From: a virus
Virus record (IMG/VR): IMGVR_UViG_3300031772_007302
Span: 1 to 40,571 of that record
Strand: one strand, 5' to 3'
DNA length: 40,571 nucleotides
Shown here: positions 1-40,571 of the stretch, piece after piece
How positions within the stretch are numbered: the stretch's first letter is position 1
How the letters are laid out: every line of letters starts with the position of its first letter
Made by a program: the position numbers and the translations under genes
Notes under the pieces: model-generated
Told to the model about the DNA's origin: nothing
Databases searched by the model: none
What the model saw: the letters and a program-made list of their open reading frames with translations, nothing else

Positions 1-123
1 GGCCGCCGTATCTTCGCGCTGGCTCTCTCGGCTCAGGCATGGGGTCTCCTCCAGGAATCGAATGGGCTTGTTCTGGGCACGGGCATACGCCAGTTCGCGT
101 CCGGTCGATTCACCGATGTACCC
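1..123. repeat. Terminal direct repeat, left copy (pairs with 40449-40571)
   Basis: The first 123 bases recur as the last 123 bases of the window. Only two positions differ: 103 is G here and C at 40551, and 106 is C here and G at 40554. Both differences fall in third codon positions of the gene that crosses the junction (Thr ACC/ACG and Ser TCG/TCC), so the protein is unchanged. The overlap is most simply explained by assembly of a circular or circularly permuted molecule from a slightly mixed population. A true short direct terminal repeat is less likely because the gene would be cut at both ends. Confidence 0.93.
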
Positions 124-447
124 GCCGACGTTCAGGATGAGGATCTCATCCGCAAGGTCGATCTTGCGGAGATGGAGTTCGTCGAGGAGCGCCACCACCT
201 CGGGGCCGAGAGCCTCCCCGCCGTGATCTGCGGCGTGTTTGCAGGCACCTATCGAGAGCACGATCTTCCCGGCCAACGTCTCAGCCCATCCGGCATCGAA
301 GAATGCCTGCATGAATCGCGTTGATCCGCACAAACACACTACTGTTGGCTTACTCCCGTGGCTCTGACATTTCGGCACCTCCGGCAGGTTGAGGGCTATC
401 GCGCCGTCGCGTTGCTCTTGTAGATCAGGCAGAGTACTTCTGTCCAC
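1..447 (-). CDS. Nucleoside 2-deoxyribosyltransferase-like protein (N-terminal part, crosses circular junction)
   Basis: Translating the minus strand from GTG at 447 gives an open frame of 149 codons to base 1. It continues in frame at 40448 and stops at 40419, making 158 residues in all. An AAAGGAG ribosome site sits 6 bases before the GTG. The sequence has CLCGSTRF near residue 35, GKIVLSIGAC near 58, a segment LRKIDLADEILILNVGGYIG near 95-115, then GREL and a closing KPIRFLE. This is the layout of the small Rossmann-like nucleoside 2-deoxyribosyltransferase/DUF4406-type proteins common in actinobacterial phages. In that family the GSTRF loop and the conserved acidic residue bind a nucleoside or nucleotide; the phage substrate is not known. 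It lies first in the early operon after the repressor, and its stop is two bases from the next ATG (40416). Family assignment is from recognition of the pattern, not a search. Confidence 0.82.
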   Translation of the reverse strand, partial: MDRSTLPDLQEQRDGAIALNLPEVPKCQSHGSKPTVVCLCGSTRFMQAFFDAGWAETLAGKIVLSIGACKHAADHGGEALGPEVVALLDELHLRKIDLADEILILNVGGYIGESTGRELAYARAQNKPIRFLEETPCLSRESQREDTAA

Positions 448-528
448 GTTACTCTCCTTTGCGCCGCAGGCCGGGCCTCGGCATGAGGGGGTATGCTCCG
501 GCCCGGCGTTACGGCTCCTTCACGCAGA

Positions 529-551
529 TGATGGCTGCCCGCCAGCCATCA
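529..551. other. Perfect 9-bp hairpin between repressor and early operon
   Basis: Bases 529-537 and 543-551 are exact inverted repeats (TGATGGCTG / CAGCCATCA) around a 5-base loop. No T-run follows on either strand, so it is not a standard intrinsic terminator. It lies in the 189-base gap (448-636) between the repressor gene and the next gene of the leftward operon. Otherwise this gap holds only very short open frames, for example an 18-codon one starting near 607, for which I see no support. The hairpin could attenuate or process the early transcript. Confidence 0.5.
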
Positions 552-636
552 AAGAGGGACTATTAGATACATTATCGGACCTTGCAGCCGCCAGCCGCGG
601 CGTCGCGCTCGATCTTCTCCTGCCGCATTGGGATGA

Positions 637-858
637 CTACGTCTGCGGGTCCTGCCCCTGCCCGCCCTTTATCTCCTCGATCATGGCCAGCATCCGCTGG
701 TACTCAGCCTGAGAGAGCTCCACCCGCTCGTTCTCGATTTCTACCAGCATTGGTTCCCTCGTGCCCATTCGCGTGGCGAGTTCGCGCTGCTTCACCCGCG
801 CTCGCCGACGCGCGATGAGCACATCCGCCCCCCGAATCTTTGTTCCTCCATTCCTCAT
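637..858 (-). CDS. XRE-family helix-turn-helix regulator (candidate lysogeny repressor)
   Basis: The product is 73 residues. Residues 8-50 form a compact lambda-repressor/XRE-type helix-turn-helix: RRRARVKQRELATRMG, then the recognition helix and IENERVELS. The protein is little more than the DNA-binding domain. ATG 858 was chosen over an upstream in-frame start at 906 because that region carries the -10 box (897-902), and because GGGATGGG precedes 858. It is the first gene of the leftward early transcript and is divergent from the integrase, the position expected of a repressor or Cro-like switch protein. The AGCTGT-N12-ACAGCT inverted repeat at 907-930 over its own promoter is a plausible autoregulatory operator. 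The family call is firm; whether it acts as CI or Cro is inference. Confidence 0.85.
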   Translation of the reverse strand: MRNGGTKIRGADVLIARRRARVKQRELATRMGTREPMLVEIENERVELSQAEYQRMLAMIEEIKGGQGQDPQT

Positions 859-896
859 ATCCCATCCCTTCTCCCCCACTATCCCGCTCCCACGGT

Positions 897-925
897 TATA
901 TACCATAGCTGTACTGAAGTGTCAA
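897..925 (-). promoter_or_regulatory. Strong sigma70-type promoter for the leftward early operon
   Basis: On the minus strand a perfect TTGACA (-35, bases 925-920) is followed by a 17-base spacer and TATATA (-10, bases 902-897). A TGG immediately upstream of the -10 makes it an extended -10 as well. The predicted start, near 890, leaves a leader of about 30 bases to the repressor ATG at 858. It is the best promoter match seen in the window and can serve the repressor plus the whole early operon through the circular junction. Confidence 0.8.
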
Positions 926-930
926 CAGCT
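907..930. promoter_or_regulatory. Inverted repeat overlapping the early promoter: operator candidate
   Basis: AGCTGT (907-912) and ACAGCT (925-930) form a dyad with a 12-base centre. It covers the spacer and the edge of the -35 of the leftward promoter. The CTGTA...ACAG pattern resembles the pair of identical dyads at 32794-32812 and 33409-33427. A dimeric XRE protein encoded next to it is the natural candidate ligand. Binding is inferred only from position and symmetry. Confidence 0.5.
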
Positions 931-966
931 TTTTTTCGCTTACCCCGCACAACGCCGTCGAACCTG

Positions 967-975
967 TGGTATAAT
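967..975 (+). promoter_or_regulatory. Extended -10 promoter for integrase
   Basis: TGG then a perfect TATAAT (970-975) stands 20 bases before the integrase ATG at 996. There is no good -35, as is usual for extended -10 promoters. The 11-base core TGTGGTATAAT recurs exactly at 33273-33283, and a variant TGTGGTACACT occurs at 33115-33125, all on the plus strand. The leader would be only about 14 bases and includes GAGGG as the ribosome site. Confidence 0.7.
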
Positions 976-995
976 GCGCGACAGAGGGTCTTCCA

Positions 996-2012
996 ATGGT
1001 GACGCGGGAACTGTGGAATATCACCTCCGGGCGCGCGGGGACCGCGCCACTCGCTTCCAGGAGGGGCCGAGTGGATCCCATCACCGCCGCCACCCCGTTC
1101 CCCGCCGCCGTCCGCGTTTTCCTCTGCTATCTGGAGTCCTACCGCGCCGCCAGTCCGCACACCATCCATGCCTACCGCGCCGACCTACAGGAGCTGATCG
1201 AGTTCCTGGGTGGGCCCATCGGCGTACCCCCACCCGCCGCGGTCACCCGCGAGCTGGTGCTCGCGTGGGCGGTCAGCCTCCAGTCTCTCGCCAGCTCCAC
1301 CATTCGCCGCAAGCTCGCCGCTGTCGCTTCGTTCTACACCTACCTCCAGGACATGGGGGCCGTCGCTCATAATCCCACCCGGCGCATCCCCTTGCCCCGC
1401 GTGGTCCAGCGCCTCCCGCCGACTCTCTCCGATGAGCAGTCTCGCATCCTGGTCGCGGTTGCTGCATCCGGGCATCCATGGGAACATTGCGCCCTGGTGC
1501 TGCTGCTCTCCACCGGCCTGCGTCGCGCGGAATTGGCCGCGGTCCGGCTGAGAGACGTGGACCTGCTCACCGAGACGCTGCTCGTCCGGGGTAAGGGCGG
1601 CACCGAACGCCTGGTGCCCCTTTGCGCCGCCGGCGTAACCGCCATCGCGCTTTACCTTCCCTGCCGGATCGCCCCCGAGGGCGTGGACACTCTCCTGACC
1701 AACTGCCACCACCGCCCCCTGACCGGCCATCTCATCGGCCGTATGCTCGAGCGGGTGAGGGAGCGGGCGGGGATCCACGAGCGCATCACTCCCCACCACC
1801 TGCGCCACACCTTCGCCACTCGGCTCGTGCGGGAGGGGGTAGATGTGCGCACCGTGCAGGAGCTGCTCGGCCACTCCTCCCTGCAGACCACCGCCCGCTA
1901 CCTCCATTCCCGCATGGAGAGCAAGCGGGAGGCGGTCGAGATCGCCGCCCGCGCCTTCTCCCCGCCATCCCCACGCCCGGACCCGGAACTGGTGCAGGGA
2001 AATGTCACATAA
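996..2012 (+). CDS. int: Tyrosine recombinase / phage integrase (XerC/D-like)
   Basis: This 338-residue protein has a SAM-like N-terminal core-binding domain at about 35-130 (YRAASPHTIHAYRADL is typical). The catalytic domain follows at 140-320. The active-site set is complete: Arg176 in STGLRRAEL, Lys200 in RGKGGTER, His267 and Arg270 in PHHLRHTF, His293 in LGHSS, and the nucleophile Tyr302 in TARYLH. Length and motifs match XerC/XerD-like integrases, which lack the extra arm-binding domain of lambda Int. It catalyses site-specific recombination between phage and host attachment sites. The start has GAGGG 9 bases upstream and sits just after an extended -10 promoter. The first 30 residues are not conserved-looking, so a later start is possible. 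The tRNA-like gene at 33136 is a candidate attachment site. Confidence 0.95.
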   Translation: MVTRELWNITSGRAGTAPLASRRGRVDPITAATPFPAAVRVFLCYLESYRAASPHTIHAYRADLQELIEFLGGPIGVPPPAAVTRELVLAWAVSLQSLASSTIRRKLAAVASFYTYLQDMGAVAHNPTRRIPLPRVVQRLPPTLSDEQSRILVAVAASGHPWEHCALVLLLSTGLRRAELAAVRLRDVDLLTETLLVRGKGGTERLVPLCAAGVTAIALYLPCRIAPEGVDTLLTNCHHRPLTGHLIGRMLERVRERAGIHERITPHHLRHTFATRLVREGVDVRTVQELLGHSSLQTTARYLHSRMESKREAVEIAARAFSPPSPRPDPELVQGNVT

Positions 2013-3459
2013 TCATTGTTATCGTACCTTTGCCTCCCCTGCAGGGCGCCCCCCGCCGCCCTGCCCAACCACAGACCGCCTGTCGCTGCCGTGCGTGGCG
2101 CTGGCCGGGCGCAATGGACTAATCCCGAGCCATCACCCGTCTGCTAGTCCAATCGCTCCTGGCCCATCCTCGCAGGGATTTCTGCTGGCGGGCGCCGGGG
2201 CCATGGTAGCTGCCCTCGCGCCCGGCCTGGTGCTGCGCCTGTGGGCGGCGAGTCGGATGGACGCGGCCGGATACCTGCACTTCGCCAGCATCATCTGGCG
2301 ATGGCCCAATCCTCTGACCTACTACCAACCCCTCTATCCCATGTTGATCTCGATCGTCGGGTTGACGGCCCTGCCATGGATTCAGGTCGCGGCGTGGGCG
2401 GCCGCGGCGTTTCTGGCGGGCGATCTGGTTCGGCGAGCTACTCGTTCAATGTGGGCGGCTGCCGCGGTGACGGTGTTGCTCGCGCTCGACCTGCGGGTCA
2501 TACTGTACGGCTACCTCGTGCTCACCGAATCCCTGGCCGTCTCTCTGATCTGCTTTGTCACTTGGTCCACCTATCGCGGGGCCTGTGAAGGCCGGCGGGG
2601 GTTCCTGTTGCTGTCCTGTGTTGCCCTCTTCGCACTCGTCCTGCTGCGATCTGGTTACACCGGCCTGTTTGTCCTGATCACACTAGCGGCGCTCATCCGG
2701 GCGACGGTCCGGCGGACGTCCCTGCTGCTGACGGCCGCGGCCGTTCTATTCCCGCTGTGCGGCCTCCTCGCGGTGAAGGTCGCCTACTCCCAGCGGTACA
2801 CGGGCTCCCCGACTGGCAACACTGGCATCAACCTGATTCGGGTGTTGGCGGAAAGCCCGCACATGGTCGTCTCCTTGCCGCAGGGTGATCCGGTGCGCGA
2901 GGAGTGGGTCAAACACCATACCCTCAAAGCGCTGGTGGACAGCCGGGAGTGGGCCTGGCTCAATACGTTCGTACCCCGGAGTTACGCCCGAGGTGTCCTG
3001 GCGGAGCCCGGAGAGTTGCTGCGTGTGGCCTGGCAATCCTTCGTGAAGCAGGAGCGGGATACCGCCCTGGGCTGGTATGCGGACAATCCCAACCTGGCCC
3101 GGATGGGCGTTGCGTGGCTATTCCCCTGGCGGGCGGCGGCGCTCGTTGTGCAGGCGGCCCGGTCCACCGTTTTCATCCCCGCGTTGCTCCTGGTGCTCCC
3201 GCCCTTCTTGGCCTGGGCGTGTGCTCATCGGCGGCTGCGGTGGGGGTTGCTTCTCCCTTGGGCCTTCCACGCCTACACGACGGCGACGAACACCCTAGCC
3301 TTCGCTCCGTGTTTGTCCGGCGATCCCGGGCGCATGGCGATCACCACCGAGGCGACGTTCGTCATGCTCCTGGGGATGGTGGTTGCGGTCTACGCAATGC
3401 GGCCTGCGCCCTTCTGGAGTCGGGTAACTGCGACGTTTCATCGCAAGGGGGATAGCTGA
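2002..3459 (+). CDS. Polytopic membrane protein, GT-C (ArnT/PMT-like) glycosyltransferase candidate
   Basis: The product is 485 residues if it starts at ATG 2002, which overlaps the integrase stop by 11 bases. The first 58 residues are Pro/Ser-rich. From about residue 60 there are roughly ten hydrophobic segments, with a charged loop near 290-380. After the first membrane segment comes MDAAGYL (Asp87) and, about 20 residues later, YYQPLYPMLIS. The acidic residue in loop 1 followed by QPLYP is the layout of GT-C lipid-phosphate-sugar glycosyltransferases (GT39/GT83, ArnT-like), which move sugars across the inner membrane. Next to an integrase and on the opposite strand to the phage operons, it is a good candidate for lysogenic conversion of host surface glycans. 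The start is uncertain, since no strong ribosome site is seen; ATG 2203 would keep all membrane segments. Family assignment is by motif only. Confidence 0.7.
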   Translation: MSHNHCYRTFASPAGRPPPPCPTTDRLSLPCVALAGRNGLIPSHHPSASPIAPGPSSQGFLLAGAGAMVAALAPGLVLRLWAASRMDAAGYLHFASIIWRWPNPLTYYQPLYPMLISIVGLTALPWIQVAAWAAAAFLAGDLVRRATRSMWAAAAVTVLLALDLRVILYGYLVLTESLAVSLICFVTWSTYRGACEGRRGFLLLSCVALFALVLLRSGYTGLFVLITLAALIRATVRRTSLLLTAAAVLFPLCGLLAVKVAYSQRYTGSPTGNTGINLIRVLAESPHMVVSLPQGDPVREEWVKHHTLKALVDSREWAWLNTFVPRSYARGVLAEPGELLRVAWQSFVKQERDTALGWYADNPNLARMGVAWLFPWRAAALVVQAARSTVFIPALLLVLPPFLAWACAHRRLRWGLLLPWAFHAYTTATNTLAFAPCLSGDPGRMAITTEATFVMLLGMVVAVYAMRPAPFWSRVTATFHRKGDS

Positions 3460-3460
3460 C

Positions 3461-3649
3461 ATGCGATCCTGGCGCTGGTACTCGAAGCTATTGCTGGCCC
3501 TGTTCCTGCTCGCCTTCGCCTACTGGGTCTGGCCCACACCCTGGCGCTACTCCGAGAGCGAGGGCTACACGATGAGAGAGAACAGATTCACTGGTCGCGT
3601 GCAGCTATTCGATCCCGCCGAGACTCCGGCCCGTTGGATCGACCCCTAA
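3461..3649 (+). CDS. Small single-span membrane protein downstream of the glycosyltransferase
   Basis: This 62-residue protein has a basic N-terminus (MRSWRWYSK) and one hydrophobic span (about residues 9-26). A short polar tail of about 35 residues ends in ARWIDP. It starts one base after the glycosyltransferase stop, with GGGGGAT as ribosome site, so the two are co-translated. Its stop overlaps the convergent stop of the large leftward gene by four bases. I do not recognise a family. A partner or accessory subunit of the glycosyltransferase is the simplest guess. Confidence 0.7.
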   Translation: MRSWRWYSKLLLALFLLAFAYWVWPTPWRYSESEGYTMRENRFTGRVQLFDPAETPARWIDP

Positions 3650-6600
3650 GGCGCCGCGCTCAGCCGCGCCGCCCACTCCGGCACCGGCCGCCCCAGGTAT
3701 TCCGCCAGCAGCTCGGTCTCTTCCGCGGTCAGGACGTCCAGTTCTCGCTGCTTGCGTTCCGGAGTGGCCGCCGCATCCCGGGTAATCTCCCGCCGCTGTT
3801 TCGAGAGATCGCGCAGTTCGTTGTCCACCTGACCGGCTTCGCTCAGGCGATCGAGGGCGGTTTCCTCCTGGGGAGTGAGGTCCTGCCCCGCCTCCTCTTT
3901 TGCCTTCGCGATACTCTCCGTCGCCTTCAGCCGCGTGAGTTCGTTCTCGAAGTCCGCCCGCCAATCATCGCTCGCGCCCTGGCTCGCCTTTCCCACCACT
4001 GACCGCAGGAATATCGGCTGGTCAGAGACCCCCACCGGCTTCGTGCCGTGACCCGTCTCCGCCACCACCCGGTCTACCGCCGCCCGGATATCTCTCCCAA
4101 GGCTAGCGAACGTCTCATCCAGCAGGTAATCCACCTCCAGCGGAGATGCCCCTCCCCTCCCCGCCAGCCGCGCCAGCTCCGACGTGTAATCCTTTACCTG
4201 CACGCTCGGGTGTTTCTGGAGGTCCCACTTCGGGACGATATCCCGGCCGGTCCAGTTCCGGTTCGCCAGCAGACCACCGACCGTCTCGGCCAGGTCGGGG
4301 GCCAGCCCCATTCCCGCCCCGAGGCCAACCTGCTTCAGCAATTCCGCCCCCGTCCTGGCACTCCCGAAGTCCGCCCCTTGCCCCGCGGGAGAGAGCGCGC
4401 TCACCCCCTGCTCCGCCCAATCCTTCACCGCCTGCGGGTCGTGTGCCGCCCACCTCTCCATCGCCATCACCGCAGTCGATCCGAAGAGCCATCCCCACAC
4501 CCACGGCAACGGATGCCAGAACCAGCACGTCTCCCCCTTCTGGTCTTTGCCGATGGGCCAACTCAGGGTGCCGTACTTCCTGAACGGGGACAACCGTTTC
4601 CAGTCCGGGTTGTCGTGGTTCAGGGCGTAGGCGAGCATGGTGGGCACGGTGACCCAGGTGATCCCCCGAATCAACGTCTCCACCGGTTGCGCTTTCATGA
4701 TCCGCAAGGGTGTGTACAGCCCCTGGAAGCCGGCCGACAGAAACGCCTTCCCCCGATTCAACGCCTTCCCCCACTGGCCGCCCCGCTCGAATGGCAGTGT
4801 CACCTGCCTCGCCGCCGCCGCCCCCGCCGCGGTGGCGTTCTCCTGCGAGGCCCCTCGCCCCAGCGCATCCCGCACCGCCTGCCGGCCCCCCGCCATCCGG
4901 CTCATCTGCTCGGAGATCTCGCCCAGCTTCGCCACCGCATTGAAAGGCATAGATCCGAAGTAGGCGAGCGTGCGCCCAGCCGTTTCCGCCACGTCGCCGG
5001 CAGGCCCGAGCCGCTGCAGCCCCCGGTAAACGGCCGCCCCCGCCCTTCGCCCCAATCCCGTGTCGTATCCCTCCCCCGGGATGCCCGGCTCCATCCGATA
5101 GCCGCCGCCCATCTCCTGAAACGCCCCCGCCCGCCCCAGCGCCCGATACTCCGCGCCCTTCGCCCACACATCCCTCAGCGCCGGCCAGAGATCGCCCACG
5201 ATCGGAGTCGCTGCTGCCGCGAACCGCTTCACGATCTCCGGACTGAACAGGCCTTGTTCCCTAATCTCTGCCCGCGAGGGGAACCGCCTCGGGCTCTGCA
5301 TGATCGCGTCGGGGATGTCCCTCAAAATGTTGCGCAGGATCCAGAAGGGCGCGTAGGTAGTGGTGGTGGCCTGCTTGAGCCGTTTCACCGGACCGAAGAG
5401 CGCCCCCAGCACCTTCCCCGTGAACGACGCCAGGCTGCTGTCCCGCAGCGCGTACACCTCGTACAGGTCGGGGTGCACCTGCCAGAACTCGATTTTCCCG
5501 CCCCCCCCCATCACCGGCAGGGTGTTGTTCGGCAGCTTGTTAGCCGGGTCCCTCCACAGTGCCGTGCCAGTCAGCGCCGCCTTCACCGTCGCCTGCGTCA
5601 TCGGCTGGCTGCTGCCGTCCACGTTCGTCAGCGACTGCATCAGGTCGGTCGCCAACCGGCCCGCCTGCTCCGGTGTCATCGTGTCCGGCAACTCCTCGGG
5701 TGCGAGCTTGCGCGCCAACTGGTCCAGCATTGCCCCCTCCTCGGCAGAAGCGCCACCCCGAGCCGCCGTCACCCAGTCCCGCAGCTGCGTCCGGCTCCGC
5801 CAGTGTTGCGTCACCTCCAGCATCGCCCTCGTCTGCGACAGCAGCTGTGAGCGAGGGTCCCGCACCAGCATTCGGCCGCCCTTGATTGAGCGCACCAGCG
5901 CCGGCACCGCGGTATCGCCCCGCAGTGACACCCCCTTCGATTGGGTCGCCTCCAGCGTCTCTCGCACGAACGGCAGGTAGTTCGGATGCTCCTGCTGCAT
6001 CCGGTCCGCCCACCCCGGGCCGTACCAACCCGTCTCCTCGAGAGTCAGCCGCCCCTGGTGAATCCAGTTCTGCAATTCCGCGTGCGCCTTCTGAAACTGG
6101 GGAGAGTCCAACTCTCCGATCACCTGCTCGACCAGACTGGGGGTCCACGTCTCTGGCATGGGCAGGGCCTTCTGGAGCAGTTCTCTCGCCCGCCGCGCCA
6201 GGCCGTACACCCAGAATCGTTCCACCTGCTCCTGCCGCGGCCGCAGTGCCCGCTTTACACCCTCCGCCGAACCCCGAACGCCCTCCCCCGGCAGGCTCCC
6301 GAATGCCGCCAGGTGCTCGATCTCCTCCATCCCCAACGCCACCTGGTTCCCGTCCGGGTCGAACCAGCCGTCCCTTTCCGCGTTCCTGAACTTCCACCCC
6401 GCCGCCGTCGCCGCCCGCGCCATGCTCTCCGCCGGATCGTGAGCAAGCCCCAGCAGCTCCTGATCGTAGCCCTGCTCCGTCAGTATCGCCTTCAGTCGCC
6501 CCCCGACCGTGTCCAGCGCTATATCCTGATGCGCCCAGCCGCGGGTGAATATCTTCTGGTACCACCGCAGTACCTGCACCGTGGGCTCGCTCAACTTCCG

Positions 6601-9600
6601 CGCTCGCTCCGGCGACAGCACCTCCGACACCATCTGCTTTACTGCCGGATCACCAGTGGGAGCCGGCACCTGCAGCCTCAGGTCGTAGGCCTCCAGATTC
6701 CGTTCCTCCCGCAGTGCCCCGAAGGCTTCCCGTGCCACTCCCTCCGTGCTGGTGAGTTGGGTCAGAGGGATGCGCACCGTCGCTTCCGTCCCCTCCCGAC
6801 TGACGAAATGCACGGTCGCCCGATCCCCTTGCACCGACACTACCTTGCCGTAATTGCCCCGGTCCGCTGAGTGCACAATCGCCCCCGGCTCGATCCCCTG
6901 CCCTGCCGGTCGCCCCCGCAGAATCTCCGCCCCCCGATCACGCACCACCTCCTCCGGGATCTCCTCGCCGTGTTGCCAGGCCTGCACCACCTCGTGGTAG
7001 AGCCGCGGCAGGTGTTCCCGCACCCACTCGCCAGTGGTCTCCACCATCCGCCGGGACCAGTCCGCGAAGGTGCGAACTCCCTCCAGGAAGTGATCCAGCC
7101 CGATCTCCCAGGCCGCCCCGAGGTCCTCCTGCAGGCTGCCTGCTTGCCCCTCATACGGGTTGCGGAACCGCCGGCCGGGGCCTAGACTCGCCTGTCCCCG
7201 CTGGCCCCGCTTGCTCGCGAAATACTCATGGGCCTGCCGCACCCGCTCTTTTCTGGCGCTCTCGGCCTGCTCCCGCTCCGTCCGGCTCGCGATCCGCTCT
7301 CCCAGCTCTTTGCTCACGATTCCGTATTGCTCTGCCAGCTCGGGGTGGGTGACGAAGTGTCCCCGGTCGACCGCCTCCTCCGGCGTGATCTGCCCCGCCT
7401 CCAGCGCTCGCCTCACCGCCTCCCGGTGCGCCTGCGTCAGCTCCTCTCCCCGCCTCCCCGCCTCCGGCGTCCCCGGTGCGATCCCCTCCCGCCGCAGGTT
7501 CTCCTCGACGTACCGGCGCCGCTGCTGAAGCGCGGGACGCACGTCCGGCCCCACGTCACCGGTCGGAGCCGCCGCCTCTGCGCCTCCCGCCGCCTGCCGC
7601 GCCCCGCGGTTTCGCTGCACCCGCGACCCGGCGGGCCGGCTGGGCGACAACTTCTCCGCCTCCGCCTCCAACTGCTCTGCCCGCCTCAGGTAACTGGCCT
7701 TGTATCCCCGCCCCACCGATTCCGACTTATCCCGCAGCTCCCCCGCCGTCCGGCGCATCTCGGCTGCCTGCTGCTCCGGCGTGCGAGGCGCCAGTGTAGG
7801 TTGTACCAATACGGGTGACTCCGAGACCGGCGTCGGCACCGGCCGCGGCGGGGCCGCCGCTTCCACCGCAGGGACCTGTCTCTGCTCCTGGAGATTCCAC
7901 CCCCTGCCTCGCCCCAGCTCCTCCCGTAGCATCCGCTCCGCCGCTCGCGCCTCCTGAGGCGTGATGCCGAGGTCCAACTCCCCCCAGTCTTTCAGGAAGG
8001 CGTTATCCCCATCCCCGACCCGGTAGGTGGTCGCCCGTCGCGACGATCGGCGCACCAGGTCGGCGACTCGTTCCCGGGCACCCGCTATCTGCTCGGGCGT
8101 CGGGTCACTGATCCCCTGGTCGCGTAGCACCTCCTCCAGCCACTGCGTGGTGTCGATCAGGCTGACAACTCCGTCCGATTTCACCCATCGGCCCCTCTGC
8201 GTCTTGCGCATCGGATAGGCCCGCTGAAACTTACTTGAGGTAGCTCCCGTCGTGTCGGCCACCCTCGAGAGGTTCTCCAGCAGAGTGAGGTCATTTTGCC
8301 CCGCAGCAACTCCTTCCCCAGCATAATGTTGCCGGTCCAATTCGAGAGCCACCGAGTCCATCTCGTCTCGCAGGGCGTTGATTTCCGTGTACTGTCTCGC
8401 CGCCCGATTCATGGCCTCGGCCGCCTCCTGCTCGCTCGCCCCGGACGCGTCCAGCCGATCAATCTCCGCCACCAGCTGCTCATGCTCAGTTTCGGCGGAC
8501 GCCAACCTGCGAGACAGATCGGTGTATCGCTGTTCGAGGGGCGCGACCTCCGGCCCTGCCGCCTCCGGTACCTCAGCCGAACGCTGGACTACCTCAACGG
8601 GTGTTGCTGGCGCCACCACCCTGGCCGACAACTTCTCTGCCTCCGCCTCGATCTGTTCCGCTCGCCTGATGTACGCTGCCCCGTTGCTCCTGGTCGGAGC
8701 CAGGTCCCGTAGATCCCGCGCCGCCTGCCGCATGGAGGCCGCATTCTCGGCCAGGGTGAGTGGCGGTGCCGCCGGCTCCGCACGCCCCGCCTCCGGGCCT
8801 GGCTGGACCTCAGCGGGGCGCTCGACCCGCACCGCGGGTGCTGGCTCGGGTGCTGGCGGAATCATCGCTCGTGGGGGTTCCTGCGGCGCCGTTACCAGCG
8901 TTGGTGCAGCCGCCTCTGGCGCCGCTGCCAGTGGCACAGGCTTGCCCACCTCGGTGGGCGTCTCGTTTACCCTGAGCTGCGGTGAAGGGCCTGTGGGCCT
9001 GGCGATCTCCGCTGTATGCCTCGCCCCCAGTCCGTGCAACCCTCCGAGGAGGCCGAAGAGCGCCACATCGGTAGCGACCTGCTTCGGTTCCCCCGTCCCG
9101 CCCATCGCCACATGGAAAGCGGGCGCCGCCGCCATCCCCTGCACCACCCCCTCCGCCATCCGCCGCCCCATCTCTCCACCTCGCCGCTCAGCCCAGTGGA
9201 GCAGCCGGGTCACCGGCACGCTCCCGGCCAATGCCTCCCCTACCCCCGTCGCCCTCGTCGCCGCCCCGGCGATCGCTCCCGCCCCGTACATCTTCATCAG
9301 TTCCGGGGCCATCTCCGACATGAACGCCCCCGCCGGCGTCTCCGGGCCGCCCAGGTGCTCGTCCACCCAGCCCCGGATGACATCGTGCACCCGCTGGCCC
9401 CGTTGCTGCCATGCCTCCGGCGTCAGGTCCTCGGGCAGTTCCCCGCCGACCGGGATCGCCTGCGCGATCCGTGCCGACAGCCCCGCCAGTCCGGTCAGCG
9501 CATCCGTGGGCAACTCCGCCAGCGCCAGTCCGGTCTTCGCCGCTACCCGCCTCGCCTCCGATCCGGTCTCCAAGGCCCGCTCTACGACCGTGGGAGCTCG

Positions 9601-10002
9601 ATCCGCCAGTAGCGCCTTGCTGATCGCCACTCTCCGCGCCAGCGCACTAGGGTAGCTCCGCCCCGCGGCGATCTCCGCCGCGGTCTTGACCTGTGGCCTG
9701 GCGCCGGCCGACGGACCGGCCGTCTCGGGCCGCAATTGGAACGTCGCCAGGCTGGACGGAGGTTCAACCGGCAGCATGGGTTCGTCCCATACTGAGGCGG
9801 TCAGTGGCACAGGTTGGTAACCTGTGGGCCTCCGAAGCACGGGGCCGGCCCCCCCGGCAGTGCCGTAGGGCGGCACATCCCGGAGCAGATCCTGGAAATC
9901 CCCGCGGTTAGCCGCGGACGACGGCAGGACTGCCAACGGGGCCAGTCTCTCCCACGGGTCCACCTGTGCGAACGACGCCAGCGCCTCCCACGGGTCGGCC
10001 AT
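3646..10002 (-). CDS. Giant internal virion / large polyvalent protein (gp16-like, LPD38-type region)
   Basis: At 2118 residues this is the largest gene. The N-terminus is linker-like, and long charged coiled-coil stretches run from about 400 to 1100. From about 1530 to 1880 there is a conserved-looking block (GPVKRLKQATTTTYAPFWIL, later GFQGLYTPLRIMKAQ and HPLPWVWGWLFG) that resembles the large polyvalent protein-associated domain LPD38 found in phage ejection proteins. It contains two amphipathic or hydrophobic segments. No lytic transglycosylase motif was recognised. Placed last in the late operon after 236- and 635-residue proteins, it matches T7 gp16 in order and relative size, so DNA ejection through the envelope is the likely job. 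A coiled-coil unit ending RRAEQ(I/L)EAEAEKLS occurs twice, about 330 residues apart. Palindrome-derived peptides lie near residues 57-66 and 335-358. ATG 10002 has GGAGAGG 8 bases upstream. Confidence 0.8.
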   Translation of the reverse strand: MADPWEALASFAQVDPWERLAPLAVLPSSAANRGDFQDLLRDVPPYGTAGGAGPVLRRPTGYQPVPLTASVWDEPMLPVEPPSSLATFQLRPETAGPSAGARPQVKTAAEIAAGRSYPSALARRVAISKALLADRAPTVVERALETGSEARRVAAKTGLALAELPTDALTGLAGLSARIAQAIPVGGELPEDLTPEAWQQRGQRVHDVIRGWVDEHLGGPETPAGAFMSEMAPELMKMYGAGAIAGAATRATGVGEALAGSVPVTRLLHWAERRGGEMGRRMAEGVVQGMAAAPAFHVAMGGTGEPKQVATDVALFGLLGGLHGLGARHTAEIARPTGPSPQLRVNETPTEVGKPVPLAAAPEAAAPTLVTAPQEPPRAMIPPAPEPAPAVRVERPAEVQPGPEAGRAEPAAPPLTLAENAASMRQAARDLRDLAPTRSNGAAYIRRAEQIEAEAEKLSARVVAPATPVEVVQRSAEVPEAAGPEVAPLEQRYTDLSRRLASAETEHEQLVAEIDRLDASGASEQEAAEAMNRAARQYTEINALRDEMDSVALELDRQHYAGEGVAAGQNDLTLLENLSRVADTTGATSSKFQRAYPMRKTQRGRWVKSDGVVSLIDTTQWLEEVLRDQGISDPTPEQIAGARERVADLVRRSSRRATTYRVGDGDNAFLKDWGELDLGITPQEARAAERMLREELGRGRGWNLQEQRQVPAVEAAAPPRPVPTPVSESPVLVQPTLAPRTPEQQAAEMRRTAGELRDKSESVGRGYKASYLRRAEQLEAEAEKLSPSRPAGSRVQRNRGARQAAGGAEAAAPTGDVGPDVRPALQQRRRYVEENLRREGIAPGTPEAGRRGEELTQAHREAVRRALEAGQITPEEAVDRGHFVTHPELAEQYGIVSKELGERIASRTEREQAESARKERVRQAHEYFASKRGQRGQASLGPGRRFRNPYEGQAGSLQEDLGAAWEIGLDHFLEGVRTFADWSRRMVETTGEWVREHLPRLYHEVVQAWQHGEEIPEEVVRDRGAEILRGRPAGQGIEPGAIVHSADRGNYGKVVSVQGDRATVHFVSREGTEATVRIPLTQLTSTEGVAREAFGALREERNLEAYDLRLQVPAPTGDPAVKQMVSEVLSPERARKLSEPTVQVLRWYQKIFTRGWAHQDIALDTVGGRLKAILTEQGYDQELLGLAHDPAESMARAATAAGWKFRNAERDGWFDPDGNQVALGMEEIEHLAAFGSLPGEGVRGSAEGVKRALRPRQEQVERFWVYGLARRARELLQKALPMPETWTPSLVEQVIGELDSPQFQKAHAELQNWIHQGRLTLEETGWYGPGWADRMQQEHPNYLPFVRETLEATQSKGVSLRGDTAVPALVRSIKGGRMLVRDPRSQLLSQTRAMLEVTQHWRSRTQLRDWVTAARGGASAEEGAMLDQLARKLAPEELPDTMTPEQAGRLATDLMQSLTNVDGSSQPMTQATVKAALTGTALWRDPANKLPNNTLPVMGGGGKIEFWQVHPDLYEVYALRDSSLASFTGKVLGALFGPVKRLKQATTTTYAPFWILRNILRDIPDAIMQSPRRFPSRAEIREQGLFSPEIVKRFAAAATPIVGDLWPALRDVWAKGAEYRALGRAGAFQEMGGGYRMEPGIPGEGYDTGLGRRAGAAVYRGLQRLGPAGDVAETAGRTLAYFGSMPFNAVAKLGEISEQMSRMAGGRQAVRDALGRGASQENATAAGAAAARQVTLPFERGGQWGKALNRGKAFLSAGFQGLYTPLRIMKAQPVETLIRGITWVTVPTMLAYALNHDNPDWKRLSPFRKYGTLSWPIGKDQKGETCWFWHPLPWVWGWLFGSTAVMAMERWAAHDPQAVKDWAEQGVSALSPAGQGADFGSARTGAELLKQVGLGAGMGLAPDLAETVGGLLANRNWTGRDIVPKWDLQKHPSVQVKDYTSELARLAGRGGASPLEVDYLLDETFASLGRDIRAAVDRVVAETGHGTKPVGVSDQPIFLRSVVGKASQGASDDWRADFENELTRLKATESIAKAKEEAGQDLTPQEETALDRLSEAGQVDNELRDLSKQRREITRDAAATPERKQRELDVLTAEETELLAEYLGRPVPEWAARLSAAP
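8930..9000. repeat. Dispersed repeat type C (copy 1), inside the giant gene
   Basis: About 66 bases starting AGTGGCACAGGCTTGCCCA match 14031-14095 with about ten differences. Both copies are read in the same frame, giving PTE(V/M)GKPVPL and SP(Q/E)LR in otherwise unrelated proteins. The 5' part contains the inverted repeat GCCCACCTCGGTGGGC. Related shorter copies starting GTGGCACAGG lie at 9808-9832 (GGTTGGTAACC core) and 39119-39165. Confidence 0.75.
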
Positions 10003-10005
10003 AGT

Positions 10006-11913
10006 CTACCTCTCCTGCGCCAGCGCCTCGTCCACCTTCGACGCACTCACATTCGCGGCGAGCAACGCCGCCCGCAGTGTCGGGTCGTCCGCCCCCCTGG
10101 AACGGTACTCTCTCACGAAGCCCAGGGGACCCATGGTCTCCAGGTCGGCCCGCGCCCGCTGCGCGGGCGACGTTATGCCGGCGGGAGCCGTTGGCACCGC
10201 CGCCCGCGCCGCCTTCCATCCGGTCACCAACTCCTGCGCCACCCCGTGGACCTGATTCACCATCCGCCTCATTTGTTGCGGGTCCTTCTTCACCTTGTAG
10301 GGAAAGTCCATCTTGGACATCATCGTCCGGGTCAGACCGGCCACGTCCTTCTCGTCGCCCGCCCGGATGATCCCCCGCGCCTTCAACGCCGCGATCTGCA
10401 GCGACGGCGCCAGCGCCGCGATCCCGGCCGCCGCCCGCGGGTCCATGCCGAAGAATGCCTGGAAGCCCTGCGCCGCCGCCGCCGCTTTTTCCGCTCCCCC
10501 GTGCGTACGTGCCCAGGCAAACCGCTCCCGCGCCAGTTGCAAATTCGCCCGGGAGATCTGGATCCGCTCGCCCGCCGCCTGCGCCCCGAGGTCCTGACCC
10601 CGCATCGTCACATCCAACTGTCTCTGGATCCTCCCCCCCGGCGACACCTGCACCTTCGGTCGTCCGCTGGTGTCGTACAAGGGCGGCAATCCCCCCGGTC
10701 CTGCTACCGGCCGCCTTCCCGGCACCGCCGGGGCGAAGGTCCCGGCAGCCGGCGCCCCTGCGGAGGGCCTCACCGCGGGCCCCACCGCCCCTGCCGCCGG
10801 CCGCGCTTCCGGGCCAGTGCCGAGGACTGGCGCAGCCGGTCCAGCCGCCGGTGCCATCGCCTCGTACTGCTGGCCCGCTCGCGACTCCGCTTGCGCCTGC
10901 CCCTCGTAGTAGTCTCCGAGGTCCACGAAACTCTGTTCTCCGCCCTCCGCTGCCCGCTGGTAGTTCTGCGAAGCCAACCTGTGATAGTCCACCGCCCGCC
11001 CGTAAGCCGCCCGGGCGTTTGCCGTCAGCCTGGTATCCTGCGCCCTGGTGGCGGCATCCGTCAACCTGTCCCTGGCGATCTGCAACCGGCTCCCCCCCGC
11101 CTCCCGCGCCCGCTTCGTCAGCTCCCCTTGGACGAACTTCTCCTTGCCCCCCAACACGCCCCACTCGAACGCCCCCGCCTGCTGCTCCCGCGTCGGCACG
11201 AACCCCTGCGGCTGCAGATTCAGCCAGCGGGGATCCCCCAGCATAGCTGCCTGCACGGCTCTGCCGCGGTATTTGTCAGTGCCGAATAGGGCATCCAATC
11301 CCCCCCCGCCACTCGCGGGATGCGCCAGTGGCAATCCCTCCAGCCAACTCGGAGCCGCCCCCGGGGGCGCTTCCGGTGCAGACGTCTGCATTGCTCCCAG
11401 GCGCTCCAATGGCAGCCACCCGCCTCCCCCCATTGTCTCCCGAGGCAGCGCCGCCAGCCGCGCCGTCATCTCCGCTGGCCAGTCCGTCGGCTGACGGATT
11501 GCTCCGGTCGGCGGTAGCCCCGCCATCCCCACCGGCGTCCGTCGGTCGACGGATGCAGGTGCCAACCCCGTCAGCAGACCGCCCATGCCCATCTCCGGCC
11601 CCGCTGCTGGTTGGAATGGGTTCATCGCCGCCACCGGGGGCAGCGCCGAAGGGGGTGGCGGGCCGGCCGCCGTATCCGTCAGTTGACCCGTCAGCCGACG
11701 GGCCAGCCATCCGGGGTCGGCCTCAGGACCGACACCCCGGGCGACATCGATCTCTCCCTTCAGCTCTGCCTGGAGCTGCCGCAACTCCCGCGCCTGCCGC
11801 ATCTTGCGCCTGATCTCCGGGTACATCAGCGCCAGCGTGAGCAGGTTGGACCAGCTGGAATTCGTCCGTCCCGGCTCGGTGCCGGGGATCGGCGCCATCT
11901 GAATCGAGGACAT
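10006..11913 (-). CDS. Internal virion (ejection) protein candidate, gp15-like position
   Basis: This is a 635-residue protein with no domain I recognise. The N-terminus (SSWSNLLTLALMYPEIRRKMRQA) begins a helical charged segment. A long Ala/Pro/Gly-rich middle (about 65-130 and 340-420) is followed by a helical C-terminal half with several Gln/Arg-rich helices. It lies between the 236-residue and 2118-residue genes, matching T7 gp14-gp15-gp16 in order and roughly in size, so a core or ejection protein is likely. Four copies of the TCCGTC..GACGGA palindrome fall inside the N-terminal quarter of the gene (11483, 11538, 11675-11702). They are read as IRQPTD, SVDRRT and RRLTGQLTDT. Start ATG 11913 has GGGAGGCGGAG directly upstream. 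Confidence 0.65.
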   Translation of the reverse strand: MSSIQMAPIPGTEPGRTNSSWSNLLTLALMYPEIRRKMRQARELRQLQAELKGEIDVARGVGPEADPGWLARRLTGQLTDTAAGPPPPSALPPVAAMNPFQPAAGPEMGMGGLLTGLAPASVDRRTPVGMAGLPPTGAIRQPTDWPAEMTARLAALPRETMGGGGWLPLERLGAMQTSAPEAPPGAAPSWLEGLPLAHPASGGGGLDALFGTDKYRGRAVQAAMLGDPRWLNLQPQGFVPTREQQAGAFEWGVLGGKEKFVQGELTKRAREAGGSRLQIARDRLTDAATRAQDTRLTANARAAYGRAVDYHRLASQNYQRAAEGGEQSFVDLGDYYEGQAQAESRAGQQYEAMAPAAGPAAPVLGTGPEARPAAGAVGPAVRPSAGAPAAGTFAPAVPGRRPVAGPGGLPPLYDTSGRPKVQVSPGGRIQRQLDVTMRGQDLGAQAAGERIQISRANLQLARERFAWARTHGGAEKAAAAAQGFQAFFGMDPRAAAGIAALAPSLQIAALKARGIIRAGDEKDVAGLTRTMMSKMDFPYKVKKDPQQMRRMVNQVHGVAQELVTGWKAARAAVPTAPAGITSPAQRARADLETMGPLGFVREYRSRGADDPTLRAALLAANVSASKVDEALAQER

Positions 11914-11922
11914 CTCCGCCTC

Positions 11923-11980
11923 CCGTCAGTTGACGGATTCATGCTGTGGTGTTTCGGTCCGTCGGCTGACGGACCGAAAC
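11923..11980. repeat. Two family A palindromes, one with 13-bp perfect arms
   Basis: The 75-base gap between the 635- and 236-residue genes is mostly palindrome. Bases 11923-11936 hold CCGTCAGTTGACGG. Bases 11951-11980 form a perfect 30-base inverted repeat with 13-bp arms (GTTTCGGTCCGTC / GACGGACCGAAAC), the longest intact member of the family. The outer GTTTCGG/CCGAAAC stem also appears in the copy at 29874-29909. No T-run follows on the minus strand, so a simple terminator is unlikely, although the RNA hairpin would be very stable. Confidence 0.85.
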
Positions 11981-11988
11981 CGTCCCTA

Positions 11989-12696
11989 CTACGCCAACTC
12001 CGCCTTCACAGCCGTGTTCAGCAATTGCTCCAGCCACCCCGGTTCGCTCGAGGTGCCGGGGATGATCTGCATTTGTCCCCGCCCGCCGGTTGCCAATGCC
12101 AGCAGTGTCTGCACCATCTGCTGTCCATTCTCGCCCAGCATCTGCGCCGCCCGGTAGGGGTCGTTCAGCGCCATCTGGATCAGCCCCGGCAGCATCGCCA
12201 GCCTCTGCCCGTACTCGCCGTAGCGGCGCCCCGCGATCTGCCCCTCGAGGGCCTGGTTCGCCGCCAGGTCGGCCTCGTTGAGCGCGGAGACCATCGGCGT
12301 GCTAAATTGGTGCCCCCGGCTGCCGAAATCCATCAACAACCCTTGCCGGGTGGTGCGCGCTTGCCGCTCCGCCGCCGCTCGTTGCGTCGCGTCGATGGTA
12401 TTCAGCTCCTCCGGGGTTTGGCTCAGCCATCCCGGCGCCAGCATCTCCCCCAGCCGCGCCCCTCCCGCCCAGGCATTCGGCTGCGAGCCCGCCCACAATC
12501 CCTGTGCCTCGCTCATCCCCGGATATGAGCCCGGATCATTGAGCCAGCCCGTGCCCTTCCCCACCAAAAGCTTCTGGAAGTCCGTGATCCCCGGAAATTC
12601 CCCGTAGGTCACGGTCTTTGCGGGTGTCGCTCTCCTGCCACCCAGGGCGCAGGCCGCCGCCGCTCCGAGCGCCAACAACAGCGTCACAGTCAGCAT
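11989..12696 (-). CDS. Internal virion protein candidate, gp14-like position, hydrophobic N-terminus
   Basis: The product is 235 residues from ATG 12696; a GTG one codon earlier (12699) is also possible. The N-terminus LTVTLLLALGAAAACALGG is a signal-peptide or membrane-anchor segment. The rest is Gln/Ala/Gly-rich and helical, for example ATQRAAAERQARTTRQGLL and QALEGQIAGRRYGEYGQRL, with a GGRGQMQIIPGT stretch near the end. That Gln/Ala-rich, low-complexity character and the size are like T7 gp14, the internal protein that enters the outer membrane during ejection. It is followed by the presumed gp15- and gp16-like genes. The assignment rests on position and composition. Confidence 0.62.
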   Translation of the reverse strand: MLTVTLLLALGAAAACALGGRRATPAKTVTYGEFPGITDFQKLLVGKGTGWLNDPGSYPGMSEAQGLWAGSQPNAWAGGARLGEMLAPGWLSQTPEELNTIDATQRAAAERQARTTRQGLLMDFGSRGHQFSTPMVSALNEADLAANQALEGQIAGRRYGEYGQRLAMLPGLIQMALNDPYRAAQMLGENGQQMVQTLLALATGGRGQMQIIPGTSSEPGWLEQLLNTAVKAELA

Positions 12697-12700
12697 CACA

Positions 12701-13180
12701 TCACCGCCTCTCCAGACTATAGACCACCGCCTCCGTGCGGATTCCTCTCACCGTCTCCCGACCCCGCCGCCGCCGCATAAAGAGCACCGGCAGCCGCGTC
12801 GCCTCGCCCAGCTCCACACACTCCTCCTGCAGCGCCCGCGCCGCCTCATGATGGCCCGGGCGCACGTACATCGCCTCCAGCCACCAGACCGTCTCGCCGA
12901 TCTCGCACTCCCCTGGCGCCAGCAGTGCGAACCCTATCGGCTGGTTCCCTTCCCACGCCACCAGGCAGGCCGCGTCGGAGCGCAACAGTTTCTTCTCTAT
13001 CGCCCGCTCCGTCACCGCCGACCTCGCCGGCGCCAACTGCACGAAGTCCCTGATCATCGCCTCCAGCGCCTGCGCCGCCCGCTCCAGGTCCGGCCCGAAC
13101 CGGGCCTGCACCCCCAGCAGTCGCTCCACGCGCACGGGCTGTGACGTTCCCATAGACTGTCCCGTTCTCGGCTCTGTCAT
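12701..13180 (-). CDS. GNAT-like acetyltransferase-fold protein in the late operon
   Basis: The product is 159 residues from ATG 13180, with GTGGGGA upstream; an in-frame GTG at 13201 also exists. The core ACLVAWEGNQPIGFALL, followed by ETVWWLEAMYVRPGHH and AARALQEECVELGEATRLPV, has the order of GNAT beta-4, beta-5 and helix 4. The acetyl-CoA loop is degenerate: VRPGHHEAAR has no full R/QxxGxG/A. GNAT-fold proteins occur at the same place, next to internal virion genes, in several podoviruses, where their role is unclear. It may be a structural relic rather than an active enzyme. Confidence 0.62.
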   Translation of the reverse strand: MTEPRTGQSMGTSQPVRVERLLGVQARFGPDLERAAQALEAMIRDFVQLAPARSAVTERAIEKKLLRSDAACLVAWEGNQPIGFALLAPGECEIGETVWWLEAMYVRPGHHEAARALQEECVELGEATRLPVLFMRRRRGRETVRGIRTEAVVYSLERR

Positions 13181-13205
13181 CGTGCGCGTCCCCACTCCCA
13201 CCGTC

Positions 13206-13493
13206 TCACTCCGTCACGCTCCCCGGCGTCCGCTTGTCCGGCTGCCTCGCCGCGAACGAAACCCCGATCGCTATCACCCACGCCTCCGCCCCGATCACCA
13301 GGCCTCGGAACACGGCAGCGCCCGTCCAGTTGTGCCCCGCCCACAGGTGCCCCATCGAGAGCACCAGGCAGAGAACGCCGGCCGTCAGCACCGTCTGCCG
13401 GCCCTGCATGCTCGGGGCCATCACCTTCAACCCCGCCACCAGTCCCATCACCAGCGACGCGATCACCGCCGAGCTGCCGAGATCCGGCATCAT
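13206..13493 (-). CDS. Three-span small membrane protein, holin candidate
   Basis: The start ATG 13493 overlaps the upstream TGA (ATGA). The 95-residue protein has three hydrophobic segments: SSAVIASLVMGLVAGLKVMA (about 6-25), LTAGVLCLVLSMGHLWAG (about 36-54) and VFRGLVIGAEAWVIAIGVSF (about 60-80). A short charged tail ends RQPDKRTPGSVTE. Size and topology fit a class I holin. It is 1.7 kb downstream of the endolysin and separate from the XhlA-like gene at 15618-15851, so two lysis membrane proteins may exist. No sequence family is recognised. Confidence 0.6.
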   Translation of the reverse strand: MMPDLGSSAVIASLVMGLVAGLKVMAPSMQGRQTVLTAGVLCLVLSMGHLWAGHNWTGAAVFRGLVIGAEAWVIAIGVSFAARQPDKRTPGSVTE

Positions 13494-14161
13494 AACGCCT
13501 TCGTCATCGCCAGTCCCGGCGCCACCGCGATCCCGATCCCGATCCTGTCCAGCAGCGGTATCCGGCTGCGGGAGATGTCGGAGGAGACCACGTTCAACCC
13601 GATCCCCACCTGCGCGCCTACCACCGTGCCCACTGTTACCTTCAGTCCCCCCGTCGCGTGGTAGCGCGATCTGCCCCCTACCGAGGTGACCAGGCCCACG
13701 TTCCCCAGGAGCCCGCCCTTGTCGATCCGAACCAACCGCCGCTCCAGCACGAAGGCCGTCGCCTGGCTCTCCGAGCCCCATAGTGTGATGAAGCCCGCGC
13801 CGTCCGCCTGCTTGAGGCAGGCAAGGGCGAAATCAGCCACCTGCTGCCCAAAGTCGATCACCGCCCCGCCCGCCTCTTGCACTGTCGCCAGGACGCCACC
13901 CCCGCCGCCGGTGCCGGTCCGTCGGCTGACGGATTTCTCCGTCTCCGTCGCCGTCTGGGCCACCGTACCCGTCGCCGTGTCCCAGGTCTGGCCCGGGCCG
14001 ATCGTGATCTGCTCGCCCGGGCCCAGGGTCAGTGGCACAGGCTTGCCCATCTCGGTGGGCGCCAAGCTTAGCCTGAGCTCCGGCGAAGGGCTTGTGGCTG
14101 CCACCGCCGCCATCCCCGCCGCCAACACCAACACCAGCACCAACATTGTCACTCGCATCAT
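13490..14161 (-). CDS. Secreted-type protein of unknown function with signal peptide
   Basis: The 223-residue protein starts with a textbook signal peptide (MMRVTMLVLVLVLAAGMAAVAA, cleavage near residue 22). A repeat-derived stretch (SPELRLSLAPTEMGKPVPLT) and a Gly-rich hinge precede a compact C-terminal half. That half, from about residue 85, has LATVQEAGGAVIDFGQQVADF and ends in a Gly/Val-rich beta segment. Two dispersed repeats lie inside: type C at 14031-14095, and a family A palindrome at 13918-13933 read as KSVSRRTG. The C-terminal half may be a lipid- or membrane-associating beta domain; I cannot name it. AGGGAGGCGGAG precedes the start. Confidence 0.6.
   Translation of the reverse strand: MMRVTMLVLVLVLAAGMAAVAATSPSPELRLSLAPTEMGKPVPLTLGPGEQITIGPGQTWDTATGTVAQTATETEKSVSRRTGTGGGGGVLATVQEAGGAVIDFGQQVADFALACLKQADGAGFITLWGSESQATAFVLERRLVRIDKGGLLGNVGLVTSVGGRSRYHATGGLKVTVGTVVGAQVGIGLNVVSSDISRSRIPLLDRIGIGIAVAPGLAMTKAL
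14031..14095. repeat. Dispersed repeat type C (copy 2)
   Basis: This is the partner of 8930-9000: the same 5' end AGTGGCACAGGCTTGCCCA, the same GCCCA..CTCGG..TGGGC inverted repeat and the same reading frame in an unrelated gene. Confidence 0.75.
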
Positions 14162-14184
14162 CTCCGCCTCCCTGTCGCGTTGGA

Positions 14185-14204
14185 CATCCGTCGGCTGACG
14201 GATG
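14185..14204. repeat. Family A palindrome in the gap before the signal-peptide gene
   Basis: CATCCGTCGGCTGACGGATG is an inverted repeat with 8-bp arms. It lies in the 52-base spacer between the genes ending at 14214 and starting at 14161. The ribosome site of the downstream gene lies just after it. Confidence 0.85.
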
Positions 14205-14213
14205 CCATCTCGA

Positions 14214-14555
14214 TCAACTCCGGCCGTAGGCCTGCGCGTCCTCCACCGCTTGTTGCACCATTTCGATCACCGTCGCCGCCTCGTCGTGACTGAGCGCCAC
14301 CGCCCCCCGGCCCTCCAGTGACAGCAGCCGGCCGCCCCCGTCCAGAGAACTCACCCTCAGTCTCCTCCCAGCGAACGCGATGCTGCCCAGGCCGCTCCGG
14401 ATCGCCTCTATCGCCGCCCCGGCAGCACGCAGCGACAGTTCCCCCGTCTCTCCGAAAAAACCCAGGAAGGTCTTCTTGCCAATCTTTAGGCGGATCGCGT
14501 CTGGCCCAGCCGCCTCCGCCCGCACCGTGTAGCCGCGTACTCTGATCTCCGGCAT
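14214..14555 (-). CDS. Unknown 113-residue phage protein
   Basis: This is a compact alpha/beta protein with beta-rich repeats (RLRVSSLDGGGRLLSLEGRG) and a terminal helix HDEAATVIEMVQQAVEDAQAYG. No signal peptide, Cys pairs or known motif is seen. GGAGGGATAGAGCG precedes ATG 14555. It sits between the sigma-factor-like gene and the signal-peptide gene in the lysis-region cluster. The function is not recognised. Confidence 0.55.
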   Translation of the reverse strand: MPEIRVRGYTVRAEAAGPDAIRLKIGKKTFLGFFGETGELSLRAAGAAIEAIRSGLGSIAFAGRRLRVSSLDGGGRLLSLEGRGAVALSHDEAATVIEMVQQAVEDAQAYGRS

Positions 14556-14573
14556 CGCTCTATCCCTCCGCCC

Positions 14574-15137
14574 TCAGCCTGATCCCCATACCAGCCTCCG
14601 CTCCTCCTGCAGCCGTCGCTCCCGCGCTGCCTGCACCTTCGCCCGTACCTCGGCCCCGTTTCCATCGGGGGGCCCATACCCCAGCACCCGGCAGAGCAGA
14701 TTCAGACTCTGCAGGCTGCTAAGCCGTGCCTTCTTGATGTCCTGCTGCAACTGCAGCATCTCCACCACCCCCGCCTCCGTAGGGCAGGAGCTTGCCTCCT
14801 GCCATCCCTGCCCCGCCGGCAGGGAATCCATCAGCTCCTGCTCCACCTGCACCGCTGTCGGCAGCGAATCCGCGTTCTCCAGCCTTTGTTTCTCGGCCGG
14901 CACGTCAATCATCCGGTTCTGCTCCCGGCGCCAGTGCTGCATTGCCCCCTGGATCACCCTCACGAAAAACGTGCTCGCCGCCCCCTTGGCGGGGTCCCAC
15001 TCCGGCGCCCGCCGCCACACCGCCACCCGCGCCTCTTGGCACGCGTCCTCGCCATCGGGGCCCCACAGCCGCAACTTGCTCGCTGTCACCTGGATCGCCC
15101 TCTCGAATTGCACCAGTGCCTGCTCGCCGGTCATCAT
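14574..15137 (-). CDS. RNA polymerase sigma-factor-like protein (sigma70 region 2)
   Basis: The product is 187 residues from ATG 15137 (GGAGGGGG ribosome site). Residues 31-73 read DACQEARVAVWRRAPEWDP, then KGAASTFFVRVIQGAMQHW and RREQ. This matches sigma70 region 2: the acidic core-binding start D..QEA, the WDP..G..F turn, then R.I.GAM....R for -10 recognition. A possible region-4-like helix pair is at 130-180 but is not convincing. It would let the phage redirect host RNA polymerase, presumably to a subset of its own promoters. A type D repeat (14775-14803) is inserted in frame between the two halves and read as WQEASSCPTE. Region 2 looks sound; the loss of a clear region 4 is odd. Confidence 0.7.
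   Translation of the reverse strand: MMTGEQALVQFERAIQVTASKLRLWGPDGEDACQEARVAVWRRAPEWDPAKGAASTFFVRVIQGAMQHWRREQNRMIDVPAEKQRLENADSLPTAVQVEQELMDSLPAGQGWQEASSCPTEAGVVEMLQLQQDIKKARLSSLQSLNLLCRVLGYGPPDGNGAEVRAKVQAARERRLQEERRLVWGSG
14775..14812. repeat. Dispersed repeat type D inside the sigma-like gene
   Basis: The 29-base core CTCCGTAGGRCAGGAGCTTG plus YCTCCTGYC (inverted repeat GRCAGGA..TCCTGYC) also occurs at 31839-31867 in the small terminase gene with three differences. A shortened form lies at 19301-19329 at the start of the fibre gene, sharing CTCCGTAGGGC and CCTGCCATCCCTG with this copy. The two full copies are translated in different frames. Confidence 0.72.
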
Positions 15138-15153
15138 CTTCGCCGCCCCCTCC

Positions 15154-15621
15154 TCACGATCGCACCTCCCCGAAAAGCTCATCGAGTTTCGCGCCCACGT
15201 CCCAGTGGCGCCGCAGATTCTGGTCGTGCCCGACGATGCACACCCCATGGCTTCCGGTCGCCTCGATGGTGATGTCGTCGCCGATCACCAGCGCCACGTG
15301 CCCCGGGTGGGTATCGGTCGCGTGCATGAACAGCAGACAGCCGGGCTGTTGCCGCGCCGCCGTCACCGGGATCTGCCGGCACAGTGCGAGCTGGTGCGAG
15401 CTGCCGTTGAAGCTGCCAATCTCAATCTGCTTCCCGTCGCGCACCAGGTGCGTCACCCCCAGCGCCGCCAGTCCTATCGCCACCCACCTCCGCACCGCTC
15501 CGGAGCAGTCCGCCTTCCACTGCGTCTGCCGCTTCCCGCTCAGCGGCGGCTTCGCCCCCCAGCGGTAGGGCATGCCGATGTCCGCCCGGGCCGCCGCGAT
15601 CGCCACCGCCACCCCAGTCAT
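15154..15621 (-). CDS. NlpC/P60-family endolysin
   Basis: The 155-residue product is a single cysteine-peptidase domain. The nucleophile Cys39 lies in KADCSGAVRRW, preceded by IGMPYRWGA. The catalytic His108 is in THPGHVALVIGDD, and a third polar residue is likely in ATGSHGV (near 125). This is the NlpC/P60 order C-H-polar, and such enzymes cut the gamma-D-Glu/diaminopimelate bond in the peptidoglycan stem. There is no signal peptide, so a holin is needed for release. The start ATG overlaps the stop of the XhlA-like gene (ATGA), pairing the two as a lysis cassette. Confidence 0.85.
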   Translation of the reverse strand: MTGVAVAIAAARADIGMPYRWGAKPPLSGKRQTQWKADCSGAVRRWVAIGLAALGVTHLVRDGKQIEIGSFNGSSHQLALCRQIPVTAARQQPGCLLFMHATDTHPGHVALVIGDDITIEATGSHGVCIVGHDQNLRRHWDVGAKLDELFGEVRS

Positions 15622-15851
15622 GGGCTGCCTCCCGCGTACAACTTCACGATCAGACCGGCGATGCTCACCACCGCCGCCGCCAGAATCCCCAGGCCCCACC
15701 AGAGCCTGTTCATCCCCCGCTGGTGCTCCGGGCACTTGACCGAGAGCTGGCCTTTGATCCCCGACAGGTCCACCGCCATGTCGTTGATCTTATCGAAGAT
15801 CTTCTGCACGTCGGCCCGTAGCTCGGCCCGCAGTTCGGTCAATTCAGACAT
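15618..15851 (-). CDS. XhlA-like holin or spanin-type protein (coiled coil plus one membrane span)
   Basis: This is a 77-residue protein. The N-terminal amphipathic coiled coil (ELTELRAELRADVQKIFDKI) is followed by a hydrophobic span GLGILAAAVVSIAGLIVKLY near the C-terminus and a short tail. That is the organisation of haemolysin XhlA-type phage proteins, which insert in the inner membrane and help holin action. It overlaps the upstream stop (TGATG) and couples directly to the endolysin. A GTG one codon earlier is also possible. Confidence 0.7.
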   Translation of the reverse strand: MSELTELRAELRADVQKIFDKINDMAVDLSGIKGQLSVKCPEHQRGMNRLWWGLGILAAAVVSIAGLIVKLYAGGSP

Positions 15852-16231
15852 CACTGTTCCCTCGTGTCCACCGGCATTACCCGCGCCGAGATCCGCCCAT
15901 CAGACGTGATCAGTGGCTGCGCCTGGAAATCCACCTGCTCCCGCTTCATCACCTCCAACACCCGGCCCAGGCGTTCCCGGTAGCGTTGCTCCCGGATCTG
16001 CCGCACCTGCTCGTCCGAGATCGCGGGAGTAGCCCCGTGGGGCGGGTTGGTAACCCGCCCGTCAACCGGCCCCGGCATCATCGCGGGCGCCGCCGGTGCC
16101 GTTGCATTCTCGCCCCGTGCCGCCAGCGCCGCCACCACCAGCGCGGCCGCGGTAGCAATCACGATGAGCCCATAGGGCAGGACCTTTAGTCGCCTCGGCG
16201 ACTTGACTCCTGCCATGCGCCCCCGCCTCAT
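15851..16231 (-). CDS. Membrane-anchored periplasmic-type protein with repeat-derived linker
   Basis: The protein has 126 residues. A very basic start (MRRGRMAGVKSPRRLK) precedes one long hydrophobic segment (LPYGLIVIATAAALVVAALAA), then a linker and a charged helical C-terminus (SDEQVRQIREQRYRERLG). The linker PVDGRVTNPPHGATP is the translation of an inserted palindrome (GGCGGGTTGGTAACCCGCC, 16040-16058). Position directly before the XhlA-like gene and endolysin suggests a lysis role such as an inner-membrane spanin, but there is no outer-membrane lipoprotein partner. Start ATG overlaps the previous stop (ATGA). Confidence 0.6.
   Translation of the reverse strand: MRRGRMAGVKSPRRLKVLPYGLIVIATAAALVVAALAARGENATAPAAPAMMPGPVDGRVTNPPHGATPAISDEQVRQIREQRYRERLGRVLEVMKREQVDFQAQPLITSDGRISARVMPVDTREQ
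16037..16062. repeat. Dispersed palindrome type B (short form)
   Basis: GGGGCGGGTTGGTAACCCGC is a perfect-arm palindrome around GTTGGTAAC. Related copies: 9808-9832 (CAGGTTGGTAACCTG) and 35527-35547 (GCCGGGTTGGTAACCCGGCC). Half of it forms the right stem of the 49-base type B element at 34376 and 37400 (AGGGTTGG.AACCTGCCC). Confidence 0.7.
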
Positions 16232-16605
16232 GGCCCTATCTTCCCTCTCGCGTACCTATCCAACTGCGCCTGCGTAGGCTGCCATCCCGCCGTAAGCTGC
16301 TGTGGCGTGGGCACCGCCGCCGCCGCTGTCGTGAAGGCCGCATAGTCGGCGGTGTAATCAGCCAGCGCCCCGCTGATCACCGCCGCCTTGGTGATGCCGT
16401 CGAGTCTCCTCGACCCCTGCAGGTCGATCGCCTCCGCCAGATCCCTCCGCATCACATCCTGCGCGCTCTGCACCTCGGTGATCAGCCCCACGATCACCTT
16501 CGCCCTCTCCAGCGGCGTGGCGCTTACTTGCGCCCCCGCTCGCACCAGCATCCCCACCAGCATCGCCACTATCATCCCCGCCGCCGCCCATCGCATCCGA
16601 AGCAT
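16228..16605 (-). CDS. Exported-type 125-residue protein with signal peptide
   Basis: The N-terminus MLRMRWAAAGMIVAMLVGML followed by VRAGAQ is a signal peptide with a likely cleavage after AGA (about residue 25). The mature part is helical (TPLERAKVIVGLITEVQSAQ, then DVMRRDLAEAIDLQGSRRLD) and ends YARGKIGP. It starts one base after the upstream stop with GGAGGG as ribosome site. No family is recognised. It belongs to the run of exported-looking proteins between the fibre and the endolysin. Confidence 0.6.
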   Translation of the reverse strand: MLRMRWAAAGMIVAMLVGMLVRAGAQVSATPLERAKVIVGLITEVQSAQDVMRRDLAEAIDLQGSRRLDGITKAAVISGALADYTADYAAFTTAAAAVPTPQQLTAGWQPTQAQLDRYARGKIGP

Positions 16606-16606
16606 T

Positions 16607-16963
16607 TCAACCCTCCTCGTCCGTCGGCTGACGGATCAGTCCCGGAAGCGCCGGCCGCCCGGATACCAGGCCGAACATCTGCTTGAGCCGGACCTCCGCG
16701 ATGTAGAGCGTTTCGACTTGGCTCACCGCCTGAGCGTAGCTCTCTTTGCGGTCGGCCTGGAAGGCAGCCAGGGCGGCCGCGGTCCCTTCCTTCTCCGGCT
16801 GGCTTATCGCCCGCGCCACCGCCGCGTGGAGAGGAAGCTCCTTCTCGCACACCCCCAGCCCGCACGATCGCATCTCCAGGAAGGGGGCCTCCACCTCCGC
16901 CCACAGTCGCTTCCGCTCCGCCCGTATCCGGTCGATCAGCTCCACCGCCTCCCGCCGAGTCAT
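16607..16963 (-). CDS. Unknown helical protein with palindrome-derived C-terminus
   Basis: The 118-residue protein is mostly helical and charged (RIRAERKRLWAEVEAPFLEM), with two Cys in RSCGLGVCEKE. The last residues LIRQPTDEEG are encoded by a family A palindrome (16620-16635), so the element supplies the C-terminal tail just before the stop codon. GGGAGGCAGAG precedes the start. No function is recognised; a fibre chaperone is possible only by position. Confidence 0.55.
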   Translation of the reverse strand: MTRREAVELIDRIRAERKRLWAEVEAPFLEMRSCGLGVCEKELPLHAAVARAISQPEKEGTAAALAAFQADRKESYAQAVSQVETLYIAEVRLKQMFGLVSGRPALPGLIRQPTDEEG

Positions 16964-16988
16964 CTCTGCCTCCCAGCCCCGAAATCGC

Positions 16989-17552
16989 CTATATGAACTG
17001 CATGCTCCCGCTGGTCACGGTGATCTGCCCCACTTCCTCGAAATCCCCGGCCCCCAGCACCCGTGCCGAAACGATGTTCAGGGCGATGGCGTCGGACCCC
17101 ATCTGCACCTTCACCGCCCCGGTCACCGTGATGTTCCAGGGCATGTCGCCGCGGTAGTTCACGATGATCCAGTTCCCCGGACAGGTGTTGCAGCCCGGGC
17201 ATACGTCCGGCGAGTTGTCGGCTAAGACTCCGCAGTTCCTTGTTGGACAGATGAGTGGCGTGCAGCCACAGTGCACACACTCGCCTCGATGAGAAATAAC
17301 GATTGCGATGCTACAGTCAGCATCCTGCTCGCACTTCGGAGTATGGGTAGGCCACCAGCCGCAGCATCCATCGTTGTTGCATTCGTCGAACGTCAAGTGC
17401 GTGGGGCATATCGCCTCATGCCCGCTCGGAATCCCGGTGCACCCGTAATGAGGACCGCAGCATGATTGGGCGTTGCAGGCCGCTTCCTGGTCCCCATTCC
17501 AGGGAGTGCAGTCCGTCGTCCCGGTCCCCGTCACCGCTACTGTGCAGGCCAT
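16989..17552 (-). CDS. Cysteine-rich two-part protein downstream of the tail fibre
   Basis: In 187 residues there are 20 Cys, all between residues 3 and 124, in patterns such as SCCGPHYGC, NNDGCCGWW, ECVHCGC and CPGCNTC. The last 60 residues contain none and form a beta-type segment (WNITVTGAVKVQMG, QITVTSGSMQFI). The Cys part looks like tandem small disulphide or metal knots. The tail looks like a virion beta domain. No signal peptide is seen. The coding region is richer in A/T than its neighbours (about 17270-17450), suggesting recent acquisition. Placed six bases after the fibre stop, it is probably a tail-tip accessory or receptor-binding addition. Confidence 0.62.
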   Translation of the reverse strand: MACTVAVTGTGTTDCTPWNGDQEAACNAQSCCGPHYGCTGIPSGHEAICPTHLTFDECNNDGCCGWWPTHTPKCEQDADCSIAIVISHRGECVHCGCTPLICPTRNCGVLADNSPDVCPGCNTCPGNWIIVNYRGDMPWNITVTGAVKVQMGSDAIALNIVSARVLGAGDFEEVGQITVTSGSMQFI

Positions 17553-17558
17553 GCCCCA

Positions 17559-19343
17559 TCACCTCGTGATGATCAACTTGGTGCCGTCATAGTAGATCGA
17601 GGCCTCCTGCCCATTCCCGAAGTAGATGCGCTTGTTCGTCGCCACATAGATGCTGCCGACTTCGTGGGTGGCGTCGCCGATGTTGTAGGTGTCGGCCGCA
17701 AAGGGGAGCAGATGGCCGCTGCTATCCCAGCACCAACGCGCCACCCCCGTGGTCACGACTCCATACGCGTTGGCCCCGAAACTCGTCATGCCGGTATCGG
17801 GGTCGCTCATCGAGGATACGGCCGGCGCCGCCGCGCTGCCGTCCACATGCAGGAACTGTTGGGATCGGTTGATCCGCACCGCCTCGGTCGTGCTGTTGCC
17901 TGTGAACATCCGAATCATGGCATCGTAGGTGCTGGTGGTGCCGGGCGCGCCCGCCACGATGTTCAGAACACCCTGGTACCCTGCCGTGTACTCGTTGCCG
18001 GTAACGTCGATGTACGCGCCCCGCGTCCATACTGCTGCGCCGCCGCCCCCGATGCTCACGGCCTTGTTGTCTGAGCCGTCTGTGGTGTTCTGGCTGATCA
18101 CCCTGTCCGCCCCGGACCCGAAAGACAGGTTCCCGTTCAGGGTCAGGCTGGTCAGGGTCGGACTGGCAGACCAGGCCGCGTCCGTCCCGTCGGTGTAGAG
18201 CACCTTGCCTACGGTGCCGAGGGCCAGACGCACCCACTTCGGCGATACTCCCTGCCCCGTGATCACATCCCCCCGCTGCACCGTCGCCGCGGTGCTGTCG
18301 CTGTGAGCCGCCGACAGCAGATTGTGGGCCGCCGTGCTCGCGCTCGAGGCGATGCTGATTGATCCCGCCCCGTGCGTGATGGTGATGTTCGCCCCCTCCA
18401 CCAGCTGCTTGTATTCCCAGCCCGTGGCTCCCGCATTCACCCCCACGGCATAGTTCGCCGTCCCCAGGCTGCTCAGCCCCGGCAGGGCCAACGTGCCGGT
18501 GGTGTAGGTCAGCGGCGAGGTGATGCTGGCGGCGGCCACCGTCCCCGAGGCCGCCTTCAGCATCCCTGTGAGGGTGTCCACGGTGAGGCCGGAGAATGTC
18601 GGCGCAGTGTCGGTGTGGAGGTTAGCGAGCTGCGCATGGGTGTCGGTCAACGCGCTATGGGCGGCCGCCGGCAGATGATAATACTCGTCCGTCGCTCCAC
18701 CCTGCAGGCTCGCCAGCGAATTGTGTGCGAACGCGTACCAGCCCCGTACCCCGCTTCCATCCGTGGCATACACCTTGTTGTTGCCCGGCGAGGCGGTGTC
18801 ATTGGTTAGGGTGACGGTGTTCACGTACCGGCTCAGACTGTAGGAAAACCCCAGTGGAACCTCGTAATCCGTGCCCGCCACCGCCGCCACGATGTCTCCA
18901 GCCGCACCCTTCAGCAGCCCGCTCACAACCGCTATCCCGCTCAGCGCGGCATAGTCCGCGGCGTTGACATGGTAGTACTGGGCGCTCGGGGTGTTCGTCC
19001 CTCCCTGCAGTCCGCCGAGATCGTTGTGTATGCCCAGCTCTGCCTGCCACCCCAACACCTCCCCCGCGTACCACCAGCGCCGGCCCGTGTCCGTCGCGCT
19101 GTACTCTGCCCCAAAAGCCACCGCCGTCGTAGGGCGATCCGCCTCCAGCCCCGACATGTTGCGCCGCCGGTAGTCCTCCTGAATCCGCTGTAACGCCGCT
19201 CTCGACGCGGAATCGGTCACGCTCCCGACGTACCCTGGATCCTGCCCCTGGGCCGCCCCTGCCATCAGCAACAGCAGCAGGAGCAGCAGCCCTACCCAGC
19301 CTCCGTAGGGCGGTCCTGCCATCCCTGGCATCCCTCTCTTCAT
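17559..19343 (-). CDS. Tail fibre / receptor-binding protein with hydrophobic N-terminus
   Basis: The 594-residue protein is Thr/Ser/Gly/Ala-rich with fibre repeats (SLASLQGGATDEYYHLPAAA, HVNAADYAALSGIAVVSGLL). It ends in a beta-structured C-terminal region (VGSIYVATNKRIYFGNGQEA). Motifs such as DEYYHL, GDVITGQG and SLTLNGNLSFGSG are typical of phage fibre shafts. The N-terminus contains a run of eight Leu (GWVGLLLLLLLLMAGAAQGQ), a signal-peptide-like segment that is out of place for a virion fibre. Part of the first 16 residues comes from a type D repeat (19301-19329). Start ATG 19343 overlaps the upstream TGA (ATGA). Confidence 0.85.
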   Translation of the reverse strand: MKRGMPGMAGPPYGGWVGLLLLLLLLMAGAAQGQDPGYVGSVTDSASRAALQRIQEDYRRRNMSGLEADRPTTAVAFGAEYSATDTGRRWWYAGEVLGWQAELGIHNDLGGLQGGTNTPSAQYYHVNAADYAALSGIAVVSGLLKGAAGDIVAAVAGTDYEVPLGFSYSLSRYVNTVTLTNDTASPGNNKVYATDGSGVRGWYAFAHNSLASLQGGATDEYYHLPAAAHSALTDTHAQLANLHTDTAPTFSGLTVDTLTGMLKAASGTVAAASITSPLTYTTGTLALPGLSSLGTANYAVGVNAGATGWEYKQLVEGANITITHGAGSISIASSASTAAHNLLSAAHSDSTAATVQRGDVITGQGVSPKWVRLALGTVGKVLYTDGTDAAWSASPTLTSLTLNGNLSFGSGADRVISQNTTDGSDNKAVSIGGGGAAVWTRGAYIDVTGNEYTAGYQGVLNIVAGAPGTTSTYDAMIRMFTGNSTTEAVRINRSQQFLHVDGSAAAPAVSSMSDPDTGMTSFGANAYGVVTTGVARWCWDSSGHLLPFAADTYNIGDATHEVGSIYVATNKRIYFGNGQEASIYYDGTKLIITR

Positions 19344-21166
19344 CTCCCCCGCTCCTGCACCCAGGCCGTCACCGCCGTTACCCCCAGATCCTCGGTCGCT
19401 TCGCCGTTCGCCACCTCCAGCGCCAGGTATTTCGCCGCCGCCCGGAAGTAGCAGGTGATCTGCCCCGCCCCCACGATCGCCGTCTTCTCCTCCAGCGGCG
19501 CCGCCGCCGCCAGCGACTCCGCATTGTCCGCCCCGTATACCCGAATGGTAAGATGCGATCCGGCCGGCGCCACGCTCTCCGCCGTTACCGTGCTGATTTC
19601 CAGCGCCCGCCCGTTCCTCGCCGAGATCGTCGGCGTCCGCCTCCGCGCCGAGATCGCCGCCCCGTTGTCGTTCGCCCCCAGCGCCAGATAATGCACGTAC
19701 CCCAGGAAATCTCCCGCCAGCGTCACGGGCGTGGGACTGATCCCCGGCATGCGCCAGGGCCGGGGCTGGTCGGCGAAGGTCCCCCCGATGCTCTGCCAGG
19801 TCTCGTCGCTCGCGCTCAGATCGTAGCTGCCCAGCACCGGGTAGCCGATGTCCGAGGTGCACCATTCCCCTGTCTCATAGTCCAGCGCCACGCTGTGCGT
19901 GTTCACCCCGCCCGAACCCCTGCTGGGGAAACTCCAGATCGCCAGCCGCAACTCCGGCGCCACGGCCCCGATGATGCGATCCATGTAGTTCGTATCCAGC
20001 CGGTCCCAGATCCAGGTCCGCACCGAGTCCGCGATAGCCCGCGTCAGCTCCCCGTCGAAGCTGTAGATGTTCTTGATTCCCCAAAACGCCCACCTGGTCA
20101 GCGCCGCTGGCTGATTCTCGACCGCCACCCGGCTCTGCGATCCCAGCCGCAGCAGCGAGTTGGCCGCCGCTAGCCCATCGATCCCCGGCGCCTGCCCCCA
20201 GTCGATCATCCCCGCGCCGCCCGACAGGAATTGCCCCACCGCTCCGGGCGACCAGGCGCCCCTCCGGATCCCGCCCTCGAAGAAGAGGTAGAGGTACTCG
20301 TGCGTGCCGTCGATGCCGGTGATGTCGCCGCTCAGGTTGTGGAAGTCGTATTGGGCCGACCCGGACCCGGCCCAGTCGTTGTAGTTCCCGGGTACACAAT
20401 GCCACAGCGCTTGTGGGTCCGTGGAGAGCCGGGCGAATGCCAGGATGTTCCCCATCGCGAAGGTCGCCCCGAACCGCGCCTTCGGCGGGCTGCCTGTCAT
20501 GAAGGAGAACCTGGCGTCCACTCCGTTCCACACCCGCGGCACATCCACGCCATTGAATACGATCAGTTGATTGTCCGCCTGCAGCCCCCGCAGCCACCAC
20601 TGCGTGGCCTCCACCGCCGCCGCCGAGAATCTCTGTTGCAGCGTGTAGGCCCCGTTCCCAGTGGTCTCGGTATAGGTGGACTGGAGGGTGATGGTCTGCG
20701 TCCCCACATCCAGCGAATCCACCAGGTGCCAGGTGGCCTTCGCGTCTAACTTGATCGGGCTGCCCTTCGTGCATTTCTCCGCGGTCCATCCGGCGCCGGT
20801 CCCCACCACCAATTTCGAGCCATTCGTGAACAAGGCGGTGCCGGTGGTATAAAGGGGTGTGAGGCAGTCCCAGGCCCCCGCGTTGTACTTGAACAGGTCC
20901 CAGCCGTCCGACCCGACCAAGAACCTCTCTCCCGTGCTCAATCGGTAATCGGCCAGGAAGCGCGCTGCTTGCCCCCGCGGGTCCCACACCATCTGTGCCG
21001 AGGTATAGGGGATTCGCCCCGGCCACTTCCGATTCACCCCATCCCGCACGATCGTGTTCAGCAGGTCGGGCGATCGCCGCCCCTGATACTTGGCGTGGTA
21101 GGGCGGCAGGTTGTACCCCGCCCCACCCGTCAGGTCCAGCAGTCGCACCGGGACCGGACCTCCCAT
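19340..21166 (-). CDS. Tail nozzle-like beta-propeller structural protein
   Basis: The 608-residue product starts GPVPVRLLDLTGGAGYNLPP, followed by SPDLLNTIVRDGVNRKWPGR. That is the lead-in seen in large tail proteins that close the podovirus tail (T7 gp12 / P22 gp10-like: few residues to a D..N..v..G...kRpG signature). The body shows repeated beta-blade-like motifs (FLVGSDGWDLFKYNAGAWDC, FVDLGT-like turns, WHCVPGNYNDWAGSG). The last 120 residues are an Ig-like or beta-sandwich addition. It couples to the previous gene by TAATG and to the fibre by ATGA. Role: tail tube end and fibre attachment. The family is inferred from the N-terminal signature. Confidence 0.75.
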   Translation of the reverse strand: MGGPVPVRLLDLTGGAGYNLPPYHAKYQGRRSPDLLNTIVRDGVNRKWPGRIPYTSAQMVWDPRGQAARFLADYRLSTGERFLVGSDGWDLFKYNAGAWDCLTPLYTTGTALFTNGSKLVVGTGAGWTAEKCTKGSPIKLDAKATWHLVDSLDVGTQTITLQSTYTETTGNGAYTLQQRFSAAAVEATQWWLRGLQADNQLIVFNGVDVPRVWNGVDARFSFMTGSPPKARFGATFAMGNILAFARLSTDPQALWHCVPGNYNDWAGSGSAQYDFHNLSGDITGIDGTHEYLYLFFEGGIRRGAWSPGAVGQFLSGGAGMIDWGQAPGIDGLAAANSLLRLGSQSRVAVENQPAALTRWAFWGIKNIYSFDGELTRAIADSVRTWIWDRLDTNYMDRIIGAVAPELRLAIWSFPSRGSGGVNTHSVALDYETGEWCTSDIGYPVLGSYDLSASDETWQSIGGTFADQPRPWRMPGISPTPVTLAGDFLGYVHYLALGANDNGAAISARRRTPTISARNGRALEISTVTAESVAPAGSHLTIRVYGADNAESLAAAAPLEEKTAIVGAGQITCYFRAAAKYLALEVANGEATEDLGVTAVTAWVQERGR

Positions 21167-22020
21167 TACATCTCCATTACGATCAGGCTGTTGCTCACCC
21201 CGGTCTGCATCGTCGCCGTCCCACCGTTGACCTTCCACCTCAATTTCACGGTGTGGGCGCCGGCCGTTAGCAGGGTGATGGTACGGCGAATGATGCTGCA
21301 GGTGCCGGCCGCCTTCGCCGAGGCGTCCTCCACGGCGATCATCCCCAGCCCGTAGCCGGCCGTGGTCAACGGCACGCCATCCACCTCGATACCGAAAAAG
21401 ATGAACGCCCCCGCCGTGTCGTTCCGGGCCGTCACCGTCGCCATGATCAGCAGATGCCCGCCAGTCGACGCGGTAGTGGTGAGCGCCTGCGTGAACAGAT
21501 CCGCCCACTCGGTGCTATTGGTGGTGGCCGGGTCGGCCTCCCAGGCCAGCGTGTACTGCGCCGCGTTCGGCGCCGGGTACATCCGGCTCCAGGCGTTCCC
21601 GGCGGTGCCGTAGTAGAGGGCGTTGTTGTCCGTGCTGAAATGCACCCGCCCCAGAGAATCCACGGTCGGCGTGGCGGAGAGCCCGGGCGTCCCCTTGACT
21701 GCATCCAGGCTGACGTGAATCCGCGCCGTCCCCAGCAGGTGATAGCCCTGGGTGTCGCTCGCGATGAACTTGTGCTCGAGCCCCAGGCAGGTCAGCAGGC
21801 TGCTCTTATCCGTCCTCTGCGCAGCCGGGTAGGCCGAGATCAGATCCGTGTCCGCCGGCTTCGTCACGTCCCAGGCCGCTCCGGCCGGTACTGCCAGCGC
21901 CGCCAACAGCACTAGTGCCAACGCCAGAATTCTGCTCATGTGGTGTTTCGGTCCGTCAACTCCGTCAGCCCGTCGGTTGACGGGATCAACTGACGGAAAA
22001 CCGCGTCTCATCCCGCTCAT
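21166..22020 (-). CDS. Secreted-type structural protein with palindrome-derived N-terminal extension
   Basis: The product is 284 residues from ATG 22020, which overlaps the upstream TGA (ATGA) and has CAGGAG nearby. Residues 1-27 (MSGMRRGFPSVDPVNRRADG and onward) are encoded by nested family A palindromes (21951-21996). A second in-frame ATG at 21939 starts a normal signal peptide, MSRILALALVLLAALAVPAG. From there the mature part begins AWDVTKPADTDLIS, and a beta-rich domain follows (HVSLDAVKG, LGRVHFSTDNNALYYG, AGAFIFFGIEVDGVPL), like a fibre or decoration domain. It sits between the neck adaptor and the nozzle-like protein. Either start is possible: 22020 has the better ribosome site, 21939 the cleaner protein. 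Confidence 0.65.
   Translation of the reverse strand: MSGMRRGFPSVDPVNRRADGVDGPKHHMSRILALALVLLAALAVPAGAAWDVTKPADTDLISAYPAAQRTDKSSLLTCLGLEHKFIASDTQGYHLLGTARIHVSLDAVKGTPGLSATPTVDSLGRVHFSTDNNALYYGTAGNAWSRMYPAPNAAQYTLAWEADPATTNSTEWADLFTQALTTTASTGGHLLIMATVTARNDTAGAFIFFGIEVDGVPLTTAGYGLGMIAVEDASAKAAGTCSIIRRTITLLTAGAHTVKLRWKVNGGTATMQTGVSNSLIVMEM
21951..21996. repeat. Nested family A palindrome
   Basis: Within 46 bases there is an outer CCGTCAG/CTGACGG pair (21962-21968, 21990-21996) and an inner CCCGTC/GACGGG hairpin, preceded by TTTCGGTCCGTCAAC. It looks like one copy inserted in another. It lies between a strong ribosome site (22027-22020) and the signal-peptide ATG at 21939, and keeps the frame open. 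Confidence 0.8.
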
Positions 22021-22718
22021 GTCGGCTCCTGTCCCATCTGTACCGGCGTCCGCCGCACCCGTGCGGTCATCTCCGTGTCCGCCCGCGCCGCCACTTGCCT
22101 CTGCCCCAAGCCCCGGAATCGGTCTGCCGCCGCCTGCTCGCCGAGGATTTCCAGCGCCCCCGCGACGGCCATCGCCAGCACCGCCTGCCCCAGGTGCGCG
22201 GTGAACCAGTTTCGGCTCCCCTCGCCCTCGCCGGCCACCAGGTCCGGCGTCCGCAGCGCCGCGTCCAGCTCCAGCGTCAATGCCGCGGAGGGCGTCGGCA
22301 CCAGGAGGAAGTTTTCGCCCCACTCGCACATCGCCACCGGTGCCGCTGCCTGCTGGGTCGGATCCGGGTGATTCTCCCGCATCCACTCCATGCTGATCGG
22401 CTTGCCGGCCACTGACAGCGCAATCGGTTTGCGCACGTTTCCGGCCAGGTAGTAGAGCCTGGCGCCACCCTTGTAGCGGGCCGGCTTCGCCACCAGTCGG
22501 CTGCCAACGGTGGTGACTAAGGGGCCACCGGCGTCGGTGGTCACCACGGTCGCTTGCAGGGTCTCCCAGTCGTAGTAGTCCTCCGCATCGTCGATCGCCC
22601 CGTGCACGCAGAGATCGAGCAGATCATCCGCCACCCCCGCATCCGCATGGAGTTCCCTGAGGATGATCCCGCGGGCCAGCGTCTTCAGTTGGTCGAACGA
22701 GGGCCCGTTGTAGCTCAC
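22017..22718 (-). CDS. Head-to-tail adaptor / connector protein
   Basis: The 233-residue protein starts at GTG 22718, overlapping the upstream TGA (GTGA). The first 45 residues are helical (SFDQLKTLARGIILRELHAD, VADDLLDLCVHGAIDDAEDYYDW), then a beta domain (LVTTVGSRLVAKPARYKGGARLYYLAG) is followed by a terminal helix bundle. This helical start, with DE-rich helices and a following beta barrel, is typical of podovirus tail adaptors (T7 gp11/P22 gp4-like). Its place between the head and nozzle genes agrees. Confidence 0.72.
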   Translation of the reverse strand: MSYNGPSFDQLKTLARGIILRELHADAGVADDLLDLCVHGAIDDAEDYYDWETLQATVVTTDAGGPLVTTVGSRLVAKPARYKGGARLYYLAGNVRKPIALSVAGKPISMEWMRENHPDPTQQAAAPVAMCEWGENFLLVPTPSAALTLELDAALRTPDLVAGEGEGSRNWFTAHLGQAVLAMAVAGALEILGEQAAADRFRGLGQRQVAARADTEMTARVRRTPVQMGQEPT

Positions 22719-22885
22719 TTGTCTCCCCGCGCCTTCTGCGCCACTATCGCCTCGATCATGCGACCGGCATGCGACTTGTTCAGCGGCCGGCTGGCGCCGA
22801 TCCGCCCGTGCCGCCTATAGGCCGCCCACAACTCCCGCCGATTGGCGTCCTGGGTCTGTTCGGAATTCCCTTTGCTCAGCGGCAT
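22715..22885 (-). CDS. Small basic unknown protein
   Basis: The 56-residue, highly charged protein begins MPLSKGNSEQTQDANRRELW and ends MIEAIVAQKARGDK. The start ATG 22885 lies one base after the upstream TGA. No motif or membrane span is seen. Neck-region genes often encode such short proteins, but the role is unknown. Confidence 0.55.
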   Translation of the reverse strand: MPLSKGNSEQTQDANRRELWAAYRRHGRIGASRPLNKSHAGRMIEAIVAQKARGDK

Positions 22886-22886
22886 C

Positions 22887-23159
22887 TCACGCCCCCGGTG
22901 GATCGTCCTCGCCCTCGCCGGTTGGCTTCTCGATCTCATCGAGACGGAAGACGGTCCGCCCGGTCCGCTTCGGCCCCTTGCCCTTGAATTCGGGCATCGC
23001 CTCGATCGCCTGGTCGATCATCTCGAACGGCAGGTGCCGTACCTGCGCCAGCTCGAGCGTATCCAGCCGCCCGCCCCCGCCGAAGGCGAACACGGCGTTC
23101 ACGATCGGGCTCAGCACCTGCACGCTCGGGTAAGGCCGCTCCGTGCACACGTACACCAT
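22887..23159 (-). CDS. Small unknown structural-region protein
   Basis: The 90-residue protein has a beta-type start (YVCTERPYPSVQVLSPIVNA) and a Gly-rich turn (FGGGGRLDT). A helix FEMIDQAIEAMPEFKGKG follows, then an acidic tail (EKPTGEGEDDPPGA). CAGGAG precedes ATG 23159. Downstream of the coat gene, it could be a decoration or joining protein; no family is recognised. Confidence 0.55.
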   Translation of the reverse strand: MVYVCTERPYPSVQVLSPIVNAVFAFGGGGRLDTLELAQVRHLPFEMIDQAIEAMPEFKGKGPKRTGRTVFRLDEIEKPTGEGEDDPPGA

Positions 23160-23264
23160 GGTCGTTCTCCTGATTCTGAGGCCGCTCTCTGAGTAGCAGG
23201 GCGCCCCCGCCTGCCCGCCTCCGGGCGAGTGGAGACGGACAGACAGCGGGCCCTCCTGTGGCCT

Positions 23265-24461
23265 CTACGGGGTGTAGGTCGTCACGCCCTTGATGTACGC
23301 AAACGCGTTCGGGTTCACGAACTGTAGCCCGTGTTCGGTCAGATAGGTATTCTTCTTCACGAGCACGTTGTCAGCGACGGTCACCGGCCGGTTCGTGGTC
23401 GGCTTCATCAGGCAGTACTTGAGGTAGGGCAGGTCCACCACGAACCCGTCCCCCGGGTAGAGCCTGCTCAGAAGCTTGTGCTCCCCGATCAGCACCTCTT
23501 TCGAGCCCACCTTGAATCGATCCAGGATGAACCCGAACTTGTTCTCGTACGGCTGGAGCATCTGCACCCCGGTAGCCCGCGCCAGGGCGTGGATGCACGC
23601 CAGCAGCGTCGATCCCGCCATCAGCACCACCTGCGTCGACCCGTACGTCATGCTGCCGAACCAGGTGGTGTACCAGTGGGCGGGCGTGAAGTTGGCGCCC
23701 GAACCGTCCCAGACGTTGATCCCCAGCGTGGTGAGCCAGTAGGCAAGCCCCCCCGTGGTCCGCACCCGGGTCCCTGTCGCCGGATCGACTTTCCATCCCA
23801 GCCGCCCGTAGAGTAGCGACAGCTCGATGTCGAAACTGTGCTGCCACAGACCCAACTTCTGTTGCCGCACGTCCTCCCGCTCGCCGTAGCGAGTAGCGGT
23901 GTCGGCCATCATCTCCGTGTACTGCCACGGCGTCTGAATGATGCCGATGTAGTTCGTCCGGGATGTCGGTATCTCGGTGACCCCCGTGGGCACCCCGCCG
24001 CCTTCTGCCGAAGCGTCATGCAGAATAGTGATCGCCGTGTTGTCCGCGATTGCCCCGCCTACGCTCCCGAACTGCGCCCGCGCCACCTCGATCGTATTCG
24101 GGAGGGTCGGGTCCGCCACCACCTGCAGCATCTCACCCGTCGCAGGGTCGGTCCCCAGCACCAGCACCTGGCCCGCTCGGAAATACTGGGCCGTCCCCAC
24201 GGCCAGGGCGCCATCATCAATCACCAGTGTTGTCGTCCCACCGCCCACCGCGCCGTTGATGAACGCCCTCCGCTGTGGCATGTCCTGTTCGAACACGGTG
24301 AACTCGGGATCTACCACCTTGCGGCGCCCCTGCAGCTTCGTCAGCAGGGACTGGAACATCCTGGCGTCCTTCCAGAAGTCATGCACCAGCAGCTCGTAGT
24401 CGTTTGGGCGGGCTGCCGCCGCCAGGCTCTCTACATCCCTCAACCCCAGAATCGCGCTCAT
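23265..24461 (-). CDS. Major capsid protein (HK97-like fold, DUF5309/SU10-type)
   Basis: The protein has 398 residues. The N-terminal helix (LLVHDFWKDARMFQSLLTKL) is followed by beta-rich sequence with FEQDMPQRRAFINGAVGGGT. The A-domain-like FGFILDRFKVGSKEVLIGEH and SRLYPGDGFVVDLPYLKYC lead to a C-terminal strand (LVKKNTYLTEHGLQFVNPNA). The central segment SRTNYIGIIQTPWQYTEMMA with ERE is typical of the DUF5309/SU10 group of HK97-fold coat proteins. It follows a scaffold-like gene. A ribosome site AAAGGAG is present, but it sits inside a hairpin. Confidence 0.85.
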   Translation of the reverse strand: MSAILGLRDVESLAAAARPNDYELLVHDFWKDARMFQSLLTKLQGRRKVVDPEFTVFEQDMPQRRAFINGAVGGGTTTLVIDDGALAVGTAQYFRAGQVLVLGTDPATGEMLQVVADPTLPNTIEVARAQFGSVGGAIADNTAITILHDASAEGGGVPTGVTEIPTSRTNYIGIIQTPWQYTEMMADTATRYGEREDVRQQKLGLWQHSFDIELSLLYGRLGWKVDPATGTRVRTTGGLAYWLTTLGINVWDGSGANFTPAHWYTTWFGSMTYGSTQVVLMAGSTLLACIHALARATGVQMLQPYENKFGFILDRFKVGSKEVLIGEHKLLSRLYPGDGFVVDLPYLKYCLMKPTTNRPVTVADNVLVKKNTYLTEHGLQFVNPNAFAYIKGVTTYTP

Positions 24462-24468
24462 GATCTCA

Positions 24469-24488
24469 GCTCCTTTAGCTCAAGGAGC
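24469..24488 (-). promoter_or_regulatory. Hairpin covering the capsid ribosome-binding site
   Basis: GCTCCTT (24469-24475) pairs exactly with AAGGAGC (24482-24488) around a 6-base loop. On the minus strand the AAAGGAG of the downstream arm is the ribosome site 8 bases from the capsid ATG, so the fold would mask it. It lies in the 141-base gap (24462-24602) between scaffold and coat genes, which contains no other gene. Confidence 0.5.
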
Positions 24489-24602
24489 CGTTCGCCTTCG
24501 GCTCTAGCGCCTTCCATCTCCCCTGCGTCAGCTAAACGGCCGGGCCAGGGTGGGCGCGCACCTCTTCGCCTCGCGCTGGCTAGACCCGACCGAACTTCCC
24601 TG

Positions 24603-25676
24603 TCACACCCCTTCCGTTTCCGACATGTAACTCCGCAGGGCGGCCGTCACCTGCGCCTCCGCATTCAGCGGAGCCGCCCTCGGAGCCATGCCACCCACTG
24701 GCACGAAGCCGCCCATCACCGCCACTCGCGGAGGCGCCATCCCCGCCGACCCTCCCACAGGCACTGCTGTCCCTGCTGCTGCCCCCGCGCCAGCCGCGGG
24801 CGCCGCCGCCGCCGGCGGTGATGCTCCGGGATTCGCGGCCACCCAGGCGGCATGCTCAGCCAGCGTCTCCGCCCCCGCCCCGAACCGGAACGCAATGCGG
24901 GTGATGATGTTGCGGCTGATCGCCTCGAAGCTCCCCTTGTCCAGCGCCGCCAGCCCCGCCTCGTCCTGCACCCCGTGCCGGCGCAGTTCCGCCACCGCCT
25001 CGGGTGCCAGGATTTCTCGCTCGACGTAGCTGCCCTTGAAGCCCGCGAACGCGGGCAGGCTGGCATAGAGATTATTTCGGAACGATTCCTGCGCCCCCAG
25101 CGCCCGGGTCTGTAGCTCCATCCCCTCTCTCACCTGGTTCGCGCGCTCCTCGTACACCGCCGCCGCCCGGGATTTCAGCAGCGGCGCCACCTCCTCATCC
25201 GCCAGCAACGCCATCGCCTGCGCCCGCACTGCCGCCGCCAGCCGCCCCGATCGGGCCTGGTATTCGGCCTGCTCTGCGGGCGTGGCCAGTTCTGCCCCAT
25301 CCCCATAGAGATCGACGTTCAACGCCTGCAGGGCCACCGCCGCCTGTGCCCGGTAATCTATCGCCGCCGGCACCGGGGGTACCACCACAGGAGCAACTGG
25401 TGCCGCGGGCGCTGCCGGACCCGGAAGGCGCGCTGCCGGCACTGTTTCCTCTCTCAGCCATTCCGGGACATCGATCACCATCGTCGCCGGAGGCGCAGGC
25501 GCTACCGGTGCGGCCGCTGCAGCCGGGGCCACTGGTGCCGCTGGTGCTGCGGGCGCGGAGGCTACAGGTGCCGCTGCTGGGGCCGGCGCGGGAGCTGCCG
25601 CCGACGCCGGCGGCGGTAGCGGGTCCGGGTTCGTCGGGAGTGCGGGTAAAGCGTCGTTCGGCATCGTCTCAGACAT
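24603..25676 (-). CDS. Capsid scaffolding protein candidate
   Basis: The 357-residue protein has Ala/Pro-rich stretches at 20-60 and 90-110, separated by MVIDVPEWLREETVPAARLP. A long helical centre (LLADEEVAPLLKSRAAAVYE, RANQVREGMELQTRALGAQE) is followed by Gly/Ala/Pro-rich sequence again before the C-terminal helix NAEAQVTAALRSYMSETEGV. An extended low-complexity N-terminus and helical body immediately upstream of the coat gene fit a scaffold. A protease is not apparent. AAGGAGATGG precedes the start. Confidence 0.72.
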   Translation of the reverse strand: MSETMPNDALPALPTNPDPLPPPASAAAPAPAPAAAPVASAPAAPAAPVAPAAAAAPVAPAPPATMVIDVPEWLREETVPAARLPGPAAPAAPVAPVVVPPVPAAIDYRAQAAVALQALNVDLYGDGAELATPAEQAEYQARSGRLAAAVRAQAMALLADEEVAPLLKSRAAAVYEERANQVREGMELQTRALGAQESFRNNLYASLPAFAGFKGSYVEREILAPEAVAELRRHGVQDEAGLAALDKGSFEAISRNIITRIAFRFGAGAETLAEHAAWVAANPGASPPAAAAPAAGAGAAAGTAVPVGGSAGMAPPRVAVMGGFVPVGGMAPRAAPLNAEAQVTAALRSYMSETEGV

Positions 25677-25679
25677 CTG

Positions 25680-26114
25680 CTATCCATCTCCTTCGCCACC
25701 CGTCGGCTGACGGGCGCTATCGTCGGTCTCTCGTCCGTCAGCTGACGGACTCCGCTCCACCATCTCATGGGCAGCCGCAATCGCCTCCGTCACGTGTGTC
25801 AGCGCGATCCGGTACCCCTGCACCTGCCCCCGAATCGCTGTTTCCTGCAACATCAACCATTCCGGGGCCGGGGCCGATTCCGCCGGCAGCGGCAGCCGGT
25901 TCAGAATCGCCTGCTCAGCCATCTGCATCAGCTCTCCCAGTTCCTCCTGGTAGATCGCCCACCCCGGATGCTGCACCAGGCTCTCGTACAACACCGCCCG
26001 CCTGAGCTGCTCTGCCTGTTCGAGCGCGCGGCGCTTCCGCTCCTCGGGATCGTGAAACGCCCCGCCGATGCTCTGCCAGATCTGCGTGAAGCTGGGCAGC
26101 GTGGGCATTCTCAT
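25680..26114 (-). CDS. Neck/portal-region helical protein with palindrome-derived C-terminus
   Basis: The product is 144 residues from ATG 26114, sharing one base with the upstream stop (TGATG). It is helical and charged (FHDPEERKRRALEQAEQLRR, then AVLYESLVQHPGWAIYQEEL), ending in helix THVTEAIAAAHEMVER. The last 23 residues (SPSADGRETDDSARQPTGGE and three more) are encoded by two family A palindromes (25733-25750 and 25699-25714). The core looks like a complete protein, and the tail seems added by the repeats. No function is recognised. Confidence 0.6.
   Translation of the reverse strand: MRMPTLPSFTQIWQSIGGAFHDPEERKRRALEQAEQLRRAVLYESLVQHPGWAIYQEELGELMQMAEQAILNRLPLPAESAPAPEWLMLQETAIRGQVQGYRIALTHVTEAIAAAHEMVERSPSADGRETDDSARQPTGGEGDG
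25699..25750. repeat. Two family A palindromes forming a protein C-terminus
   Basis: 25733-25750 is an 18-base perfect palindrome, GTCCGTCAGCTGACGGAC, identical to 28291-28308. 25699-25714 is CCCGTCGGCTGACGGG. Both are in the same open frame and are read as SPSADG and RQPTGG. Confidence 0.88.
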
Positions 26115-26362
26115 CAGACCTTTCCCCCCAGTCCCCGCGCCTGCATCAACTCCGCGCCTCCCACCAGTGCATCCCATGCCCGTGACCGGTCCTCGCGAGC
26201 CCACCTGATGCGTTTCTGGTAAGTGCACAGCGACATTCGGCCGTAGATGAAATCGTGCTGGAGCCCGGCCACGAGCTCCCGGCATTGCCTCGCACACACC
26301 GCATCCACTTTCAACAACCACTCCACCGCCTTGTCTCCCAGGGGCACCGTCGGCATTCTCAT
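26114..26362 (-). CDS. Small Cys-containing helical protein between portal and neck genes
   Basis: The 82-residue protein starts at ATG 26362, overlapping the portal stop. It is helical and basic, with Cys at VCARQCRELV and SLCTYQK. There are three Cys in 82 residues and no clear metal site. Its first residues MRMPTVPLGDKAVEW resemble the start of the next gene (MRMPTLPSFTQIW), which may mean a duplicated translation-start segment. Unknown function. Confidence 0.55.
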   Translation of the reverse strand: MRMPTVPLGDKAVEWLLKVDAVCARQCRELVAGLQHDFIYGRMSLCTYQKRIRWAREDRSRAWDALVGGAELMQARGLGGKV

Positions 26363-28401
26363 CGCATTCCCCCCTGCAACTGCATCAACGCGGCCGCCAG
26401 CGGGTTCGCCCCACTCGCCTGCGGGATCAGGTTGCCAGCTTCCACCCCCTGCTCGACCTGGGCGTCGGGCTCTACCTGCACCGGCTGCGCGGGCGTTCCC
26501 TGGATAATGAAATCCTCGAAGTTACGCGCCCCCAGCAAGTGTGCCGCCTCCTTCACCATCTCTAGCCAGTCCAATCTAGAGCTCAGCAGCTGCGACCCGG
26601 CCACCATCGTCGCCATCTTCAACCACAGTTGCCCGATTTGCTCTTTTTTCACCGGCTCGGTCACGTCCACCGGACGCAGCACGATCTCCCCCTGAATCTG
26701 CTCGGGCCCCACCAGCGCCCGCCCCCCGCTCTCCAGCGCCTCCCGCCGGCGCGCCGCATCCCCTATGATCGTGTAATACCGGTTCTCAGTGAGGTTCCGT
26801 TGGATGTCCGCCAATTCGTGTTTTGCCCAAGGCCGCACCCCTTGGTTCCACATCAGCCTGCCGCGCTGCCCCGCTCGCCCCTGCGCCGCCCGCAGCACGC
26901 TCTCCACCTCCGTCGCCGTCCGCCCCGCCGACATCATGATCCCCTGCAGGCTGTCCACCGCCCCGGTGGCGAACTTGATCATGTCCCCCATCGAGTTGAT
27001 ATCCACCAGCAGGTTCCGGGTCACATCCACCATCGGCAGGATGCTCACGATCTTCTCGATCGGCATCGTCGCCAATTTCGCCCGGATCCGCATCCCCGGC
27101 GTCGCGGAGTTGATGTCGCCCTCGTTGTACAGGCCAGCCGGATCATAGACGATGTTCTGGTAGATGCCCTTCCGCAGCCCGGCCAGCCTCGCGTTAGCCA
27201 GGAAATTCGCCATCTGTTGCAGCCCCATCGTCAGCTCGACGTCTCCCGGATTGAACAGCTTGTGGGCATCGAAGTGGCTGTCCATGCAGTACACCGGGAA
27301 CGTCCGCTGGCTCGAGGGCCGTGCCCGACAGATGGTCTGGTCAATCAGCACGAACTCCCAGATCTGCGGCACGTAGCTGCTCCCGATCGCCACCTCCGGC
27401 CGGGGCCACTCCGCCGGGATCAGTCGCACCCACACATGGTAGGCCTGATAGTAACCGGGATCGCCCGGCGTCGCCTGTTGCCCATGCCGCGCCGGCGCAT
27501 ATTGCCCCGGCGAGAGGTTGTTACTGGTGCGCTGGTCCTGCCCGCCCGCGGCCCCTTGCTTCACCCGATCAACGTTGAATAGTTGCCCCTCGATCTCGTG
27601 TCCCTTCAGCCGGTTCCAGCTCATCCAGGTCTCGAATCCGATGAACTCGCCCTGCTGCGGGTCCCATCCCGGCGCCCGGGGGTCCTGCAGCACCATCCGC
27701 GGCTCGAGTGGGGTGTTGACCTGGCGTTCCTCGACCAGTTGCCACTGCGCCTGCTGTACCTGCTCCGTGCCCAACGAGATCCCGAGCATCCCCAGCATCG
27801 GCTGCGCCTGCTCCACGTAACGCAGCTCGTGCTCGGCGTACCAGCAGGTGTGCATGTACCCCCGCCCGTACACCGCCGCCGACCAGAGCCAACTCCACAT
27901 CTTGGCGTCGATCCCATCATCATCGTGCATCGCATCCATGATGGTCTCGGCATATTCGGCCGCACGATCATACCGCGGGTCGTGGCTCTTCAATGGGATG
28001 GTCGGCTGCCGGCTGGTGAAACTCATCAGCCAGAACGCCACCAGCGTCTCCACCGCCGCCGCCGTGAACGGCACGACGATACTGCGCTCGTGCGGGTGCA
28101 GCCGCCGCCCCGTCGCCGGATCGGTCTCGTAGGGGTCGGCATAGCTCATCACCAGCTTCTCCGCCGACTCCATCGCCGGCCGCCGCAGAGAGGCATGCCG
28201 CTCCGCCAGGTCGACCAGCGCGTGCAGCTCCACCGCTACCGCATCGTGCAGCGGTTGACCGGGCGTCATGCCCTGGCTCGGGTCGCGAGTGTCCGTCAGC
28301 TGACGGACCGGCCGCGCCCAATTTGGCGCCGTCCCCTGTCCATCAGCCGACGGGCCGCGTGAGAGTATCCCTATGCCCCTGTCAAGGCCTAGTTCGCTCA
28401 C
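26359..28401 (-). CDS. Portal protein
   Basis: The 680-residue portal-type protein has AMESAEKLVMSYADPYETDP near 85, TSRQPTIPLKSHDPRYDR and a central wing/clip-like region (GIDAKMWSWLWSAAVYGRGY). IDQTICRARPSSQRTFPVYC, then MGLQQMANFLANARL and SMGDMIKFATGAVDSLQGIM follow, with a C-terminal helix-rich tail. Its size and its place beside the large terminase fit the P22/podovirus portal group. The start is uncertain: GTG 28401 overlaps the upstream TGA (GTGA), but the first 45 codons include two palindrome-derived stretches (PSADG and VRQLTD), and ATG 28269 would begin after them. The TSRQPT stretch inside is not a palindrome copy. Confidence 0.82.
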   Translation of the reverse strand: MSELGLDRGIGILSRGPSADGQGTAPNWARPVRQLTDTRDPSQGMTPGQPLHDAVAVELHALVDLAERHASLRRPAMESAEKLVMSYADPYETDPATGRRLHPHERSIVVPFTAAAVETLVAFWLMSFTSRQPTIPLKSHDPRYDRAAEYAETIMDAMHDDDGIDAKMWSWLWSAAVYGRGYMHTCWYAEHELRYVEQAQPMLGMLGISLGTEQVQQAQWQLVEERQVNTPLEPRMVLQDPRAPGWDPQQGEFIGFETWMSWNRLKGHEIEGQLFNVDRVKQGAAGGQDQRTSNNLSPGQYAPARHGQQATPGDPGYYQAYHVWVRLIPAEWPRPEVAIGSSYVPQIWEFVLIDQTICRARPSSQRTFPVYCMDSHFDAHKLFNPGDVELTMGLQQMANFLANARLAGLRKGIYQNIVYDPAGLYNEGDINSATPGMRIRAKLATMPIEKIVSILPMVDVTRNLLVDINSMGDMIKFATGAVDSLQGIMMSAGRTATEVESVLRAAQGRAGQRGRLMWNQGVRPWAKHELADIQRNLTENRYYTIIGDAARRREALESGGRALVGPEQIQGEIVLRPVDVTEPVKKEQIGQLWLKMATMVAGSQLLSSRLDWLEMVKEAAHLLGARNFEDFIIQGTPAQPVQVEPDAQVEQGVEAGNLIPQASGANPLAAALMQLQGGMR
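28291..28308. repeat. Family A perfect palindrome near the portal N-terminus
   Basis: GTCCGTCAGCTGACGGAC, 18 bases, is identical to 25733-25750. A weaker copy with CAGCCGACGG follows at 28341-28353. Both lie between the two possible portal starts and stay in frame. Confidence 0.85.
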
Positions 28402-29081
28402 CACCTGCTCGCGTGATAGGAGATCATGTACCCGTCCGCCGCCGTGATCGTCGTCTCCGGCAGTACTGTCCCGTTGGCCGCCGACACCGCGGCTCCCGCC
28501 GGCAGCGCCCCCGCCGCGGTCACGATCCAGGCCGTTCCCGCCGACGCTTTCAGCGCGATCTGGGTGACGTCGGCAGCCGCCGCGATCGGCCGATACAACC
28601 CCAGGTAATCGCCCCATCCGATAGTGAAAGTCTTCCCACCCGGGACGGCCACGCTCCCCACGCTGATCGATGTCACCGTCTTGAAGGGCACCTGTCCCTG
28701 CACGGTCGCCGCCCCCGTCCCGGTGATCACCTCCGTCTGCACGTTGTCGGACCAGTCCGTTCCAATGATGCTCACCTTGCTCAGGCAGACCGCATCATTG
28801 CCCGTGATGGTGATGTTTCGGTAGTGTGCTGGGCTCGTGATCGCGGCCGTGGTTGTGGTCCACACCGTGTTCAGCACCCCGGTCGGGATCGCGATAGCGG
28901 CGTGCACCCCGGCTGCTGACAGTGCCGCCACCGCATCCATCACCTGGATGGTCGGATATCCCCCCCATCTCGACACAGGCGGCATCGCCGCCCCCACTTG
29001 CCGCAGCGGCAGCACCAGCAATACCAGCGCCAGCGCCACTAACAACATCGCCAGGCTCAACCATACAGCTCTCCGCTTCAT
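28398..29081 (-). CDS. Exported-type beta protein, second of a tandem pair (decoration candidate)
   Basis: The 227-residue protein has a signal-peptide-like N-terminus (KRRAVWLSLAMLLVALALVL, then GAAMPPVSRWGG). The mature part is beta-rich (VAALSAAGVHAAIAIPTGVL, TITGNDAVCLSKVSIIGTDW) and ends PETTITAADGYMISYHASRW. It is a paralogue of the preceding gene (29129-29812), the same length and collinear throughout. A beta-sandwich surface-decoration or fibre role is plausible from its place before the portal. GGGAGATAGAG precedes the start. No family name is assigned. Confidence 0.7.
   Translation of the reverse strand: MKRRAVWLSLAMLLVALALVLLVLPLRQVGAAMPPVSRWGGYPTIQVMDAVAALSAAGVHAAIAIPTGVLNTVWTTTTAAITSPAHYRNITITGNDAVCLSKVSIIGTDWSDNVQTEVITGTGAATVQGQVPFKTVTSISVGSVAVPGGKTFTIGWGDYLGLYRPIAAAADVTQIALKASAGTAWIVTAAGALPAGAAVSAANGTVLPETTITAADGYMISYHASRW
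28801..28911. repeat. 111-base near-identical block shared by tandem paralogues
   Basis: These bases match 29532-29642 with one mismatch (T 28854 against C 29585). The copies are 731 bases apart. Sequence either side differs strongly, so this is a sharply bounded conserved block within the paralogue pair and fits recent gene conversion. Confidence 0.85.
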
Positions 29082-29128
29082 CTCTCTATCTCCCGTTGCT
29101 CCTGCTGACGTTACCCGCGTCTACAACC

Positions 29129-29812
29129 CTACCACCTCTGCGCGTTGTACGTGATCAGATAGCCGTTTACGGCCGTGATCGTCGTCTCCGGCAGTACTGT
29201 CCCGTTGGCCGCCGACACCGCCGCTCCCGCCGGCAGCGCCCCTGCCGCCGTCACCGTCCAGGCCGTGTCCGCGCTCACCTTGGTCATGATCTGCGTGACA
29301 TCGGCGTCGGCCGCGATGGGGCGATACAGCCCCAGGTAATCGCCCCATCCGATGGTGTAGGTGGCGCCGCCCGGCGCCGCTACCGAGCCGACTTTGATGG
29401 ATGTCACCGTCTTGAACGGCACCTGTCCCTGCACCGTCGCCGCCCCTGTGCCGGTGATTACCGAGACGCGGACGTTTCCTGCCCAGTCCGTCCCGGTGAT
29501 GACCACCTTCGACAGGGCCGCCGCCGCCGAACCCGTGATGGTGATGTTTCGGTAGTGTGCTGGGCTCGTGATCGCGGCCGTGGTCGTGGTCCACACCGTG
29601 TTCAGCACCCCGGTCGGGATCGCGATAGCGGCGTGCACCCCGTCCACGGAGAGCGCCGCCACCCCCTCCATCACCTGCGCACATGGGTATTTCCCCCACC
29701 TCGACACGGGCGGCATCGCCGCCCCCACCGGCCCCATCGGCAGCACCAACAACACCACCGCCAGCGCCACCAACACGGCCCCTAACGTCAGACACAACCT
29801 CCTGCGCTTCAT
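29129..29812 (-). CDS. Exported-type beta protein, first of a tandem pair (decoration candidate)
   Basis: This is the 227-residue paralogue of the next gene. The N-terminus (KRRRLCLTLGAVLVALAVVL, then GAAMPPVSRWGK) is a signal-like segment. The mature domain has three blocks identical or nearly so to the second copy: GVHAAIAIPTGVLNTVWTTT, GTGAATVQGQVPFKTVTSI and AGALPAGAAVSAANGTVLPE. The blocks between them vary (TGSAAAALSKVVITGTDWAG against TGNDAVCLSKVSIIGTDWSD). ATG 29812 with GAGGAGATG was preferred over 29833 because the basic N-region begins there. The alternation of fixed and variable blocks suggests surface loops under selection. Confidence 0.7.
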   Translation of the reverse strand: MKRRRLCLTLGAVLVALAVVLLVLPMGPVGAAMPPVSRWGKYPCAQVMEGVAALSVDGVHAAIAIPTGVLNTVWTTTTAAITSPAHYRNITITGSAAAALSKVVITGTDWAGNVRVSVITGTGAATVQGQVPFKTVTSIKVGSVAAPGGATYTIGWGDYLGLYRPIAADADVTQIMTKVSADTAWTVTAAGALPAGAAVSAANGTVLPETTITAVNGYLITYNAQRW

Positions 29813-29839
29813 CCTCGCATCTCCTCTCGACATCTGCCA

Positions 29840-29909
29840 CCCGTCGGCTAACGGGCGACTGTTTGGTGTTGGTGTTTCGGTCCGTCAGCCGACGGATCAG
29901 TCCCGAAAC
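29840..29909. repeat. Family A palindromes in the terminase-paralogue gap
   Basis: CCCGTCGGCTAACGGG (29840-29855, one mismatch) and a longer copy at 29874-29909 with an outer GTTTCGG/CCGAAAC pair around CCGTCAGCCGACGG fill much of the 113-base gap between 29813 and 29925. The longer form, with GATCAGTCCCG on its right, is repeated at 35923-35955, and partly at 16620-16645. Confidence 0.82.
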
Positions 29910-29925
29910 CGCGCCGCGGCGTTCC

Positions 29926-30147
29926 TCAACTCTGCCCCATCCCCGCCGGCACGATCCGCCGCCTCCCATTTCCTGGCCCTGCCTCGGCCTCGCTAACGTA
30001 CTTGGGGAGCCGCCAGAACTCCAGTTCGAGCTGCGCATATACCTGGTACAGCTTCTCCGACCCCTCCGCAGTGATCTCCCGGTGCCCATGCACCATCCCC
30101 AGGTTAGCCATCGTCTGGTGAAACAACCCGCTGTGCAGGATCTTCAT
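29926..30147 (-). CDS. Small unknown protein downstream of TerL
   Basis: The 73-residue protein starts MKILHSGLFHQTMANLGMVH, then a helix GSEKLYQVYAQLELEFWRLP. It ends RRRIVPAGMGQS. AAAGGG lies 8 bases before ATG 30147. No recognised domain. A short gene between terminase and decoration genes may encode a packaging accessory. Confidence 0.5.
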   Translation of the reverse strand: MKILHSGLFHQTMANLGMVHGHREITAEGSEKLYQVYAQLELEFWRLPKYVSEAEAGPGNGRRRIVPAGMGQS

Positions 30148-30161
30148 CTCGCGCCCTTTCC

Positions 30162-31808
30162 CTATCCCACGAAGCTCCGCTGATCCCATCCCTGCGTCGC
30201 CACCGGCGCCGGGCCCGCCCTCACCGTCTCCACCTGGTGGCCCGGGCGAGCCATCGTCTCGATCCGGGGCTTCAACCCCGCGATGCGCCGGCAATATTGG
30301 CTGATCCCCCACGCGATCACCCGGTCGTCGTGCGCCCCTCTGTCGGCCGTCGCCTTGCCGCTGTCCTGATACCTGAACGACCGCACCTCCCGCCACAGTC
30401 CTTCGTCATGCGCCATCAGATCCCCATGCCGCATCGCCTCGTGCAGCAGTTGCAGCATCTGGTTGCGAGTCTCCGCGGTGGTGCGGAACCCGGGCCTTCC
30501 ATCATCCGGATCCACGTACACGCATGTCGGCCACAACTCGTGCAGTCGGTTCGCCACCACCACTCCGGTGTTGTTGCGCTCCGGGATCACGAGGCCAGGA
30601 TACTCCTGCCAGAGCTGGAAACATAGGTGCGCGAACGGGATCTCCGGCCGCCGGCCGTGGAAGCACGCCACCTCTTCCCCCCGCTCCCACTCCCGAATCA
30701 CCAGGTGCGAGAAATCGGGACCCCCGTGCTCGCTCCCCGCCGCGCCTGCCGCAGGTCCGCCTCTGGTGGACTTCCCCTCCGCCACGTCCGCCGCCAACAC
30801 GTACACCTTCCCCGGCTGAGGCGCCCGGAAGATCCGCAGCTCGCCGTTCTCCCGCTCCTCGATCGGCGCCATCGTGTAGCGCCGTCGCAATTCCTCCGCC
30901 GCCAGCAGATCGAAGTACAGTCGGCCCGAGACCAGGAAACACGTCAGATCGTCCTCCGGATACTCCTGCGCGAACTTGCCGCCTGGCTCGGTGAGTTTCA
31001 TCCGCCGCCATCGAATCTGCCCATCATCCAGATGGTGCTCATCCATGAGCCGCAGCTCGTCCCCGCTGAGATCGGTGAGCACAGCGCCGTCGATCCGGTA
31101 CTGCGGGTCCCACCACCAGGGGTAGAAGTGCGGCCGGTAACTGCTCTCAGCATCTTTCGCCCGAGACCACTCCTCGTGAAAGAAGTTGCCGGCGCCGTTG
31201 GGGGTCGATTCCCACACCACCCGCCCCGCCAGGGGGACGGTCTCCAGCAGGCTCGTCAGCGTCTCCTCGGGCTGGGGCCAGAAGGCGATCTCCGAGCAGT
31301 GCAGGTTGTTGATCGTGAGGCCGCGGCCCGCGTCCGGCGCGCCCGCCGTCTTCACGTGGAAGCTGCTCCCCAGCCCCGGCCAGAAGAACTCCCGCCTGTT
31401 GGCGAATCTCGGCGCCCCCGCCCGCTCCCGCACCCCCGCCGGCAGTTGCTCCCAGAAATGCTGCACGATCCGAAAGATCATCTCCGTCGAGTCGGCATCG
31501 TGCGCCGCCATCACGCTCGTGGTGTTCGGGTGCAGCAGCGTGTCGGCGAAAAAGAGCCCGCAGATCAGCGTCGTCATCCCCATCTGCCTGGCCTTCAGAA
31601 TCATGTCCCGCTGGGTGTGTTGGCGCCAGTATTCCTGCTGCACCCGGTTCAGCAGGAAGGGGATGCTCTCCCGCTCTTTCGTCCGAATCCGCAGGTTCTG
31701 TTCAATCCACGGAATCGGATCCCCCCGCCGCGCCAGTTCCTCCGCCGCCTGCGCCTCGATCTCCCCGATCGTGTCCGGGGTCAGCCGTCTGCTCCGCACC
31801 GCCGTCAT
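30162..31808 (-). CDS. terL: Terminase large subunit (ATPase and nuclease)
   Basis: In 548 residues both domains are complete. The ATPase half has a deviant Walker A KARQMGMTT (72-80), Walker B with Glu173 in NNLHCSEIAFW, and a coupling motif STPNGAG (201-207). The RNase H-like nuclease half has Asp341 (VLAADVAEG), Glu410 (LVIPERNNTG) and Asp494/495 (GAHDDRVIAWG). This is the phage DNA-packaging motor that cuts and translocates DNA into the head. The start ATG overlaps the small-subunit stop (ATGA). Confident by motif. Confidence 0.96.
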   Translation of the reverse strand: MTAVRSRRLTPDTIGEIEAQAAEELARRGDPIPWIEQNLRIRTKERESIPFLLNRVQQEYWRQHTQRDMILKARQMGMTTLICGLFFADTLLHPNTTSVMAAHDADSTEMIFRIVQHFWEQLPAGVRERAGAPRFANRREFFWPGLGSSFHVKTAGAPDAGRGLTINNLHCSEIAFWPQPEETLTSLLETVPLAGRVVWESTPNGAGNFFHEEWSRAKDAESSYRPHFYPWWWDPQYRIDGAVLTDLSGDELRLMDEHHLDDGQIRWRRMKLTEPGGKFAQEYPEDDLTCFLVSGRLYFDLLAAEELRRRYTMAPIEERENGELRIFRAPQPGKVYVLAADVAEGKSTRGGPAAGAAGSEHGGPDFSHLVIREWERGEEVACFHGRRPEIPFAHLCFQLWQEYPGLVIPERNNTGVVVANRLHELWPTCVYVDPDDGRPGFRTTAETRNQMLQLLHEAMRHGDLMAHDEGLWREVRSFRYQDSGKATADRGAHDDRVIAWGISQYCRRIAGLKPRIETMARPGHQVETVRAGPAPVATQGWDQRSFVG

Positions 31809-32470
31809 GCCCGCTTGCCCTTCCGAGTCTTCGACCCACTCCGTAGGACAGGAGCTTGTCTCCTGTCACTCAACTTAGGCTCCGTCTCCCCCCTCAACTT
31901 CCCCGCCAGGATCGCCCGCAGCTCCTCGTCGCTCATCCCCGCCACCCCGTGTTCCTGCCGTACCGTGCCACTGTGCTCCTGCTGCTGCTTATCCCGCCAG
32001 TTCTCCGGTTGCCTGTTTTTGAGCCAGAAGATCTGAGCGCTCACGTCGGGCACTACCTGTTTGCTAGTGATCTCCGATCGCACCAGCTCGGGCCGCGCCA
32101 GATCACTTAGCCCCATCTCCATCTCCTGCTCGGGCTCCTCCAGCAGTGACGGCTGTTCCGAGGTATCTGGCTCCGGCCGCGCGTAAACGTCTTTGCGCTC
32201 TTTTACCGAGTAACCAAGCGCCCTCTTATAAAGGGCCTTCTCCACGCGTTCGTCAGCCGCGTCTTTTCCGGCCTTTATGGCGGCCGAAAACTCGCTGTGC
32301 TCCTCCTGCCAGGCCTTCAGAGTGCTCAGCGCTACGTCTAACTCGCCCGCGATTTCCGCCGACGTCAGACCCTTCACGGCCAATTCGTACGCGCGCTGCG
32401 GATGCCGTTGCCGCAGGTATTTCGTCGGCCGACCCTCCCTCCTCCCCGCCTTCGCGCCTGTGCGCCTCAT
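31805..32470 (-). CDS. terS: Terminase small subunit
   Basis: The 221-residue protein has a helix-turn-helix N-terminus (GRREGRPTKYLRQRHPQRAY, GLTSAEIAGELDVALSTLKA), then a helical oligomerisation segment (FSAAIKAGKDAADERVEKAL, KRALGYSVKERKDVY). A conserved DVSAQIFWLKNRQPENWRDK motif is typical of small terminases. It recognises DNA for packaging and feeds TerL. A type D repeat (31839-31867) is inserted in frame at the C-terminus and read as DRRQAPVLRS. ATG 32470 was chosen because the upstream stop is at 32473 and a longer frame would overlap that gene. Confidence 0.85.
   Translation of the reverse strand: MRRTGAKAGRREGRPTKYLRQRHPQRAYELAVKGLTSAEIAGELDVALSTLKAWQEEHSEFSAAIKAGKDAADERVEKALYKRALGYSVKERKDVYARPEPDTSEQPSLLEEPEQEMEMGLSDLARPELVRSEITSKQVVPDVSAQIFWLKNRQPENWRDKQQQEHSGTVRQEHGVAGMSDEELRAILAGKLRGETEPKLSDRRQAPVLRSGSKTRKGKRA
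31839..31867. repeat. Dispersed repeat type D in terS
   Basis: CTCCGTAGGACAGGAGCTTG followed by TCTCCTGTC is an inverted repeat GACAGGA/TCCTGTC. The sister copy at 14775-14803 in the sigma-like gene is read in another frame. Confidence 0.72.
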
Positions 32471-32472
32471 GC

Positions 32473-32718
32473 TCAGTAGCTCCGCCTCTCCACCGCCACC
32501 CTCACCCGGTACTGTTCCCCGCACTCACTGCACACCCCCGCCGCCGTCCCCTCCTGCAGCCGGCTCATCGTCCCCGGCTCGCACTGCGCATCCAGCGCCA
32601 CCGGCGAGTCACAGGTCACACACCGTACCCGCAAATCCATCAGCGCCAGCGAGCCCGGCTGAATCACCGCCGGGTCAACTGGATCCCACACATTTCGCAC
32701 CAGATCGCTCACCCGCAT
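32473..32718 (-). CDS. Zinc-ribbon-like small protein at the head of the late operon
   Basis: The 81-residue protein has two Cys pairs: CVTC (near 35) and CSEC (near 64), with an extra Cys in DAQCEPG. That is a C2/C2 zinc-ribbon spacing, and a tail YRVRVAVERRSY follows. ATG 32718 has GGGAGGGCACAGG directly upstream; a GTG at 32739 also exists. It is the first gene after the control hub in the leftward late operon, a suitable place for a transcription factor, but the role is unproven. Confidence 0.65.
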   Translation of the reverse strand: MRVSDLVRNVWDPVDPAVIQPGSLALMDLRVRCVTCDSPVALDAQCEPGTMSRLQEGTAAGVCSECGEQYRVRVAVERRSY

Positions 32719-32792
32719 CCTGTGCCCTCCCGCGCGCACGATACCACGCCCCCACCTCAGCGCCTACCGATTCCTGCCTGCTCTGCAGGCGA

Positions 32793-32814
32793 ACTGTATC
32801 CAGCGAATACAGAA
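32793..32814. promoter_or_regulatory. Operator-like inverted repeat, copy 1
   Basis: CTGTAT and ATACAG (32794-32812, 7-base centre) with one flanking A on the left and two on the right form a 22-base unit identical to 33408-33429. It lies just downstream of the weak minus-strand -10 box at 32821-32826, so bound protein would sit over the expected start of the late transcript. The arms resemble the repeat at 907-930, and CTG..CAG ends recall LexA-type sites, but the N13 spacing is not that of E. coli LexA. Confidence 0.62.
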
Positions 32815-32820
32815 GGCAAT

Positions 32821-32847
32821 AATATACTTGACACAGCAGGGGCCCAA
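32821..32847 (-). promoter_or_regulatory. Weak candidate promoter for the late operon
   Basis: On the minus strand TATATT (32826-32821) is preceded at 16 bases by TTGGGC, a poor -35. The start would be near 32814, next to the identical operator repeat. A separate TTGACA on the plus strand (32828-32833) lacks a convincing -10. The phage sigma-like protein could read this promoter with other rules, so the call is tentative. Confidence 0.35.
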
Positions 32848-32886
32848 GGGTACATCCGGGGTCCAGTGTCATACTTAGGCATATGT

Positions 32887-33083
32887 GAAAAAACGGCGCG
32901 GAAGACACAGTAGTTACCCGTAGGCCCGGTAGACCCGCGCGTTCAGACCGCACCCCGGTTTTGTTAAGTGCATAATCGCCGAAAAAACGGCGCGGAAGAC
33001 ACAGTAGTTACCCGTAGGCCCGGTAGACCCGCGCGTTCAGACCGCACCCCGGTTTTGTTAAGTGCATAATCGCCGAAAAAACG
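32887..33083. repeat. 94-base tandem repeat, 2.1 copies
   Basis: A 94-base unit is repeated at 32887-32980 and 32981-33074, with the first 9 bases of a third copy at 33075-33083. Copies are identical by eye. The unit starts GAAAAAACGGCGCGGAAGAC and ends TAAGTGCATAATCGCC, so A-rich and GC-rich stretches alternate. It contains no open frame of note. Directly repeated units of this kind are often replication iterons or multi-site binding regions. Recent duplication is implied by the identity. Confidence 0.9.
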
Positions 33084-33116
33084 CGATAGGAACAGGCGCG
33101 CGATTTCTGCTGGGTG

Positions 33117-33125
33117 TGGTACACT
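33117..33125 (+). promoter_or_regulatory. Extended -10 type promoter for the tRNA-like gene
   Basis: TGG then TACACT (33120-33125) lies 11 bases before the tRNA-like gene at 33136. The longer core TGTGGTACACT resembles TGTGGTATAAT at 965-975 and 33273-33283. No good -35 is seen. Confidence 0.5.
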
Positions 33126-33135
33126 CTCTTGACGA

Positions 33136-33209
33136 GCCCCCGTAGCTCAGAGGATAGAGCGCCACTCTTGCGAAGCTGGAGGCCGTGGGTCCGAATCCCA
33201 CCGGGGGCA
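33136..33209 (+). tRNA. tRNA-Arg-like gene with imperfect anticodon stem
   Basis: The sequence folds as a cloverleaf: a 7-bp acceptor (GCCCCCG/CGGGGGC, plus A), a 4-bp D stem GCTC/GAGC with GG and A20-like ATA, and a T arm GTGGG-TCCGAAT-CCCAC. The length is 74. The D-loop GGATA and the loop TTGCGAA suggest tRNA-Arg (anticodon GCG). The anticodon stem does not pair cleanly: the 5' side CCACTC meets GCTGG, where CCAGC would be perfect, leaving an extra base. A reading with anticodon TGC has a bulged C. No encoded CCA. It may be a weak tRNA, a pseudogene or an attachment-site remnant. Confidence 0.62.
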
Positions 33210-33274
33210 ATCACATAGTCGGCCTTGAGAGACAAGCTTTTTTGACCACCCCTTAGCAAAAATCGTCTAGTCTG

Positions 33275-33283
33275 TGGTATAAT
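33275..33283 (+). promoter_or_regulatory. Extended -10 promoter upstream of a structured RNA
   Basis: TGG and TATAAT (33278-33283) repeat the integrase promoter core exactly (TGTGGTATAAT, 33273-33283 against 965-975), and the next bases are also similar (GGGCG against GCGCG). No -35 is seen. The predicted start is near 33290. Confidence 0.65.
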
Positions 33284-33289
33284 GGGCGT

Positions 33290-33390
33290 GCAAGAGTGGT
33301 GCTTGAAGCCTTCTGAGCGAGAAGGATTCGAGCCAATCGGTGGAAGTGAGAGGGAGTCACCTTTGAAAAGTGGTTCCCTCTCTCTATTTG
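33290..33390 (+). ncRNA. Candidate small structured RNA between promoter and terminator-like hairpin
   Basis: From the promoter at 33275-33283 to 33390 two hairpins follow. The first (33301-33333) has GCTTGAA/TTCGAGC and CCTTCT/AGAAGG stems around a 5-base loop, with one G.A internal mismatch and one G.U pair. The second (33348-33382) has the perfect 8-bp stem GAGAGGGA/TCCCTCTC with an inner helix and is followed by TCTATTTG, a fair intrinsic-terminator ending. No convincing protein is encoded. The expected length is about 100 nt. It is transcribed opposite to the phage operons. Confidence 0.5.
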
Positions 33391-33407
33391 TGGGGGGATG
33401 CTGTCGG

Positions 33408-33429
33408 ACTGTATCCAGCGAATACAGAA
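33408..33429. promoter_or_regulatory. Operator-like inverted repeat, copy 2
   Basis: Identical over 22 bases to 32793-32814 (CTGTAT-N7-ATACAG core, 33409-33427). It lies 615 bases away, on the other side of the tandem repeat and tRNA-like gene. The pair could let one protein contact both ends of the hub. Confidence 0.62.
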
Positions 33430-33450
33430 TCCCCGCCCGTCGGGGCAGGG

Positions 33451-33515
33451 GCCCTCTCACATCCCCTCAATCCGTCAGCTGACGGAAAAACCGGCGCCCT
33501 CTCATATCCCCTCAA
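33451..33515. repeat. Family A palindrome flanked by a 20-base direct repeat
   Basis: GCCCTCTCACATCCCCTCAA (33451-33470) and the same with CATAT (33496-33515, one mismatch) bracket the palindrome TCCGTCAGCTGACGGA (33471-33486) plus nine further bases (AAAACCGGC). The right copy includes the stop codon and last codons of the gene at 33502. The arrangement looks like a target duplication around an inserted element. Confidence 0.75.
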
Positions 33516-33729
33516 ATTCCGCGCACCGCCGCCACTTCTGCAGCCCGCTCGCGAGGGCCCCCGTGTTCGGCCGGTAGATGTTCCCCCGGGGCCGGTGCGC
33601 CTTGATCTCCGCCCGGCACATCGCCTCCTCCCCGTGCGTCCCCGGCACCACCCGCATCTGGGCGCAATCGCAGCATCGCACCAGCCCCGCCGTCCCATCT
33701 CCTGGCCCGGTCTCCTCCGCGGCAGCCAT
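33502..33729 (-). CDS. Zinc-finger-like protein ending the early operon
   Basis: The 75-residue protein has CCDC (near 19-22), Cys38 in MCRAE and a Cys in KWRRCAEFEG near the C-terminus. That is the four-Cys pattern of a single zinc site, and ALASGLQKWRRCAEFEG is typical of small phage Zn proteins. It starts five bases after the previous stop. The last codons lie in the direct repeat described at 33496-33515. Confidence 0.6.
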   Translation of the reverse strand: MAAAEETGPGDGTAGLVRCCDCAQMRVVPGTHGEEAMCRAEIKAHRPRGNIYRPNTGALASGLQKWRRCAEFEGI

Positions 33730-33734
33730 CCCTC

Positions 33735-34166
33735 TCAGTCCTCCCCGCTGCCGGTCCGGGGGTCAGGCCGGATCGTCACCTCTACCGTCCCCTCTGCTAG
33801 CAGAGCCAGGTCCTCCCAGCCGCGGGGATTCGTAGGGTAACAGGTGACCGAGTAGAGGTCCCCGCCCCGCGTCGCCAGTTTCAGTTTCGCCGGAAACCTC
33901 ACCCCCTCAATCCGGACCGGCTCCCGGCTCGCGCCCTCGCCGCTCTCCTCGCCCGCCACCGTCACGATCACGCTCACCGCCTGCCCCTCTGCCTCCGTGA
34001 TCGCCCGCAGCCGGTTCACCCAATCCACGTGCTCCGGATTGCTCGGGGTCACCCTCAGCACGATCTCCCCCGCCGACAGCACCTCCCGGGCCCCCAGCGG
34101 TGGCACCGCCACCAGCGAAGGGCATTCGACCTCCGCGAATCCTCTGAACGTGATCGAGTTACCCAC
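33735..34166 (-). CDS. Unknown 143-residue beta-rich protein
   Basis: The start GTG 34166 overlaps the ASCH-gene stop by eight bases. The first part is beta-type (NSITFRGFAEVECPSLVAVP, SAGEIVLRVTPSNPEHVDWV), with an alpha segment VNRLRAITEAEGQAVSVIV and a further beta half (RIEGVRFPAKLKLATRGGDL) with an acidic end. It may be a nucleic-acid binding or recombination accessory by position among DNA-metabolism genes, but no family is recognised. Confidence 0.5.
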   Translation of the reverse strand: MGNSITFRGFAEVECPSLVAVPPLGAREVLSAGEIVLRVTPSNPEHVDWVNRLRAITEAEGQAVSVIVTVAGEESGEGASREPVRIEGVRFPAKLKLATRGGDLYSVTCYPTNPRGWEDLALLAEGTVEVTIRPDPRTGSGED

Positions 34167-34734
34167 TTGCCTTCGCCTCCCGGATCCCGTCGATCTCCCG
34201 GTGTACCATCGCCTCCACCTCCGCCGGCAAGTCCCAGACCCCCAATTGGCCCCGCAGCGGCAGCACCGTCTCCAGCCGCACCGCCCCCGCGAACACCCAC
34301 GCACAGAGTCCCTCCGCCCACCACTCCAGCGGATTGAGGTGCAGCGGCTGCTCCCGCTCGAACAGGTCCCTCCCGTGGGGCAGGCTTGCCCGCCGGCCGT
34401 CGAGAGGGTTGGCAACCTGCCCGTCCGTCCGGTACCAGTGCCATGCGACCAGCCGCGCCACCCCCACGATCCCGCCCAGCCTGCTCACCATCGAGGGATG
34501 GGCGGGCCGCATTCGCGCGAGTTCCCAGATGCGGACCGGCGCGTCTAACGCGATGGACTTCCCGGCGTGGATGGCCAGCAGCGGATAGTCACTCAGCCCC
34601 AGCCGCAGCCGATTCGCCCGCATCACTTTCTCTCGCAGATCGGGAGACGGCTGCCAGGTGCGGATCTCGATGCTCTTCGATCCGTTCACCAGACACTCCG
34701 CCCAGGGCTGCTTCACCGAAAGGGCAAACATCAT
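34159..34734 (-). CDS. ASCH-domain protein with in-frame repeat insert
   Basis: The 191-residue protein has MMFALSVKQPWAECLVNGSK, then SIEIRTWQ, IHAGKS, ARMRPAHPSMVSRLGGIVGV and a closing WVFAGAVRLETVLPLRGQLG. That is the ASCH (PUA-like) fold, with the PW..L..G.K..E.R start; ASCH proteins bind RNA or act on nucleic-acid bases, and the phage role is unknown. Between two core strands is DGQVANPLDGRRASLPHG, encoded by the 49-base type B element (34376-34424). This would be an exposed loop. The start ATG overlaps the upstream stop (ATGA). Confidence 0.8.
   Translation of the reverse strand: MMFALSVKQPWAECLVNGSKSIEIRTWQPSPDLREKVMRANRLRLGLSDYPLLAIHAGKSIALDAPVRIWELARMRPAHPSMVSRLGGIVGVARLVAWHWYRTDGQVANPLDGRRASLPHGRDLFEREQPLHLNPLEWWAEGLCAWVFAGAVRLETVLPLRGQLGVWDLPAEVEAMVHREIDGIREAKASG
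34376..34424. repeat. Dispersed repeat type B (copy 1, in ASCH gene)
   Basis: 49 bases are shared with 37400-37448, differing at two positions. The element has two hairpin halves: GGGCAGGCTTGCCC on the left and AGGGTTGG.AACCTGCCC on the right, joined by GCCGGCCGTCG. Read in the same frame in both genes it gives (A/D)GQV(A/P)NP(L/P)DGRRASLPH. A shorter related stem lies at 34897-34918. Confidence 0.88.
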
Positions 34735-35483
34735 CCCGCCTTCGCTGCCAGCCCCGCCGCCAGCGTCTGGAGTTTCTGCGCCAGCTTTGCGGGAGGCCAC
34801 TTGTGCCGCTTCGCCATCATCCGCAGCGCCCGCTCTCCCTGGGCCCTGCGCGCTTCCGGGTTCCATTGGGGCCCTCCCGCGGGGCGCCGGCCCGTTGTGG
34901 GGCGGGCTTGCCCGCCCGATCTCACCAACCGCACCTTCAGCTCCACCAGGTTGACCGGTCTCCCCGCCTGCGCCGCCTCGATCGCCACCTCGAGTTGTTC
35001 CACCCGCGCCTCGGCCGTGGCTTTCGCCCTCTGCAGCGCCGGCAGGATTCTGGCTTTTTGCCGCTCCGCCTTGCCTCGCTCCCTGGCCGCGACTCTCACC
35101 CGCGCCGCCAGCGCCTGGAGTTCCTCCACCGACATGCTGCTGAGATCCGCTATGCCCTGGTGCGCCGCTTCCTCCCGATCCGGTGTTGATCGCATCTCGC
35201 TTTTCGCCTCCGCTCCTGATCCTATCTCTCCCGCCTCCATCCGCTTCCGCACCCTGCTCGCGGTCGCCATCACCGCCTCCCGCGTCAGCCGATCCAGGCC
35301 CACCAGTAGCTCGCGTTCGCCCCGCGCGTAACGGAGAGCGAGCCGGGGTACGCAGTCGCTGACATCCTCCTTCGCCGCCCCCTTCGGCGACCCGCAGTCC
35401 GCCGTCACCGTCGCCCTGGTCAGCCCGCACCGCAGTTCGTGGCCGTCACTCACGATGTGCCCGCATCGCCGCTGTTGCCTCAC
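34731..35483 (-). CDS. Unknown coiled-coil protein with N-terminal Cys cluster
   Basis: The product is 250 residues from GTG 35483, overlapping the ParB-like stop (GTGA). Cys are at 7, 19, 30 and about 44 (RRCGHIVSDGHELRCGLT, TADCGSPKG, SDCVPRLALR), a possible zinc site. A helical basic middle follows (LDRLTREAVMATASRVRKRM), then a long coiled coil (MSVEELQALAARVRVAARER to about 170) and a basic tail ending KLAQKLQTLAAGLAAKAG. The segment RSGGQARPTTGRRPAGG corresponds to a short repeat stem (34897-34918). Unknown function. Confidence 0.55.
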   Translation of the reverse strand: MRQQRRCGHIVSDGHELRCGLTRATVTADCGSPKGAAKEDVSDCVPRLALRYARGERELLVGLDRLTREAVMATASRVRKRMEAGEIGSGAEAKSEMRSTPDREEAAHQGIADLSSMSVEELQALAARVRVAARERGKAERQKARILPALQRAKATAEARVEQLEVAIEAAQAGRPVNLVELKVRLVRSGGQARPTTGRRPAGGPQWNPEARRAQGERALRMMAKRHKWPPAKLAQKLQTLAAGLAAKAG

Positions 35484-37627
35484 CTCCCCCTCCGGGATCG
35501 AGCCTTCCGGCCTCTCGCTTTCGTGCGCCGGGTTGGTAACCCGGCCGGGTCCGCCACCGACTCCTTCAGCCCGAACACGACCCGTGGGCCCGTGATCAGG
35601 TAGCGCGCGGGCCGGTAATGATCGGGGGTGCCCACGTTCGACTCGATCTCTACCCCCGCGAACTCCTCCCCCCCCACCACCCTGGCATATGCCTCCGGGC
35701 CCGGGTCCATCAGCGCCACCAGCCCCGCCGCCCCGGTCCACCTGCCGTTCTCGCTGATGGTCGTGATCACCACGTAAGGCACGCCATCTACGCGCTGCAG
35801 CGGCACGTCCACCGTCAGTCCCTGGCGCAGTCTGGGCGTCGCCAGCGCCCCGCAAAGGGAATTCATCGCCTCCTGGCTCACCACTACCCGTTCCGGCGGC
35901 GGCTGTACTTTCGCGCCTTGGCGTTTCGGTCCGTCAGCCGACGGATCAGTCCCGACCCCACCCGGCGCCGCTTTCGCGGCCTTCACGTCCTTCGCGGCCT
36001 CCGCTTTCTGGGCCTTTTCCTCCGCGGCCGCCGCCTTCTCCCGCGCCTTCACCTCCGCCGCCCCCTCCTTCTGCAGCGCCTTCAGATCCAGCCCCAGCTC
36101 CTCTGCCTGAACCCGCAGTTCGTACGCCGACGTGCCCGACAGCGCCACCCGGAATGGCAGCCACGCCAACTCCTCCGGCGACAGGTCCTCCAGTTTTGCC
36201 CGCACTGCCGCCGCGATATCCTCTGCCGCCTCCTCGCCCGTGAATTCAAGTCCCACCAGCTCTCCGAACGCGCGTATATCGGCTTCGTCGCTCTCCATCC
36301 AGAAGTTCCGGATCGACTCCCAGATGATCACCATCACCGCCTCCGGCTGCGTCGGGCTGGTGATCCGCTGCGCCAACTCCTCCCGCACCCGATCCGCTAC
36401 GAACAGGTCGATCTGTCGCTGCCGTCGCCAGTCATCATCCCCCGCACCGGCGCGCGCCCCGGACCCCTTCCCTCGGGGCCGGTGCACCTTGCACTCGGCC
36501 TCTGCGCAGACCCTCGCCGTCTTGCCGATCTGCCTGCCCGAGACGTACATGCCCAGGCGCGCGTGCGGGCAGTCCGGCACCGGCTTCGCCTTGCCGACCG
36601 TCTCCCCGATCACCACCTGGGCGTGCAGTGGGATCGCGCCCTGGGGAACGGGATAGGATTCCCCGCTCAGCCGCAGCACCGGCTTCCCCGCCTGCTTTTC
36701 GGCTCCCGCGACCGCCCGCTCCAGGAATGCCTTCACCTTCCGCTGATAACAGGCCGAGTCGGTGCACACGTCCGCCTTTTCGATGTCCGGGAATAGCGCC
36801 GGCGTGGTGCCGGTCCGCTTGGGGCAGGTGGTGCAGACCCCGACCTTGGGCAGCAGGTCCGCGTCCTTCGGCCTGAACGGCGCCGTTGATAGGCTCAGAT
36901 GGAATCTCCGGTGAATCCAGTTGGCCAGTGCCCGCACGCTCGGCGTGCTGTACCCGCCGCCCAATTCCTTCAGCGCCTGCTTCTGCTGGGCCGGCGTGAG
37001 CCGGGCGATCAGGATGGCGTGCCCCGCCGTCACCTTCTCGCCCTTGAGGAACGCGGCCTGCGCCTCCTCGATCAGGTCGCCCAACTTCAGGCGCTGGTAG
37101 ACGTAGCTCTCCGACTTGCCCACCTTCGCCGCGATCGCCGGGGCGTCGTAGCGGCCGGTCTCCAGCAGACGCCGGTACCCGATCGCCTCGTCCAGGGGGT
37201 GCACGTCCTCCCGCTGCACGTTCTCTATCACCTGCAGTTCCAGCACCTGGTCGTCGCTGAGCTCCATCACCCGTACCGGCAGGTCCGCCAGCCCCGCCAG
37301 CTTCGCCGCCCGATAGCGCCGGCTGCCAGCCACGATCTCGTAGGTGCACGCGTCTGCAGATGCTGCGGAACCCCTCGACCGTGCTCCCCCCTGTGGCCTG
37401 TGGGGCAGGCTTGCCCGCCGGCCGTCGGGAGGGTTGGGAACCTGCCCGGCCTCCGGGGGCCCGGCCTTCCCTGCCTCCGGCAGCCGCCGCACCAGCAGTG
37501 GCACCAGCACTCCCACCTGCTTCACGCTCTCCACCAGCTCCGCCATCCCCCGCTCGTCGTAGCGCCGGCGGGGATTCGTTTTCGACTCCCGCAGACTTTC
37601 GATCCCTACCGCCATGAACTCGCCCAT
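35480..37627 (-). CDS. parB: Large ParB/RepB-like DNA-binding protein
   Basis: The protein is 715 residues, far longer than a usual ParB (about 300). The N-terminus has the ParB nucleotide-binding core (TNPRRRYDERGMAELVESVK, then GVLVPLLVRRLP and YEIVAGSRRYRAAKLAGL, QVIENVQREDVHPLDEAIGY), followed by the helix-turn-helix IAAKVGKSESYVYQRLKLGD. A Cys-rich segment (CTTCPKRTGTTPALF, CTDSACYQRKVKAFL, later CAEAECKVHRP), charged coiled coils and a C-terminal domain follow. About 30 residues rich in Gly/Pro are inserted inside the core, encoded partly by the type B element (37400-37448). Two further repeats give PSADG and AGLPTRR in linkers. No ParA-type ATPase is present. GGGAGGTATC precedes ATG 37627. 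Confidence 0.82.
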   Translation of the reverse strand: MGEFMAVGIESLRESKTNPRRRYDERGMAELVESVKQVGVLVPLLVRRLPEAGKAGPPEAGQVPNPPDGRRASLPHRPQGGARSRGSAASADACTYEIVAGSRRYRAAKLAGLADLPVRVMELSDDQVLELQVIENVQREDVHPLDEAIGYRRLLETGRYDAPAIAAKVGKSESYVYQRLKLGDLIEEAQAAFLKGEKVTAGHAILIARLTPAQQKQALKELGGGYSTPSVRALANWIHRRFHLSLSTAPFRPKDADLLPKVGVCTTCPKRTGTTPALFPDIEKADVCTDSACYQRKVKAFLERAVAGAEKQAGKPVLRLSGESYPVPQGAIPLHAQVVIGETVGKAKPVPDCPHARLGMYVSGRQIGKTARVCAEAECKVHRPRGKGSGARAGAGDDDWRRQRQIDLFVADRVREELAQRITSPTQPEAVMVIIWESIRNFWMESDEADIRAFGELVGLEFTGEEAAEDIAAAVRAKLEDLSPEELAWLPFRVALSGTSAYELRVQAEELGLDLKALQKEGAAEVKAREKAAAAEEKAQKAEAAKDVKAAKAAPGGVGTDPSADGPKRQGAKVQPPPERVVVSQEAMNSLCGALATPRLRQGLTVDVPLQRVDGVPYVVITTISENGRWTGAAGLVALMDPGPEAYARVVGGEEFAGVEIESNVGTPDHYRPARYLITGPRVVFGLKESVADPAGLPTRRTKARGRKARSRRGR
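35527..35547. repeat. Short type B palindrome in the parB C-terminus
   Basis: GCCGGGTTGGTAACCCGGCC is a perfect palindrome around GTTGGTAAC, read as AGLPTRR in the last 20 residues of the ParB-like protein. Related to 16037-16062 and 9808-9832. Confidence 0.75.
35923..35955. repeat. Family A palindrome in the parB coiled-coil linker
   Basis: GTTTCGGTCCGTCAGCCGAC and the GGATCAGTCCCGAC that follows match 29874-29909. In the minus-strand frame it is read as DPSADGPKR between a Lys/Ala-rich helix and the C-terminal domain. Confidence 0.82.
37400..37448. repeat. Dispersed repeat type B (copy 2, in parB)
   Basis: 49 bases match 34376-34424 with two differences. The insert interrupts the ParB core after VPLLVRRLP and keeps the frame, supplying GQVPNPPDGRRASLPHR plus flanking Gly/Pro residues. 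Confidence 0.88.
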
Positions 37628-37690
37628 GATACCTCCCGTGATCTACCGGTCCAGCACCGGCCCGCTGTATCTGCACTGGGCGCAGGTCAA

Positions 37691-37834
37691 CTACCGCGCC
37701 TTCACATCCCACTGCCTCCACCCGCACCTCGGGCAGGTGATCCGCAGCGTGCGGTCGCTGCCGCCCGCCCCGCGCCGTCGGATGAACGCGTCGCCCTCTC
37801 GCACCTCCGCCGGCCCCGGGTGGATCACATTCAC
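37691..37834 (-). CDS. Very small zinc-ribbon-like protein
   Basis: The product is 47 residues from GTG 37834, overlapping the previous TGA (GTGA). It ends ITCPRCGWRQWDVKAR, a CxxC knuckle. Only one Cys pair is present, so a metal site would need a partner or dimer. It lies before the ParB-like gene with a 63-base gap that holds the ParB ribosome site and little else. Confidence 0.5.
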   Translation of the reverse strand: MNVIHPGPAEVREGDAFIRRRGAGGSDRTLRITCPRCGWRQWDVKAR

Positions 37835-38139
37835 CTGCCCGCCCTCGCCAACGCTCGCGCCAACCGGCGGCACACCCTGCAGTCCGTGGGTTCGCCGAAT
37901 GGCCGCAGCGCGAACCGAACCAGCGGTCGGATATGCCCTGTGCGCTCCGCCTGGTTCGCGGTTTCGCGCAACGCTAGATGGGGTGGAAATCCGCGCTGGG
38001 GCCAGGTAGCCATACCATCATGCGCTTGCGCGTGACGGATAAGTTGCTCTGCCACACTCAGCGGCCGGCCCCGCAGGGTGTGATGGTATAGGCCATCCCC
38101 TCCGATGTAGGTGTGATCGCCTGTCCAATTCCTCAGCAC
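37831..38139 (-). CDS. Unknown 102-residue protein
   Basis: The start GTG 38139 lies within the upstream RuvC-like gene's last codons (overlap of seven bases). It begins LRNWTGDHTYIGGDGLYHHT, then a helix PLSVAEQLIRHAQAHDG. It ends PTDCRVCRRLARALARAGR, with one Cys pair. No family is recognised. Part of the coupled early operon. Confidence 0.5.
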   Translation of the reverse strand: MLRNWTGDHTYIGGDGLYHHTLRGRPLSVAEQLIRHAQAHDGMATWPQRGFPPHLALRETANQAERTGHIRPLVRFALRPFGEPTDCRVCRRLARALARAGR

Positions 38140-38636
38140 ATTCGCCCCTCCAGCCTCCCCAGTCCGGCCAGCGCCACCGCGCAGGCGTCTCTCACATGCT
38201 CCCCCGCAGGCCCGGCCAGTTCCGCCATCTCCTCCCGACTCAGCAGTTCCCCGAATGACTGCTTCAGCACCCCCCAGGCCTGCCCCGGCGCCTCCCCGTG
38301 CTGCCCGGGCACCACCACCATCTGGGGTTTGCACTTTGCTTGCCCGCAGATGATCGAGAACCGCCCCACCTGCTCCGCCTGGCTCACCCCCACCGCTTTT
38401 CGCCCGAGCACCGAGATCGGTTCCTCCAGCGCCACCGCCTCCGGCACGTGCGTGCGCAGCAGCACTCGCAGGTAATCCTCCACCGCCTCCCGGCCCTGGC
38501 GTTCCCATACCGCCCGGTTGGCATAGCGCCACCGGTGCGGCCTATCCCAGGGCTCCGGGCCGTTGCCGACATTTCGGATCACCACCATCGCCCCGCACAG
38601 ACCCACGTCGATCGCCAGCAGCGTGATCAGCCTCAT
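38133..38636 (-). CDS. RuvC-like Holliday-junction resolvase
   Basis: The 167-residue protein has an RNase H-fold acidic set: Asp10 in LLAIDVGLCGAMV, Glu71/72 in VALEEPISVL and Asp150 in GEHVRDACAVALAGL. Between them are KQSFGELLSREEMAEL and GQAWGVLKQ, as in RuvC. RuvC-type enzymes cut four-way DNA junctions; phage versions debranch DNA before packaging. The length is typical of RuvC. The start ATG overlaps the upstream TGA (ATGA). The fourth acidic residue is not certain. Confidence 0.82.
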   Translation of the reverse strand: MRLITLLAIDVGLCGAMVVIRNVGNGPEPWDRPHRWRYANRAVWERQGREAVEDYLRVLLRTHVPEAVALEEPISVLGRKAVGVSQAEQVGRFSIICGQAKCKPQMVVVPGQHGEAPGQAWGVLKQSFGELLSREEMAELAGPAGEHVRDACAVALAGLGRLEGRMC

Positions 38637-38881
38637 CCCGCCTGCCTCTGCATCCGCGCTCGCTCGATCTCCCGCCTCAGTTCCTCCGGCAGATCCGCCA
38701 TCGACTCCCGCAGCATCTCCCGGGTGGCGCCGTTCGCCCGCCGCATCTGGTATCGCAGCCGCTCCCGCCAGTGCAGCCCGGCCCGGTGTCTCGCCCTCCT
38801 GCCGCGCCGGCGCCACCGCCCCGGGCCGGGTGGCGCCTCGCCGTAGATCACCGAGGGCATCTCCCTGGTCTGCTCAGCCAT
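38633..38881 (-). CDS. Basic small protein between replication and RuvC-like genes
   Basis: The 82-residue product starts MAEQTREMPSVIYGEAPPGP and is then strongly basic (GRWRRRGRRARHRAGLHWRE). A helical C-terminus (LRESMADLPEELRREIERAR) follows. ATG 38881 overlaps the upstream gene's end by eight bases. The basic-then-acidic layout suggests DNA or RNA binding; no family is named. Confidence 0.5.
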   Translation of the reverse strand: MAEQTREMPSVIYGEAPPGPGRWRRRGRRARHRAGLHWRERLRYQMRRANGATREMLRESMADLPEELRREIERARMQRQAG

Positions 38882-39743
38882 CGCCTCTCTCCCTCGCCAG
38901 CCATCCCGCCCAGGCCCGGTCCGGCCGCCGCGGCCGCGTCGGTGTCGCTCGCGCCGCGAATCGTTCCGCCGAACGCGCGACCTCCGCCGCACTCAGATCG
39001 GGGCGGGTCCTCACCGCGCTCAGGAACCCGCCCCGGCTCACCCCCACAGTGCCCACCACCAGGTTGCACCGCTCCATGCTCGGCACGCCCTCGAAGGGGT
39101 GCCGCGTCTGGGGCCCAGTGGCACAGGCGTCTCGCCCGTGGGTCGTTTGGGCCGTGGGCCTCCTGGCCGTCAGACCCCCAAGAGCTTTAGCTCCCGGAGA
39201 CTCAGACGGCCGTCTGCGTGGCGTCTCCCCTGGTGATAAGCCGCGCGGTCTGGTCTTCTCTATGAAATAGACAGTCTGTCTGGTCTCCCCCCTCCTCCCT
39301 CCCCCCGTAACCGCGCACTCTACAGTGCGCGCTTTCGGGGGGGGTGCTAACTCTACAGTGCGCGGTACCGCGCACTCTACAGTGATCACCCCGAACGGAA
39401 GTTCGCCCTCCCCAGGGCCCCTTTTCAACAGGTTATCCACAGCCCCCGCCCACCAGGTGGGTCCCAGGTCGTAAGTCCCCGCCCGGCCCTCCGGCGCCCG
39501 CCGCCTCAGGTACTCGAGCTCCTCCAGCCGGCGCAGCGATCGCTGCACCAGCGCCCGCGCGCTCGGCATCTCCGCCTCCAGTATCCGCACCACCGTCGCC
39601 GCCCGGATCCGCAACGGTTCCATCCGCTCCCGCTCCTTGTCCCACCGCGCCATCCCCAACAGCGCGATCAGCACCCTCAGGTCCCACTCCCCCAGTCGCC
39701 TGTCCGCCGCCACCCGCACCGGCACCATCGCGAATTGCTGCAA
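38874..39743 (-). CDS. Winged-helix replication-type protein
   Basis: The product is 289 residues from TTG 39743, which has GGGGAGG five bases upstream; ATG 39728 is an alternative. The N-terminal half has FAMVPVRVAADRRLGEWDLR and a winged-helix layout (LIALLGMARWDKERERMEPL, then AATVVRILEAEMPSARALVQ, SLRRLEELEYLRRR). That resembles helix-turn-helix phage initiators of the DnaD/RepA/O-like kind. The middle is low-complexity and includes the peptide AQTTHGRDACATG, translated from a GTGGCACAGG-type repeat (39119-39165). The C-terminal third has ARSAERFAARATPTRPRRPD. Replication initiation or helicase recruitment is inferred from position and fold. Confidence 0.65.
   Translation of the reverse strand: MQQFAMVPVRVAADRRLGEWDLRVLIALLGMARWDKERERMEPLRIRAATVVRILEAEMPSARALVQRSLRRLEELEYLRRRAPEGRAGTYDLGPTWWAGAVDNLLKRGPGEGELPFGVITVECAVPRTVELAPPPKARTVECAVTGGGRRGETRQTVYFIEKTRPRGLSPGETPRRRPSESPGAKALGGLTARRPTAQTTHGRDACATGPQTRHPFEGVPSMERCNLVVGTVGVSRGGFLSAVRTRPDLSAAEVARSAERFAARATPTRPRRPDRAWAGWLARERGDG
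39119..39165. repeat. Type C-related repeat in the replication-type gene
   Basis: The left end GTGGCACAGG matches 8931-8940, 9808-9817 and 14032-14041. The rest forms stems such as GGCGTCTCGCCC, and GCCGTGGGCC. Its translation includes the peptide HGRDACATG. Confidence 0.6.
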
Positions 39744-39757
39744 TCACGCCTCCCCTT

Positions 39758-39773
39758 CCCGTCAGCTGACGGG
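39758..39773. repeat. Family A perfect palindrome
   Basis: CCCGTCAGCTGACGGG is fully palindromic. It sits in the 80-base gap between the 138-residue gene and the replication-type gene, just upstream of the latter's ribosome site. Confidence 0.88.
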
Positions 39774-39823
39774 GGCGCCCAGTTGCGTGAGTCTATGGCC
39801 GTCCGAACATCAGACCGCGGGCG

Positions 39824-40240
39824 TCAGTCCCGCAACATCCTGATATCGCCGACCTCCTCGATATCGCCATCGACGTCCCACTCCCCATCTTGCTCGTAAT
39901 CCCCGGCCTCCGCCTGGGCCTCCGCGTCGTCGGCATCGATCCCCCGGACCATCACCACCTTGGTGGCAGTCGTCTCGAGAGTCACCTCCCACAGCGGCAG
40001 CACCGGAGTCCCGTTCTCGTCCTCAAACTCCCCACTGGCGATCATTCCAACCTTGCGTTCATATTGCCGGCAAGCTTCGATCTGCGCCGGGCTGCTCACC
40101 AAGGGCGGCGCCAGTTCCGGCGGCACCTGCACCCGGCGATAGGCCTCGGCCAATAAGCATCGCTTCTCCGGGTCCGGCTCTCCGACCATCACCCCTATCG
40201 CTCCGGGTGGTAGTCCCGTCCGGTCGATCCGTTCCGTCAC
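39824..40240 (-). CDS. Unknown acidic early protein
   Basis: The product is 138 residues from GTG 40240, overlapping the upstream TGA (GTGA) with GGGGAGGGG upstream. A first half TERIDRTGLPPGAIGVMVGE and LLAEAYRRVQVPPEL is followed by a beta segment (PVLPLWEVTLETTATKVVMV). A strongly acidic tail (IDADDAEAQAEAGDYEQDGE) is a layout known from phage proteins of unknown role. The acidic tail may mimic nucleic acid, which would fit a DNA-binding-protein inhibitor, but this is speculation. Confidence 0.55.
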   Translation of the reverse strand: MTERIDRTGLPPGAIGVMVGEPDPEKRCLLAEAYRRVQVPPELAPPLVSSPAQIEACRQYERKVGMIASGEFEDENGTPVLPLWEVTLETTATKVVMVRGIDADDAEAQAEAGDYEQDGEWDVDGDIEEVGDIRMLRD

Positions 40241-40416
40241 CGTGCCCCTCCCCGCGCTACCGCCGCCGCCCACCGCGCCCGGCTCGCCGCCTCGATCCGC
40301 TGACCCCGCTCGCCGCCGACGTCCACCGCCCATACCAGCGCCATCACTCCGATCAGCACGCAGATCGCCAACAGCCATCCCGGGGATTTCCAACTCTGAT
40401 CAAGCCATTTGCCCAT
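40237..40416 (-). CDS. Small single-span membrane protein, early operon
   Basis: The 59-residue product MGKWLDQSWKSPGWLLAICV has one hydrophobic span (about 13-31) and a basic C-terminal part ending ARWAAAVARGGAR. ATG 40416 is two bases after the deoxyribosyltransferase-like stop and has AAGGAACC upstream; an in-frame ATG at 40488 would overlap that gene. Unknown function; superinfection exclusion is a common role for early single-span proteins. Confidence 0.55.
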   Translation of the reverse strand: MGKWLDQSWKSPGWLLAICVLIGVMALVWAVDVGGERGQRIEAASRARWAAAVARGGAR

Positions 40417-40418
40417 GC

Positions 40419-40571
40419 TCAGGTTCCTTCTGCGGCCGGTTCCATATCGGCCGCCGTATCTTCGCGCTGGCTCTCTCGGCTCAGGCATGGGGTCTCCTCC
40501 AGGAATCGAATGGGCTTGTTCTGGGCACGGGCATACGCCAGTTCGCGTCCCGTGGATTCACCGATGTACCC
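40419..40571 (-). CDS. Deoxyribosyltransferase-like protein, C-terminal part (continues from 1-447)
   Basis: From 40571 the frame is the same as 123-1 on the left copy and then continues to the TGA at 40421-40419. It adds DMEPAAEGT after the shared sequence. Together with 1-447 it gives one uninterrupted gene across the circular junction. Confidence 0.88.
   Translation of the reverse strand, partial: GYIGESTGRELAYARAQNKPIRFLEETPCLSRESQREDTAADMEPAAEGT
40449..40571. repeat. Terminal direct repeat, right copy (pairs with 1-123)
   Basis: Same 123 bases as 1-123 apart from the silent changes at 40551 and 40554. One copy should be removed when the molecule is circularised. Confidence 0.93.

Follow-up and report, generated by a model that had tools for sequence, protein, structure and literature searches.

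REP-like palindromes in frame within two unrelated genes of a probably temperate phage and at other sites in a sister phage

The phage and its repeated 49-nt unit

The window, i.e. the whole stretch of DNA analysed, is the virus record IMGVR_UViG_3300031772_007302, which is 40,571 bases long. It contains genes for an integrase (996-2012, plus strand; phrog_1 integrase, 9.3e-53), the small and large terminase subunits, a portal/adaptor and a major head protein, and it is bounded by 123-bp terminal direct repeats (1-123 and 40449-40571, 98% identical), which suggest a near-complete genome. Because of these genes and of the terminal repeats, the window is most likely a near-complete tailed phage, and the predicted integrase gene indicates that it is probably temperate. 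Two genes of the minus strand are of concern here. The parB gene (35480-37627) is predicted to encode a protein with ParB_N and HTH_ParB domains (Pfam, 1.3e-21 and 5.3e-12), with Spo0J/ParB as match in the PDB. The ASCH-domain gene (34159-34734), the start of which was inferred from relatives, matched Pfam ASCH below threshold (0.013) and phrog_3193 at 2.5e-22; further support was provided by the ASCH protein of Burkholderia phage CSP3 and by paralogs in a sister phage.

Several other features of the window are worth recording. A tRNA-Ala gene (anticodon TGC; 33136-33209) may be an attachment site or a phage tRNA, and the sole match of an Rfam search was a tRNA. A tandem gene duplication of ~731 bp occupies 28398-29833, with copies 80-86% identical and a single copy in the sister phage; an exact tandem duplication of 94 bp, possibly an assembly feature, is found at 32887-33074. 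A perfect palindrome of 14-16 bp, CCGTCRGCYGACGG, occurs in 13 copies between 11484 and 39759 (16 with a looser centre); there is none in the first 11 kb of the window, the searches made in the sister contig did not find it, and three of the copies (11951, 29874 and 35923) have longer flanks in common. It could be either another mobile palindrome or a set of candidate binding sites for the phage ParB. Membership of the CGTC superfamily was considered for it and not adopted, since CGTC there is part of the stem.

The unit that is the subject of this analysis is 49 nt long and present twice on the minus strand, at 34375-34423 inside the ASCH-domain gene, where it encodes GQVANPLDGRRASLPH, and at 37400-37448 inside the parB gene, where it encodes GQVPNPPDGRRASLPH. 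The copies agree at 47 of 49 positions, i.e. they have two mismatches and are 96% identical, which confirms the repeat in two unrelated genes and in the same frame reported in a preliminary description of this DNA; the position given there was right for the parB copy, whereas the start of the ASCH copy had been placed one base too far to the right. The direct repeat around the unit is 93% identical over 55 nt (34372-34426 and 37397-37451, spacing 3025), and a gapped pattern derived from the unit has two matches in the window and none in 100 dinucleotide shuffles. Both copies have the same orientation and codon phase within their ORFs, giving the peptide GQV(A/P)NP(L/P)DGRRASLPH. The unit contains no stop codon in any of the six frames, so that an open frame is in itself unsurprising and weak evidence.

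Each copy opens exactly at GTGG, followed by GGCAGGC-TT-GCCCGCC, a spacer and GGGTTGG(C/G)AACCTGCCCG, and it reads, from its base sequence, as a GTGG-tagged REP hairpin joined head-on to what would be a second, degraded REP. The left stem contains a mismatch (A.C), and its counterpart on the right is short. Folding was no better than that of shuffles (z-scores of -0.2 to -1.2); a stable two-stem fold was rejected, and the name 'two-stem element', proposed earlier, is only weakly supported by folding. The right ends are CCTGCCCGTCC and CCTGCCCGGCC, as opposed to CCCCAC/CCTAC in three bacterial pairs described below. REPINs have the tag at both outer ends and the right end of the 49-nt unit is without GTGG; because this tag is missing, the unit is best called a degraded REP pair rather than a proven REPIN. 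The GTAG/GTGG superfamily tag is found at the left end of both 49-mers and in single copies elsewhere in the window; a perfect or near-perfect stem of 6-9 bp with a short loop, another mark of that superfamily, is seen in the single copies. Outer arms in the manner of a classical MITE are present (GGGCAGG/CCTGCCC), and on inspection of the sequence their flanks show no consistent target-site duplication.

The ASCH and ParB sites in relatives

At the ASCH site, the two paralogs of the sister phage, which are ~60% identical to the window's protein, read WYRTD-IGHDGEAYRG-R where the window reads WYRTD-GQVANPLDGRRASLPHG; the peptide encoded by the 49-nt unit is absent from both. (In the sister contig, L180, the C-terminal halves of these paralogs, 2616-3134 and 5572-6123, are nearly identical, and a DNA methylase-like ORF, 6133-7323, ends with part of the sequence of these halves.) The nearest relative of the ParB protein (L054), which aligns to the window's parB at 71-77% DNA identity on both flanks, reads LLVRQVGKDGRYEVVAG at the site and is also without the peptide, as are all 34 phage ParBs that were aligned. 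The blastn flanks aligned to this relative (36748-37343 and 37488-37621) bound an extra stretch on the minus strand, 37344-37487, which holds the second copy and has 144 nt as against 21 nt; the model described below places this stretch, about residues 52-94, in a disordered loop. The net gain over relatives is about 123 nt in ParB and 21 nt in ASCH, and neither copy is a clean 49-base insertion.

Since relatives of both proteins do without the peptide, these alignments argue that the DNA, and not a protein motif, is the unit of homology, as had been proposed; the outcome named at the time as contradicting that proposal, i.e. relatives with the same peptide encoded by unrelated DNA, was found neither in the sister ASCH proteins nor in the ParBs. 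The claim that the ParB insert interrupts a conserved core was not supported: in the 38 relatives where the loop before YE(I/L)VAG(E/S)RR could be delimited, it is 4-57 residues long. In a model of the N-terminal part of ParB (35 sequences, mean pLDDT 86), residues 50-94 or so form a low-confidence, disordered loop, and the predicted loop with the insert falls between strands 44-48 and 96-100. Alignment and model together support the view that the ParB site is an exposed, length-tolerant loop rather than conserved core, in agreement with the exposed loop that was first suggested. The ASCH model (pLDDT 45) is too poor for the site to be judged.

Tagged hairpins in the window, in other viruses and in bacteria

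That the element is of REP type escaped the preliminary description: such hairpins are also found elsewhere in the phage and in its sister, and bacterial genomes have related forms of them. Besides the 49-nt pairs, the window contains about ten further REP-like copies, those located here being on the plus strand. A perfect single version of the left half, GTGG-GGCGGGCTTGCCCGCC, lies at 34897-34917 (GTGG tag and perfect 7-bp hairpin, GTGGGGCGGGCTTGCCCGCC) in frame in gene 34731-35855, the sister homologue of which has a shorter, REP-free stretch at this site. A perfect single version of the right half, GTGG-GGCGGGTTGGTAACCCGCC, lies at 16037-16059 (GTGGGGCGGGTTGGTAACCCGCC, GTGG tag, 8-bp stem) and has an identical copy at another locus of the sister phage. 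Two more hairpins are of the right type, one with a GTGG tag inside a 2118-aa ORF (9804-9826, GTGGCACAGGTTGGTAACCTGTG) and one with the tag GTGC in the C-terminal codons of parB (35522-35545, CGTGCGCCGGGTTGGTAACCCGGC), while two carry GTAG, at 14779-14803 inside ORF 14574-15248 (GTAGGGCAGGAGCTTGCCTCCTGCC) and at 31843-31867 in the C-terminal tail of the small terminase gene (phrog_309; GTAGGACAGGAGCTTGTCTCCTGTC). The single copies have a stem of 7-8 bp and a loop of 2-3 nt. Longer GTGGCACAGGC repeats start at 8929, 14030 and 39118: a 68-nt GTGGCACAGGCTTGCC repeat is present in the 2118-aa ORF (8929-8996) and in ORF 13490-14161 (14030-14097), with 87% identity between the two, and a GTGGCACAGGCGTCTCGCCCGTG repeat (39118-39140) encodes the peptide HGRDACAT in ORF 38874-39743. 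The other copies of the half-element read as different peptides or are intergenic.

The sister phage, IMGVR_UViG_3300032053_011152, has a terminase 86% identical to that of the window. There, the 23-nt hairpin of position 16037 directly follows the gene for the large terminase, at a site that is a gap of the window in the alignment, and the small terminase gene has a second hairpin, in frame, at its end (RQVANLPHK). The C-terminal tail of the small terminase holds a different REP in each phage (window 31843-31867, GTAG-tagged; L180 11600-11649) and is apparently a hotspot or a replacement site for REPs. If tagged hairpins with stems of 7 bp or more are counted, the window has 0.99 per 10 kb and the sister 1.96, as compared to 0.09 in 1.10 Mb of other phage loci, i.e. 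a density 11 to 21 times higher in the two phages, although the counts behind it are small (4 and 3). The presence of REPs at other places in the sister virus suggests that small mobile repeats can colonise virus genomes.

When 2.9 million viral contigs, the window's own record left out, were scanned with a 23-mer degenerate at three positions, matches were obtained only in the sister and in one other contig, and the exact 49-nt composite was found in no other viral contig. In a third viral contig, IMGVR_UViG_2710264768_000002, GTGGGGCGGGTTGGCAACCCGCCCTAC lies among phage genes (3076-3103). A 16-mer, GGGCAGGCTTGCCCGC, occurred in 18 viral contigs and was not used, because this is about the level that we estimate to be expected by chance for a collection of that size. 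A DNA search of phage records gave no match for the region and, for the element, only matches with E about 0.7; plasmids gave none.

The exact composite was present in none of 84,980 genomes. Two-headed pairs with GTGG or GTAG at both ends are present in two Planctomyces-like MAGs and one gp7 Acidobacteria MAG (L022, L025 and L024). Copies of the half-hairpin number 92 and 79 in these two Planctomyces-like MAGs, against 0 for a reversed-pattern control, and another planctomycete has 55 matches, of which the listed ones read GTGGGGCAGGCTTTCCAGCC. None of 297 Acidobacteria had the right hairpin with its GTGG tag, and it proved rare among Planctomycetes, where 2 of 294 had it when one mismatch was tolerated. 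For the RAYT itself (Y1 transposase, PF01797) there was no match in the phage; PF01797 is present in the REP-rich bacterial genomes (G001-G003), and the flanks of its loci in these genomes are without these REPs.

Origin of the repeats and comparison with known systems

We consider it likely that the 49-nt unit is a REP-type mobile palindrome pair, which the temperate phage acquired as DNA by a route involving a host RAYT or recombination, and which was kept in tolerant loops. Several results speak against this reading: no other genome or virus searched has the exact composite, its right half has a short stem and no GTGG tag, neither site is a clean insertion, target-site duplications are not consistent, the phage has no RAYT, the bacterial Y1-transposase loci are not flanked by these REPs, and the tagged right hairpin is absent or rare in the Acidobacteria and Planctomycetes scanned. 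The starting points are observations: a repeat at the DNA level, its absence from relatives, tagged hairpins elsewhere in the phage and different REP sites in the sister. For the transposase, the host, the timing and the order of events we infer the following. The likely route would be a host single-strand transposase of the RAYT/TnpA-REP type, with a prophage or replicating phage DNA as target, or else copying by recombination, which accounts just as well for two composites that are nearly identical. The substrate of host RAYT transposases is a tagged REP hairpin in single-stranded form (PMC8266576), and for related Y1 transposases the target is the template of the lagging strand (PMC6006769). 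Small indels and selection would later have kept or restored the reading frame. The two composites may stem from two insertions of one source, or from one insertion later copied within the phage. Their in-frame loop position would be most simply a survival bias, only copies in frame and tolerated in loops having survived; persistence in two genes is understandable because the loops are length-tolerant and the unit is in frame and free of stops in every frame.

A narrower explanation, possible in our opinion though we would not favour it, is that the REP pair entered only once and was then copied locally to a second site, by gene conversion or template switching between the two genes, which lie 3 kb apart, so that the pair need not have transposed repeatedly. 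Only the two sites of the window are known to have the composite with its exact spacer, single hairpins being more widespread, and local copying would also account for the common orientation and codon phase and for a similarity reaching 55 nt. Against it, no fewer than five further tagged hairpins, belonging to three types, lie elsewhere and the sister has its own set, so that repeated arrival happens in this lineage anyway. It is unlikely that the repeats are functional sites kept by selection (a terminator, a regulator or a binding site for a partition protein) rather than passive mobile DNA. The phage does encode a ParB and has many short palindromes, and bacterial REPs can serve as transcription or binding sites, but the positions differ between the sister phages, the repeat is missing from the ASCH and ParB genes of relatives, and folding is no stronger than in shuffles. 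An assembly artefact or host contamination is very improbable: short GC-rich repeats can mislead assemblers and the record is a metagenomic contig, but both ORFs are open through the element and the sister, assembled separately, has the same hairpins in phage genes. Homology at the protein level, i.e. a conserved peptide module common to ParB and ASCH, was rejected as practically untenable, since the shared frame and near-identical peptide are outweighed by the relatives without the peptide, by the DNA identity and by half-elements that read otherwise or lie between genes.

The usual description of REPs is that of repeats of the chromosome. Bacterial genes with REPs inside them are already known, as are the palindromic inserts that Rickettsia carries in frame; our limited search of the open-access literature found no report of REP colonisation of a phage genome with polymorphism between sister phages. 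We may tentatively propose that the temperate phages of REP-rich bacteria are colonised by RAYT-mobilised REPs and carry them between hosts. If so, REPs would spread horizontally by virus and diversify phage proteins through in-frame loops. Two sister phages that differ in the sites of the same hairpins provide a natural record of how REPs move in a virus; with phage REPs, some of them inside protein genes, it becomes testable whether phages carry REPs, and those in frame show one way in which phage proteins gain new loop sequence.

Rickettsia palindromic elements (RPE) are palindromic DNA found in frame in unrelated protein genes of bacteria. The 49-nt unit is like them in being a palindromic insert within ORFs of unrelated genes, which leaves the frame open and is absent from the orthologs (ASCH, ParB), but its copies are viral. 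Of the RPEs, RPE-4 and RPE-6 are assigned to the CGTC superfamily (PMC3733652). With REPINs or BIMEs (PMC3116915, PMC8266576), the 49-nt pair shares two opposed hairpins and a short spacer, whereas it is without the second tag and the phage without a RAYT; a modelling paper deemed replicative horizontal transfer of REPINs unlikely (PMC8049555). The two-headed bacterial pairs resemble the unit in their GTGGGGCAGG / GTAGGGCAGG ends and AACCTGCC right arm but have tags at both ends and differ in loop bases and spacer. By their sequence, the phage hairpins appear to have the features of the GTAG/GTGG REP superfamily of bacteria (Di Nocera 2013, PMC3733652; Opitutus terrae GTAG-20), for which GTGG variants and intragenic REPs encoding 20-30 aa have been described in Opitutus terrae and others, in a text with no word beginning 'phage'. 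What differs here is the location in a virus, together with the untagged right end and imperfect left stem of the 49-nt pair. The likeness lies in the terminal GTGG tag, the 7-8 bp stem and 2-3 nt loop of the phage single copies, several families side by side and in-frame intragenic copies; moreover, the superfamily is known in Planctomycetes and Verrucomicrobia, and some of the related elements found here are in Planctomyces-like MAGs.
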